The translations under genes were made by a program, and so were the position numbers. Shown here one piece after another: positions 1 to 44,554 of a DNA stretch of 44,554 bases. The notes beneath the pieces were generated by a model. It was not told where the DNA came from. It searched no databases and worked only from the letters and a program-made list of their open reading frames with translations. How positions within the stretch are numbered: position 1 is the stretch's first letter; each line of letters opens with the position of its first letter. The stretch is from an uncultured bacterium. Lineage in GTDB: Bacteria > UBP6 > UBA1177. The stretch spans positions 70,967 through 115,520 of the forward strand of contig CAJOMF010000001.1 in assembly GCA_905235605.1 (NCBI GenBank), written 5' to 3'.

Positions 1-167
1 AAAACTTTTTTGACTTTTCCCTCTTTTCTTTTGTTGTTCATCTCTTTAAGACAGTCGTCGCAGTAATATTTCCGGTGTCCGTCCGCGACAAACGGAACAA
101 AATAATCCTTTTTACATTTATCACAGGTGATTTTTGTCAAAGTCTCTGTTGTTTTTTTGCTTTCCAT
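1..167 (-). CDS. Small zinc-ribbon protein (CxxC...CxxC), C-terminus outside window
   Basis: The minus strand from 167 reads MESKKTTETLTKITCDKCKK and continues with a second Cys pair in YYCDDCL. The two CxxC pairs lie about 20 residues apart, which is a typical four-Cys zinc ribbon, followed by a Lys-rich tail that runs off the window. The start is set by a strong GGAGGA ribosome site a few bases upstream (complement of 171-176). A TTGCCG-16-TATTAT promoter sits just upstream. Small proteins with this paired-Cys 'probable zinc-binding' domain are common in bacteria and have no defined role. I cannot name a function. Only about 55 residues are visible. Confidence 0.7.
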   Translation of the reverse strand, partial: MESKKTTETLTKITCDKCKKDYFVPFVADGHRKYYCDDCLKEMNNKRKEGKVKKV

Positions 168-193
168 TGATTCCTCCAATCAAAAAACAGAGA

Positions 194-221
194 ATAATAC
201 GACTTTTTGAAAAATCGGCAA
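194..221 (-). promoter_or_regulatory. Sigma-70-type promoter for the zinc-ribbon gene
   Basis: Read on the minus strand, TTGCCG (216-221) is followed by a 16-bp spacer and TATTAT (194-199). It points toward the minus-strand gene starting at 167. Both hexamers and the spacer match the promoter before the Hsp70 gene at 3417-3444. Confidence 0.6.
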
Positions 222-258
222 GGGAAAAATGCCTTGTCTGCAGCAAAATCGGCGAAGT

Positions 259-279
259 TTTCGCGAATAATTGCCAAAA
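259..279 (+). repeat. 21-bp direct repeat, copy 1 (upstream of the R-M gene)
   Basis: This 21-bp stretch, containing TTCGCGAATAATTGCC, recurs exactly at 3405-3425. It includes the TTGCCA -35 element. The sequence after both copies is also similar (an A-rich run, then TATTA and ATTCCG), so the shared segment is longer than the exact core. Confidence 0.8.
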
Positions 280-298
280 TCTGAAAAAATTTTATTAA
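271..298 (+). promoter_or_regulatory. Candidate promoter of the restriction-modification gene
   Basis: TTGCCA (271-276), a 16-bp A/T-rich spacer and TATTAA (293-298) lie about 80 bp before the start codon at 380. The layout is nearly identical to the promoter before the Hsp70 gene at 3417-3444. Confidence 0.5.
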
Positions 299-379
299 AT
301 AATATTCCGTCTAAAACTTGTTTTCAATTTTTCTATCAGATATAATCACGCGCTTTAATTTTGATTAACGGAGCAAAAT

Positions 380-3343
380 ATGGCAAAAGCGGTGATAAAT
401 CGTAAAAAAGCGGCAAAGGAATTTGCGGATTTCTGGAAAAATAAAGGGGATGAAAGGCAGGAAACTGCCCGTTTCTGGATCGGGCTTTTAGAAAAAGTTC
501 TCGGAATGGAAAATCCTGCGGAGCGCATCGAATTTGAAAAGAAAGTTCAGCTTAAACACACGAGTTTTATCGATGCATATATTCCGGAAACCAAGATTTT
601 GATCGAGCAGAAAAGCGTTGATGTTGATCTGAGAAAAGAGACTAAGCAGTCGGACGGTGCAACGCTCACGCCTTACCGTCAGGCGAAGCGTTATGCCGAC
701 GAAATGCCGAATTCGCTGCGTCCTAACTGGATTATTGTCTGCAACTTCCGTGAGTTTCTGATTTACGACATGGAAAGGCCGCACAATGAGCCGGTTCAGG
801 TTCTGCTTGAGGATCTGCCTGATAAATTCGAATGCCTGCAGTTTATGGTCGATTCCAAAAAGATTTCTGCTTCGCCGGAAGAACAGATTTCTCTGAAAGC
901 CGGCGAGCTTGTCGGTAAGCTCTACGATGCGCTTTTGAAGGAATACATCAATCCCGACGAAAGCAGTTTGCGGAGTCTCAACATTCTGTGCGTCCGTATC
1001 GTTTTCTGCCTTTATGCCGAAGATGCAGGGCTTTTCGAAACACGGACAGCTTTTGAAGACTACATAAAATCTTTTTCGCTTGAAAATCTGCGGCGCGGTC
1101 TCATGGATTTGTTCAAAATTATGAATACTAAACCCGAAAACCGCGACAAATATGACACGAAAATAAATTCGTTTCCTTACACAAACGGCGGCCTTTTTGC
1201 CGATGACACGATTGAAATCCCCAATTTTACCAAAGAAATCGTTGATGTTATCGTGAATCACTGTGCTCCTTTCGACTGGTCGGAAATATCGCCCACGATT
1301 TTCGGCGCCGTTTTTGAATCGACTTTGAATCCCGAAACGCGGCGCAAAGGCGGGATGCACTACACTTCGATTGAAAATATCCATAAAGTCATTGATCCGC
1401 TCTTTATGGATGATCTGAAAGCGGAATTTGCAAAAATAATCCGGAAAAATGCACGCGAGCCGCGTGCGCTCCGACAGAAATTAGAAGAATTCCGCGCTGA
1501 ATTGGCAAACTTGAAATTCCTCGACCCGGCATGCGGAAGCGGAAACTTTCTGACAGAGACCTATATTTCTCTGCGCCGTTTGGAAAATGAATGTCTGAAA
1601 GTTATTCACGGCTCGCAGATGCTTCTTTCGAGCAAGGATTTTTCACCGATAAAAGTCAAAATTTCGCAGTTTTACGGTATCGAAATCAACGATTTTGCGG
1701 TAACTGTCGCAAAAACGGCGCTTTGGATCGCAGAAAGTCAGATGATGAAAGAAACCGAAGAAATTGTTGAACAGAATCTAGATTTTCTTCCGCTTTCGAC
1801 AAGTGCGACGATTGTTGAAGGCAACGCACTCAGAATGGACTGGAGATATTTGCACGAAGAAGCGGAAATCCCGACAATAAAAGCGAAGAAAACAAATCTG
1901 ATATACCCGATGATGGTAAGAGAAAAAGAGGTCGAATACGGCGAAATAAATCTGATTACAAATGAGATAAATGTCGGAAAACCGCAGCACAAACAAGCGG
2001 AAAATCATTATGACTACATCATGGGGAATCCGCCGTTTGTCGGATATTCCCTGCAATCGGAAACACAGAAGAAAGATATTCTTTCTGTTTTTGTCGATGA
2101 AAAAGGAAAATCTTATAAAACTGCCGGTAAAATTGACTATGTGTCGGGATGGTATTTCAAGGCTGCAGAATTAATTCGCGGAACAAAAATCCGATGTGCC
2201 TTTGTTTCGACAAATTCAATTACGCAGGGTGAACAGGTCGCAAGTGTTTGGAAACCGATTTTTGAACGCTTCAAAATCCGTTTTGATTTTGCGTGGCGCA
2301 CTTTCCGATGGGATTCGGAATCGACTCAAAAAGCACGTGTACATTGTGTAATTATAGGATTTTCCTGTCAGGAAAACGCAAATCCGCATAAATCTCGTAT
2401 TTTCAACACAAATGAAACTGTTATCGAAGCTGCAAATATTAACGGCTATTTGATTGATGCCCCGAATATATTTGTTGAAAGCCGCGAAAAATCATTTTGT
2501 GATGTGCCGCAGATGGTTTACGGAAACAAACCTACCGACGGAGGTTTTTTATTTCTTTCAGAGGAAGAAAAAGTTAAATTCGAAAATAAGGAACCCGCTT
2601 CATCAAAATTCATCAAACAAATCCTCGGATCTGAGGAATTCATCAACAACAAGAAACGCTATTGCTTGTGGCTTGCAGGAGCAAATCCCGGTGAAATAAA
2701 AAGACTCATGTGTATCATGAAACGCATTGAGAGTGTGCGGAAATTTCGTCTTGCGAGTTCAAAGGAAGCAACTCGAAAAAGTGCGGAACTTCCTGCGTTG
2801 TTTCAAGAAATCAGACAACCTGAAAGTGGAAATTATCTGCTTGTTCCCCGGGTTTCATCAGAACGCCGCCGTTATATTCCGATCGGTTTTATAAATCACG
2901 ATGTTATTGTAAATGATTCTGTCCAAATTATTCCGAACGCAACACTTTACCACTTCGGTGTTTTGACAAGTTCTGTCCATATGGCTTGGATGCGGACTGT
3001 CTGCGGAAGATTAAAAAGCGATTACCGCTATTCAAAAGACATCGTTTACAACAACTTTCCATGGCCTGATGTTTTGCCTGACAGTAGAAAAATGCACGCG
3101 AGCCGCGTGCGCTCCGACATAGAGCAGACCGCTCAGGCAATCCTTGATGCCCGCGCATTATTTCCTGACGCCTCTCTTGCCGATCTGTACGACGAGACAT
3201 TGATGCCGCCGGAACTCCGCAAGGCTCACAAAGAAAATGACAAAGCCGTTATGGCTGCATACGGTTTCAATCAGAAAATGAGCGAGTCTGAGATAGTAGC
3301 CGAACTTTTCAAGATGTATGAAAAGCTGACAGAAAAGAAATGA
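380..3343 (+). CDS. MmeI/YeeA-type single-chain restriction-modification enzyme (Type IIL-like)
   Basis: This 987-residue protein fuses endonuclease, N6-adenine methyltransferase and target-recognition regions, as in the MmeI family (usually about 900-950 residues). The N-terminal nuclease site is visible as D65...E76-Q-K78. Methyltransferase motif I, LDPACGSGNFL, lies near residue 380 and the catalytic NPPF near residue 550. The end (NNFPWP, LADLYDETLMPPELRKAH) matches the family C-terminus. Enzymes of this type methylate one strand and cut at a fixed distance using one specificity domain, so no partner gene is expected and none is seen. GGAG at 370-373 supports the start. The gene carries two copies of a 33-bp palindromic repeat read in different frames, and a repeated promoter segment brackets it. 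It probably arrived by horizontal transfer. Confidence 0.9.
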   Translation: MAKAVINRKKAAKEFADFWKNKGDERQETARFWIGLLEKVLGMENPAERIEFEKKVQLKHTSFIDAYIPETKILIEQKSVDVDLRKETKQSDGATLTPYRQAKRYADEMPNSLRPNWIIVCNFREFLIYDMERPHNEPVQVLLEDLPDKFECLQFMVDSKKISASPEEQISLKAGELVGKLYDALLKEYINPDESSLRSLNILCVRIVFCLYAEDAGLFETRTAFEDYIKSFSLENLRRGLMDLFKIMNTKPENRDKYDTKINSFPYTNGGLFADDTIEIPNFTKEIVDVIVNHCAPFDWSEISPTIFGAVFESTLNPETRRKGGMHYTSIENIHKVIDPLFMDDLKAEFAKIIRKNAREPRALRQKLEEFRAELANLKFLDPACGSGNFLTETYISLRRLENECLKVIHGSQMLLSSKDFSPIKVKISQFYGIEINDFAVTVAKTALWIAESQMMKETEEIVEQNLDFLPLSTSATIVEGNALRMDWRYLHEEAEIPTIKAKKTNLIYPMMVREKEVEYGEINLITNEINVGKPQHKQAENHYDYIMGNPPFVGYSLQSETQKKDILSVFVDEKGKSYKTAGKIDYVSGWYFKAAELIRGTKIRCAFVSTNSITQGEQVASVWKPIFERFKIRFDFAWRTFRWDSESTQKARVHCVIIGFSCQENANPHKSRIFNTNETVIEAANINGYLIDAPNIFVESREKSFCDVPQMVYGNKPTDGGFLFLSEEEKVKFENKEPASSKFIKQILGSEEFINNKKRYCLWLAGANPGEIKRLMCIMKRIESVRKFRLASSKEATRKSAELPALFQEIRQPESGNYLLVPRVSSERRRYIPIGFINHDVIVNDSVQIIPNATLYHFGVLTSSVHMAWMRTVCGRLKSDYRYSKDIVYNNFPWPDVLPDSRKMHASRVRSDIEQTAQAILDARALFPDASLADLYDETLMPPELRKAHKENDKAVMAAYGFNQKMSESEIVAELFKMYEKLTEKK
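1444..1476 (+). repeat. 33-bp palindromic repeat inside the R-M gene, copy 1
   Basis: It is identical to 3087-3119. The core is a perfect 7-bp inverted repeat, GCACGCG-AGC-CGCGTGC, followed by GCTCCGACA. It encodes about residues 355-366 (KNAREPRALRQ), just ahead of methyltransferase motif I. It looks GC-rich against its surroundings. Confidence 0.85.
3087..3119 (+). repeat. 33-bp palindromic repeat inside the R-M gene, copy 2
   Basis: This is an exact second copy of 1444-1476, but it is read in a different frame (KMHASRVRSDI, about residues 903-913). It sits between the NFPWP motif and the AQAILDAR helix near the C-terminus. Confidence 0.85.
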
Positions 3344-3404
3344 GTTGCCTAGCGGACATTTTAACTTTGCACAGACCGGACATTACTGCTTTGCGCTGAC
3401 AAAA

Positions 3405-3425
3405 TTTCGCGAATAATTGCCAAAA
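3405..3425 (+). repeat. 21-bp direct repeat, copy 2 (downstream of the R-M gene)
   Basis: This is an exact copy of 259-279, 62 bp after the R-M stop codon. It contributes the -35 of the Hsp70 promoter. The two copies bracket the whole R-M gene. Confidence 0.8.
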
Positions 3426-3444
3426 CACGAAAAAAATGTATTAT
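3417..3444 (+). promoter_or_regulatory. Sigma-70-type promoter of the Hsp70-J protein-uppS operon
   Basis: TTGCCA (3417-3422), a 16-bp spacer and TATTAT (3439-3444) stand about 54 bp before the ATG at 3498. This is the best-looking promoter on the plus strand of the window. Confidence 0.65.
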
Positions 3445-3497
3445 TCCGCTCCCTTTATTATAGGGGTGTTTGTTGGTTTTTTGTTGGCGGAGATGAA

Positions 3498-5033
3498 ATG
3501 TCGAAATATGTTCTCGGAATAGATCTCGGAACTTCAACGACTACGGTTGCTGTAGTTCAGGACGGTCTTTCCACTGTTATTCCCATTCCGGGAGAGGAAG
3601 AAGACAAAATAATGCCTTCGGTCGTTTCTTTCGTTAATGAAGGCAGAAATATCATAGTCGGAAAGAAGGCTAAGGATATGCGGCACTTGAACCCTGTAAA
3701 CACTATCTACAGCATCAAAAGGATCATCGGCCGCAAGTTCAGCCATCCCGAAACTGTGAAATATGCCAGAAAGTTTCCCTACAAGGTAGTCGGCGGCAAA
3801 AACGACTCGGTCGAGATCGAGATATACGGCAAGCGCATTACACCGCAGATGATTTCTTCTTTAGTTCTGAAAAAGGCAAAAAAAGCGGCTGCAGAATATC
3901 TTGGTGAAGAAGTCGTCGATGCGGTAATCACCGTTCCGGCGAACTACAACGAAGCTCAGAGGCGTGCGACTCAGGAAGCTGGTCAGCTTGCAGGACTCAA
4001 TGTTCTCCGCATAATCAACGAGCCGACGGCGGCTGCGCTTGCCTACGGTTTCGGCAGCAACAGGGATGAGAAGATCGCAGTTTTCGATTTCGGCGGCGGA
4101 ACTTTCGATATCACCGTTCTTGAAGTCAAGGACAACGTTTTCGAAGTCCTTTCGACTGCCGGCAACAGCTTTCTGGGCGGCGACGACATCGATGCCGCGA
4201 TCGTTCAGTTCATGATGTACGACATCGAAGTCAATTACGGCGTCAAGGTCTCGATGAACAGCGAAATGATGACAGTTTTCCTTGCCGAAGCGGAGCGCAT
4301 AAAAATTGCTCTTTCGACTCAGGATAAGATCAAAGTCCTTATCCGCAGCATGATCCCGCTCGGAGAAGAGCGGTTTGCCGACTACGAAAGGATCATCGAC
4401 AGAGAGCTTTTCAACCAGATCATCGACCCGATAGTTTCGCAGGCTTTCGACATCTGCCGCGATGCGATGGAAAGCGCTCATCTCGATGTTTCGGCACTTG
4501 ACGCCGTAATTCTTGTCGGCGGTTCGTCGAAGATCCCGCGTGTTCAGGAGCGCGTTTCCGAATTTTTCCAGCAGCAGCCTTACTTCGGCATTGAATCTGT
4601 CCTCGTCATCTCGATGGGAGCGAGCATCATGGGCAATTCGCTCATCAGCGACTACAGCGATCAGGCGCCGGTTCTGCTTGACGTTGTTCCGCTTTCGATC
4701 GGGGTGGGGAGCGTAGGTGACTACATCGAAATTTTAGTTGAAAAAAACGAGCCGCTTCCACTTGAACGAACCAATATTTTTACGAATGCGGCAGATAATG
4801 TCGATTCGGTAAAAATCGAGATTTATCAGGGCAACGCCAAAAGCAAGCGGGAATCGCACCTGATGGGAGAACTCACGCTTTCGGAAATGAGAAAGGCGAA
4901 AAGGGGAGAGCTCAAGATCGAAGTCAAATTCGAGATCGATACTAACGGTGTGCTGAATGTCAGCGCGGTCGATCTCGATACCGGAAGAATGCAGAAAATT
5001 TCATTGAATATTCTTGGTTTGGAGCAACGCTGA
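3498..5033 (+). CDS. Hsp70-family chaperone lacking the C-terminal lid
   Basis: This DnaK-like ATPase opens with [19 protein letters not shown] (phosphate-1 loop). [26 protein letters not shown] (phosphate 2) and [14 protein letters not shown] (adenosine site) follow, and then a short substrate-binding beta domain ending [18 protein letters not shown]. At 511 residues it stops about 100-130 residues before the end of canonical DnaK (about 610-640), so the helical lid and the EEVD-like tail are absent. An in-frame upstream extension to 3417 has no ribosome site and would overlap the promoter. GGAG at 3489-3492 supports ATG 3498. It overlaps the next gene, a J-domain protein, by one base (TGATG), which suggests a dedicated chaperone pair. 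It is unlikely to be the main DnaK, and I leave the symbol blank. Confidence 0.88.
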
Positions 5034-5929
5034 TGAGAAAGAAAATCGCGATCCTTATGAAAGATGAAAAATATTTGAAGTCACTGGAAAAATTTTTAAC
5101 TTCCAAAATAGATGACTGCGAATGCTTCATCACGCAGGATGTGAAGGAGCTGCTTACCGAAAATCTGGAGAGCTACAACACGCTCATCGTTTCTTCGGTT
5201 TTGTCGGACGGGATCTGGCTGAAGGCTCTTCCTATTATCAGAAAAGCTAGAAGTTTTATTCTTTTAGCCGTTTCTGAAGGTCCGGAACTCAACGCAGACA
5301 TCGCGGCAAAGTACGGTGCTGCGGCATTTTTCAAGCTCCCTCTCAACAGCGGGCAGTTTCTGGCAGAAGTTACGGAAATTGTGGAAAATTCTGTCAACCC
5401 GGTAAAAATTCCTTCAGCTGTGTCGGTCGATATGCTTGAAGAGATCTCTTATTTCTCTGAAAATATGGACAGTTATGACTACTACAAGTTTTTCGGTCTG
5501 CCGCAGAATGCATCGTTGGCAGATATCAAGAAAAAATATATCGCGATGGCGAGAAAATATCACCCCGACAAGTTCAGGAATATTCCTGCCGACATAAGGG
5601 AAAAGGCTTACGACATAACGAAGCGCGCGAACGAAGCGTATTCAGTTCTGATGAATCCTTCGAGAAAGGTGATTTACGACAAAATGCTAAAGGAAAATCC
5701 CGATGCGAAACGCTTTGATTTCAGGATAAAAGTGGCATACAACGAAACGCCGGAAGATACCATCCAGAACAATCAGGCGCGCCGTTTTGCGATCCTTGCG
5801 ACAAAAGCTATAGAAATCGGTGATTACAAGTCGGCTCTCACGCAGCTCAAAATGGCGGCTTCCATGGAAAAGAACAACTCCTATATTGACCGTCTGATCG
5901 AAGAAGTTACTCAAAAACTCTCAAAATAA
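5033..5929 (+). CDS. J-domain co-chaperone with an N-terminal receiver-like domain
   Basis: The 298-residue protein has three parts. Residues 1-120 have the alternating beta/alpha pattern of a response-regulator receiver (KKIAILMKDEKYLKSLEKFL; LIVSSVLSDG; AAAFFKLPLNSGQFL). The position after the third strand, where the phospho-accepting Asp would be, reads LIVSS, so it is probably a pseudo-receiver. Residues 145-215 are a J domain (DYYKFFGLPQNASLADIKKK) with the catalytic HPD at 177-179. The C-terminus (about 235-298) looks helical and TPR-like. J proteins stimulate Hsp70 ATPase, and the partner here is the gene it overlaps. It lacks the Gly/Phe and zinc-finger regions of DnaJ. The receiver may localise or regulate the pair. 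Confidence 0.85.
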   Translation: MRKKIAILMKDEKYLKSLEKFLTSKIDDCECFITQDVKELLTENLESYNTLIVSSVLSDGIWLKALPIIRKARSFILLAVSEGPELNADIAAKYGAAAFFKLPLNSGQFLAEVTEIVENSVNPVKIPSAVSVDMLEEISYFSENMDSYDYYKFFGLPQNASLADIKKKYIAMARKYHPDKFRNIPADIREKAYDITKRANEAYSVLMNPSRKVIYDKMLKENPDAKRFDFRIKVAYNETPEDTIQNNQARRFAILATKAIEIGDYKSALTQLKMAASMEKNNSYIDRLIEEVTQKLSK

Positions 5930-5937
5930 GGTTTAAT

Positions 5938-6693
5938 ATGAACGAATACTGTATCAAATACGGGTTGAACGAAGATCGCCTCCCTCAGCATGTAGCAATA
6001 ATCATGGACGGCAACGGTCGCTGGGCGAAAAAACGGCTCTGGAACAGGTTGGTAGGTCACAGAGCCGGAGCCGACGCAGTTGACGCTGTAACGACTTTGT
6101 GCCGTGAGATCGGAGTGAAATATCTCACGCTTTATGCCTTTTCGACCGAAAACTGGAAGCGTCCAGAAGCGGAAGTAACAGGTCTTATGGAGCTTTTTAA
6201 AGAGTTTCTTGTTTCCAAAAAAAATCTGCTCATCGAGAAAAACATACGTCTCAACATAATCGGAAGCAGGGACAGATTTTTGCCGGAACTGCTCAAGCTT
6301 ATGAATGAAACAATTGCCGAAACTGAAAAATATGATCCTGAAATGACCCTTACGCTTGCTTTAAGTTACGGTTCGCGCCAGGAAATAGTTTCGGCAGTGA
6401 AAAAAATTGCGGAAAAAATTGCGATCCACGAAATAACTCCGGAAAATATTGATGAAAAAATGATTTCTGAAAATCTTTACACTTTTGATATTCCTGATCC
6501 CGACCTCGTGATCAGAACAAGCGGCGAATACAGGATTTCAAACTATCTTCTGTGGCAGATCGCATATTCCGAATTTTATTTTACCGACACTTTGTGGCCT
6601 GATTTCAATAGAGAAGAGCTGATCAGAGCTCTCAAAGACTACGCCGGCAGGGAGCGCCGCTTCGGAAAGACCGGCGACCAGGTGAAAGGGTAG
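5938..6693 (+). CDS. uppS: Undecaprenyl diphosphate synthase (isoprenyl transferase)
   Basis: This cytosolic cis-prenyltransferase extends farnesyl diphosphate with isopentenyl diphosphates to the C55 carrier used for peptidoglycan. The protein has 251 residues, normal for the family. The N-terminal HVAIIMDGNGRWAKKR holds the catalytic Asp and the diphosphate-binding segment. GHRAGADAV, LTLYAFSTENWKRP and, near the end, DLVIRTSGEYRISNYLLWQ and FYFTDTLWPDF are the conserved family blocks. It begins 8 bp after the J-protein gene and closes that operon. The cds gene that often follows uppS is absent; an intergenic region and an unrelated operon come next. Confidence 0.96.
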   Translation: MNEYCIKYGLNEDRLPQHVAIIMDGNGRWAKKRLWNRLVGHRAGADAVDAVTTLCREIGVKYLTLYAFSTENWKRPEAEVTGLMELFKEFLVSKKNLLIEKNIRLNIIGSRDRFLPELLKLMNETIAETEKYDPEMTLTLALSYGSRQEIVSAVKKIAEKIAIHEITPENIDEKMISENLYTFDIPDPDLVIRTSGEYRISNYLLWQIAYSEFYFTDTLWPDFNREELIRALKDYAGRERRFGKTGDQVKG

Positions 6694-6841
6694 GGAGTTA
6701 TCTGACAGACTTTTTTCTGAGATTTTCTATTTGAATATCCGGGATTGCTTTGTAAAAACGGATGCAAAAATTACGAACAGCTATTCAGACAAGGTGTTTC
6801 TCTAAAAATTTTGATAGGTTTTGTGTTAACAAAAAAATTAT

Positions 6842-6869
6842 TTGCTTTATTGTTTAGTTGTGCTATCAC
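6842..6869 (+). promoter_or_regulatory. Promoter of the CFI-box/vWA operon
   Basis: TTGCTT (6842-6847), a 16-bp spacer and TATCAC (6864-6869) preceded by TGC form an extended -10 promoter about 90 bp before the start at 6957. The rest of the 263-bp gap after uppS shows no gene and no clear terminator. Confidence 0.5.
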
Positions 6870-6956
6870 CATTTAATCTGTTCTTTTTATTTTTATAAGT
6901 ATGTTTCGGGAAGTCCCGTTTCAGGATATTTCTTAACTTTTTAGAAGGAGAAAATC

Positions 6957-7517
6957 ATGGCTGAAAGAAGAAGCACTTATGTCTTTTCATCGGAAGGATG
7001 CTATGATGAAGCAAAAGATCATCTCTATCGGGAAATGTATTCGGATTACAACAACTCAGATTGTCTTTATTTCTACGGGCAATGGGGATCTGACTGCTGG
7101 AGAATCGATATCTACAGCGACTGTTCAGATGCACCGAAAGCGGCTGACATAATGAGAGAACATGGTGGTAAGTATTACAAGGAAGAAAGCGGCGGTTGTT
7201 TTGTTACAACAGCTGTCTGCGGCACTTTTGGCAAGCCTGATGATTGCGATGAACTGACTGTATTCAGAAAATTCAGAGACACATTCATGTCAGAAAATGA
7301 AGAAATGAAAGGAGAAGTTGCAAGGTATTACGACATAGCTCCGAGAATTTGTGAGGCTATAGAAAAAAGAGGAAAAGAATATTCAAAAAATACCTATTCT
7401 TGGATTTGGGACACATTTTTATCTAAAGCTTATGATGCTTTGAACAACCACGAGTTTGAAAAGGCGCATGAGATATACAAAGATATGGTTTTGAAATTGG
7501 AAAAAATTTATCTGTAA
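6957..7517 (+). CDS. CFI-box-CTERM domain protein
   Basis: The 186-residue protein has no signal peptide or membrane segment. Its central part, GGCFVTTAVCGTFGKPDDCD followed by ELTVFRKFRDTFM and YDIAPRICEAI, matches the pattern of the CFI-box C-terminal domain (C-F-x-T-T-A-x-x-G ... L..FRd.f). That domain occurs at the ends of many bacterial proteins and has no firm function. The first 70 residues are acidic and aromatic (YFYGQWGSDCWRIDIYSDC) and I do not recognise them. The last 45 look helical, perhaps TPR-like. AAGGAG upstream supports the start. It heads the operon that continues into the TerY-type vWA gene, so a role with that signalling module is an inference from position. Confidence 0.65.
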   Translation: MAERRSTYVFSSEGCYDEAKDHLYREMYSDYNNSDCLYFYGQWGSDCWRIDIYSDCSDAPKAADIMREHGGKYYKEESGGCFVTTAVCGTFGKPDDCDELTVFRKFRDTFMSENEEMKGEVARYYDIAPRICEAIEKRGKEYSKNTYSWIWDTFLSKAYDALNNHEFEKAHEIYKDMVLKLEKIYL

Positions 7518-7534
7518 GTTTCAGGAATAAGGCA

Positions 7535-7807
7535 ATGACTTACTTGGAAGAATTGCAGGAACAAAGGAAAAACGCATTAATTGTGGTTTGCACCTTTGGT
7601 TTAACAGCTTTGTTAATGGAAAGGTTCAGGCCTGTTTGGTTGACCAACCTTTTTGAAGGCACATCATTTATGGAAAACGAAGGTTTGGCTTTTGTTTTAA
7701 AGATGCTTTCTTTCTGTTTTCTTGGTGTATTATTGGTGAGTGTTTTCTGGATAATCAACGTGTTCAAACTGATTTATTACTCAATTTTGATAGCGAGGCA
7801 GCCGTAA
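7535..7807 (+). CDS. Small two-helix membrane protein, unknown
   Basis: The 90-residue protein has two hydrophobic segments, about residues 14-30 (LIVVCTFGLTALLM) and 55-83 (VLKMLSFCFLGVLLVSVFWI...). A short polar N-terminus and a central loop rich in Asn and Glu complete it. I recognise no family. It starts 17 bp after the CFI-box gene and overlaps the next gene by one base (TAATG), so it is translated as part of the same operon. It could anchor a partner of the vWA/kinase module, which is inference only. Confidence 0.6.
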   Translation: MTYLEELQEQRKNALIVVCTFGLTALLMERFRPVWLTNLFEGTSFMENEGLAFVLKMLSFCFLGVLLVSVFWIINVFKLIYYSILIARQP

Positions 7808-8079
7808 TGCCGACATATATAGCCAGCCGCTGGTCTTCCAATGACAATATCGCGTTTCCGGACAGACTGGAAATCGATGCAATAAATGTCACATATTATA
7901 AAGGTGCTGTTATAGGTCACACTTCAGTAGTTATTGCCAGATCGAACATTGCAAGTGTTCATCTGAGAACAGGTTTCTTTTTTGCCGATGTGATAATCGA
8001 AACTACAGGCGGAAAGGAAATCGAAGCTGTAGGATTTAAAAAGAGTGATGCAAGGGCGATTCTCGCCTTGTTGAGTTAA
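7807..8079 (+). CDS. Small beta-rich protein, possibly PH-like
   Basis: The 90-residue soluble protein alternates short strands (RLEIDAINVTYYKG; TSVVIARSNIASVHLRTGFFFADVIIETTGG) and ends in one helix (KKSDARAILALLS). That order resembles bacterial PH-like domains, in which a beta barrel is capped by a C-terminal helix. The sequence match is too weak to name a family. It is coupled by a one-base overlap to the small membrane protein before it and lies 22 bp before the vWA gene. It could bind a membrane or a protein partner within this operon. Confidence 0.55.
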   Translation: MPTYIASRWSSNDNIAFPDRLEIDAINVTYYKGAVIGHTSVVIARSNIASVHLRTGFFFADVIIETTGGKEIEAVGFKKSDARAILALLS

Positions 8080-8101
8080 ATTAATATTTTGGGAGGGAAA
8101 C

Positions 8102-8809
8102 ATGTTAGAGTTGCAACAAGAAAGATTTGGTAATGATTCCAGTGCAAAAGAAGAATTGTCGGCACCGAATGAACCGCATTTAGCTTGTGTGTTGTTGCTT
8201 GACACATCAGGTTCAATGGCTGGCGCTCCTATTACGAGTTTAAATAATGCGGTAAACCAATTTAAAGAACAGGTTTGCAAAGATCCGACTTCTAGAAAAA
8301 GGATAGATATTGCTATTATTGAGTTCAATACCGATGTGAAGGTTGTTCAGGAATTTACACCTATTTCTAAAATGGAATTTGTCGATCTTACTGCTAACGG
8401 GGGCACATCAATGGGCAAGGGAATAAATGCAGCCATTGATAAAGTGATTGAGAGAAATCAATTGTATGCAAAAATGGGGACACCGTGCTACAAGCCATGG
8501 ATTTTCATGATTACTGATGGTGCTCCAACAGATGATATTTCTTCAGCAAGAGCCAGGATTGCAGAACGTGAAAGTATAGGTGAAGTTGGAAAATTGAAAT
8601 TTTGGGCTGTTGGGGTTCCTGGATATGATGAAGACACACTTAAATCTCTTTCCAAACGCGTTATTGCTCTTAAGGGAGCTGATTTTACGAATATTTTTGA
8701 TTGGTTAAGTAAGAGTATGGCTATTATAAGTGTAAGTCAGGTAACGGATAATCCTCAACTTGGAAAATTACCTGAAGATGCTCGTATAATTCCGCCAGAT
8801 TTGTGTTAG
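8102..8809 (+). CDS. TerY-like von Willebrand factor A domain protein
   Basis: The 235-residue protein is almost entirely one vWA domain. The metal-ion-dependent adhesion site is complete: DTSGSM starting at D34, a Thr in GGTSMGKGINAAID, and the Asp in FMITDGAPTDD. This form matches the TerY/YegL family, cytosolic vWA proteins that accompany a PP2C phosphatase and a protein kinase in the TerY-P triad. Both follow directly here, at 8871 and 10079. The family is linked to stress-related and metal-related complexes, where the vWA domain is thought to act as a scaffold. A strong GGGAGGG site supports the start. An intrinsic terminator lies right after the stop codon, so the downstream genes are probably transcribed at a lower level or from their own promoter. 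Confidence 0.88.
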   Translation: MLELQQERFGNDSSAKEELSAPNEPHLACVLLLDTSGSMAGAPITSLNNAVNQFKEQVCKDPTSRKRIDIAIIEFNTDVKVVQEFTPISKMEFVDLTANGGTSMGKGINAAIDKVIERNQLYAKMGTPCYKPWIFMITDGAPTDDISSARARIAERESIGEVGKLKFWAVGVPGYDEDTLKSLSKRVIALKGADFTNIFDWLSKSMAIISVSQVTDNPQLGKLPEDARIIPPDLC

Positions 8810-8817
8810 AGTCTTTT

Positions 8818-8849
8818 GCCGAGTTGGGAAAAACTCAACTCGGCTTTTT
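8818..8849 (+). terminator. Intrinsic terminator between the vWA and PP2C genes
   Basis: GCCGAGTTG (8818-8826) pairs perfectly with CAACTCGGC (8836-8844) around a short A-rich loop and is followed by TTTTT. It begins 9 bp after the vWA stop codon and ends 22 bp before the PP2C start, so it would act as an internal terminator or attenuator within the triad. Confidence 0.85.
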
Positions 8850-8870
8850 CGTAATTAAATGGAGGAGAGA

Positions 8871-9995
8871 ATGACAGAAGAGGCCAATATATTTGCGTAT
8901 GGTTTCAGTTTGCAAGGAAAATCTCATAAAGCGGAAAATGTTTGTTGTCAGGATTCAAATAAAATTACGAAAGTAGAAAATTTATATATCGTTGCTGTTG
9001 CAGACGGTGTAGGTTCTGCTGCGAATTCTCAAAGAGGTTCCTCGATAGCTGTTAATGTAGCAACAGATTATTTTTCTAAAAATTATAGTAAAAAATCTGA
9101 CATTAGATTTTTGATTAAACAATCGTTTGCAGAAGCATTGAATCGAATATTTGAAGATGCAAAAAACAACAATTTTTCGATAGAAAGTTATGATACAACA
9201 TTGATGATGGCAGTATATGATGGTCAAAAAATGGCCTTTGGTCATTCCGGAGATGGAGCTATTATAGGTCTTACAAATTCGGGTGATTTTATAGAGATCA
9301 CTTCTGTTCAAAAAGGTCTTGAAAAAGAAACCGTTATTCCTCTAAGAGCAGGATCTAATGTTTGGCAAATAGATACTTGTGATAAAAATTTAGCTGCAAT
9401 ACTTTTGTTGACCGATGGTATGTTGGATATTATTTGTCAACCAAGGCTGAAATTATATAAAACAGGAAACAGTGTTTATGTTCCGCTTGCATCATATTTT
9501 TTAGATTTGAAAGGTATTTGTAAAAATCAAACTGCTGCAGATGTGGTAAAAAACATAGAAGAGTTTGTAACAGCAGAGAAAGATTATAATAAAAATACTT
9601 TTTACGCTTGCTTGTCAGCAATTTATAAACAGCACTTATCTGAAGAAGATGCCAATCAACTTATTGAGGAAATCAAAAGAAGTAATGTGCCGGTAGATTC
9701 AATGCAAAATGTTACTGATGATAAAACAGTTGTTGGGTTAATTAATACAGATATTGCGATTGAGAATAAAAGTCTTGGATTTTACAAAGATCCTGATTGG
9801 CTTGCCATATATAATGCTTGGTATAAGGAATTGTACCCACATCTTTGCCGAAATAAAGATGCTGTATCCCATGAAAGTTCGGTTGAAGTATCTGAAAATG
9901 AAGAAATAAAACAAATGGCAAGAAGAGATGAGGAGATCAAGTCTGAAAAAGCAGATAATTATAATAGTGAAGGATATCTGTTTTTTGAAAAATAA
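8871..9995 (+). CDS. PP2C-type serine/threonine phosphatase of the TerY-P triad
   Basis: The 374-residue protein has a PP2C domain at about residues 5-265. Metal-binding motifs visible are QD at 27-28, VAVADGVGSAA with the DG pair at 45-46, GHSGDGAIIGL, and LLTDGMLDII. The last 110 residues are charged and probably flexible. PP2C enzymes use two metal ions to remove phosphate from Ser/Thr, and here the likely target is the kinase encoded next or its substrates. ATG 8871 is chosen over ATG 8859 because GGAGGAG at 8861-8867 stands correctly before it. The gene looks more AT-rich than the flanking housekeeping genes, as does the kinase gene, which suggests shared foreign origin. Confidence 0.88.
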   Translation: MTEEANIFAYGFSLQGKSHKAENVCCQDSNKITKVENLYIVAVADGVGSAANSQRGSSIAVNVATDYFSKNYSKKSDIRFLIKQSFAEALNRIFEDAKNNNFSIESYDTTLMMAVYDGQKMAFGHSGDGAIIGLTNSGDFIEITSVQKGLEKETVIPLRAGSNVWQIDTCDKNLAAILLLTDGMLDIICQPRLKLYKTGNSVYVPLASYFLDLKGICKNQTAADVVKNIEEFVTAEKDYNKNTFYACLSAIYKQHLSEEDANQLIEEIKRSNVPVDSMQNVTDDKTVVGLINTDIAIENKSLGFYKDPDWLAIYNAWYKELYPHLCRNKDAVSHESSVEVSENEEIKQMARRDEEIKSEKADNYNSEGYLFFEK

Positions 9996-10078
9996 ATGAA
10001 TTTTATCTATGTAGAGTATTTCTACTTACAGAATATAAAATGTTGATTAATGAAAATAATATGTTTTGCTGAAGGTAT

Positions 10079-12358
10079 ATGCTTTATTATAATTATTTAA
10101 ACAGGCAAGAGATTTATGAAACCAACCGACTTTTGGGTAAAGGCGGTGAAGGCAGTGTTTACAGTATAAAAAACAACAAAAATTTGGTTTTAAAGGAGTT
10201 CTTTACTGCAAACCGTACAGGAGATCGTTATCAAAAGATATTGTTTATGGTTCAGCATCCCTTGAAAAGCAGTTATTTCCAGGCGGCATGGCCTTGTACG
10301 GTGGTTTGCGACAGCAGTTCTCAATTCGTGGGATATACAATGCCGTGTATTCCGATACAAGACAAAATAAATCAAATATATGAAGTGAATAGCAAATATG
10401 ATTTTAGGGACAGAGTTACTGTTGCGGCGAATCTTTGTGCAGCTATAGATTCTGTTCACAAATCCGGATATGTATGCGGTGATTTAAATCCAGAAAATAT
10501 CACTGCGAATCCAAATACAGGTGAAATAATTCTTCTTGATTGTGATTCATATCACGTTACGGATCATGCTTCTGGCAGGACATTCCGGTGTATTGTCGGC
10601 AGACCGGAAAACCTTCCTCCTGAAATATTGAAACGTATGACTAATGGAAAAACATTAGATAAATTAACCTTGCCGACCTTTACTATAGAATCCGATCTTT
10701 TTGCCTTGGCGGAACATATATTTGCTTTGTTGATGAACGGCTGTCATCCTTTTGCCTGTGCGAGCAGCAATCCGAATGTATTTCCTCAGCCGGTAGACAA
10801 TATTCGCAATGGTTTTACACCGTTTTTTCAAAAACAGTCTGGTTTAACGATTCCGGTTTATGCTCCTGAAATTTCAATACTTCCTAAAAACATTCAACAA
10901 TATTTTTTCAGAGCATTTGTTGACGGTAACAAGAATCCAAAAGCACGTCCGACAGCCGAAGAATGGTATATTGTTCTTAAGGAAATGAAAAAGCATCTCA
11001 ACTCATGTTCTAAGAACTCTCGTCATATATTTTCAGATCACTTAAGTAGTTGTCCTTGGTGTAAAGTTAATTCAAGAATAAATAGTGTTAATAACACACC
11101 GTTTAACAGTAATAGAAATCATCATCCGCAACCATATCCGATCCCACAACCACACCCGATTCAGCAACAGTATTCGAATTCTGCACATCAAAGATCTTCA
11201 AGTAATAATTCAGGATGCGTAATATTCTTTATTATAGCAATAGTTGTTGCCATAATAATATTTTTTGTCATGAATAATGATTCAAGTGGCGGTTATCACG
11301 CAGATGATAATTATAATAGTAACTATAGTGGGGAATACAAAAATAATAAAATTTGGTCTTCTCCTTCTTCACATACTATGAATTGGAAAGCAGCTGTTTC
11401 ATACTGTCGTAATCTTCGTGAAGGCGGTTATAATGATTGGAAACTCCCCAATATTGATGAATTACGTACGCTTATTCGAAATTGTTCTAACACTGTTGTA
11501 AATGGAAGATGCAGAGTTACAGAGAAATATAATTGTTTGTCAAATGATTGTTGGAATCCGAAAGGTTTTTGCTATTGTGATAGAGATACTTCTGGTTATT
11601 ACAGCAAGTATGGTGATGGAGGTTATTTCTGGTCATCTTCTGAGAATTCTTCGGATGCCGATTTTGCATGGGGAGTTAATTTTTATCGTGGAGGGGTAGA
11701 TAGCTATACTAGGTATAGTGATGAATATGGTCATGCCCGCTGTGTTAGATATGGGAATAATAGTTATTCAAATACTATTGGTTCGGTTAGTAGCAAAAAT
11801 AAGTATAGTTCTCAAGGCTCAAGTTCCAACAATTATAACACAAGTAGCAATCATAACACCAGTCAAACTACTAATAGTTATATGTGGTCGTCTCTTTCTT
11901 CCGACTACATGAGTTGGGAAAATGCGGTAAATTATTGTAGAAATCTTAGAGAAAATGGCTATTATGACTGGAGATTACCAACGATTGATGAGCTTAGAAC
12001 ACTTATAAAAAATTCTCCGAAAACAGAGATAAATGGTGCTTGTAAAGTAAGTGCAAAATCAGCTTGCTTATCAGAAGAAAAATGTTGGAGTATAGAAACA
12101 TGTGCCGCAGAGTGTGAAAAAGAAGCTGAGTGTGATAATTGTGATTTGATTTATTGGAATTGCAGAAATACTGCTTCTGATGGTAGATACAGCAAGAAAG
12201 GTGACAGAGAATCACTTTTCTCATCTTCTATCGTTAGCGAAAGTGTGGCTTGTACTTATGTCTGGTATGTAAATTTCGGGAATGGTAGTATTTTTAGTGG
12301 CGAAACAGAAGGAGATTGTATTTCGCTTTTATATTCATATGTCCGCTGTGTCAGATAA
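10079..12358 (+). CDS. Transmembrane protein kinase with two extracytoplasmic DUF1566/Lcl-type domains
   Basis: The 759-residue protein has a kinase domain at about 10-310: LGKGGEGSVY loop (18-27), Lys39 in LVLKEF, catalytic GDLNPEN (D135, N140), and LLDCDSY (154-156) in place of DFG. The GD.N...N and DCDS forms are those of the COG4248 kinases found in TerY-P triads. A Cys/His cluster (SCPWC) precedes a low-complexity linker and one membrane helix (about 379-399, CVIFFIIAIVVAIIIFFVM). Outside the membrane lie two DUF1566 domains (about 425-562 and 600-759), each with WKxAVxYCRNLRExGYxDWxLP and IDELRTLI. Each ends in a version of the RCVR signature and has several Cys. COG4248 kinases usually carry helix-hairpin-helix domains instead. 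GAAGG before ATG 10079 supports the start. The module likely couples external binding to Ser/Thr phosphorylation. Confidence 0.85.
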   Translation: MLYYNYLNRQEIYETNRLLGKGGEGSVYSIKNNKNLVLKEFFTANRTGDRYQKILFMVQHPLKSSYFQAAWPCTVVCDSSSQFVGYTMPCIPIQDKINQIYEVNSKYDFRDRVTVAANLCAAIDSVHKSGYVCGDLNPENITANPNTGEIILLDCDSYHVTDHASGRTFRCIVGRPENLPPEILKRMTNGKTLDKLTLPTFTIESDLFALAEHIFALLMNGCHPFACASSNPNVFPQPVDNIRNGFTPFFQKQSGLTIPVYAPEISILPKNIQQYFFRAFVDGNKNPKARPTAEEWYIVLKEMKKHLNSCSKNSRHIFSDHLSSCPWCKVNSRINSVNNTPFNSNRNHHPQPYPIPQPHPIQQQYSNSAHQRSSSNNSGCVIFFIIAIVVAIIIFFVMNNDSSGGYHADDNYNSNYSGEYKNNKIWSSPSSHTMNWKAAVSYCRNLREGGYNDWKLPNIDELRTLIRNCSNTVVNGRCRVTEKYNCLSNDCWNPKGFCYCDRDTSGYYSKYGDGGYFWSSSENSSDADFAWGVNFYRGGVDSYTRYSDEYGHARCVRYGNNSYSNTIGSVSSKNKYSSQGSSSNNYNTSSNHNTSQTTNSYMWSSLSSDYMSWENAVNYCRNLRENGYYDWRLPTIDELRTLIKNSPKTEINGACKVSAKSACLSEEKCWSIETCAAECEKEAECDNCDLIYWNCRNTASDGRYSKKGDRESLFSSSIVSESVACTYVWYVNFGNGSIFSGETEGDCISLLYSYVRCVR

Positions 12359-12406
12359 AAAAATATGTCAATATATTTTGATTTTTTGTCCAGAAATCCT
12401 TGACCA

Positions 12407-13324
12407 TTATAAACATCTCTTAGACCTAAATTCAACAGGTGTCATCCAATTCAGTTTTTTCTGAATCCGCCTGTTGTTATAATATTCAATAAATTCAAGG
12501 ATCATTCGTTCCATTTCCTTATAACTGAGAAGGCCGTTTTTCAAAGTGTCATAGTAATTTGTTTCTGATTTTACAGTCCCGAAAAACCGTTCCATACACG
12601 CATTGTCCCGGCAGTTTCCTTTGCGGCTCATGCTTTGAACAAGATTCAGTTCCTGTGACTGTTTTATTGCTTCCTCATACCGTTTGTCATAATTTTTCGG
12701 AATCATGGATTCTGTTGCCGTAACTGCGTTTTGATTGTTCTTGTTTTTAAAAAAGCTGCGGTAGGTGCTGTCCTGGTAAATTCCACCTTGATCAGAATGG
12801 ATCATAGTATCTTTCAACTTATATTTTCTTAACAATTCCACTAATGTATCACAAGAAAGCCTGTGATCCATTGTCGGTGACATGTTGGCAACAAGAACCG
12901 ATCCGTCGTGCTGATCCAGAACCGGGCTTAAATAAAGCCAGCCTTCCGTTACCTTGAAATACGAAACATCCGTGCTCAGTTTCTTTAACGGTTCGGCTGC
13001 TTTGAAATCGCGGTTAAGCTCGTTTTTCGGAAGATTCTCTTCATTTGCCTTCTGCGTTTTATAATAGTTCTTCGGGAACTTCCGTCTTCTGTTTGTTGTT
13101 TCTATACCGGCTTCTTTGCAGATTCTCGCTACTCGCTTGTGATTCACAGGTATCCCTTTCCTTTTCAACAGTTGCGACTTGCGTTTTGCTCCGCATTTAT
13201 TGATTTCTACCGGCTCAAGCTGCTTTATTGCTTCCAAAACCACAGCGTCTTTTTCTTTCCACAGCGCTTCGGATTTTTTCCCGTAATAAAAGGATGATCT
13301 CGGTATTTTTGTCGCTTTACACAT
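12407..13324 (-). CDS. IS3-family transposase OrfB (DDE integrase domain)
   Basis: The 305-residue catalytic protein has a helix-turn-helix/linker region (KQLEPVEINKCGAKRKSQLL) and then an rve integrase core. The catalytic residues are D119 (STDVSYF), D178 (HSDQG) and E245 (CMERFFGTVKSE). SMSRKGNCRDNA and YYNNRRIQKKLNWMTPVEF are classic IS3 blocks. Odd point: IS3 enzymes have about 35 residues between the second Asp and the Glu, whereas here there are 66, because about 31 extra residues (about 192-225) follow QDSTYRSFF. The extra segment stays in frame. Normal expression is probably as an OrfAB fusion through frameshifting at 13381-13389. Activity is uncertain because of the extra segment. 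Confidence 0.9.
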   Translation of the reverse strand: MCKATKIPRSSFYYGKKSEALWKEKDAVVLEAIKQLEPVEINKCGAKRKSQLLKRKGIPVNHKRVARICKEAGIETTNRRRKFPKNYYKTQKANEENLPKNELNRDFKAAEPLKKLSTDVSYFKVTEGWLYLSPVLDQHDGSVLVANMSPTMDHRLSCDTLVELLRKYKLKDTMIHSDQGGIYQDSTYRSFFKNKNNQNAVTATESMIPKNYDKRYEEAIKQSQELNLVQSMSRKGNCRDNACMERFFGTVKSETNYYDTLKNGLLSYKEMERMILEFIEYYNNRRIQKKLNWMTPVEFRSKRCL

Positions 13325-13335
13325 CTTTTTTACGC

Positions 13336-13704
13336 TTATTCCTTTTTGTTCGCAGTATTTTCCGAGACTTTTAACTGTGCTTTTTTTTTATTCTCTTCCT
13401 TAATCTGCTCCTTTAACTCGTTAGCGTAAAACTCCCAGAAATCTGCCGCAAGCATTGAAAGTTCAAGCTGTTTCTCAAGCTCATCGCGGCTCATCCCTTT
13501 GATTTCTTTGATGTTTTTCTTCCTCGTCTCAAATAGGTTTTTCTTCATTATATCTCCTTTCGAGCCGTAGGTTTTGACCCAGTCTCTAACAGTGTCACGC
13601 TTTAACCCGTGCCGTTTCGCCAATGTCAGATAACCGCCTAACCCGAACTCGTACTCTGTCAAAACCTGCTCACGCAACTCCAAAGGATAATGATTTACTC
13701 CCAT
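13336..13704 (-). CDS. IS3-family transposase OrfA (helix-turn-helix)
   Basis: The 122-residue DNA-binding protein begins MGVNHYPLELREQVLTEYEF, with a helix-turn-helix in YLTLAKRHGLKRDTVRDWVK. A helical segment rich in Glu and Lys follows that may mediate multimerisation. It binds the IS ends and regulates transposition. The gene ends 11 bp before orfB's ATG. An A9 run near its 3' end permits a -1 slip that joins it in frame to orfB. Confidence 0.85.
   Translation of the reverse strand: MGVNHYPLELREQVLTEYEFGLGGYLTLAKRHGLKRDTVRDWVKTYGSKGDIMKKNLFETRKKNIKEIKGMSRDELEKQLELSMLAADFWEFYANELKEQIKEENKKKAQLKVSENTANKKE
13381..13389 (-). other. Slippery A9 run for programmed -1 frameshifting in the IS3 element
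   Basis: Nine T on the plus strand are nine A in the orfA message. After a -1 slip the frame stays open and reads STVKSLGKYCEQKGISVKKM straight into the first Met of orfB. This is the usual way IS3 elements make their OrfAB transposase. Confidence 0.7.
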
Positions 13705-13770
13705 TTTTCCACCTCTCTTTAATGGGTGTCCAAACTTTGGGGGTCAGAACAGCGAGGAGAAATCAACAAT

Positions 13771-14715
13771 ATGGGGGATACCTTTTATGTGAAAGTTGTT
13801 TTTAACGCAGTAAGCCCTAGTCTTAGAAGGGTCACGGCTGGTAACTTTGACTGTGCCATTTCCGATTCGCTTGCCAAGTGTACCAGAGATTTCGCAAAAA
13901 AATTTTCTGAAGACCCAAATATCCTGGAAGAGGGAAAGCGGGCAAACACTGTTATTCAGCAGGAAAAGGAGAAACCGCACCTGATTTATGGTTTTCTTAA
14001 CGTTTTTCCGTCGGATATCGGCAGATATGAAAAGATCCCAAAAGAAATTATGAAAAAAATCAATGCAAGCGATGCATTTAAAGATCAAGATTGTGAAGAT
14101 TGGCGTGTTCCAACAGAAAACGAGATCGTTTTGCTTGCCAGTGAAGGTCTCATCTTAAAAACAGAAAATTACATGACTGATAAAACAGGTAATGGACACC
14201 TTAGACCTGTGGCAAGTTGCAAAAAATCAAAAGATAGTAATGAGGTTTTCTCCCAACAGAATTTGGTGAATTATAGCCAACCGGAAGTCATTTACGGTTT
14301 TCTCAAAGTTTTTCCAAAGGATATAGGCGAATATAATAGAAGACCGACAGAGATTGTGGAAAAGATCAATTCAAGCAGCGAATCTGGAATTTACGGCTGC
14401 AAAAACTGGCGTATTCCGACGGAAAACGAGGTCGCTTTGCTTGCAAGCAGAGGAATTGTCATAAAAGCGGAAGAGTATTTGTCCAGTAATGGAAAAAGTA
14501 AGGGTTCGCTTCGTCTGGTTGCGGATATGCCGGGATACGAGACTGAACCTGAAGAAGATACAGACAATAAAGACAACGAATCCTATGCGGACGAAAAACA
14601 TGACAATGTTGAAGAACCTGAATCTGGTGCAAAACTGAAACAGGATTCTCGGTCAAAACCAGAAAACTCTACAGTAAAACACTCTTCTAAAGGTTGTGCG
14701 GCAGATATCTTATAA
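13771..14715 (+). CDS. Protein with two degenerate DUF1566-like repeats, cytosolic
   Basis: The 314-residue protein has no signal peptide or membrane helix. Two tandem units of about 100 residues (about 70-150 and 168-258) each run from YGFLxVFPxDIGxYxxxPxEI through DWRVPTENEIVLLAS or NWRIPTENEVALLAS to LRPVAS/LRLVAD. The WR.PTE.E core resembles the DWRLP..DEL core of DUF1566 domains, but the Cys residues and the WSS and RCVR blocks are lost. The tail is acidic and low complexity. An in-frame extension upstream would start inside the IS3 end, so ATG 13771 with GAGGAG at 13754-13759 is preferred. It is probably a diverged paralogue of the neighbouring DUF1566 genes. Its function is unknown. 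Confidence 0.6.
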   Translation: MGDTFYVKVVFNAVSPSLRRVTAGNFDCAISDSLAKCTRDFAKKFSEDPNILEEGKRANTVIQQEKEKPHLIYGFLNVFPSDIGRYEKIPKEIMKKINASDAFKDQDCEDWRVPTENEIVLLASEGLILKTENYMTDKTGNGHLRPVASCKKSKDSNEVFSQQNLVNYSQPEVIYGFLKVFPKDIGEYNRRPTEIVEKINSSSESGIYGCKNWRIPTENEVALLASRGIVIKAEEYLSSNGKSKGSLRLVADMPGYETEPEEDTDNKDNESYADEKHDNVEEPESGAKLKQDSRSKPENSTVKHSSKGCAADIL

Positions 14716-14730
14716 TATAAAAAGGAGCAG

Positions 14731-14859
14731 ATGATGAAAAAATCCATGGTTTCAACATTTTTTGTTGTTTTGTTCGCGACATTGACAGTTTTTGCTCAGA
14801 AAGCTGGGAGTATTCAAGATCAGCAGGTCTGTGAATATATAATGCTCAAGTGTTTCTAA
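14731..14859 (+). CDS. 42-residue secreted peptide or truncated secreted protein
   Basis: AAAGGAG at 14721-14727 stands well before two adjacent ATGs (14731 and 14734). The product begins MMKKSMVSTFFVVLFATLTV and continues FAQ before KAGSIQDQQ. That is a textbook signal peptide with a likely cut after FAQ, leaving only about 20 residues to the TAA at 14857. Such a short mature part suggests the 5' stump of a longer exported protein whose remainder was lost when the adjacent island arrived. A genuine small exported peptide cannot be excluded. Confidence 0.5.
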   Translation: MMKKSMVSTFFVVLFATLTVFAQKAGSIQDQQVCEYIMLKCF

Positions 14860-15028
14860 ACAGAAAATTTCTCTCTCAAAGTGTTTTTCTCCCCACTGTC
14901 TAAATTATCTGCAAGACTAAGCAGAATGACATAGGAATAGATAAGAATATATTGCTTATAGCGAGTTGGCGAACACAGATGTTTAATATTTTCGTAATTT
15001 TGTTTAATACTATAATATTAAAAAAATA
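14860..15028 (+). other. AT-rich spacer at the left edge of the peptide-modification island, no gene seen
   Basis: No open frame with a ribosome site, no tRNA-like fold and no strong hairpin is visible. With the promoter and 5' leader that follow, it makes a 332-bp stretch before the peptide gene at 15192. It is a plausible junction zone between the truncated secreted gene and the imported cluster. Confidence 0.5.
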
Positions 15029-15056
15029 TTGACTGTATTTTCCGATAGAATATTGT
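15029..15056 (+). promoter_or_regulatory. Promoter of the peptide-modification cluster
   Basis: TTGACT (15029-15034), a 16-bp spacer and TATTGT (15051-15056) lie upstream of the peptide gene. Transcription from here would leave a 5' leader of about 130 nt before ATG 15192. Confidence 0.6.
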
Positions 15057-15191
15057 TGTTTGTGTTTTGGACAAGTACTCAGTAGTGAGGAAAGTCAGTC
15101 AATCTTGGGTGCAATTATGTGCCGAACGAATGCGTCAATTCGTGAACAACAAGTCTCAGCTGTGACGCTGGCTGAAAAAAGGAGTGCAAAC

Positions 15192-15314
15192 ATGAATTCA
15201 GAACAGGAATTCACCTTAGAGCTTGTGTGTGACGGTAATGCCGTATCAGGCGAGGTCAAGACGAGTCGATGCTGTCCAGGCGAATGCATTGAGGGCCCTG
15301 GTCAAAAAAAGTAG
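15192..15314 (+). CDS. Candidate RiPP precursor peptide, Cys-rich, 40 residues
   Basis: The peptide starts MNSEQEFTLELVCDGNAVSG and ends EVKTSRCCPGECIEGPGQKK. The acidic, hydrophobic first half (EFTLELV) looks like a leader. The second half holds C27, C28 and C32 in SRCCPGECIEGPG, with C13 further upstream. AGGAG at 15180-15184 supports this ATG; the frame is open upstream to 15060 but only with a TTG start and no ribosome site. It is followed by a strong hairpin and then two radical SAM/SPASM genes. That order (short peptide, attenuator, maturases) is typical of ribosomally made, modified peptides. Thioether, epimerised or glycosylated residues are all possible; the sequence does not decide. 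I recognise no known precursor family. Confidence 0.65.
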   Translation: MNSEQEFTLELVCDGNAVSGEVKTSRCCPGECIEGPGQKK

Positions 15315-15329
15315 GGTGACAGATGTTTG

Positions 15330-15370
15330 CGGCCACTGCGGTAAGCCGCGTGGCCGTTTTCAATTTTTTC
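15330..15370 (+). terminator. Hairpin attenuator between the precursor and maturase genes
   Basis: CGGCCAC-T-GCGG (15330-15341) pairs with CCGCGTGGCCG (15346-15356) around a TAAG loop, leaving one bulged T. TTTTCAATTTTTT follows. It starts 15 bp after the peptide stop codon and would keep precursor mRNA in excess over enzyme mRNA. Confidence 0.8.
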
Positions 15371-15386
15371 AAAGAAAGGAGGTTCT

Positions 15387-16625
15387 ATGCAAAACTATAA
15401 GTTAAATGGGGAAATTTATCTTGTTCGCGGTGCGGCGAAGAGTTGCGTCTACGATATAGGACACAATAAACTATTCTCCGTTGACAAATCTGTTGCTGAT
15501 ACGATTGAAAATGCTGTTTTGGGGAAAGAATATCCTCTCAAATCCGCTATTGTAGATGCATTGATGGCAAATGGCATTATTGTGCCATCAAATGAACCCA
15601 TGTCAGCCATGCCCTGCATTGGAGAATTGTTTGAAGGTATTGACCGTAAAATTGATTTTGCTTGGATAGAGGTGACAAATGTGTGCAATCTGAAATGCAG
15701 TCATTGCTACAATGAAACGAATCGTCCGTACCATCGATCTATGTCGTTTGCTGATTTCAAACATGTGTGCGATGAACTGGTTGCCTATGGTGTTTCGGAA
15801 ATCCAAATGATTGGTGGAGAACCGTTTATTATTCCGGAAGATCAACTTTTCCAAATGTTGTCATATGCTCACGAGAAATTCAAATCCATAGAACTATTCT
15901 TTAATGGTACTATGGTTTCTCGTGCACAATTAGAGTGGATTAAGGGAAATGTCCCTAAAACTCGTATTGCGCTTTCTTTACATTCTTTTATCGAGGAAGA
16001 ACAGGATAGGTTCGCACAGGTTCATGGTTCCTATAAGAAGATTACGGAAACACTAAAAAATCTTAAAGAGCTTGGTATAACATACCGTTATGTTGGTGTC
16101 TACTCATCTATGATAAAAGTTGGAGAAGAGTTAGATTTTGGTGTTCCTTACAAACGTGACTACATTCGCTTAACAGGTCGTGCCTCACTTCAACATTATG
16201 ACCGTAAACTGCTGAAAGAGCGCCTTAAAACACGTGACGTTTTTAAGTTTAATGACTTAAAGAAAACAATTTTGGACATTTGGTCATCCAATTGTTTTTC
16301 AAAGTATTTCTATATTTCCAGCGATCTCGAGGTTTATCCATGCGTAATGGAAAGGCGATTTTCCCATGGTAATTTAGCGGGGCGAGGACTAAATGAAATT
16401 GTGGATGCGTCTCTTTTGAATTTTTCAAAAGACAATGTTCGTGGATGTTGTGATTGTGAATATCGCTATGTCTGTCTTGATTGTCGTCCAGATTCAATTT
16501 CTGGAGATAAATATGAAAAACCATGGTTTTGTTTGTATGACGAACAAAATGGTGTATGGCGTGATGCCGATGTTCGTGCCGATGAACTATTGAAACTTGC
16601 GGAGCGGCCAATATGCGTGAAATGA
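15387..16625 (+). CDS. Radical SAM/SPASM peptide maturase
   Basis: The 412-residue enzyme has three parts. Residues 1-80 (YKLNGEIYLVRGAAKSCVYD; LFSVDKSVADTIENAV; LMANGIIVP) have the pattern of a PqqD-like leader-recognition (RRE) domain. The radical SAM core follows, with the 4Fe-4S motif C100-x3-C104-x2-C107 in VCNLKCSHCYNE and IQMIGGEPF as the GGE motif. The end is a SPASM-type auxiliary cluster region with C319 (YPCVMER) and C354, C355, C357, C363 and C366 (RGCCDCEYRYVCLDC). Such enzymes install thioether or C-C links, or epimerise residues, in RiPP precursors. AGGAGG upstream is very strong. It overlaps the next gene by 13 bp. The substrate is probably the 40-residue peptide at 15192. Confidence 0.88.
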   Translation: MQNYKLNGEIYLVRGAAKSCVYDIGHNKLFSVDKSVADTIENAVLGKEYPLKSAIVDALMANGIIVPSNEPMSAMPCIGELFEGIDRKIDFAWIEVTNVCNLKCSHCYNETNRPYHRSMSFADFKHVCDELVAYGVSEIQMIGGEPFIIPEDQLFQMLSYAHEKFKSIELFFNGTMVSRAQLEWIKGNVPKTRIALSLHSFIEEEQDRFAQVHGSYKKITETLKNLKELGITYRYVGVYSSMIKVGEELDFGVPYKRDYIRLTGRASLQHYDRKLLKERLKTRDVFKFNDLKKTILDIWSSNCFSKYFYISSDLEVYPCVMERRFSHGNLAGRGLNEIVDASLLNFSKDNVRGCCDCEYRYVCLDCRPDSISGDKYEKPWFCLYDEQNGVWRDADVRADELLKLAERPICVK

Positions 16626-18550
16626 CCATGTCAGGCGAGGTTTTAAGAGGATCGCGCGTGCATCTTCGCCCCTTTGATATAAAAACAGATGCGGCATATA
16701 TTTTCAGCATTTGTAGCAAAGAAGAAACAGTCAGGTTTTACGGAATGGAACCAATGAAATCTGTTGCGGAGGCCGAAAGACTTTTGTCGGCATATGCATC
16801 GGGAACTGCCGCAGGAACATCGTTGCATTGGGCAATCACAGATGCTGTAACTGACAAAGTCATCGGTGATGCTGGAATTATGTCCATAGACGCTAATAAC
16901 TATCGAGCGAGTTCATATTGTATTCTTGATGCACAGTATTGGGGAATGGGGTTGTCATACGATGCGATGAAAATGCTTTTTGATTATGTTTTTTCTACAA
17001 CAAATCTCAATCGTATCCATGCATATGTCGATAAAAGAAATAAGAGGACAATAAAAAGTGTTCAAGGAATTGGTTTTGTTCTCGAAGGCATTCTTCGTGA
17101 GTACGAATTCGATAAAGGTGAGTTTATAGACGATGCTGTTTTTTCACTAACACGCTCAGATTGGTGTAAAATTAGACATGCTGTATTCGGTGCTCGAGAA
17201 AGACAGGCTCGGCAAAAGTTTTCATGGCAGTATTATGAATTTGGTGATGAGCATTACGTATGGATTTTTGACGGCGAGAAACAACGATACCATCTTTTGA
17301 CAGGCCTGGATGCGGATAGATGGCTAAAAGCTGAGAATCCTATGATTCTGTTATGCGATGAAGGTTTCTCTACTAATGACGAACAAGTTATTCAATTCCT
17401 GTCAAGACTTAGGGTCGAGGATATCGTTTATGAAGTCCATTGGGATGTGACTAATGCTTGCAATTCCAAGTGCAAACATTGTTACAATTATGGTGCTCAC
17501 AATGGTAGCCGAGATTGTGTTGAAGGTGATATGTCAGATGATGAGTGTCGGGACTTGTTGAAAGCAATGCGCGAGAAAGGGGTATTTCGTATTGTATTCT
17601 CAGGGGGTGAGCCGCTAATACGAAAAGGCTTTTTGGAACTTGTGCGTGAGGCACGCGAACTAGGCTTCCAAGTTGTCATTTACACAAATGGTATTCTTGT
17701 GGATGAGGTGATTGCTGACCAAATAGCCAAACTTTGTCCGGTTTCAGTTGGAGTGAGTGCGTATGGAGCATCTGCAGCAACTCATGATGAGGTTACAGGA
17801 ATTTACGGATCTTTCGAGAAAAGTATGAACGCATTATGCCTTTTGTCTGAACGTGGTGTGCATACTGTTATGAAATGTGTGGTTCTTCACTCCAATTTTA
17901 AGGAAATAGCTGCAATGCGGACACTTGGTCTTCAAATTGCGGAAAATGTATATTTTAACTATATCTTTTATCCTAGCTTAGACAATGCGGTGGAAATGAA
18001 TGAACAGATGTTGCGAATGTCGGAAATAGTGACATTGGCATTGGAACCGGAGTCTGAAATCTATTTTGGAAAGCAATCACATCAGCTTTGTCGCTATGAA
18101 CCTAACAGAGATTATGTGTGTACGCAAGTGCAAAGGTCTTTATATTTGAACTCGCGGGGACAAGTATTTCCTTGTATTGCTGTTCCTTGTGCGGCGGGAA
18201 ACTGGAGAGGCTTTTTTACTAGAGCAAAGCGTTGTGCTGATGATGCGATACTGTCATATTGGCGAAAATTGAGGTTCTCCGATATTCCATTATGTGGAAA
18301 GCATGACTATTGTCTATTCTGTTATTCAGCATGTTCAGGTGATGGTTTGCTTGTAAACAGAGATGAACACTTGCCTCCAACAAACCATTGTCGCCTGGCA
18401 ATTGGAAGGTATGTTGCGTCAAGATTGAAGGTAATTCATCATAATAGTGAAGAAATAGCTGTCTTACAATTAAATGACAGTGTACTTGTTGATTATATGA
18501 GTTCTCTTGGGATTTCTAGAGATGAGTATGAGGTTAGAGGAATTCTCTGA
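16613..18550 (+). CDS. GNAT acetyltransferase-radical SAM/SPASM fusion
   Basis: The 645-residue fusion begins with a RimJ/RimL-type GNAT domain (about 15-190: LRGSRVHLRPF; YWGMGLSYDAMKMLFDYVF; NLNRIHAYVDKRNKRTIKS). Residues about 200-275 (YVWIFDGEKQRYHLLTGLDA; VIQFLSRLRVEDIVYE) look like a second PqqD-like recognition domain. The radical SAM core carries C283-x3-C287-x2-C290 (ACNSKCKHCYN) and FSGGEPL. The C-terminal region has SPASM-type Cys (FPCIAVPC; CGKHDYCLFCYSAC; NHC). It is translationally coupled, overlapping its neighbours by 13 bp and 1 bp. Presumably it acylates and oxidatively modifies the same peptide. A joint GNAT-radical SAM protein is unusual. The start at 16613 is favoured over internal Met codons by a weak GGAG and the overlap. 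Confidence 0.85.
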   Translation: MREMTMSGEVLRGSRVHLRPFDIKTDAAYIFSICSKEETVRFYGMEPMKSVAEAERLLSAYASGTAAGTSLHWAITDAVTDKVIGDAGIMSIDANNYRASSYCILDAQYWGMGLSYDAMKMLFDYVFSTTNLNRIHAYVDKRNKRTIKSVQGIGFVLEGILREYEFDKGEFIDDAVFSLTRSDWCKIRHAVFGARERQARQKFSWQYYEFGDEHYVWIFDGEKQRYHLLTGLDADRWLKAENPMILLCDEGFSTNDEQVIQFLSRLRVEDIVYEVHWDVTNACNSKCKHCYNYGAHNGSRDCVEGDMSDDECRDLLKAMREKGVFRIVFSGGEPLIRKGFLELVREARELGFQVVIYTNGILVDEVIADQIAKLCPVSVGVSAYGASAATHDEVTGIYGSFEKSMNALCLLSERGVHTVMKCVVLHSNFKEIAAMRTLGLQIAENVYFNYIFYPSLDNAVEMNEQMLRMSEIVTLALEPESEIYFGKQSHQLCRYEPNRDYVCTQVQRSLYLNSRGQVFPCIAVPCAAGNWRGFFTRAKRCADDAILSYWRKLRFSDIPLCGKHDYCLFCYSACSGDGLLVNRDEHLPPTNHCRLAIGRYVASRLKVIHHNSEEIAVLQLNDSVLVDYMSSLGISRDEYEVRGIL

Positions 18551-19578
18551 TGGAAGCTGAAACTCAAGAGAGAATTGTTTTATCAATTGTTATTCCTGTT
18601 TGGAATAGAGCTCATGAAATTGTTCACACCATTTGTTCTATAGTGCCTCAATTCACAGAATATAATGCAGAAATTATTGTTGTTGATGATGCTTCCTCTG
18701 ATGACACTGTTTCCATTGTCAAACGTCTTGCGAATGATTATCCGTGCATCAGGTTTTTACCTGTTTTGAAACATTGCGGTGCTGCTGCTGCTCGTAATAA
18801 GGGGCTAGAAATGGCCAGAGGCCGTTATATATGGTTTGTTGACTCGGACGATTTGGTTGCTGAAGGTGCCTTGCCCATAATAATGGCGGAATTAGAAAAG
18901 GGGGAGGCTGACATTCTCCGTTTTAATTGTGTCAAGATGTCAGAACGCCCGAAAGCTTATCGCATGGATGCTACATGGAATGTTGAGGTTAAGAAAATTG
19001 ATATCACTTCTGACTATGCTGCCTTTTATGCATTTTTGTGCTGGGGCAGTGTTTGGAATGCCATTTTTTCGCGAGAGCTCATCGGTGACACCAAGTTTGA
19101 TGAATCCTTTGCTTTCGGTGAGGACGCGCCATTTTCATGGAAATTGGCATCGCGTGCCAAGTCTTGCTTTTTTATTGACGCTCCCTTGTATGTTTATATG
19201 AATACGTTAGGCTCGATGACATCTCAGAAAACCGTGGAAAGATTTCGGTGCTATCTCCGGCAAATCGAAAAATTGCGTTATTTGACTGATTGTTCGGAGC
19301 TGAGGGAAGAATGGAAGAATTCTCTGAGGATCTCATGTCGCAATCGTGTATTCTCTCATGTTTTCTTTTGCTTTTCATGGAGCGAGATTAATTCGGAAAT
19401 GTGGAATGATTGGTTTCTTTTCTATAGGCGTTTTTTTGTTGAAGATTCAATGCGTCCGCTAACGAGGCGATTTCTATCAAAAATGCTTTTTGTTTTGAAT
19501 TCGCGTATAGCAGTTTATATAGTTTTTTTTCTGCGTTACGCTAAACTCCTAGCTTTAGGAAAAGTTCATCTTCCGTAA
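18550..19578 (+). CDS. GT-A (family 2) glycosyltransferase
   Basis: The 342-residue protein has an N-terminal GT2 domain: LSIVIPVWNRAHEI, IIVVDDASSDDT, GAAAARNKGLEMARGRYIWF and the metal/nucleotide site D98-S-D-D101. The GEDAPFSWKLASRA block is the acceptor-side acid region. The C-terminal third is basic and aromatic (HVFFCFSW; IVFFLRYAKLLALG) and may sit on the membrane surface, but no clear transmembrane helix is needed. It transfers a sugar from a nucleotide donor. The one-base TGATG overlap with the radical SAM gene argues that the acceptor is the modified peptide or a linked carrier. It is not in a polysaccharide locus. Confidence 0.88.
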   Translation: MEAETQERIVLSIVIPVWNRAHEIVHTICSIVPQFTEYNAEIIVVDDASSDDTVSIVKRLANDYPCIRFLPVLKHCGAAAARNKGLEMARGRYIWFVDSDDLVAEGALPIIMAELEKGEADILRFNCVKMSERPKAYRMDATWNVEVKKIDITSDYAAFYAFLCWGSVWNAIFSRELIGDTKFDESFAFGEDAPFSWKLASRAKSCFFIDAPLYVYMNTLGSMTSQKTVERFRCYLRQIEKLRYLTDCSELREEWKNSLRISCRNRVFSHVFFCFSWSEINSEMWNDWFLFYRRFFVEDSMRPLTRRFLSKMLFVLNSRIAVYIVFFLRYAKLLALGKVHLP

Positions 19579-19602
19579 AAAACAAGATTTGGGGTTGTCA
19601 AA

Positions 19603-20616
19603 ATGAAGGATGATATTTATCTGGTTGTTGACCAAGGGGCAAGCAAGACTATTGCTCTGGCTGTTTCACCTACAGGGAGCATTCTTGCGTTTGCCGATGA
19701 TTACGCACTTGTAAAAAATCACGGAAGAGAACGGATAGGTCCAGAAATCCGCTTGAAGTTTGTTGTTAGAAATTTGGTAGAAAAAATTGGCAACAGAAAT
19801 ATATGTTTTTCAAAATCATGTATTGCTGTTAATGGGATAAACACCCCGGAGGATGCGGAATCTTTTAGGAAAAGATTGCTTGGGATCGTTGCTTTTGGTG
19901 AAACGCTTATTATTAACGACAGTATTGCAGCCCTGCATGGGGGGTTCATTGAAATGCCGCAAGAGGAGAACCTTGTTGTTATTTGCGCTGGAACACGCTT
20001 TAATTGTCATGCAGAAACGGCAAAAGGAGGTGTTGCAACCTTGGGGTGGCGGGTTTCTTGTCAGGATCACGGAGCATTTGCACTAGGAGGGAAGGCTTGG
20101 GATGCTGCTGTTGATGGTTTTAACGGATTAAAGGCTGCTACGAAGTTGACGGATCTTTTCATTCGACATTTTTCAACTCCGGGGATGGATGCTCTTATGG
20201 AAGGATTTTTTTCTGGCGCAATTCCATTTGATACTCCTTCTTTTGCACCTTTGCTTTTCGATGCGGCATCGATTGAAGATGAAGTTGCTTTAGGCATTGT
20301 TGATATGTTTGCTTCAAGATGGGTGAGCTACGCCAAACTGTCATTGCAATTGGCTGGCGAAAAAGAACTGACGCATGGAAATATTGTACTTTCTGGAGGT
20401 GTTTTCAAATTTGACAGAGGATTTCTTCAAAAAGCCATTATGCTAAGCGCAAAAGAGAAATTACCATTATTTTCAATTTGTTGTGCACAGTTTGAACCTG
20501 TAGGTGGAGCCGCACTTTTCCTTTTCCGGAAAATATATGACAAAGCTAAAATGAGAGGTATTGCAAAGGAGTTTTCTTCTTCGTATTTGCAGAAGATAAA
20601 AATGAGACACTTATAA
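19603..20616 (+). CDS. BadF/BadG-superfamily ATPase, GlcNAc-kinase-like
   Basis: The 337-residue ASKHA-fold protein has the phosphate-1 loop in YLVVDQGASKTIALAVSPTG, the Asp-bearing IINDSIAALHGG, an adenosine-site ICAGTRFNCHAE, and GWRVSCQDHGAFALGGKAWD, which corresponds to the GG.G...GDEGSA block of N-acetylglucosamine kinases. IVLSGGVFKF and GGAALFLFRK close the fold. It lacks the CxxG 4Fe-4S Cys of dehydratase activators, so a sugar kinase is more likely. It begins 24 bp after the glycosyltransferase and ends the island. It could supply or phosphorylate the sugar used for peptide glycosylation, or act on a peptide-borne sugar. Substrate unknown. Confidence 0.75.
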   Translation: MKDDIYLVVDQGASKTIALAVSPTGSILAFADDYALVKNHGRERIGPEIRLKFVVRNLVEKIGNRNICFSKSCIAVNGINTPEDAESFRKRLLGIVAFGETLIINDSIAALHGGFIEMPQEENLVVICAGTRFNCHAETAKGGVATLGWRVSCQDHGAFALGGKAWDAAVDGFNGLKAATKLTDLFIRHFSTPGMDALMEGFFSGAIPFDTPSFAPLLFDAASIEDEVALGIVDMFASRWVSYAKLSLQLAGEKELTHGNIVLSGGVFKFDRGFLQKAIMLSAKEKLPLFSICCAQFEPVGGAALFLFRKIYDKAKMRGIAKEFSSSYLQKIKMRHL

Positions 20617-20680
20617 GTGAGAAGAATATAGATTAAATTCTTTCTGTAAATTAATTATCACCTGATTTTTGTAGATTATA

Positions 20681-20709
20681 TTCCAAAAATATGTATAGCA
20701 GTTTATATG
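20681..20709 (+). promoter_or_regulatory. Weak candidate promoter of the LRR/Sel1 gene group
   Basis: TTCCAA (20681-20686), a 17-bp spacer and TATATG (20704-20709) lie in the 147-bp AT-rich gap after the island. The match is poor at both hexamers. Confidence 0.3.
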
Positions 20710-20763
20710 TGATTTCGGGGGTAGAAATTCTGCAAAAATAGATGAGAAAAACCGGAGGGCAAA

Positions 20764-21774
20764 ATGTTATCTGAAGAAAAGAGCAGCAGCGTTATTTATT
20801 ACGAGGCTTATGGCAAAATAGAGAGTGAGTGGGTTGAAAAGAATTCTCTTTCGCACGATTTTACAAGCGGTAAGGGAAGGATCGTACTCAAGAAATCAGT
20901 AAGAAAAATAGGTAATTACGCATTCAGCGATTGTTCTTGGCTGATATCGGTGATTATTCCCGATTCTGTGACAAAAATCGGAGATCATGCTTTTGAATAC
21001 TGCATTTTTATGGAAAAGATTATTATAGGTAATTCGGTAGAGAAAATCGGAGAATCTGCGTTTTTGCAGTATTTTGATATTGAATCGGTAGTTATTCCTG
21101 ATTCTGTTAAACAAATCGGAAACGATGCTTTTTCTGATCGCAGGAGTCTGACCTCGGTTAAGATCCCGTGCAGTGTTACAAAAATTGGAAGCAATGCTTT
21201 TTTGAATTGTACAGGGCTTTTGTCTCTGTCGATTCCCGATTCTGTAACAGAAATTAAAAGTTACGCTTTTGCAGGCTGCAAGAGTCTCGAGAATATAAAG
21301 TTGGGTAAAAATGTTAAAAAAATAGGAGAAAATATCTTTTGCGACTGTCTTTCTTTAGATTACATAAGAGTGTCTGAATTCAACGGAAAATATGATTCCA
21401 GAGACGACTGCATGGCTGTAATAGAAACTGCAACGAATACGCTCGTGGCAGGATGCAAAGGGACTGTAATACCGAATTCGGTTAAAAAAATCGGAAAGTG
21501 CGCTTTTAGTGCTTGTAAAACTCTGGCATCCTTAAAAATTCCTAATTCTGTAACGGAAATAGGGCAAGAGGCCTTCAGCAGGTGCGATTGCCTGACATTG
21601 GTTGAAATTCCGGATTCAGTGAAGAAAATAGGCAGCAGAGCTTTCAGTTTTTGCAAACACCTGTCATTTGTCATAATCCCGGATTCTGTTGAAATAGGGG
21701 AGGATGCATTTATCGGTTGCGATGATTTGTCTGAGGAATCGAAAATCAGAATACGCGAAATGCAAGAGAAATAG
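20764..21774 (+). CDS. BspA-type leucine-rich repeat protein (LRR_5)
   Basis: The 336-residue protein contains about ten repeats of about 23 residues with the pattern I.IPDSVTKIG..AF..C..L. (for example VIIPDSVTKIGDHAFEYC). This is the Treponema/BspA-like LRR_5 family, whose members often bind host or other bacterial surfaces. One repeat is interrupted near residue 200 (EFNGKYDSRDDCMAVIETAT), a known irregular BspA unit. I see no signal peptide or membrane anchor, so secretion is unproven and it may act in the cytoplasm. CGGAGGG upstream supports the start. It overlaps the next coding frame only if an unlikely early start is used there. Confidence 0.88.
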   Translation: MLSEEKSSSVIYYEAYGKIESEWVEKNSLSHDFTSGKGRIVLKKSVRKIGNYAFSDCSWLISVIIPDSVTKIGDHAFEYCIFMEKIIIGNSVEKIGESAFLQYFDIESVVIPDSVKQIGNDAFSDRRSLTSVKIPCSVTKIGSNAFLNCTGLLSLSIPDSVTEIKSYAFAGCKSLENIKLGKNVKKIGENIFCDCLSLDYIRVSEFNGKYDSRDDCMAVIETATNTLVAGCKGTVIPNSVKKIGKCAFSACKTLASLKIPNSVTEIGQEAFSRCDCLTLVEIPDSVKKIGSRAFSFCKHLSFVIIPDSVEIGEDAFIGCDDLSEESKIRIREMQEK

Positions 21775-21791
21775 TGATATCGGAGGCTTTT

Positions 21792-24689
21792 ATGTCAAGC
21801 GAAACGAAAAAAGGCCCAAATCCAGAGCCTGACGATAAAACATTCGATTTTAACAAGTATCTGGAAGCGGCGGAGCGGGGAGACGCCGAAGCTCAGTACA
21901 AGGTTGCCGAATATTATTACAATTCAAATGAAAAATCTGAAACTGTTGACGAGGAAGAAGTTGAAGGATCGGATAACCCGGAAAAAGAGAGCGGTGGCAG
22001 CGAAGCTGGAGAAATATTCAGAGAGGTAGAGAATGCTGACAGCAAAGAGGCTGATGGAAAGGACAATAAGGAAGAAAAGAAAGAAGATATCGTCAGAAAA
22101 AACAAAATTGAAGCCTTTAAATGGTATGTGAAGGCAGCAGGGCAGGGATATGCCGATGCGCAGTATATGGTCGGCGAATGTTACTTGAACGGAGTCGGAG
22201 CTGAAAAGAACAAAATCCAAGCCTCCAGATGGTTCAAAAAGGCTGCCGAGCAAGGTCATGCAAAGGCCAAATATAAGATAGGAGAGGGTTATTTAAATCG
22301 GAACGGAGTCGAAATCGAAGCCTTCAAGTGGTTTATGGAAGCAGCAGAACTCGGTCTTGCTGAGGCTCAATATAAAGTCGGATACTGTTACTATTATGGA
22401 AAAGGAATCGAAAGAGAAAAAGCAGAAGCCTTTAAATGGTTCGTGAAGGCTGCAGAACAGGGACAGGCTGATGCCCAGTATATGCTCGGAGAATGTTATT
22501 CCCTTGGAGAAGGTGTTCAGGAAGACAGAATCGAAGCCTTCAAATGGTATGAGAAAGCGGCAGAGCAGGGAAAACGTCTTGCCCAGTTAAAACTTGGTAA
22601 TTGCTGCTGGAACGGGAAAGGGGTTCCTATAGATAAAAAAGAGGCCCGCAAGTGGTGGTTGAAAGCTGTTGATCCGGTGACAAAAGTGCTGGGAAAAATC
22701 GGAACGTTCATTGGGTATGCGTTGCTGGTGATTTTCGAATTGCTGATACTTGCAGTTGTTCTGTTTTATGCGGTAAAATTCATAGGCTGGGTATTTAATA
22801 TAGATTTCAGTTCTTCAGCATCAAAAATTACAGGGATTGTGAAACGTCCGTACTACGATGTTTCGATGTGTATGGATGCAAGAAGAGAAAACTCTATTGA
22901 ATATTGGAAAGGCTATCTTAAAAAATTCCCGGAAGGATGGTGTGCTGTCGAAGCGCAATCTGCACTTAATAATATGAAAAAAACGGGTACTCTTGAATGG
23001 TCGGAACTTTTTTCTTCCGAAGAAGAGATTTCGTGGTATGAGGCTCTGGAGTATTGCGACAAACTTGAGGAAGACGGATATTCGGACTGGAGGCTGCCTA
23101 ATATCGACGAACTCAGGATGCTTATAAAAAACTGTCCGGCAACGGAATCTGGAGGTAAATGTCAAGTCAGGGAGGATGCTCTCTGTCTTTTCCCTGACTG
23201 CGCAAATTCATGTTCCTGTGAAGCACAAGAGAATAACGGAGATTATTACAGTAAACTGGGCGACAGCATGGGTTTATGGTCTTTCTCATCCGACTCGTCT
23301 TTGCCTGCTAATGCGTGGGTTGTTGATTTTGACTCTGGCGGGATTGAAGGCGCGATCAAGGATGAGGGATGGATAAAAAATGTCCGCTGTGTAAGACAGG
23401 ATGACCACGATGCCTGTGAAACGGCCAAAAAATATGAGCAAAATTTTTATTGGTATTTTTATCTGGACAAATTTCCGAACGGCGAATGTGCCGGTGAAGC
23501 GAAAGCTTTCAAAGACAAAGAAGATGAAAAGGCTTGCGATGAAGCAAGAAGCCTGGATGTCAGATTCGGATGGGAATTGTATTTAAGAGGGTTTTCAGAC
23601 GGAAAATGTGCGGAAGAAGGAAACTTAGCAAAAAATAAATTCGGGAAAATTGATGGTTTCGAATGGTCGGATGTGTCAACTGCACCAATGTTAAGTTTCG
23701 AATCGGCTGAGTATTGCAAAAATCTTGAGGAAAACGGTCATGATGACTGGAGACTGCCGAATATCGATGAACTCAGAACGCTGATTAAGAATCATCCAGG
23801 AACTGTTCCAGGCGGAAGGTGCAGGGTTTCTGAAGAATATGAAAAAACAACGATCGATTTTGACTTGACGGAAAGTTGCAAGGGAACAGATGTAGGGATT
23901 TTTAGTAAACTGGGGGATTTTTTAGAACTTTGGTCTTCAACAGTAGCTTGGACAACTACTTATACAGAGGCCTATGGGCAAGATATATGGCTGGTAGATT
24001 TCGGCAGCGGCGGAATCAATGCTGATAACAGCAATAATGTTAAATATCATGTCCGCTGTATCCGTCAGGATGATGCTGATGCCTGTGAAAAAGCCCGAAA
24101 TGATCAAACAGCTTATTCCTGGAAGCGCTATCTCGAATATTTTCCTGAAGGCGAATGTGCGGATGAAGCAAATGCCGGCCCTAAAGACGAGGTCGTCTGC
24201 AAAAGAGCAAGACAGATCAATACCCGCGCTGAATGGGAATCTTATTTACATGATTTCCCGAATGGAAAATGCGCGAAAGAAGCAAAAGTTGCCAAAAATA
24301 AATTTAAGAAAACAGGTAATCTTGAATGGTCCGATATATTGGAAGAAGGTGACTGCGATGATCTTGTCGAAGACGGTCATTCCGACTGGAGACTGCCAAA
24401 TATAGACGAGCTTAGATTGCTTGTTCAGAACCATCCTGGAACGATTTCAGGCGGAATATGCGACATCTCAGAAAAAAACGGTCAGCTTGATGATGAGTCC
24501 TGGGATGAGAATTGTGGTGGTATAGAAGGTGATAATTTCAGCAAATTTGGTGATACTGACTGGTTCAGGTCATCTTCCGTACATAATGATGATATATTTT
24601 GGGCAGTCTCTTTTGATGACGGTTCTATATATCCTTTTTCCGTTAACTTTTTTTCGTTAAAGACGCGCTGTGTCAGGAAAAATAAATAA
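21792..24689 (+). CDS. Sel1-repeat membrane protein with three extracytoplasmic DUF1566/Lcl-type domains
   Basis: The 965-residue protein starts at ATG 21792, set by GGAGG at 21782-21786. Residues 1-300 are cytoplasmic: one Sel1 unit (EAAERGDAEAQYKVAEYYYN), an acidic insert, and at least five more units such as WFVKAAEQGQADAQYMLGEC. A membrane helix follows (about 310-335, YALLVIFELLILAVVLFYAV). Outside the membrane are three DUF1566 domains (DWRLPNIDELR...; each ends in RCVR or RCIR), separated by five copies of a short W..YL..FP.G.CA.EA motif. Sel1 repeats bind partners inside the cell. DUF1566 domains are thought to bind ligands outside; the Legionella Lcl C-terminal domain binds glycosaminoglycans. 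The topology parallels the kinase at 10079, with Sel1 units in place of the kinase. Confidence 0.85.
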   Translation: MSSETKKGPNPEPDDKTFDFNKYLEAAERGDAEAQYKVAEYYYNSNEKSETVDEEEVEGSDNPEKESGGSEAGEIFREVENADSKEADGKDNKEEKKEDIVRKNKIEAFKWYVKAAGQGYADAQYMVGECYLNGVGAEKNKIQASRWFKKAAEQGHAKAKYKIGEGYLNRNGVEIEAFKWFMEAAELGLAEAQYKVGYCYYYGKGIEREKAEAFKWFVKAAEQGQADAQYMLGECYSLGEGVQEDRIEAFKWYEKAAEQGKRLAQLKLGNCCWNGKGVPIDKKEARKWWLKAVDPVTKVLGKIGTFIGYALLVIFELLILAVVLFYAVKFIGWVFNIDFSSSASKITGIVKRPYYDVSMCMDARRENSIEYWKGYLKKFPEGWCAVEAQSALNNMKKTGTLEWSELFSSEEEISWYEALEYCDKLEEDGYSDWRLPNIDELRMLIKNCPATESGGKCQVREDALCLFPDCANSCSCEAQENNGDYYSKLGDSMGLWSFSSDSSLPANAWVVDFDSGGIEGAIKDEGWIKNVRCVRQDDHDACETAKKYEQNFYWYFYLDKFPNGECAGEAKAFKDKEDEKACDEARSLDVRFGWELYLRGFSDGKCAEEGNLAKNKFGKIDGFEWSDVSTAPMLSFESAEYCKNLEENGHDDWRLPNIDELRTLIKNHPGTVPGGRCRVSEEYEKTTIDFDLTESCKGTDVGIFSKLGDFLELWSSTVAWTTTYTEAYGQDIWLVDFGSGGINADNSNNVKYHVRCIRQDDADACEKARNDQTAYSWKRYLEYFPEGECADEANAGPKDEVVCKRARQINTRAEWESYLHDFPNGKCAKEAKVAKNKFKKTGNLEWSDILEEGDCDDLVEDGHSDWRLPNIDELRLLVQNHPGTISGGICDISEKNGQLDDESWDENCGGIEGDNFSKFGDTDWFRSSSVHNDDIFWAVSFDDGSIYPFSVNFFSLKTRCVRKNK

Positions 24690-24704
24690 TCAGGAGGTTC
24701 GGTC

Positions 24705-25631
24705 ATGGCAAAAAAGGAAGTCAAAAATAACAAAGTAAGCCTTGAGCAGGAATTCGCACGCTGGCTGGAAACGGCGGAGCAGGGAGACGCTGAAGCGCAG
24801 AACGAGGTCGGCGAGTGTTACTATGATGGCAAAGGAGTCGAACAAAACTTTGGGAAGGCCTTCAAGTGGTGGAAGAAAGCGGCTGATCAGGGGCTCGCCG
24901 AGGCTCAGAAGAATGTCGGATGGTGTTATGATGTCGGAGACGGGGTAAAGGAAAATAAAAAAGAGGCTGCCAAGTGGTATAAGAAAGCGGCTGAACAGGG
25001 AAATCTCAAAGCTCTTAATAATCTCGGTAATTTTTATTTTGACGGAGAGGGCGTAAAGGAAAACAAGAAAGAAGCTTTCAATTGTTATAAGAAAGCCGCG
25101 GAAGGAGGTCTTGCGGCAGCTCAGAATAATCTTGCAAGGTGTTACCTTAGCGGGGAAGGTGTCAACGAAAACCAAAAAGAAGCTTTCAAATGGTGTAAGA
25201 AAGCGGCTAAAGCAGGCGATGCTGTTGCTCAAATGAATCTCGGCATGTTTTATGAAAATGGTATTGAAGTTAAAGAAGATAAAGCTGAGGCTTTCAAGTG
25301 GTATATGAAGGCTGCTGAACAAGGTCATGCGGAAGCTCAATATTATGTCGGTATGTGTTACGCCAATGGCTGGGGCTGCGAGAAAAACGATGAAGAAGCT
25401 TTTGAATGGTTCTTGAAATCGGCTGAACAGGATTATGCTGATGCTCAGTTCAAAGTCAGCCAATGCTATGCTTCAGGTTTTGGAACAGACATGGATCTTA
25501 TACAAAGCGCGGCTTGGAGAGTGCGGGCAGCCAGAAACGGACATGAAGAATCTCAAACAATACTTGCCGCATCATTGATGAAGGCTCAGGAACTACTGAA
25601 CATGATGCGTAGAGATGACGATGATGAATGA
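24705..25631 (+). CDS. Sel1-repeat protein
   Basis: The 308-residue soluble protein is built of about seven tandem 36-residue Sel1 repeats (for example WWKKAADQGLAEAQKNVGWC and WYMKAAEQGHAEAQYYVGMC). These TPR-like helical pairs form a protein-binding scaffold. The short N-terminus is basic, and there is no signal peptide or membrane segment. The strong AGGAGG site starts 14 bases before the start codon. It follows the Sel1/DUF1566 protein by 15 bp and closely resembles its N-terminal half, so it probably arose by duplication and may bind the same partner. Confidence 0.9.
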   Translation: MAKKEVKNNKVSLEQEFARWLETAEQGDAEAQNEVGECYYDGKGVEQNFGKAFKWWKKAADQGLAEAQKNVGWCYDVGDGVKENKKEAAKWYKKAAEQGNLKALNNLGNFYFDGEGVKENKKEAFNCYKKAAEGGLAAAQNNLARCYLSGEGVNENQKEAFKWCKKAAKAGDAVAQMNLGMFYENGIEVKEDKAEAFKWYMKAAEQGHAEAQYYVGMCYANGWGCEKNDEEAFEWFLKSAEQDYADAQFKVSQCYASGFGTDMDLIQSAAWRVRAARNGHEESQTILAASLMKAQELLNMMRRDDDDE

Positions 25632-25736
25632 TGCTTGTTAAATTGTGATTTCGATATTCAAGACTAACCAATCCATAAAGTCACGCATCGTATAAAAACA
25701 AAAATAAAATATTCTTTGAAAAAAGTGTTCTTTTTA

Positions 25737-25764
25737 TTGCAAAATATATTTCTTTAAGTAAATT
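25737..25764 (+). promoter_or_regulatory. Promoter of the single-DUF1566 gene
   Basis: TTGCAA (25737-25742), a 16-bp spacer and TAAATT (25759-25764) lie 37 bp before ATG 25802. The remainder of the 25632-25801 gap is AT-rich with no visible gene. Confidence 0.45.
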
Positions 25765-25801
25765 ACCTCGTTTTTTTGGTATGACGCTGAAGGATAACGG
25801 A

Positions 25802-26419
25802 ATGTTGTTGAAATGGAAGCTCTCTAAAATTCTCTCTGACAAAGAGGCTAACAAAGATCTTGACGAATGGATGCACAAACAGGTCGATGAGAAAAAGCAG
25901 CAGGAAGAGGAGAAAAAGGCCGAGGATATAAAAAAGGCTGCTGTAAAAAAGAGTTCCTTCGGTGCTGCTCCGCGCGAATGGACGGGGGAGGACGAAGATG
26001 AGGCGGATACTTTTTTCGTAAACCGTATGGCTGCGGATAATGCTGCAGGGGAGGGCGACCTCTATGCGCCGTCCAATTTCAGGGACAAAGGTGACTATAT
26101 TGAACTTGTGAAGCCGATAGGCTCTATCACAATGATAGAAAAGACTGCCTTCGGTTTTCTTCTTTCTTGGAAAGACGCGATGCTTTATGCAAAAACGGTG
26201 ATCAAAGGCGGTTTCTGGGACTGGCGTGTTCCGACAAAAGATGAAATGATCACGATATATAAAATCAAGGATGTCTGCGGGATCAACAAGTGCGACGACT
26301 GGTTCTGGACATCTACCGAGTGTGATGATTTTTTGGGTGCATACCGTGTAAGTTTATACGGCGGTTATGTCAGCAGCGGCACGAAGTCCGGAAAATATTA
26401 TGTCCGCTGCGTAAGGTAG
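25802..26419 (+). CDS. Single DUF1566-domain protein with coiled-coil N-terminus
   Basis: The 205-residue protein has a charged helical N-terminus (about 15-55, EKKQQEEEKKAEDIKKAAVK) and an acidic linker. One compact DUF1566 domain of about 100 residues follows (SWKDAMLYAK; WDWRVPTKDEM; DWFWTSTE; YYVRCVR). AAGGA at 25790-25794 favours ATG 25802 over ATG 25781. No signal peptide or membrane helix is seen, unlike the larger DUF1566 proteins upstream, so it may work in the cytoplasm or be exported by an unrecognised route. The gene stands alone, with its own promoter and a terminator after it. It is the last accessory gene before the division cluster. Confidence 0.75.
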   Translation: MLLKWKLSKILSDKEANKDLDEWMHKQVDEKKQQEEEKKAEDIKKAAVKKSSFGAAPREWTGEDEDEADTFFVNRMAADNAAGEGDLYAPSNFRDKGDYIELVKPIGSITMIEKTAFGFLLSWKDAMLYAKTVIKGGFWDWRVPTKDEMITIYKIKDVCGINKCDDWFWTSTECDDFLGAYRVSLYGGYVSSGTKSGKYYVRCVR

Positions 26420-26473
26420 CGTTTCCCTGAAAAGATATTTCTTCTGAAATTTTCTCATTAAATCAAAAAACAG

Positions 26474-26496
26474 ACCGGCTTTAAGATCCGGTTTTT
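26474..26496 (+). terminator. Weak intrinsic terminator
   Basis: ACCGG (26474-26478) pairs with CCGGT (26488-26492) and TTTT follows. The stem is only five pairs, but it is correctly placed about 55 bp after the DUF1566 gene and before the dcw promoter. Confidence 0.45.
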
Positions 26497-26600
26497 CTGA
26501 AAAACAATGCCGTAGAGGAATTCACCTGTGTCTTGAGTGCAGAAAATATCCTTAAATTTCAAGTATATATGTGAAAATAATATTTTTTTCAAAAAAAGTG

Positions 26601-26629
26601 TTGCTTTCGGGGTGTGTTTGTGGTAACAA
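26601..26629 (+). promoter_or_regulatory. Promoter of the dcw (division and cell wall) cluster
   Basis: TTGCTT (26601-26606), a 17-bp spacer and TAACAA (26624-26629) preceded by TGG lie 32 bp before the mraZ start. The -10 overlaps the first unit of the proposed MraZ operator. Confidence 0.5.
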
Positions 26630-26653
26630 GTGGTTGTTTTGGGTTGTTTGGTG
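26621..26653 (+). promoter_or_regulatory. Candidate MraZ operator (four TGG(T/G) repeats)
   Basis: TGGT at 26621, TGGT at 26631, TGGG at 26640 and TGGT at 26649 are spaced 10, 9 and 9 bp apart, right before mraZ. MraZ is known to bind short direct repeats of TGGGN type, about 10 bp apart, in its own promoter. The match is partial. Confidence 0.45.
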
Positions 26654-26660
26654 GTAAAAG

Positions 26661-27158
26661 ATGTCAAAACTCACTAAGACATTCTTCGGAAGGAAGGAAT
26701 ATCGAATCGATCCGAAAGGAAGGGTTCCTCTTTCTGCCGATTACTATTCCCAGCTTGATGTCCAGGGCGAGAACAAGACGCTTATAGTTGTCAGGGCTTC
26801 CAACGGTGATTTCTCTTATCTTGAGGTTTTTTCGCAGAAAGAGTGGAATGAAAAGCTGGAAGTTATCAATCTTATGGATGATGACGATGACAAAGAGTGG
26901 CTTCTTGTCAACTATGTCGGCGGGGCGCTTTCTGTAGATCTTGACGGTCAGAACAGAATGAGACTCCCGAAATCGCTGATTGACTATGCCGGAATAAAGA
27001 AGGATGTGGTTTTTATCGGTGCAATAAGCACGCTCAGAATATGGTCCAAAGAATCTCTCGAAAAGTATGAAATGACTCCGAAAGGGACAAGGGATTCCAT
27101 CCGTGACAAAATGAATGCCGCAAGAAGAAAACTTCTTGAAGAAAGAGGGGACAAATAA
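26661..27158 (+). CDS. mraZ: Transcriptional regulator MraZ
   Basis: The 165-residue protein is slightly longer than the usual 145-150. It has the two AbrB-like half-folds of MraZ: FGRKEYRIDPKGRVPLSADY and, in the second half, LSVDLDGQNRMRLPKSLIDY followed by VVFIGAISTLRIWS. MraZ forms a ring and represses or tunes the dcw operon by binding repeats at its own promoter; a candidate operator is at 26621-26653. The tail carries an acidic run (DDDDDKEW) between the halves and a basic C-terminus. The stop overlaps the rsmH start by one base (TAATG). Confidence 0.95.
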   Translation: MSKLTKTFFGRKEYRIDPKGRVPLSADYYSQLDVQGENKTLIVVRASNGDFSYLEVFSQKEWNEKLEVINLMDDDDDKEWLLVNYVGGALSVDLDGQNRMRLPKSLIDYAGIKKDVVFIGAISTLRIWSKESLEKYEMTPKGTRDSIRDKMNAARRKLLEERGDK

Positions 27159-28078
27159 TGGATTTTGTTCATGTTCCTGTTCTCTTCAATGAAGTATTGT
27201 CTTCTTTTGACAACGAGCCTGCTGTTTTCGTCGATCTTACTTCGGGCGGCGGCGGTCACGATGCCGGTATCCTTGAAAAATATCCGGATGTCAGAGCCGT
27301 TCTCGTTGACAGGGACCAGGATGCGGTCGCCCATCTCAGGGAAAAATTTGCCTCTTTTCCGAATGTAACGGTCGTAAACGCTCCTTTCAGCGAAATCGAC
27401 AAGATATTGTTCCTTCTGCAGATCCCGAAAGTTGACATCGTTTTTGCCGATCTCGGTGTCAGCAGTTTCCAGTTTGATACTCCGCACAGGGGTTTTTCGA
27501 TGCAGAAAGACGGTCCGATGGATATGAGAATGGATAAAACCTCCCCCTTAACCGCTCTCGATTTCATTAAAAATTCGACCGAAGGTGAACTCAGGAACAT
27601 TCTGAGTCTTTACGCTCAGGAGCGCGAGGCCGGAACGGTGGCAAGAACGCTTAAAAAATGTGCCGATGAAGGTATGACGACGACGATGCAGTTCGCTGAC
27701 GAAATAAGAAAGGCGAAAAAATATGCTAAAAAGGGGATCGATCCTTCAACACAGGTATTCATGGCGCTCCGTATGGCCGTAAACGACGAACTCGGAGAGC
27801 TTGAAAGCGCACTGAAAAAGGCTTTTCCTCTTCTTTCAGACAAGGGGATGATGGGGGTGATAACGTTCCATTCGACTGAAGACAGGATCGTGAAGAATTT
27901 TTTCCGCGACCGCAAGAACAAAATCCCTTTCTATATCGACGGAAAAGATACCGTTCCATTCTGTGACGAGGCTTCGTTTGCTGTTGAGATGGTAGTTCCG
28001 ACAGATGAGGAGTGCGTCAGAAACCCGCGCGCAAGAAGCGCAAAATTCAGGATATTGAAAAAGACCGTTTTTATATAA
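27158..28078 (+). CDS. rsmH: 16S rRNA (cytosine-1402-N4)-methyltransferase
   Basis: The 306-residue SAM-dependent enzyme modifies C1402 in the decoding site of 16S rRNA. It begins FVHVPVLFNEVL, then has the SAM loop in VDLTSGGGGHDAGIL and VLVDRDQDAV. VDIVFADLGVSSFQFD, GFSMQKDGPMDMRMD and TFHSTEDRIVKNFF are family signatures, and the end (NPRARSAKFRILKK) is typical. The name mraW is also used. It is translationally coupled to mraZ. Confidence 0.97.
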   Translation: MDFVHVPVLFNEVLSSFDNEPAVFVDLTSGGGGHDAGILEKYPDVRAVLVDRDQDAVAHLREKFASFPNVTVVNAPFSEIDKILFLLQIPKVDIVFADLGVSSFQFDTPHRGFSMQKDGPMDMRMDKTSPLTALDFIKNSTEGELRNILSLYAQEREAGTVARTLKKCADEGMTTTMQFADEIRKAKKYAKKGIDPSTQVFMALRMAVNDELGELESALKKAFPLLSDKGMMGVITFHSTEDRIVKNFFRDRKNKIPFYIDGKDTVPFCDEASFAVEMVVPTDEECVRNPRARSAKFRILKKTVFI

Positions 28079-28094
28079 CTTTGGGAGGACAACT

Positions 28095-28457
28095 ATGCCG
28101 GCTTACATTCATGCAGATTCAGAAAACACTAAGAAAGAAAGAACAAAAATTTTCAGTAGTTCAAGAGTGATTTCAACGAAGATCAGAACACTTTTTTCGG
28201 GTGAACTTGTTGTATATATATGCATGATCATTGCGGCCGGTTCCCTGATGCTGACGGACAGCTACTACAAGGCATATAAAGCAAACCTCAAAAACGATAT
28301 CATAAGAATGATCGAGGATACTCAGGAGCTTGTATGGCAGAAAGAGTTGTCCGAGCGCGGTTATCTCAAACTGACTTCTTCTGAAGCCCTTATGAAAAAA
28401 GCGAAGGAAATGAAGCTTTCGGTCACCACTTCGGACAAATTCGTAAAATTGGATTAA
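28095..28457 (+). CDS. ftsL: FtsL-like septal membrane protein
   Basis: The 120-residue bitopic protein has a basic N-terminus, one membrane helix (about 37-55, GELVVYICMIIAAGSLML) and a periplasmic helical segment ending in LTSSEALMKKAKEMKL. That size and layout, and the position between rsmH and ftsI, identify FtsL, which pairs with FtsB and FtsQ to activate FtsWI. Sequence alone would be weak, since FtsL is poorly conserved. GGGAGG supports the start. Confidence 0.8.
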   Translation: MPAYIHADSENTKKERTKIFSSSRVISTKIRTLFSGELVVYICMIIAAGSLMLTDSYYKAYKANLKNDIIRMIEDTQELVWQKELSERGYLKLTSSEALMKKAKEMKLSVTTSDKFVKLD

Positions 28458-28484
28458 GAGATCTCAAATGAGGGGTAAGTCAGC

Positions 28485-30611
28485 ATGGATACCGGACGAA
28501 AGATATATCTTATTTTTGCAGTTGTTATTTTAGTCCTTTTTTTTGTCGTAATAGGAAGATTCTATTATCTGCAGGTTGTAAAACATGCAGACCGTATGGA
28601 TAAAATCGAAAATTCGGTCGAATTCTCAGTTGTCAGAGGTAAAAGGGGAACAATTTACGACAGAAACGGCAATCCCCTTGCAATGAGTGAGGTCAAAGTA
28701 AGTATCGCAGTCGATCCTGCAGGCGTCGTAAACAAGGAGTTCTTAGCTGATATAATTTCTGAAAATCTTGGCATGAACAGACAGGAAGTCCTTGAAATAC
28801 TCAGAAAAAACAAAAAAAGAAACGGTCGTTCGAATCACTATGAAGTTCTGAAGCAGGATGTCGACTACGGCGAATACAAGGCTCTTAAAAATGCGGTGAA
28901 CGAAGCAAAAAATAAAGAATCCAGGATATCGAAAAGCGTAGCGAAAGGATCTCAGGAAAAAAAGCAGGCGGACGAGCTCCTGAGCGATCTGAACAGAATA
29001 ATTTATGAAAAGAGTTTCAAACGTGTTTATCCGCAGGGAAAACTGCTTGCCAATGTTCTCGGTTTTGTTCAGGCAAATAAAAATCCTACGGAAGAGGGAC
29101 CTGAAGGACTTGAAGGGATCGAGCTCAGGTATGATTCCATGCTTGCCGGAGCAAAGGTTCAGGTAAAACAGAACAAACTTACCAAGAAAAGAATATATGA
29201 AGACGATATCGACATCGAAAGCGAGATCGGCGATTCAAAAAAAGGGAGCGATATTTATCTCACGATAGATTCCGAGATTCAGTTCATAGCAGAGGAAGAA
29301 CTTGCTAAAATGGTGGAAAAAGTCCATGCAAAATGGGGCGGAGTCGTCATTATGGAGCCTTATTCCGGAAAAATACTCGCCATGGCGAACTATCCGACCT
29401 ACGAGCCTGAGCGTTACCGCGAATATCCGATCGAAAACAAGAGGAATTTCGCAGTCAGCGATTTGTTTGAACCAGGTTCTACATTTAAATCGTTTTCAAT
29501 TCTTGCTGTACTTAACGAGAATCTGGCAAAACCCGGCGAACTTGTCTACGGTGAAAACGGAAGTTTTATTTTCGGAAAGAAACTTGTCCGCGATTCCCAC
29601 CCTAATCAGTGGATGACGATCCGCGACGTTGTCGTAAATTCAAGTAATATCGGTACTATAAAGTTCGCAGACAGGCTTACGAACGAGCAGCTTTACAACT
29701 ATTTCACCATGTTCGGATTCGGTCAGAAAAGCGGGATAAACATTCCCGGAGAGTCAAACAAACCGATAAGAGATTACAAAAAATGGTATCCTATCGACAA
29801 GGGCAACCTCTCTTTCGGACAGGGTCTTTCTGTCAATATGGTGCAGCTGGCGAGAGCTTATTCCGCGATATACAACGGCGGAGTTCTCTGGAAACCGGTT
29901 CTCGTGGATAAAATCGTCGGAAAAAATTCGGAAAAAGTTTTTATTCCCGAGCCCAAACGCATAAATTTCGAGTATAAATCCGATAAAAAAATAATAGAAA
30001 TGCTTGAAGGTGTCGTTTCCGACGAGCACGGAACCGCAAAAAGGGCGCGTCTGAAAGGGGTCGAGGTCGGCGGCAAAACAGGAACTTCGCAGATATACGA
30101 TCCCGCTCTCAAGAAGTATTCGTGGAACAGAGTCGTCTGTTCGTTTGCGGGGGCAGTTCCGAACAACGATCCGAAATTCGTCATGGTTGTAGTGATCGAC
30201 GAGCCGAAAGGGAAGGAATACGGCGGGACTGTTGCTGCCCCCGTTTTCAAGGAAATAGCGGAAAGGGCGCTTCCCAAATTTGATGTATTCGTCTATAAAA
30301 GCGAAAAAGATAAAGATAAAATTCCCGAATACGTGACTACAGATATGACCGGCAGCGTCATTGAGCTGGAAGATTCTGAAATCGCTTCTGAAATAGGTTC
30401 GGACTATGTCAAAATCCCCAATTTCAGAAATGTCGGCTCGAATGATGCGCTTGCTATTGCAAACGACAAAAATCTTGAAGTAGTTTTTATCGGCAACCCT
30501 GTCAACAATAGAAAGATTGTCGGTCAATCGCCGAAAGCGGGAGAAGTCGTTCTTGCGGGGACGGTAGTAAGTCTCGATGTAGAAGAGGAAAAAAACAATG
30601 AAAACGACTGA
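28485..30611 (+). CDS. ftsI: Septal peptidoglycan transpeptidase (class B PBP) with a PASTA domain
   Basis: The 708-residue protein has an N-terminal membrane anchor (about 8-28, IYLIFAVVILVLFFVVIGRF) and the PBP dimerisation domain (RGTIYDRNGNPLAMSE). The transpeptidase domain carries its three motifs: S332-TFK, S386-S-N388 and K531-T-G533. The C-terminus is one PASTA domain (VKIPNFRNVGSNDALAIA to LAGTVVSLDV). It cross-links new peptidoglycan at the septum together with FtsW. A PASTA tail makes it longer than E. coli FtsI (588) and closer to forms seen in several other phyla. The long charged insert near 120-165 (NEAKNKESRISKSVAKGSQE) is unusual. It overlaps murE by 14 bp. Confidence 0.95.
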   Translation: MDTGRKIYLIFAVVILVLFFVVIGRFYYLQVVKHADRMDKIENSVEFSVVRGKRGTIYDRNGNPLAMSEVKVSIAVDPAGVVNKEFLADIISENLGMNRQEVLEILRKNKKRNGRSNHYEVLKQDVDYGEYKALKNAVNEAKNKESRISKSVAKGSQEKKQADELLSDLNRIIYEKSFKRVYPQGKLLANVLGFVQANKNPTEEGPEGLEGIELRYDSMLAGAKVQVKQNKLTKKRIYEDDIDIESEIGDSKKGSDIYLTIDSEIQFIAEEELAKMVEKVHAKWGGVVIMEPYSGKILAMANYPTYEPERYREYPIENKRNFAVSDLFEPGSTFKSFSILAVLNENLAKPGELVYGENGSFIFGKKLVRDSHPNQWMTIRDVVVNSSNIGTIKFADRLTNEQLYNYFTMFGFGQKSGINIPGESNKPIRDYKKWYPIDKGNLSFGQGLSVNMVQLARAYSAIYNGGVLWKPVLVDKIVGKNSEKVFIPEPKRINFEYKSDKKIIEMLEGVVSDEHGTAKRARLKGVEVGGKTGTSQIYDPALKKYSWNRVVCSFAGAVPNNDPKFVMVVVIDEPKGKEYGGTVAAPVFKEIAERALPKFDVFVYKSEKDKDKIPEYVTTDMTGSVIELEDSEIASEIGSDYVKIPNFRNVGSNDALAIANDKNLEVVFIGNPVNNRKIVGQSPKAGEVVLAGTVVSLDVEEEKNNEND

Positions 30612-32046
30612 TTTTATTGATTATATTTCAAAATTTGCCGTAACGTCGTCTTTTTCTGGTCAAGAGAAAGAACTTTTAAAAATCACAGCCGATTCGCGCG
30701 AAGCTGCACCGGGAAGCGTTTTTTTCTGCATCAAAGGGCTGAACAGCGACGGACACGATTTCATAGAAGCCGCTTTTGAAAAAGGGGCTGCGCTCGTTAT
30801 CGGCGAAAAGGAGCGGGACGGTAAAAATTATATCCGCGTAAACTCTGTGAAAGAGGTCCTGAAGGCGGTTCTTCCCGTTTTTTACGATGAACCCGACAAA
30901 AAAATGAAAATGATCGGAGTCACCGGAACGAACGGAAAAACTTCGACTACATTCATTCTGGAAAATATGCTTCAGGATGATATGTGCTGCGGAGTTATCG
31001 GGACTTTGAACTACAAATATGCAGGAAAACTGATTCCCGCGCAGAATACGACTCCTCTCAACTGGAAGTGGTATTCTCTTCTTGACGATATGAGAAAATC
31101 GGGTGTCGAAGCTGTGATTTCTGAGGTGAGCAGCCACGCTCTTGCTGAAAACAGGATCGAAAAAACGATGTTCGACGCTGCGATCTTCACGAATCTGACG
31201 CGCGATCACCTCGATTTTCACAAAACTTTCGAAAACTACTATCAGGCAAAAAAAAAATTATTCTCCGAGCATCTTAAACGCGGCGGCACGGCAGTCATAA
31301 ATATTGACGACGAAGCGGGAAAAAGACTTTCGGAAGAGCTTGCCGATGTTCGTCAGATAAGGATTTCTGAAAAAGATAACTCTGCTGAATTATTTATGAA
31401 AATCAACAAGATTTCTGATGACGGAAGTGAAGTCGTTTTCACGTTTGGAGGTGTTTCCAGAAAAGTGAAGATCCCTCTTGTCGGAAATTTCAACATCTAC
31501 AACACTGCCGGCGCTTTTGCTGCGGCAAGTCTCTTTATCGGAACGGAAAAGGCGTTCGAGAGGATCGCAAACAATGTTTCCGTTCCCGGTCGTCTTGAAA
31601 AAGTGGGAAAGCATGCAGTCTATATCGATTATGCTCACACTCCCGACGCGATGGAAAATGTTCTAATTACTTTAAGAAATTTAGGCATTTATGAAAAAAT
31701 AATCATCGTTTTCGGAGCGGGCGGCGACAGAGACAGCGGAAAGCGTCCTATCATGGGTGAAACTGCCTGCAGACTGGCAGACAGAATCATCGTTACCGAC
31801 GACAATCCGCGAACCGAAGACCCGAAGAAAATAATTTCCGATATTCTTGCCGGATGCCCTGAAAATGCCGATGTGACAGTAATAAACGACAGGGCGGAGG
31901 CAATCAGAAAAGCAGTTGAAATCAAAGGAAAAAACGATGTCGTTCTCATTGCCGGAAAGGGTGCCGAGAACTACCAGATAACAAAAAGCGGAAAGAAATT
32001 CTTTTCCGACAGGCTTGAAGCCGAAAAATCGTTAGGGGAGGAATAA
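30598..32046 (+). CDS. murE: UDP-MurNAc-L-Ala-D-Glu:meso-DAP ligase
   Basis: The 482-residue cytosolic Mur ligase adds the third residue of the stem peptide, using ATP. GVTGTNGKTSTT is the P-loop. EVSSHALAENRIEK, FTNLTRDHLDFH (with the carbamylated-Lys region following) and YIDYAHTPDAME are family blocks. DNPR at 402-405 is the motif that selects meso-diaminopimelate rather than lysine. The protein therefore predicts DAP-type peptidoglycan for this organism. GAGGAA precedes the ATG inside the end of ftsI, and murF follows with no gap. Confidence 0.96.
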   Translation: MKTTDFIDYISKFAVTSSFSGQEKELLKITADSREAAPGSVFFCIKGLNSDGHDFIEAAFEKGAALVIGEKERDGKNYIRVNSVKEVLKAVLPVFYDEPDKKMKMIGVTGTNGKTSTTFILENMLQDDMCCGVIGTLNYKYAGKLIPAQNTTPLNWKWYSLLDDMRKSGVEAVISEVSSHALAENRIEKTMFDAAIFTNLTRDHLDFHKTFENYYQAKKKLFSEHLKRGGTAVINIDDEAGKRLSEELADVRQIRISEKDNSAELFMKINKISDDGSEVVFTFGGVSRKVKIPLVGNFNIYNTAGAFAAASLFIGTEKAFERIANNVSVPGRLEKVGKHAVYIDYAHTPDAMENVLITLRNLGIYEKIIIVFGAGGDRDSGKRPIMGETACRLADRIIVTDDNPRTEDPKKIISDILAGCPENADVTVINDRAEAIRKAVEIKGKNDVVLIAGKGAENYQITKSGKKFFSDRLEAEKSLGEE

Positions 32047-33333
32047 ATGTTTACGACTTTACTTCTTGAAAAGGCTCTTGAAAAAGCCGGGTTAAAAAAA
32101 AAGCTTAAAAATTCAGTAATCTCAAAATGCAGCATCGATTCACGCGAATGTACTGAAAATTCGCTCTTTTTTGCTTTCAAAGGCGAGAAAACAGACGGTC
32201 ACAACTACGTTCCTGATCTTCTTAAAAAAGGTGTTATATGTATAGGTTCTGAAGATATAAGTCTGGACGAAAATTATATCAAAGTTCCGGATGTGCTTGA
32301 TTTTATGAGCATTCTGGCGCATGAAAGAAGAAAGCTCTTTCACGGCAAAGTTATAGCCGTCACCGGTTCGAGCGGAAAGACTTCGACACGCCAGCTCATA
32401 GCTTCGATGGCTGCCGTTTCGGGCAGAATCGTCTGGGCAACGAAAGGAAATCTCAACAATCACCTCGGGCTTCCGCTTGTCATCCTGAATATGCCGCTTC
32501 TGACTGAAGTTCTAGTTCTTGAAATGGGGATGAACCACAGCGGAGAAATCAGAAAACTTGTTGAAATCGCTGAACCCGGCTTTGTTACGATAACGAATAT
32601 CGGAAACGCCCACATCGGAAATTTTGCAAGCCACGCCGATCTCGCTGCGGCAAAACTCGAAATTTTCAATTTTTCCAATGCTGTTGTTTCTGCAAATGTT
32701 TCCGATCCTTACATGAAAAAGTGGGTCGATGAGCACAAAGATTCAAGAATTATCAATACTTATTCCAATGAAGAAGTTGCCGCTATAGCTGAAGATTTTG
32801 AAGAACTTCCCGATTTTATGGCAGAAAACATAAACTGCGCGGCGAATATAGTTAAAACTGCTCTCGGTTCTCTGCCGGATCTTAAAAAATCGGTCGGAAA
32901 ATGTGTCCTTCCCGGAATGAGAGGGGAGGTGAAAGTGATCGGAAAGCGCACTTTTATTGCCGACTGCTACAATGCAAATCCGCAGTCAATGCAGAAATCG
33001 ATAGAAAATTTTTACAAAAAATATGCTCTGAAAGAATCTGGAGAATGCTTCCTGATTCTCGGCAGTATGTTCGAACTCGGAAATTTTTCTGAAAAAATGC
33101 ACAAAGAACTTGTAAATTCTTTAAAAGATTTTACACTATTAAAGGGTGTTTTTTTGGTCGGTTGCGAATTCGATAAATTAAGACCGGATTTTTTGAACTG
33201 CAAAAAGCTCGTTTTTTTGGGGGATATTGCAGAAATCAAAGGGATGCTGCCGGAAGAAGGAACCTTTCTTGTCAAGGGTTCCAGAGGCAACAGACTTGAA
33301 AGACTTTTTGATTTTCCGGAGGTTTTGAAATGA
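32047..33333 (+). CDS. murF: UDP-MurNAc-tripeptide:D-Ala-D-Ala ligase
   Basis: The 428-residue Mur ligase attaches D-Ala-D-Ala to the UDP-MurNAc-tripeptide. Motifs seen: IDSRECTENSLFFAFKGEKT at the N-terminus, ATP-binding VTGSSGKTSTRQ, LEMGMNHSGEI, ITNIGNAHIGNF and DCYNANPQSM. Compared with the usual 450-470 residues it is slightly short. It abuts murE directly and overlaps murD by four bases (ATGA). In most bacteria mraY lies between murF and murD, but here there is no room for it. Confidence 0.95.
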   Translation: MFTTLLLEKALEKAGLKKKLKNSVISKCSIDSRECTENSLFFAFKGEKTDGHNYVPDLLKKGVICIGSEDISLDENYIKVPDVLDFMSILAHERRKLFHGKVIAVTGSSGKTSTRQLIASMAAVSGRIVWATKGNLNNHLGLPLVILNMPLLTEVLVLEMGMNHSGEIRKLVEIAEPGFVTITNIGNAHIGNFASHADLAAAKLEIFNFSNAVVSANVSDPYMKKWVDEHKDSRIINTYSNEEVAAIAEDFEELPDFMAENINCAANIVKTALGSLPDLKKSVGKCVLPGMRGEVKVIGKRTFIADCYNANPQSMQKSIENFYKKYALKESGECFLILGSMFELGNFSEKMHKELVNSLKDFTLLKGVFLVGCEFDKLRPDFLNCKKLVFLGDIAEIKGMLPEEGTFLVKGSRGNRLERLFDFPEVLK

Positions 33334-34616
33334 AAGCATTGATAGTAGGTCTTGGGATTTCAGGTATCTCTTCAGCAAAGTTTCTGAAAAACTCCGGATA
33401 TGAAATTTTTATTTATGACGATAACGCGGCGCAGCTTGAAAAATATTCAGCCGAATATCTGAAATATGACGAAACTCTCAAATACGATCTTGCCATAATC
33501 AGCCCCGGAGTTCCTGCAACTCATCCGGTCATTCAGAAGTTGAATGCTCAAGGAACTGAAATCATTGGCGAACTTGAACTTGCAGGAAGGTTTGTCAAAG
33601 ATGAAAAAGTTATTGCTGTAACGGGTACTAACGGAAAATCGACAACGGTTTCACTGGTTCACGCTTTTCTTAAAAACGCAGGATTCAAGTCGTTTCTCTG
33701 CGGAAATATCGGCGAGCCGGTCATCAACGGCATCGGGAAGGGGTACGAATTTTTCGTTATCGAACTCAGCTCTTTCCAGCTTGAGACTCTGAAAAGCCTT
33801 AAAGTCGACGTTGCTATGGTTCTCAATGTTACCCCCGACCATCTGGATAGATACAAAGACTTTGAAGACTATAAAAATACAAAGCTCAACCTGTTGAATT
33901 TGTTGAAGAAAGGCGGTGCTGCCGTTCTCGGGACGGGAATCGTTGCAGAGGAATTCGCCCATCCTGATTTTGACATCAGATTTTTTTCTGTCGATGGGAC
34001 GAAAGATATAAAATGCGATGAAACGAATGTTTATTTTGACGGAAAAACGCTCAAAGTCGACGATCTGAAGATCCGCGGACACCATAATATCGAAAACATA
34101 ATGGCTGCTGTTTTAGGTGTAAAAGAGTGGGTGAGTGATACTGAAATTTTGAGAAAATCGCTTCTAGAATTTGATCCGCTCGCTCACAGAACAGCTTTCG
34201 TTGATAAATTTCAAGGTGTTGAATTTATTGATGATTCCAAGGGAACAAACGTCGGAGCAGTCGAAAAGTCGCTCGCCGGATTCGATGACGGAAAAGTAGT
34301 TCTCATTCTCGGCGGAGTCGACAAAGGCGGAAGTTACGAACCTGTGAGAGTTCTTGCCGACAGAAAGTGCAAAGGAGTCGTTCTCATCGGTGCTTCAAAA
34401 GAGATAATCCGCCCTTATTTCAAGGGTTTTGCAAATGTAGAAAGCGCAGATTCGATGGCTGAAGCTGTGGAAAAGGCTTTCATTCTCGCTGAAAATGACG
34501 GCGTCGTTCTGTTTTCGCCTGCGTGCTCAAGTTTCGACTGGTATAAGAACTACAAAGAGCGCGGGGTCGATTTCGTCAATAAAGTTAAAGACTTGAAATC
34601 GAAAATAGGAGCTTAG
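33330..34616 (+). CDS. murD: UDP-MurNAc-L-Ala:D-Glu ligase
   Basis: The 428-residue Mur ligase adds D-Glu, the second residue of the stem peptide. The N-terminal Rossmann part is ALIVGLGISGISSAKFLKNS. The ATP site is VTGTNGKSTTVSL, followed by IELSSFQLET and LNVTPDHLDRY. FIDDSKGTNVGAVEKSL and FSPACSSFDWYKNYKERG are diagnostic for MurD. ATGA coupling to murF shows co-translation. Confidence 0.96.
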   Translation: MKALIVGLGISGISSAKFLKNSGYEIFIYDDNAAQLEKYSAEYLKYDETLKYDLAIISPGVPATHPVIQKLNAQGTEIIGELELAGRFVKDEKVIAVTGTNGKSTTVSLVHAFLKNAGFKSFLCGNIGEPVINGIGKGYEFFVIELSSFQLETLKSLKVDVAMVLNVTPDHLDRYKDFEDYKNTKLNLLNLLKKGGAAVLGTGIVAEEFAHPDFDIRFFSVDGTKDIKCDETNVYFDGKTLKVDDLKIRGHHNIENIMAAVLGVKEWVSDTEILRKSLLEFDPLAHRTAFVDKFQGVEFIDDSKGTNVGAVEKSLAGFDDGKVVLILGGVDKGGSYEPVRVLADRKCKGVVLIGASKEIIRPYFKGFANVESADSMAEAVEKAFILAENDGVVLFSPACSSFDWYKNYKERGVDFVNKVKDLKSKIGA

Positions 34617-34617
34617 C

Positions 34618-35709
34618 ATGGAAAAGGCTGTAAAACTCTATTTTTCGATATTTTTCCTTCTCGTAGTTTTCGGGATGGTCATGGTTTTCAATGTCAAAAT
34701 GTTCAATGTTCCGTCTGCTGAAGCGTCGCTTCTGCCGCAGATACGCGGTTTTATAGTGAATTTCGCTTTTGCCGGAATCGCTTTCATCACGGCTTATCTG
34801 GTAAATATCTCGTGGCTCAAAAATTCTTCCAAGTATCTGGTTTTATTCATAATTATTCTTCTTATCGCTACTCTGATCATCGGAACGACAAGAAACGGTG
34901 CGAAACGCTGGATAGATTTACATTTTATGATGCTTCAGCCTTCGGAGTTCGCTAAGATCGTCACTGTAATCTACATCAGTGAAGTTATGACGAAAAAAGG
35001 GGAAAGGGTCCAGCTTTTAAAAGATGTCCTCAGCATCGGTGTGGTTGTTGTCTCAATAGTCGGTTTGATTGCAATAGAAGACCTCGGAACCGCGACGATC
35101 ATCTGCGGAACGGCAATGCTCATGCTCCTTCTGGGCGGCATGAGAAAAAAATATCTCCTCTATCTTGCTCCGCTTGCTGTCGCGGCGTTCTGTGTCATGG
35201 TATTCATGCCTGGCAAAGGTTACAGAATCGCCAGACTGCAGTCTTTCATGGATCCGTGCAGTGACGAATACAGATTCGATACAGGTCTTCAGCAGTGCCG
35301 TGCCCAGGTCGCTTTAAGCACAGGCGGCGTAACTGGAGTCGGTTTCGGAAATTCTACTGTCAAAGTAAAGGATCTGCCGGAATCTCAGACCGATTTCATT
35401 TTTCCGATAATAGGCGAAGAATTCGGTTTCGTTGGTGCGGTTGCTGTTATTCTGCTTTTTATGGCGATGTTTGCGATAGGAACATATTTTATTCTGCATT
35501 TGCACGAGACATTTAATTTTTACATGGTTGCAGGCTTCGTGCTGATGCTTGCAATTCAGGTGATAATAAATCTTCTTGTCGTTTCCTCGCTTTCGCCGAA
35601 CAAAGGTGTTCCGCTGCCTTTCATAAGTTACGGCGGGAGCGCGCTGGCAAGCTATTCTTTTATGGTCGGTCTTATTCTTAATGCGGTAACGAGTGAGAGC
35701 CGGCGCTGA
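34618..35709 (+). CDS. ftsW: Septal peptidoglycan glycosyltransferase FtsW (SEDS)
   Basis: The 363-residue integral membrane protein has about ten helices. The SEDS signatures are RNGAKRWIDL, QPSEFAKI, AIEDLGTATII, the lipid-facing loop QCRAQVALSTGGVTGVGFGN, SQTDFIFPIIGEEFGF and, near the end, GVPLPFISYGGSAL. FtsW polymerises lipid II at the septum in complex with FtsI. It sits in the usual place between murD and murG. GGAG precedes the ATG. Confidence 0.96.
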   Translation: MEKAVKLYFSIFFLLVVFGMVMVFNVKMFNVPSAEASLLPQIRGFIVNFAFAGIAFITAYLVNISWLKNSSKYLVLFIIILLIATLIIGTTRNGAKRWIDLHFMMLQPSEFAKIVTVIYISEVMTKKGERVQLLKDVLSIGVVVVSIVGLIAIEDLGTATIICGTAMLMLLLGGMRKKYLLYLAPLAVAAFCVMVFMPGKGYRIARLQSFMDPCSDEYRFDTGLQQCRAQVALSTGGVTGVGFGNSTVKVKDLPESQTDFIFPIIGEEFGFVGAVAVILLFMAMFAIGTYFILHLHETFNFYMVAGFVLMLAIQVIINLLVVSSLSPNKGVPLPFISYGGSALASYSFMVGLILNAVTSESRR

Positions 35710-35723
35710 TTTCGGAGGTAAAG

Positions 35724-36845
35724 ATGGAAAGTGCGATTGAAACGAGATTTATGCTGCTTATGACGGGCATTAACACGAGAGAACAGCAGAAAGCGGCTCT
35801 TTCACTGGCGACAACGCTGAGACTGCGCGGCATAATGAGTGTTTTTGCTCTCACACAGGGATCCATTTTTGCCAAAATTTTCAGTGAAAGAGGCTACGAA
35901 GTCGTTGATACTTCCAATTTTCCGCAGTCCAAAAATTTGTTTTCAAAAATCGTCAGAGCTTTGAAAATGCAGTCCTGTGTGCAGGAAGCAGCTCAGATCT
36001 TGAAAGTTAAAGGTATAAATGCGGTTTTGAGTTTCGGCGGATTCTCAGCCTATCCTCTTCTCGAGGCTGCTTCGAAGATAAACGGTATAAAAATGATGCT
36101 GTTTGACGGAAATGTCGCAATTTCGAAGTGCAATGAAGACTTTATGAAAAAGGCTGACCGTATATACTTCCCGTTTGAGGCGATGCAGGAAAATATAGAC
36201 TACGAATTCTACAAAAAATCTTTTGTTGCCGGAATTCCGGTCGACAGGGAGGTTTTGAAAGCCGAACCTGCCGAGATTCAGAGCTCTAAAAAGCGGAAAC
36301 TTCTTATTCTGACATGCAAAAAGGAGACGAAGGAGATAAATGCCACGATTCGTGAACTGATAACGAAATATCCTGAAATAACCAGAGACTTTCATATAAT
36401 TCACGAAACCGGTGATCGTGAGATCGCAGCGGTTAACAAATATTATGAAGCTCACAAAATAGAAAGTACCTGTGAAATGTTTTTTGATAACCGCGGTTCG
36501 TACTGCAAAGTCGCCGATATCGTTATTGCGCGTCCGAACAGTGACATAATCGCCGAACTTATTGCTCTCAAAAAGCCGGCAATATATCTGCCGCTTCCGA
36601 AAAATAAGGATTACTTTCAGAAACAGAATGCAGTTTTTATGGCGAAAAAGAGTCTGGGATATATCGTTGAAGACGCAAAAAGCGTCAATGCAGCCGCAAG
36701 GATCAGAAAAATTTACTCTTTTCTTAATTCTTACTACAGAAACGAAGACAACATGAAAAGAAATATGATCGAGCTCGATTTTGAAAACTCTGCAAACAGG
36801 CTGGCTGACGATATAGAAAAGATTTTGAAGAGCGGGAAAAAGTAA
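35724..36845 (+). CDS. murG: Divergent MurG (lipid II-forming GlcNAc transferase)
   Basis: The 373-residue protein lies where murG always lies, between ftsW and murC. It keeps the acceptor-side loop FGGFSAYPLLEAASKINGIK, matching the GGY.S.P...AA motif. It also keeps the donor-side pattern CKVADIVIARPNSDIIAELI...PAIYLPLPKNKDYFQKQNAVF, matching AD.VI.RAGA.T.AEL...P.ILIP.P....HQ..NA. The canonical first loop GGTGGH.xP is replaced by LMTGINTREQQKAALSLA, and SRAGA reads ARPNS. MurG adds GlcNAc to lipid I at the inner membrane face. Function is inferred mostly from position; with so many changes a replaced or altered activity is possible. Confidence 0.75.
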   Translation: MESAIETRFMLLMTGINTREQQKAALSLATTLRLRGIMSVFALTQGSIFAKIFSERGYEVVDTSNFPQSKNLFSKIVRALKMQSCVQEAAQILKVKGINAVLSFGGFSAYPLLEAASKINGIKMMLFDGNVAISKCNEDFMKKADRIYFPFEAMQENIDYEFYKKSFVAGIPVDREVLKAEPAEIQSSKKRKLLILTCKKETKEINATIRELITKYPEITRDFHIIHETGDREIAAVNKYYEAHKIESTCEMFFDNRGSYCKVADIVIARPNSDIIAELIALKKPAIYLPLPKNKDYFQKQNAVFMAKKSLGYIVEDAKSVNAAARIRKIYSFLNSYYRNEDNMKRNMIELDFENSANRLADDIEKILKSGKK

Positions 36846-38206
36846 TGCATATTCATTTTATGGGAATAGGCGGAAGCGGCGTCAGCGGTCTTGCGGCTGC
36901 TGCAAAGTCATCGGGTTGCAAAGTAACCGGCTGCGACATGAAGGAAAGTTCTTTCCTGAAAATGGTTCGCGCTCAGGGGATAGAGTGTATGCTGGGGCAC
37001 GATCCGTCACATCTCGAAGGTGTCGACATCCTTGTCCGCTCAAGCGCAGTTCCACTCGACAATCCCGAAGTGGCGGAGGCTTTGAACAGAGGGATGAAAG
37101 TCGTCACGCGCGGCGAATTTCTGGCGATCCTTCTTGAAAAAAAGCACAAAATCGGTGTCGGCGGAAGCCACGGCAAGACTTCGACGACCTGGATGATCTA
37201 TGCGCTCCTTCGTGCCGCCGGTGTCGAAGCTTCGGTCTATGCCGGCGGAAAAAGCAACGGCATGACCAGCGTTTCTGCAGGCGAGCCTTATGTCGTAGAA
37301 CTTGACGAGAGCGACGGTTCGATCTTCAAACTTAAGCCGGACTCTCTCGTTATCACGAATCTTGAGTTCGAACACGCCGATTTTTACAAAACTCCGGCTG
37401 AAATGCTGAAATCGTTCGAGCGTTATCTTCTCTCGGAAAGACCTGAAAATCTGATAATCGGGCGCGGCTACGACCTGAGCGACAGACTTTTTGAGATGTT
37501 TTTGCCTCTTTCTTTCCCGACTCACGACGAAATCAGAAACGGTGTCGGTTTTGAAAACAGCGACTGCAGCAGTTTTTATATGAAAGAGGGGTCGCTTTTC
37601 TTCCTTTCCGGCGATACCGAAATTTATGCCGGAGACATTGCGGAACCGACTCACATCCTGCAGAACCGCTCTGCTGCGCTTCTTGCGGCTTACGAGTATC
37701 TTTCGAAAAAAGGGCTTGCTCTGCCTCAAATCGACCGCGAATTCTGGAAAAACGTCCCGAAAGTCGACCGCAGATTCCAGAATATAGGAACCTGGCACGG
37801 AATGACTCTCGTTGATGACTACGCTCATCATCCGAGCGAAGTCCACGCCCTCATTGAGCAGGCGGAGCACGAGTTCAAGAATTTCTGCCTTGTCTTTCAG
37901 CCGCACAGGATATCGAGATTCACCGCTTTTTATGACAGATTCAAAGAAGTTCTGAAAGATGCCGGATGTTTGATAATCCTTCCGGTCTATTCGGCTGGCG
38001 AAAAGTTCGAAGGAAGGGCGTCAGAAGAGCTTTATGAAGAGCTGAAGAGCGGAGACAACTTTGTCTTTTATGCTGAGAATATAGATAAAGCGGCTGAAAT
38101 TATTGAAGAAAATGAAAAAAAGTTCCACGCTTCGGCCATAGTTTCCGTCGGTGCCGGGGATGTAAATACGGTTTTGACAAAACTTATGAGCGGAGAAAGT
38201 AAGTGA
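36845..38206 (+). CDS. murC: UDP-MurNAc:L-Ala ligase
   Basis: The 453-residue Mur ligase adds the first stem-peptide residue. It opens HIHFMGIGGSGVSGLA (Rossmann), then LVRSSAVPLDNPEV and the P-loop GVGGSHGKTSTTWM. YVVELDESDGSIFKL, ITNLEFEHADFY and LVDDYAHHPSEV are the MurC/Mpl signatures. The related recycling enzyme Mpl is possible by sequence, but the position inside dcw makes MurC much more likely. It shares one base with murG and four with murB. Confidence 0.93.
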   Translation: MHIHFMGIGGSGVSGLAAAAKSSGCKVTGCDMKESSFLKMVRAQGIECMLGHDPSHLEGVDILVRSSAVPLDNPEVAEALNRGMKVVTRGEFLAILLEKKHKIGVGGSHGKTSTTWMIYALLRAAGVEASVYAGGKSNGMTSVSAGEPYVVELDESDGSIFKLKPDSLVITNLEFEHADFYKTPAEMLKSFERYLLSERPENLIIGRGYDLSDRLFEMFLPLSFPTHDEIRNGVGFENSDCSSFYMKEGSLFFLSGDTEIYAGDIAEPTHILQNRSAALLAAYEYLSKKGLALPQIDREFWKNVPKVDRRFQNIGTWHGMTLVDDYAHHPSEVHALIEQAEHEFKNFCLVFQPHRISRFTAFYDRFKEVLKDAGCLIILPVYSAGEKFEGRASEELYEELKSGDNFVFYAENIDKAAEIIEENEKKFHASAIVSVGAGDVNTVLTKLMSGESK

Positions 38207-39045
38207 AGTTCAAAAAACGCGCAGATATAAGTGAGCTTCTCACGATCAAGGTCAAAGATGCTGTCTGCGATCTTTACTTTCCTGAAATTATTGATGATCT
38301 TGTGCGCTTCACTTCTGAATTTGATGATTACAGGATCCTTTCCGGCGGCAGCAACATTATTGCCGGTGATGTGAAAAAGCCGGTCCTTTACATGGGAAAG
38401 GCGATTTCAACAAGCGATACCGACGATGTCGACGAATATCTGGTCAAAACTTTCATGCCTTCATGGGTGAGCAACGCTGCTCTGCTTGACTATTCAATAA
38501 AAAACGGTTTGTCAGGTGTCGAATTTCTTGCAGGAATTCCCGGGAATCTCGGCGGTGCGCTTTACGGAAACGCTGCTCCGGCAGGTTCTTCATGGGATGA
38601 TGTCGTAGGTGTGATTTACGTTATCCAGAACGGCAAGGTCTTCCCGTTCCTTCCGAAATACAGCTACCGCTCGCTCGACAACAAACCCGAAGGATGCTTC
38701 GTGATCTACGGCGCGGAACTGATCCTCACGAAAGATACTTCCGAAAACGTGAGAGCGAGGATTTTAGAATTTCTTTCAAAGAGAATAAAGATAAAAGGGC
38801 ACAGCGCGGGTTCGCTTTTCAAGAATCCGAAGGACGGCAAGGCAGGATATATGCTTGACCAGTGCGGAATGAAGGGCTTTTCGGTAGGAGGAGCGAAACT
38901 CAGCGACAATCACGCGAACATAATAATAAATACAGGCGAGGGGACTTTTGACGACTTCTGCCGCCTGAAAGATATTGCGATTGAAAGAGTGCGCGAAAAA
39001 TTCGGTGTCACTCTGGAACCCGAAGTTCAGTTCTGGTATGATTGA
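38203..39045 (+). CDS. murB: UDP-N-acetylenolpyruvoylglucosamine reductase
   Basis: The 280-residue FAD enzyme reduces UDP-GlcNAc-enolpyruvate to UDP-MurNAc with NADPH. LSGGSNIIAGD is part of the FAD site. GVEFLAGIPGNLGGALYGNA is the family hallmark, and YSYRS and HSAGSLFKNP supply catalytic residues. The short form with the HSAGSLF segment matches type II MurB. The start codon is GTG at 38203, overlapping the murC stop as GTGA, with GGAG at 38192-38195 as ribosome site. Confidence 0.95.
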   Translation: MKFKKRADISELLTIKVKDAVCDLYFPEIIDDLVRFTSEFDDYRILSGGSNIIAGDVKKPVLYMGKAISTSDTDDVDEYLVKTFMPSWVSNAALLDYSIKNGLSGVEFLAGIPGNLGGALYGNAAPAGSSWDDVVGVIYVIQNGKVFPFLPKYSYRSLDNKPEGCFVIYGAELILTKDTSENVRARILEFLSKRIKIKGHSAGSLFKNPKDGKAGYMLDQCGMKGFSVGGAKLSDNHANIIINTGEGTFDDFCRLKDIAIERVREKFGVTLEPEVQFWYD

Positions 39046-39062
39046 TTTTTTAGGAGATATCG

Positions 39063-39971
39063 ATGAAACTCGACAAAAACATGAAGATCGCGGTCATTGC
39101 CGGCGGGATGTCGGATGAACGCGAAGTCAGCCTTGTTACGGGAAACATGATTTACAAAACGCTTTGCGAAGGCGGTTACACCTGCGTGAAGTTCATTGAT
39201 GTCGGTTTTGATTTGAGCGAAAAGCTCCGCGAATTTGATCCTGATGTGGTCGTGAACGGTCTTCACGGAAGGTACGGCGAAGACGGAACGGTTCAGGGAC
39301 TTCTCGAAATGATGAAGATCCCGTACACGAATTCCGGTGTCACGGCGAGCGCGGTAGGCATGGACAAACTGATTTGCCGTGCTGTTATGAAAGACTGCGG
39401 CATCAAAGTTGCTGAAGGAAAAACTGTTGAAGCGGCTGCTGACATTGAAAAACCTTTTGATTTTCCGTTCGTCGTAAAAGATCCGGTCAACGGTTCGAGC
39501 CGCGGTGTTTACATCGTTAAAGATGAAAAAGAATGGCAGGAGGCTAAAAAAGAGCTCAAAGAGGGGAAACGCTATCTCTGCGAAAAGTTCTTCAAAGGGC
39601 GCGAAGTCAATGTCGCCGTGCTTGAAAACAAGGTGCTGGGCGATGTCGAGATCACTCCGGCAAACGAGTTCTACGATTACGACGCGAAATACAACAGCGA
39701 CAGGACGATATACACTGTTCATCCAGATATCAGTGAAACGGCAAGGGAAAAGATCTCTGAGGCGGCTCTGAAACTGCACGTAGCGCTCGGCTGCAAAGGT
39801 GTAACGAGAAGTGATTTTATCGTAAACGGCGACGATTACATAATGCTTGAAATAAACACGCTTCCCGGAATGACGGGACATTCGCTTGTTCCGATGATCG
39901 CAAAGTACCGCGGGATAGGATATCTCGAACTTATTGAAACCATTATTTCAGAGTGCCTGGGTGCAGAATGA
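39063..39971 (+). CDS. ddl: D-alanine-D-alanine ligase
   Basis: The 302-residue ATP-grasp enzyme joins two D-Ala for MurF. Seen: AGGMSDEREVSLVTG at the start, NGLHGRYGEDGTVQGLLEM, PYTNSGVTASAVGMDK, VKDPVNGSSRGVYIV, and at the end EINTLPGMTGHSLVPMIA with the metal-binding Glu/Asn. The length equals typical DdlB. AGGAG precedes ATG 39063. ATGA overlap with ftsQ. Confidence 0.96.
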   Translation: MKLDKNMKIAVIAGGMSDEREVSLVTGNMIYKTLCEGGYTCVKFIDVGFDLSEKLREFDPDVVVNGLHGRYGEDGTVQGLLEMMKIPYTNSGVTASAVGMDKLICRAVMKDCGIKVAEGKTVEAAADIEKPFDFPFVVKDPVNGSSRGVYIVKDEKEWQEAKKELKEGKRYLCEKFFKGREVNVAVLENKVLGDVEITPANEFYDYDAKYNSDRTIYTVHPDISETAREKISEAALKLHVALGCKGVTRSDFIVNGDDYIMLEINTLPGMTGHSLVPMIAKYRGIGYLELIETIISECLGAE

Positions 39972-40837
39972 AAAAGATTCTCAGGATATTGAGCGTTATC
40001 GGATATGTGTTTTGCACCTATCTTTTTGTTTCACTTTTTGCTGCTGTGTTCTGCTTTGCCGGAGATACTTTCGATACATTCAAAAACAGCGACAGAATGC
40101 TCATAACTCCTGAAAATGTAGAAATTGTAGGAAACGACCGCCTTAGCAGGGAGGATATCCTTTTTGTGACCGGTCTTGACAAAAAAATCAGTTTTTTTGA
40201 TGCCGACAGCAAAAAAATGATGCTCAACCTCTCGACCTGCGGATGGGTCAAAAAGGCGTTTGTCGAAAAATTCTTTCCGAATTCAGTGGTGATACATATA
40301 GACGAATTTAAACCGGCGATGATCGTTACCAGCAGAAAAAAGTCATCCGATTCCGATAAAGATTCCTTTATGCCGTGGTTTTCCGATGCTGACGGGATCC
40401 TTTTCAAAAAGGCTCTTTCACGTGAGATCCCGAAAGATATGCCGACTTTTTATCTGAAATATTCCACTCCGGAAGAGGAGAAAAAGCGTCCGGAGAAGAT
40501 AAAAAACGCTATTTTTCTTGCGGAAAAATGGGAAGGCTTGAATTCACTTTGCCAGCTTAGAAGTATCAGCTATGAATTTCTTGCCGGATATTCGCTGCTG
40601 TGCGCTCTCGAGAACAGGCGTTTGGAGACCGTCGTTCATCTCAAGGAAGACGCTTCTGTCGATGAATGGAACCAGATGATGAAGAAAACATCGGGTGCCA
40701 TAGGAGACCTCCTTGCCAAAAATCAGTGGGTATGGGAGTATGATTTTGACAAAGTGAAAAACAATTTCGGTGAAACGGAATTCGAAATTATATTCGGAAA
40801 ACTTGTTAATATAAAGAGGGGAAATTCAGATGGCTAA
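39968..40837 (+). CDS. ftsQ: FtsQ/DivIB-like division protein
   Basis: The 289-residue bitopic protein has a basic start (MKKILRILSVIGYVFCTYLF), one membrane helix of about 20 residues and then a POTRA domain (VEIVGNDRLSREDILFVTGL to NSVVIHIDEFKPAMIV). The beta domain follows and ends just inside ftsA. FtsQ links FtsL/FtsB to the divisome and keeps FtsWI inactive until needed. ATG 39968, overlapping the ddl stop as ATGA, is preferred over a GTG five codons upstream. Confidence 0.88.
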   Translation: MKKILRILSVIGYVFCTYLFVSLFAAVFCFAGDTFDTFKNSDRMLITPENVEIVGNDRLSREDILFVTGLDKKISFFDADSKKMMLNLSTCGWVKKAFVEKFFPNSVVIHIDEFKPAMIVTSRKKSSDSDKDSFMPWFSDADGILFKKALSREIPKDMPTFYLKYSTPEEEKKRPEKIKNAIFLAEKWEGLNSLCQLRSISYEFLAGYSLLCALENRRLETVVHLKEDASVDEWNQMMKKTSGAIGDLLAKNQWVWEYDFDKVKNNFGETEFEIIFGKLVNIKRGNSDG

Positions 40838-42056
40838 AAGCAACACGATGATTGCTGCCCTTGATATAGGCACAAAAACTGTCACAACTCTTATTGCTCA
40901 AAAGAGCGATGAAGGTGTTTTTTCCATTATTGGAAAGGGGGTCGCCGACAACAACAAAGGCTTGATTGCAGGCGATGTCGTTGATGTTCAGGCTACTGCT
41001 GCTGCAATACGCGACTCGGTATCGGAAGCCGAACAGATTTCGTCAAAACGCATAAAGAAAGTCTATGTGGGTGTTTCCGGTGAAGGAGTCCGTTCGATAA
41101 ACAGCCACGGTGTGATCCAGGTCAGGGGGCAGGAAGTCGCGAAGACCGATATGAACAGAGTTATAGAACAGGCAAAAATAATCACTATGCCCGATGACAG
41201 GGAAATTATAAGTGTGGAGATAGGAAAATATACTGTCGACGGCAAGGCAGGCATAGTTAATCCCATAGGAATGGCGTGTAGAAAGCTCGAGGTCGATGTC
41301 CTTATAATAACTATGCCGAAAACGATGTTCAGGAATCTTTATAAAGCGGTAGAAGATGCCGGATTTTTTGTAAACGGAGTCGTAGTGAGCGCCATAGCTT
41401 CAAGCTGGGCAGTTCTTGAAGACGACGAGAAAAATATAGGCGTGGCTATGGTTGACATCGGTGACGGTGTCGCCGATATAGCGATTTATCAGAACGGAGA
41501 TCCTGTTTATGTCGCCGTAATGCCGATGGGCGGAAAGTTCATCACGGACGATATAAGCAAAGTCATGAAGATCCCTCCGGCTGAAGCGGAAAGGGTAAAA
41601 TGCAAGTACGGCAACGTGCGTCCAGAGTATGTCTCGGACAGTGAGGTGTTCGATACGGTTGTGATCGGCACGAATGCACCGACGACAAAAAAGGTCAAGC
41701 AGCTTGCAACTGTAATAACTCCGAGGATCGAGGAGATCCTTATAGAAATCAAAAAGAAACTGATGGAAAGTCAGAAGGAAAACATTATCCAGTCTGACAT
41801 TGTTCTTACCGGAGGGTCAGCACAGCTTAAGAATATCCAGTGTGTTGCGGAAGATACTTTGGAGCAGACGGTAAGGATCGGAATTCCGAAGATCGACGAG
41901 CCGGCAATCGGATTGAATGATGTGCTGAGTTCACCGGGATTTGCGACAGCTGTCGGTATAATCAGACATTTCTCATGTCGCAAGCAGATGGAAATTGCAA
42001 AAAGAAACGGATGGTTGGCGAGGGTAGCCGATATTTTTAGAAACTTTTTCGAGTAG
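40830..42056 (+). CDS. ftsA: Cell-division ATPase FtsA
   Basis: The 408-residue actin-like protein tethers FtsZ to the membrane. Visible: ALDIGTKTVTTLIAQ (phosphate 1), the 1C domain around VYVGVSGEGVRSINSHGVIQ, MVDIGDGVADIAIYQNGDPV (phosphate 2) and IVLTGGSAQLKNI (adenosine). It ends GWLARVADIFRNFFE, an amphipathic helix of the kind that inserts into the inner leaflet. It overlaps ftsQ by 8 bp and sits 9 bp before ftsZ. Confidence 0.95.
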   Translation: MAKSNTMIAALDIGTKTVTTLIAQKSDEGVFSIIGKGVADNNKGLIAGDVVDVQATAAAIRDSVSEAEQISSKRIKKVYVGVSGEGVRSINSHGVIQVRGQEVAKTDMNRVIEQAKIITMPDDREIISVEIGKYTVDGKAGIVNPIGMACRKLEVDVLIITMPKTMFRNLYKAVEDAGFFVNGVVVSAIASSWAVLEDDEKNIGVAMVDIGDGVADIAIYQNGDPVYVAVMPMGGKFITDDISKVMKIPPAEAERVKCKYGNVRPEYVSDSEVFDTVVIGTNAPTTKKVKQLATVITPRIEEILIEIKKKLMESQKENIIQSDIVLTGGSAQLKNIQCVAEDTLEQTVRIGIPKIDEPAIGLNDVLSSPGFATAVGIIRHFSCRKQMEIAKRNGWLARVADIFRNFFE

Positions 42057-42065
42057 GAGAGTCGG

Positions 42066-43382
42066 ATGAGCGAGAAGGAAGGACCAGTAAAAATTGCAGT
42101 TATCGGTGTGGGCGGCTGTGGCTGCAATGCGGCAAAAATGATCGAAGAGGAAACAATCACCAATGAAGAGTCGGTATTTAAAGATAGCAATGTCAGAATA
42201 GTTGCTGCCAATACGGATGCGCAGGTGTTGGCACAGCTTAGCGAAGTAGACCAGATACAACTCGGTCCGAAACTTACAAAGGGGCAGGGTGCCGGCGGAA
42301 ATCCTGATTGCGGAAGAGACGCGGCGATAGAGAGTCAGGTCGACATATATTCCGCTTTGGAAGGCAACGACATGGTTTTTCTGACTACCGGCATGGGGGG
42401 AGGCACAGGAACAGGTGCAGCTCCCGTTATAGCCAGTGCCGCAAAGAAAAACGGAATACTCACCGTAGGTATCGTAACGAAACCGTTTTCTTTTGAAGGC
42501 AAGCAGAAAATGAAATGTGCCGAGGCCGGAATAGAAGAGCTGCGCAAGAATGTTGACGCGCTCCTTGTTGTTCCTAACGATATTCTTCTCGAAATAGCAG
42601 GTGATGATGACGATGCCGTTGATATGTTCAAAAAACCCAATGAAATCCTTATTTATGCCGTTAGAAGCATATCGGAACTTATAATAAAAACAGGTTTTGT
42701 AAACCTCGATTTTTCTGATGTCAGAAGTACTATGCTTGATATGGGGCTGGCAGTTATCGGTTTCGGTAGTGCAACCGGCGAACATGCTCCGCTCAATGCC
42801 GTTAAAGACGCTCTGAACAATCCTCTCCTGAAGAATTTTACGATAAAAGGAACAAAGAGAATGCTGGTTTATGTCAACGGAAATACAAAACTCAAGGAAT
42901 TTGCGGAAGCATCCACTTACCTTAATGATCTGGGGGATGAAGATGCTAAATTCAAATTCGGTCTTTTCGTTGACAAGAACAAGACGGATGTTTCAGTGCT
43001 CATCGTTGCGGAAGCGCACGAAGCGAATCTTTCAAACATCAAAGCGTGCAAAGAAGTGATAGAGGACGATCCGCGGAGCACTATTTTTGATATTGAAAAA
43101 ACCGAACCTTTTAACGAAGAGATAGTTGTAGAACTGCAGAAACCTGCTGCAGAAAACAACGGAATTGCTGCAGCAGCGGCAAAAAATGTTTCTTCGGAAC
43201 CTCAGAGTCTTGAAATCAAAAATACGAAACCGTTTTCCTTCAAAGATGAAACTGTAGCGTTTATTCCCGAAAGTATCGATATCGACCAGAATGATAAAAG
43301 TATCCCGGCCGTTTTTCGCAAGTTGTCAAAGGAAGAGAAGGACAAAATGCAGGTTCCGCTGACAGAATTTATCTACAAATAA
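42066..43382 (+). CDS. ftsZ: Cell-division GTPase FtsZ
   Basis: The 438-residue tubulin homologue forms the Z ring. GTP-binding parts: IAVIGVGGCGCNAAKMI (a Cys-bearing version of the Gly-rich loop), AANTDAQVL, and the tubulin signature GMGGGTGTGAAP. The T7 loop is LDFSDVRSTM. A variable linker (AAAENNGIAAAAAK...) leads to a conserved tail with SIPAVFRK, the short site bound by FtsA. About 22 residues follow that site, which is more than usual. GGAG precedes the ATG, and it is the last dcw gene. No strong terminator is seen in the 121 bp that follow. Confidence 0.96.
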   Translation: MSEKEGPVKIAVIGVGGCGCNAAKMIEEETITNEESVFKDSNVRIVAANTDAQVLAQLSEVDQIQLGPKLTKGQGAGGNPDCGRDAAIESQVDIYSALEGNDMVFLTTGMGGGTGTGAAPVIASAAKKNGILTVGIVTKPFSFEGKQKMKCAEAGIEELRKNVDALLVVPNDILLEIAGDDDDAVDMFKKPNEILIYAVRSISELIIKTGFVNLDFSDVRSTMLDMGLAVIGFGSATGEHAPLNAVKDALNNPLLKNFTIKGTKRMLVYVNGNTKLKEFAEASTYLNDLGDEDAKFKFGLFVDKNKTDVSVLIVAEAHEANLSNIKACKEVIEDDPRSTIFDIEKTEPFNEEIVVELQKPAAENNGIAAAAAKNVSSEPQSLEIKNTKPFSFKDETVAFIPESIDIDQNDKSIPAVFRKLSKEEKDKMQVPLTEFIYK

Positions 43383-43430
43383 AATCCGGCTGTAAGATTT
43401 CCCGAAAATACTGAAATTTTTCTCTTTAAG

Positions 43431-43458
43431 TTGAAAATAAAAAGTCTGCGGTTACAAT
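43431..43458 (+). promoter_or_regulatory. Promoter of the carboxylase/decarboxylase gene
   Basis: TTGAAA (43431-43436), a 16-bp spacer and TACAAT (43453-43458) lie 45 bp before ATG 43504. It separates this gene from the dcw operon. Confidence 0.6.
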
Positions 43459-43503
43459 GCTCTGCTTTTTGGTTTTTTATTATTTTTGATATAGGTTAGC
43501 ATC

Positions 43504-44554
43504 ATGGCAAAAAAACTTCTTATCAGAGACCTCACGTTAAGAGACGGTCAGCAGTCGCAGTTCGCGACCAGAATGAATCAGGATCAGGTTGACAGATTAT
43601 TGAAATCATTCAACAAAGCTCATTTTTACGCAATGGAGGTCTGGGGCGGTGCCGTTCCCGATTCCGTAATGCGCTACCTCGGCGAAGATCCGTGGGCGAG
43701 ACTCGAAAAAATCAAAGCCGGAGTAGGGGAAGCGAGCAAACTCACCGCGCTTTCGAGAGGAAGGAACCTTTTCGGCTACAATCCTTATCCTGAAGATGTT
43801 ATCGAAGGTTTCAACCGCAACGCGATAAAATCCGGTATCGACATCATGCGTATTTTCGACGCTCTGAACGATATCGACAACATGCGCTCGACGATAAAAT
43901 ACGTCAAGGAAAACGGCGGAATGACAGACTGCTGCATCTGCTACACGGTCGATCCGAAATTCTCGACGAAAGACAAGATCAAAGCTGTGTTCAGCGGCAA
44001 AAAACTTCCGGACAACCTTTTCTCGATAGACTATTTCGTCAACAAGGCAGTCGAGCTTGAAAAAGCCGGTGCCGACATGATCTCGATCAAGGATATGGCC
44101 GGCCTCATCGATCCGGCAATGAGTGCGAAACTTATTTCGGCTCTTAAAAAAGCGGTAAGGATACCGATAGACCTGCACACTCACTGCACTCCGGGCTACG
44201 GTCTCGGCAGCGTTCTCATGGCTATGGTAAACGACGTTGATATCGTTGATTCGGTCATCATGCCGTTTGCAGGCGGTCCTGCGGCTCCGGCGTTCGAACT
44301 TGTTCAGGTTTTTGCGCAAAAATTAGGTTTCGACACCGGTGTAGACCTTGCCGCAGTCAAAGAAATCAGGACCGAACTTTTCAAAATCAGGCGTGAACTT
44401 TCAAAATTCGACCAGTACAAACTTTTCCCGAAGGATTTCGACCCGACAGACAAACTTCCGGCAGAAGTAGAAAAACTTTTCGACGATGCGATCGCCGCTG
44501 CAAAGAAAGGCGATACCGATACCGTTACCGATCTTACGCAGCAGATCGAGCGCT
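43504..44554 (+). CDS. Pyruvate carboxylase subunit B / oxaloacetate decarboxylase alpha-type protein (3' end cut by window)
   Basis: About 350 residues are visible, continuing beyond the window. The HMGL-like TIM barrel starts KKLLIRDLTLRDGQQSQFAT, with the metal-binding Asp in RDGQQS. AMEVWGGAVPDSVMRYLGED and DLHTHCTPGYGLGSVLMAMV (metal His pair) are hallmarks of the carboxyltransferase domain shared by oxaloacetate decarboxylase alpha, methylmalonyl-CoA/transcarboxylase 5S and pyruvate carboxylase B. RNLFGYNPYPEDVIEGF replaces the usual RGQNLLGYRHY. The biotin domain, if present, would be past the window. It moves carboxyl groups between oxaloacetate/pyruvate and biotin; which of the possible enzymes it serves cannot be told here. 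Confidence 0.9.
   Translation, partial: MAKKLLIRDLTLRDGQQSQFATRMNQDQVDRLLKSFNKAHFYAMEVWGGAVPDSVMRYLGEDPWARLEKIKAGVGEASKLTALSRGRNLFGYNPYPEDVIEGFNRNAIKSGIDIMRIFDALNDIDNMRSTIKYVKENGGMTDCCICYTVDPKFSTKDKIKAVFSGKKLPDNLFSIDYFVNKAVELEKAGADMISIKDMAGLIDPAMSAKLISALKKAVRIPIDLHTHCTPGYGLGSVLMAMVNDVDIVDSVIMPFAGGPAAPAFELVQVFAQKLGFDTGVDLAAVKEIRTELFKIRRELSKFDQYKLFPKDFDPTDKLPAEVEKLFDDAIAAAKKGDTDTVTDLTQQIER

Follow-up and report, generated by a model that had tools for sequence, protein, structure and literature searches.

A YegL-PphC-YegI type triad whose membrane kinase carries a tail of two lectin-like domains

Main finding

The window analysed here, a stretch of 44,554 nucleotides from an uncultured bacterium, encodes at 8102-12358 a vWA protein, a PP2C phosphatase and a YegI-type Ser/Thr kinase, in that order. 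By gene order and homology the locus is a triad of the TerY-P (YegL-PphC-YegI) type, a switch that is already known; what is new is the predicted outer part of the kinase, which is built of Lcl_C domains. Its two lectin-like domains make a receptor role probable for the kinase protein, and the kinase-helix-Lcl_C architecture is most naturally read as that of a receptor, in keeping with the signal-receiving role proposed by a sequence-only reading of this DNA. YegI-family triads occur in many bacteria, and to our knowledge no signal has been identified for any of them. A member with ligand-type lectin domains instead of scaffold repeats offers a starting point in the search for an input, and connects these triads to the Lcl_C proteins.

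Gene order and conservation of the triad

Six open reading frames, all on the + strand and with intergenic gaps of -1 to 83 bases, lie where the sequence-only reading had placed them:

6957-7517, + strand: CFI-box protein, first gene of the upstream cassette (NF041770, 51 bits, cut-off 40)
7535-7807, + strand: small protein in which two hydrophobic segments were seen by eye, no family match, conserved with the congener G012
7807-8079, + strand: PH-like protein (PF03703 17.5 bits and PF14470 16.6 bits, both under cut-off)
8102-8809, + strand: vWA protein of the TerY/YegL type, 235 aa (PF00092, 42.7 bits; YegL homology)
8859-9995, + strand: PP2C-type Ser/Thr phosphatase, 378 aa (PF13672, PP2C_2, 97 bits)
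10079-12358, + strand: transmembrane Ser/Thr kinase with Lcl_C tail, 759 aa

The three triad genes are adjacent and co-directional (gaps of 49 and 83 bases) and follow the order of E. coli yegL-pphC-yegI, with 39, 24 and 28% identity to YegL (across 186 aa), PphC (across 131 aa) and YegI (over 340 columns), respectively. The TerY-P order recognized earlier is thus borne out by both order and homology. Homologous loci hold the genes together rather than apart, with all three present in 15 of 17, which excludes chance. The residues D34-x-S36-x-S38, T102 and D139 are invariant among eight aligned vWA proteins and are read as the MIDAS residues, and D32, D49, G50, D132, D186, G187, D287 and D288 of the phosphatase, the metal-binding Asp among them, are invariant among nine aligned PP2C proteins, E. 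coli PphC included.

Architecture of the kinase protein

The kinase protein is composed of the following parts:

10079-10993, + strand: kinase domain, residues 1-305, with GKGGEG loop, K39, D135-L-N-P-E-N140 and D154
11006-11062, + strand: zinc-knuckle-like motif C310-x5-H316-x8-C325-P-W-C328, from residue conservation
11216-11272, + strand: membrane helix, residues 380-398, from hydropathy (mean Kyte-Doolittle 3.55)
11351-11749, + strand: Lcl_C (DUF1566) domain 1, residues 425-557 (PF07603)
11876-12355, + strand: Lcl_C (DUF1566) domain 2, residues 600-759 (second PF07603 stretch; alignment with domain 1)

The kinase domain (PF00069, 32.9 bits, cut-off 31.7) carries the motifs GD.N...N and DCDS picked out earlier, reading GDLNPENI and LLDCDS, and the alignment shows the catalytic residues to be intact, with the Gly-rich loop, K39, D135, N140 and D154 all conserved. 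As across the whole family, N137 takes the place of the HRDxK lysine and CG that of HR, so kinase activity is not assured. The AlphaFold2 model of the domain has a pLDDT of 89.2, and all 50 PDB neighbours listed are kinases or kinase homology domains, among them PknB (5u94; Z 18.9, 252 residues, rmsd 3.8); absence from a structure-neighbour list was given no weight as evidence. The C-x5-H-x8-C-x2-C pattern that follows is a candidate zinc knuckle or zinc ribbon, with H316, C325 and C328 invariant in 20 kinases and C310 in at least 90%.

One hydrophobic segment was found C-terminal to the kinase domain (residues 380-398). Its flanking charges are only slightly biased (K+R 1 and D+E 0 before, K+R 2 and D+E 4 after), and an N-in/C-out topology would place the Lcl_C domains outside. 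Pfam found two PF07603 stretches (111.4 bits for the whole protein, cut-off 34.9); DUF1566 is the older name of this family, now Lcl_C. Hydropathy and Pfam together uphold the membrane helix and the two DUF1566 domains reported earlier, and the tail is indeed rich in Cys (20 residues C-terminal to the helix, 12 N-terminal to it). No PASTA domain was found in the kinase by Pfam, and a PDB sequence search with the ectodomain returned no match. The model of domain 1 has an overall pLDDT of 67.8, with 43 of 141 residues below 50. It matched the C-terminal domain (CTD) of Legionella Lcl (8q4e; Z 10.9, 97 aligned, rmsd 2.2) and Bdellovibrio Bd2740 (8oks; Z 10.9), and Foldseek alone gave a best E of 1.9e-3; a C-type-lectin fold is predicted for the domain.

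The tail in the kinase family and in known systems

Contrary to what had been supposed, the membrane helix does not set this kinase apart, since a membrane segment is predicted C-terminal to the kinase domain in 28 of 33 other family kinases and YegI is itself a membrane kinase. Helix-hairpin-helix domains, named earlier as usual in COG4248 kinases, are only one among many tail types. Long tails are common in the YegI family, and the tail is the part that varies among relatives. A search for the same fusion in related genomes, suggested by the sequence-only reading, found an Lcl_C tail in 0 of the 33 other family kinases. No paper describing an Lcl_C/DUF1566-kinase fusion was found in a literature search that covered few subscription journals and is no proof of absence. 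In the kinase tree, the window kinase falls inside a Bacillota plus Treponema group (94/89) on a long branch, its place within the group not being resolved. The survey suggests a rule: members keep the kinase, the knuckle and the membrane anchor, and the input comes through the tail.

The closest comparison is E. coli yegL-pphC-yegI, which shares the vWA-PP2C-kinase order, homologous proteins and a membrane kinase; YegI is reported to autophosphorylate and to be dephosphorylated by PphC (PMC13232886, excerpt). The E. coli locus differs in having yegJ between pphC and yegI, and YegI in having a tail of the helix-hairpin-helix type, as read from its sequence, without Lcl_C. TerY-P triads with zinc-ribbon or OB-fold kinases likewise combine vWA, PP2C and a kinase followed by a Cys/His knuckle (PMC11090510, excerpt), whereas the window kinase, after its candidate knuckle, continues into a membrane helix and a lectin-fold tail, and restriction or DNA-processing genes, frequent but not invariant TerY-P associates, were not found among the six operon genes.

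Similar architectures occur elsewhere. Ser/Thr kinases carry a C-terminal C-type-lectin domain in the cyanobacterial DGR kinase-CLec fusions (PMC7517822, excerpt) and a C-terminal FGE-type domain in the chlamydial DUF323/FGE kinases (PMC1262709, excerpt), the latter, FGE/DUF323, being a domain of C-type lectin fold (PMC7159879, excerpt). The window kinase, of the YegI family, differs from these in its tandem Lcl_C domains, its membrane helix and its place within a vWA-PP2C triad; unlike the cyanobacterial fusions, it is not detectably DGR-diversified. PASTA kinases such as PknB, matched by the kinase fold, combine a cytosolic kinase, a membrane helix and an ectodomain (PMC1262709, excerpt), the layout predicted here, but the window kinase has Lcl_C in place of PASTA and a vWA partner. 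The Legionella Lcl CTD shares the Pfam family and the predicted fold; it forms a trimer and binds glycosaminoglycans (PMC11162425, excerpt). It is described without disulfides in that excerpt, whereas the window tail is Cys-rich, fused to a kinase and free of a collagen stalk.

Genomic context

The operon is carried by an insert:

6694-26660, no strand: accessory insert between uppS and mraZ

The uppS-mraZ distance is about 168-209 bp in four congeners and 20 kb in the window; in two congeners it is 5.8 and 6.3 kb, with other cargo. The triad, with a third-position G+C of 21-31%, is cargo of the 20-kb insert, is absent from 14 of 14 congeners and sits in acquired DNA. In E. coli the Hsp70 gene yegD adjoins yegI. 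The window's dnaK-dnaJ were rejected as triad partners because all 13 congeners fetched keep dnaK-dnaJ-uppS side by side (with dnaK truncated at a contig end in two) and none has the kinase at 1e-20.

The labels given earlier to the three upstream genes fared unequally: the CFI-box is confirmed by NF041770, the two helices are seen by eye, and the PH-like assignment is weak. Among 30 other genomes searched, one, that of G012, has a copy of the CFI-box gene (80% identical); its PH-like protein is 99% identical, and a 232-bp perfect block (7790-8021) is common to both. In G012 the trio precedes a tubulin-like module instead of the kinase triad, and is therefore separable from the triad. Co-occurrence of trio and triad was sought in 17 homologous loci and not found. 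The trio, suggested earlier as possible extra members, may still be coupled to the triad in the window genome.

Lcl_C domains and the DGR of the genome

The 2.7-Mb genome has 102 Lcl_C domain matches. Of 57 Lcl_C ORFs, 36, among them the window kinase, have a signal-like, lipobox or membrane segment ahead of the first Lcl_C domain; the other 21 lack a signal or membrane segment, several being cut by contig ends or having unsure starts, so Lcl_C alone is no proof of an outside location. Domain 1 scores higher against another Lcl_C protein of the genome (137.9 bits) than against domain 2 (78.8 bits), and its best relative in the genome can be read as a lipoprotein if translation starts at an internal Met. 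The Lcl_C DNA of the kinase has the lowest third-position G+C (24.2%) of the 57 ORFs fetched. This low value matches the other triad genes, so the fusion may have been acquired as a finished gene and not been built from the genome's own Lcl_C stock.

The genome has a DGR with an Lcl_C end encoded in its template and with remote variable regions; it diversifies other Lcl_C domains of the genome but not detectably those of the kinase. Targets were accepted only at high non-A identity to the template, since an excess of changes at A by Fisher's test says little when taken alone, variable Asn codons producing it too. Both kinase domains have a non-A identity of 0.62, against 0.85-0.92 in the best remote targets, and the excess of changes at A was not significant (Fisher p 0.067 and 0.16). 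Diversification of the kinase by the DGR was rejected on these values. Rfam found nothing on the DGR contig.

Proposed mechanism and alternatives

From the gene order, domains, intact residues and predicted folds we infer, with moderate confidence, an accessory triad in which a receptor kinase is clustered by its lectin ectodomain and reset by the PP2C. The protein would run from an N-terminal cytosolic Ser/Thr kinase through the zinc-knuckle motif, a flexible linker and one membrane helix to two extracytoplasmic Lcl_C domains of C-type-lectin fold, which would most likely bind a ligand (glycan or surface protein) outside the membrane. Self-association of these domains, as in trimeric Legionella Lcl, would bring the kinase domains together for trans-autophosphorylation. 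The PP2C would then strip phosphates from the kinase, and the vWA protein would be the metal-dependent peptide-binding adaptor of the triad.

Another reading takes the triad as an anti-phage or abortive conflict module: adsorption or damage to the envelope would be detected by the ectodomain, and the kinase would then trip a switch that halts growth. Stand-alone defence has been reported for modules of the TerY-P kind with OB-fold kinases, and TerY-P-like modules act in defence and accompany CoCoNuT systems (PMC11090510, excerpt). Kinase (with zinc ribbon or TM)-PP2C-vWA is also one of three alternative themes in GAP1-N2 conflict systems, tubulin being another (PMC7159879, excerpt), which recalls the cassette found ahead of a kinase triad in the window genome and of a tubulin-like module in a congener; the triad, moreover, rides on an accessory insert. 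Against this, the operon showed no effector, nuclease, GTPase or GAP1 domain, and Pfam matched neither GTPase nor GAP1, the pair expected near a GTPase-centred GAP1-N2 system, among the operon and island genes scanned. PADLOC gave only weak matches to the operon (kinase best 24.9 bits, TerY 14.5 bits), and the restriction enzyme closest to the operon (380-3343) is separated from it by the dnaK-dnaJ-uppS core genes. We regard a conflict role as rather unlikely.

Control from the inside seems to us quite improbable: here the Lcl_C domains would be an adhesive or anchoring tail only, with the kinase controlled through the zinc knuckle and vWA protein, as in a metal-sensing TerY-P switch. The knuckle residues are invariant or nearly so whereas tails vary among relatives, and metal sensing is a stated hypothesis for TerY-P (PMC11090510, excerpt), but the protein keeps two tandem domains with a conserved Lcl_C core, and many kinases of the family have long tails. 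A DGR-diversified antigen receptor like those of cyanobacteria, where kinase-CLec fusions are common DGR targets (PMC7517822, excerpt), is scarcely credible for the window kinase despite the DGR of the genome, given the identity and Fisher values above. The clustered receptor remains our preferred reading. A broader and rather doubtful extension would make the insert one version of a portable membrane-surveillance module, with a fixed CFI-box/2TM/PH cassette joined by PH-gene recombination to interchangeable signalling modules (kinase triad or tubulin-like) and an ectodomain drawn from the DGR-diversified lectin repertoire. If so, swapped ectodomains would yield new receptor specificities.

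Transcription signals of the operon

A promoter scan gave 22 sites against 21.5 in shuffles, no excess. One further feature lies within the triad:

8818-8844, + strand: terminator-like hairpin, 11-bp stem then TTTTT, between the vWA and PP2C genes

The hairpin is the only one of its kind in the window, and the RNA of 8800-8860 folds at -19 kcal/mol (z -4.0). It separates the vWA gene from the PP2C-kinase pair and fits poorly with a single simple operon.

The vWA-PP2C-kinase triad

Six genuine, tightly packed ORFs occupy window 6957-12358, and family profile matches show that three of them make a vWA-PP2C-kinase triad:

6957-7517, + strand, CFI-box gene
7535-7807, + strand, two-TM (2TM) gene
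7807-8079, + strand, PH-like gene
8102-8809, + strand, vWA gene
8859-9995, + strand, PP2C gene
10079-12358, + strand, kinase gene (759 aa)

The triad order noted in the sequence-only reading is also that of yegL-pphC-yegI in E. coli K-12; over the aligned parts, identity to YegL, PphC and YegI is 39, 24 and 28%, respectively. Among 17 homologous loci from one profile scan of genome contigs, the order is vWA-PP2C-kinase in seven (L005-L010, L014) and kinase-vWA-PP2C in eight, while L011 has PP2C only and L016 neither partner. A hairpin between the vWA and PP2C genes hints that the vWA product is made in larger amounts than PP2C and the kinase.

An alignment of 20 kinases shows the catalytic residues of the window kinase to be in place (Gly-rich loop, K39, D135, N140 and D154). 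The HRDxK Lys, the sole residue of typical kinases that is clearly lost, is replaced by Asn in all 20, the window kinase included, which makes its loss a trait of the family. The same replacement is seen in YegI; a passage of PMC13232886 reports that YegI autophosphorylates and is dephosphorylated by PphC. The predicted kinase-domain structure is confident (pLDDT 89.2), and each of the 50 structural neighbours listed is a kinase or a kinase homology domain, M. tuberculosis PknB (Z 18.9) among them.

The Lcl_C tail, a probable ectodomain

The kinase domain is followed by a conserved C-x5-H-x8-C-x2-C motif, a Pro/Gln/Ser-rich linker and a single hydrophobic helix (380-398). Two Lcl_C domains (DUF1566, PF07603; residues 425-557 and 600-759) complete the protein, which has 20 Cys within residues 399-759. 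The model of domain 1, built from eight sequences, has a pLDDT of 67.8, with both ends good and residues 50-90 poor. Its top VIA-align matches are tabulated, C-type lectins coming next, and Foldseek again placed 8q4e top (E 1.9e-3).

Top VIA-align matches of the domain 1 model
8q4e, Legionella Lcl CTD: 97 residues, 2.2 A, Z 10.9
8oks, Bdellovibrio Bd2740: 92 residues, 2.4 A, Z 10.9

An excerpt of PMC11162425 describes the Legionella Lcl CTD as a trimer binding glycosaminoglycan, and says that DUF1566 'could' help to recognise carbohydrates or to form trimers.

Of 386 genomes from many families examined by profile search, 11 had kinase matches, including the window's own. The membrane helix had been thought to make this kinase unusual, but hydropathy alone predicts a membrane segment downstream of the kinase domain in 28 of 33 other family members (38 ORFs pooled from three sets of loci, minus the window's and four duplicates). 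The five lacking one are L002, L003, L009 (cut by a contig end), L021 and L102. By reading of the sequences rather than a profile scan, the tails of related kinases comprise helix-hairpin-helix, TPR, WD40, MORN-like, BspA-type leucine-rich repeat, SH3-like, PEGA-like and multi-helix types. A search of these 33 relatives for the same kinase-Lcl_C fusion found none with an Lcl_C match.

Receptor-like working is probably the simplest model for the triad. Going past the conservation of domains and residues, we infer that the ectodomain may bind or cluster, whereupon the kinase would autophosphorylate; PP2C could reset it, and the vWA protein may act as adaptor. Triads of this type, membrane kinases in them and fusions of a kinase to CLec have each been described before; what is new is the Lcl_C tail on a YegI-family kinase, a single case, together with the separable upstream cassette.

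Lcl_C expansion and diversification

Lcl_C is greatly expanded in the window's genome (102 matches), and the other 14 congeners have from at least 41 to at least 63 matches each. This domain type is one used by diversity-generating reverse transcriptase systems (DGRs), according to a section of PMC4159848. A single reverse transcriptase is encoded in the window's genome, and its template reads like the Asn-rich end of an Lcl_C domain.

DGR at locus L024 (contig G000:C86 of the window's genome)
about 12-112: truncated Lcl_C target with variable region
747-866: Asn-rich template region
865-2313: reverse transcriptase

The variable region matches the template at 67 of 80 bases, with one mismatch off adenine by reading. 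Comparison of 72 Lcl_C ends, the template itself among them, gave six others with non-A identity of at least 0.85 and changes concentrated at A (p 1.2e-3 to 1.3e-5, uncorrected). By this comparison the genome has at least six variable regions remote from the DGR locus (L030, L032 twice, L047, L049 and L057). The two Lcl_C ends of the kinase have a non-A identity of 0.62 to the template (p 0.067 and 0.16), so DGR diversification of the kinase is not supported.

A second template-like, Asn-rich Lcl_C end lies at L054:6151 (in ORF 5668-6270), with 5 of 44 template adenines and 14 of 70 other positions changed; the genome's only reverse transcriptase match sits on a different contig. The insert that holds the triad also encodes a Sel1-repeat protein (21774-24689), in which residues 316-334 form an internal membrane segment and three Lcl_C domains are present; like the kinase, it joins an N-terminus of cytosolic type to an Lcl_C tail. 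Two Lcl_C-like proteins have no evident signal or membrane segment: that at 13726-14715 is sub-threshold (25.9 bits), and that at 25781-26419 is 98% identical in the congener G007 at the same insertion site.

The upstream cassette

The CFI-box and PH-like genes occur in two of 31 genomes searched, the window's own and its congener G012. The similar stretch begins 19 bases ahead of the CFI gene and stops where the PH gene ends (81.7% over 1169 columns); 232 bases (7790-8021) are identical, the rest being about 74-86%. Downstream in G012 lie a 661-aa exported-looking protein, a tubulin-like protein (sub-threshold, 24.8 bits against a cut-off of 33), a 1123-aa protein with no family match, and coiled-coil proteins. 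With different genes behind it in the two genomes, the CFI-box/2TM/PH trio can, on this comparison of sequences, precede different modules.

The G012 locus (L120, G012:C65) carries a tubulin-like module of a 491-aa protein, its 661-aa and 1123-aa partners and repeated coiled-coil membrane proteins. In part of an eLife survey (PMC7159879), tubulin modules and kinase-PP2C-vWA modules are alternative companions of one conflict-system type, and the cassette's position before a tubulin-like or a kinase module is suggestive of a parallel. The GTPase and GAP1 proteins described there for this type were not found among the operon, island and G012-locus genes scanned.

Insertion site and origin

The uppS region was compared in 13 of the 14 congeners. 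Spacing from uppS to mraZ is about 168-209 bases in four, with mraW and the cell-wall cluster coming next. It widens to 20 kb in the window (6694-26660), and to 5.8 kb in G007 and 6.3 kb in G012, both with other cargo. Seven further congeners have no mraZ after uppS within the stretch examined. The kinase family was found in none of the 14 congeners by profile search at 1e-20, and the triad genes have a third-position G+C of 21-31%, against 46-57% for dnaK, dnaJ, uppS, mraZ and mraW. By these compositional and comparative signs, the triad region is acquired DNA at a variable site.

The congener G003 has a distant kinase (26% identical) adjoining a vWA gene; with this locus (L003, G003:C7), in the order kinase then vWA, the genus has a further system resembling the triad. 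A plasmid search gave 114 records with related kinases, none spanning 80% of the query, and in the best 15 of the 114 the match is confined to window kinase residues 9-346; a phage search gave two distant matches.

Directly past the kinase gene, a 305-aa and a 122-aa ORF on the - strand (12407-13704) resemble transposases, of IS3 type as judged by eye. Near dnaK-dnaJ, window 380-3343 encodes an MmeI-type restriction-methylation protein; several congeners have relatives of it close to these genes too.

Follow-up and report, generated by a model that had tools for sequence, protein, structure and literature searches.

A short open reading frame (ORF) for a 40-residue peptide and the radical SAM/SPASM gene that follows it (rSAM1) very probably encode a RiPP precursor and its maturase, as judged from the sequences. 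This reading follows from a conserved core motif in the peptide, the family of Cys-x-Pro (CxP) peptides to which it belongs, the confident predicted fold of rSAM1 and a near-full-length match of this enzyme to CteB, and we consider it likely that rSAM1 matures the precursor at its CxP site. The genes lie in the window, i.e. the whole stretch of 44,554 nucleotides that was analysed, which corresponds to C1:70967-115520 of a 2.67-Mb draft genome from a small phylum with 28 genomes, the host included. The features are as follows:

15179..15184, + strand: ribosome site AAGGAG, 7 nt before the precursor ATG, read in the sequence
15192..15314, + strand: precursor peptide, 40 aa, MNSEQEFTLELVCDGNAVSGEVKTSRCCPGECIEGPGQKK; an ORF whose core motif is repeated upstream of the nearest rSAM1 homologues
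15329..15357 (about), + strand: hairpin with a T-rich tail, between precursor and enzymes (z -1.66)
15387..16625, + strand: rSAM1, 412 aa, with RRE-like N-terminal domain, radical SAM and SPASM; proposed CxP-peptide maturase (Pfam, homologues, model)
16613..18550, + strand: rSAM2, a GNAT-rSAM fusion of 645 aa with SPASM-type cysteines; an RRE-like middle region is uncertain
18550..19578, + strand: GT2 glycosyltransferase, 342 aa (Pfam PF00535, E 2.7e-31; PDB matches)
19603..20616, + strand: BadF/NagK-like ATPase of sugar kinase fold, 337 aa (weak family match)

The 40-residue ORF, its ribosome site, the hairpin and the four enzyme genes had been read from the DNA in a preliminary description, and all were present at these positions. 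The first three enzyme genes overlap, as it had noted: rSAM1 and rSAM2 by 13 bp, and rSAM2 and GT2 by 1 bp. A gap of 24 bp separates GT2 from the BadF-like gene. The hairpin is not exceptional by itself at its z of -1.66. Hairpins of differing sequence occupy the same position at the homologous loci L046, L055, L056 and L057 and, as read by eye, at G1120. We infer that it is an attenuator or partial terminator, through which more precursor than enzyme would be produced.

The precursor has cysteines at positions 13, 27, 28 and 32, a leader-like segment FTLELVCDGN (residues 7-16) and a core-like segment SRCCPGECI (residues 25-33), and C27-C28-P29 is its one CxP. The three rSAM1 homologues closest among those found, all from rumen Bacteroidia (46-48 % identity), each have a short ORF ending in RCCP[GH]EYI upstream. 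The two closest among the matches listed, L055 and L056 (48 % and 46 %), have MATKEDFEEATKKVEEMIKEIDSKPTPPSGSGMDYPERCCPHEYIR and MGKKEEFERATKKVEDMIKEVSKPTATTSGFGHARPDRCCPGEYIGR just upstream, with the endings ...RCCPHEYIR and ...RCCPGEYIGR, respectively. At G1120 (46 %), which was found via the enzyme alone after the motif had been defined, MGKKEDFEEGTRKVEEMIKEIDSKPSSPSSGSGMDYPDRCCPHEYIR with the ending ...RCCPHEYIR lies at the same upstream place. On a plasmid of Photobacterium toruni (L046), a 33-residue ORF ending in SCAPGDCNPVN and then a hairpin precede a full-length rSAM1 homologue (23 % identity, 93 % coverage in tblastn). The preliminary description had made its reading depend on a conserved short ORF in front of homologous rSAM1 genes, and these peptides are such ORFs. 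The motif C-x-P-[GH]-[DE], which lies immediately before the rSAM1 homologue on the Photobacterium plasmid and in each of the three nearest relatives, occurs 33 times in the 3.08 million six-frame residues of all DNA examined, and about 0.003 occurrences would be expected by chance per 300-bp upstream region. L055, L056 and G1120 come from one bacterial family and are thus not fully independent, while the Photobacterium locus is independent. Based on their peptide sequences, the window, L055 and L056 form a single-CxP subclass without a second CxP. Both of these nearest relatives have a second short ORF further upstream (L055 about 8575-8752, MSDVKEVIETTHEDGTQSFTVITENGG...; L056 about 8549-8713, MAKDLQEIIEKENSDGTVTYTAINTDGD...), which is absent as such from the window.

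The wider family was collected with an alignment of two enzymes (window and Photobacterium) and four short hand-written SPASM-motif fragments as the query; the fragments only widened the search pattern, and tblastn with the window enzyme served to confirm the matches. The collection scan gave at least 80 rSAM1 loci, and 60 other genomes and two Bacteroidia groups were searched besides. Distant rSAM1 homologues (25-43 % identity) adjoin peptides rich in CxP, for example MLELECLTDELFLNISEFECGPSCFPDNACVPENRWCGPTQ and the CWPRQQ repeats of Pelosinus. Where the enzyme was full-length (66 loci), two or more CxP were present in 55 of the 273 short ORFs on the same strand within 700 bp of rSAM1 (20 %), compared to 12 of 2857 farther off (0.4 %), and 46 of the 66 loci had at least one such ORF; the window, L055 and L056, having a single CxP, were not counted as positives. 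CxP accounted for 493 of the 538 cysteines (92 %) in 70 such peptides, drawn from 56 loci, a share that is somewhat inflated because the peptides were chosen for having at least two CxP. In these peptides Cys and Pro are invariant, x is free, the +3 residue is most often R or D, and few CxP cysteines (39 of 493) have an acid at C+4. Most relatives of the window peptide have several CxP, and their leaders (MFELELMTN, MFTLECVSE, IELVT) resemble FTLELVCDGN. The hosts include Bacteroidia, Clostridia, Negativicutes, Synergistota, Patescibacteria, Planctomycetota, Latescibacterota and Acidobacteria among the bacteria, and Bathyarchaeota and Woesearchaeota among the archaea. No NCBIfam family was reached by any peptide tested, and in Pfam the peptides tested gave chance-level matches only, far below cut-off.

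Some members of the family have features of their own. In Sporomusaceae and other Negativicutes (L090, L111, L113, L117, L118, L120-L122, L125-L127, L133 and L134) the rSAM1 homologue is in most cases accompanied by a long CxP-repeat peptide (CWPRQQ, CNPxC) and has genes reading as clpP, clpX, lon and tig as neighbours, and this fixed place suggests a housekeeping role rather than that of a bacteriocin. The CxP peptides of L059 and L066 have a double-glycine-type leader (...LDKVSGG) and those of L079, L081 and L114 have Tat- or signal-peptide-like N-termini, which suggests export of some family members. It had been remarked earlier that no exporter or protease gene is visible in the window; no such family recurs at the loci of the relatives either. 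The rSAMs of L049-L051 (AhbD-like by resemblance), from unrelated genomes, were dropped, as no CxP[DEN]C peptide was found beside them.

Pfam recognises Radical_SAM and SPASM in rSAM1, the latter just under its cut-off, and the CX3CX2C and SPASM cysteines are invariant or nearly so in 49 homologues. The AlphaFold2 model built from 49 sequences had a mean pLDDT of 93, and residues 1-70 form strands and then helices at high pLDDT, an order which we take to be the RRE topology. The top Foldseek matches were SkfB, SuiB and CteB, of which SkfB was the best PDB match by both sequence and fold. In the profile search CteB aligned over positions 19-391 (5e-21) and SkfB over the core (3e-34). A check for a PqqD-type RRE, proposed in the preliminary description, gave a divided answer: the strands and helices of the model and the alignment with CteB from position 19 agree with such a domain, while the Pfam PqqD signal itself was weak (E 0.074 in 3 of 21 sequences). 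On the strength of the model, rSAM1 is predicted to have an RRE-like leader-binding domain. The locus has the general attributes of a radical SAM RiPP, i.e. a conserved short precursor gene, an RRE-like domain (by structure) and the CX3CX2C and SPASM cysteines, together with those of the CxP family, i.e. rSAM1 homology and one CxP in the neighbouring short peptide. A viperin-type defence function was considered and rejected, since the PADLOC matches (52 bits for rSAM1, 72 bits for rSAM2) cover the radical SAM core only and viperin-like NCBIfam scores were below cut-off. Scans of viral contigs with rSAM1 gave no relative.

The RRE-rSAM-SPASM architecture of rSAM1 is common to the ranthipeptide maturases CteB (SCIFF) and PapB, and the rSAM1 family profile aligns with CteB over nearly the full length. 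PapB cross-links C-X3-D/E spacings (PMC9413430), which are also present in the CCPGE/CAPGD subclass. However, the substrate motif of the rSAM1 family differs from that of CteB and PapB, being Cys-x-Pro mostly without an acid at +4, and rSAM1 scored 43 bits against a cut-off of 340 for the PapB-type family NF047865. NCBIfam scores of rSAM1 were far under every equivalog cut-off. Among the sactipeptide maturases SkfB, AlbA and StsB, SkfB gave the best PDB match for rSAM1 and StsB the best NCBIfam profile for rSAM2, with all scores far below the equivalog cut-offs. To our knowledge no CxP rule applies to the peptides of these three enzymes. The grasp-with-SPASM maturase (TIGR04193) resembles the L090 and L056 homologues in the SPASM region (119 and 61 bits, cut-off 175), but no second gene recurs at the CxP loci as a possible grasp partner. 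A GT2 in an rSAM-peptide operon is shared with mycofactocin, but the GT2 of the window scored 70 bits against MftF (cut-off 280) and its peptide does not represent a mycofactocin precursor. The score against the Cys-rich peptide system CcpM (TIGR04068) was 46.6 bits, with a cut-off of 500.

Downstream of rSAM1, Pfam finds Acetyltransf_3 and Radical_SAM in rSAM2. This enzyme has a GNAT domain of RimJ/SpeG type, keeps most SPASM-type cysteines in the alignment and has StsB as its best NCBIfam profile. Between the GNAT and rSAM parts the model places three strands and three helices, at a pLDDT of 34-50, and a profile comparison of this region with the rSAM1 RRE was not significant. GT2 carries the Pfam domain Glycos_transf_2. 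The BadF-like protein matched BcrAD_BadFG (E 1.7e-4, below its cut-off), the NagK profile (6e-6, far below cut-off) and, in the PDB, GlcNAc/MurNAc kinase and hexokinase (2e-5 and 8e-5), and its assignment as a kinase is weak. About 1,050 genomes were searched for the GNAT-rSAM fusion, and it was not found; the search covered 28 genomes of the phylum, 33 domain-wide and 16 of rSAM1 relatives, and samples of 393, 394 and 188 genomes from orders or the phylum of rSAM1 relatives, one sample matching nothing and thus being without positive control. Conservation of a GNAT and a GT with the precursor, as in a glycosylated or acetylated RiPP, was not found among the at least 80 loci listed. Recombinase-associated rSAMs on plasmids of Photobacterium damselae and E. 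coli (L047, L048) were set aside, as they match rSAM2 in the rSAM/SPASM part only; these genes adjoin a recombinase gene, which resembles the arrangement of recombinase, rSAM and peptide that PMC9062424 mentions. The window is not alone in having a version of the system with two rSAMs: in Photobacterium toruni a second, smaller rSAM/SPASM gene (L046:9131-10066) overlaps the rSAM1 homologue.

A search of 60 other genomes, the 27 others of the phylum among them, gave no full-length rSAM1 homologue, and the remaining matches in them were mostly core-only and below about 40 % identity. The 27 phylum genomes likewise had no close match to the GNAT-rSAM fusion or the BadF-like gene. From these comparisons the peptide-enzyme gene set looks accessory in the host. 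It is flanked by an IS3-type element and Lcl_C/Sel1/LRR genes, and the mraZ-ftsZ division cluster (ORFs read by eye) lies downstream. The IS3-type element (window 12407-13704, - strand) has two ORFs, with integrase-core domains confirmed in the larger, and lies about 1.5 kb upstream of the precursor. Genes for Lcl_C, Sel1, BspA-LRR and protein-kinase proteins cluster at window 10079-25628 with the RiPP genes inside, and this cluster is bounded by ORFs read as uppS and by the mraZ-ftsZ cluster. An MmeI-type IIG restriction-modification enzyme is encoded at window 380-3340.

In the proposed mechanism rSAM1 would bind the leader (FTLELVCDGN) through its N-terminal RRE-like domain and modify the CxP site in the C-terminal SRCCPGEC, most likely by forming a carbon-sulfur (thioether) bond from a cysteine of the site. 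We give a cysteine thioether as the product roughly even chances. For the CCPGE subclass a candidate acceptor is Glu31, which stands at the C-X3-E spacing relative to Cys27. As an acid is rare at C+4 family-wide, the general reaction cannot be the formation of a Cys-Glu thioether; either it needs no acid or the CCPGE/CAPGD subclass differs. It is rather unlikely that rSAM1 instead makes another CxP-directed change (epimerisation, proline oxidation or a C-C bond) and leaves the cysteines free for metal or disulfide. The invariance of Cys and Pro beside widely varying x and +3 positions would suit such a change, and metal binding or a structural polymer would be conceivable for those family peptides with more than ten CxP repeats, whereas SkfB, CteB and SuiB, the solved proteins nearest to rSAM1 in profile and fold searches, are thioether or C-C cross-linking maturases. 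That the short ORF arose by chance, and that the substrate of rSAM1 is a protein or small molecule, is very improbable: the ORF is short, its GC3 is above that of the neighbouring genes and a weak hairpin alone proves nothing, but the core motif is conserved upstream of the homologues, also at G1120 with its later discovery, and CxP is strongly enriched next to the rSAM1 family.

The GNAT-rSAM fusion, GT2 and the kinase, if co-transcribed with the precursor and rSAM1, would tailor the peptide by a second radical step, acetylation, sugar transfer and sugar phosphorylation, and we lean slightly towards such tailoring. As the relatives have no counterpart of these genes beside them, it is their position in the operon that suggests these steps. 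Of the preliminary description, the pairing of precursor and maturase is thus upheld by the conserved core and the CxP family, while for the other three enzymes gene order was the support found. There is a lesser, still appreciable, chance that only the precursor and rSAM1 constitute the CxP RiPP and that the other genes serve another pathway, e.g. for a surface glycan or small molecule, from the same operon. The three genes stand beside none of the at least 80 rSAM1 homologues listed, peptide and rSAM alone are the usual unit at the loci of the relatives, and GT2 and the kinase resemble glycan enzymes. However, the coding overlaps of 13 bp and 1 bp suggest one unit, as does the lack of close rSAM2 or BadF matches in the phylum, and rSAM2 is itself of a peptide-maturase type (StsB-like).

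Peptides matured by radical SAM enzymes are, as a kind, already known. The pairing of CxP peptides with an rSAM was found in no curated library tested, nor in the open-access literature searched, and no description of GNAT-rSAM or sugar-kinase RiPPs was found in the literature searched, which was mostly open-access. The CxP pairing may be contained in the unnamed clusters that published SPASM enzyme networks show (PMC9062424). We tentatively propose a large family of CxP-core RiPPs with its own rSAM/SPASM maturase, spread over many bacterial phyla and archaea and sharing a common, so far unseen CxP modification, of which the window would be a rare branch with a GNAT-rSAM, a glycosyltransferase and a sugar kinase decorating a single-CxP peptide. 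Should the tailoring genes act on the same peptide, it would carry acetyl and sugar groups as well, which would be unusual for an rSAM peptide. A minimal substrate for learning the reaction of rSAM1 is offered by the short single-CxP subclass (RCCPGE), and the CxP rule beside one enzyme family provides a testable substrate code for maturases whose peptides lack a Pfam or NCBIfam model.
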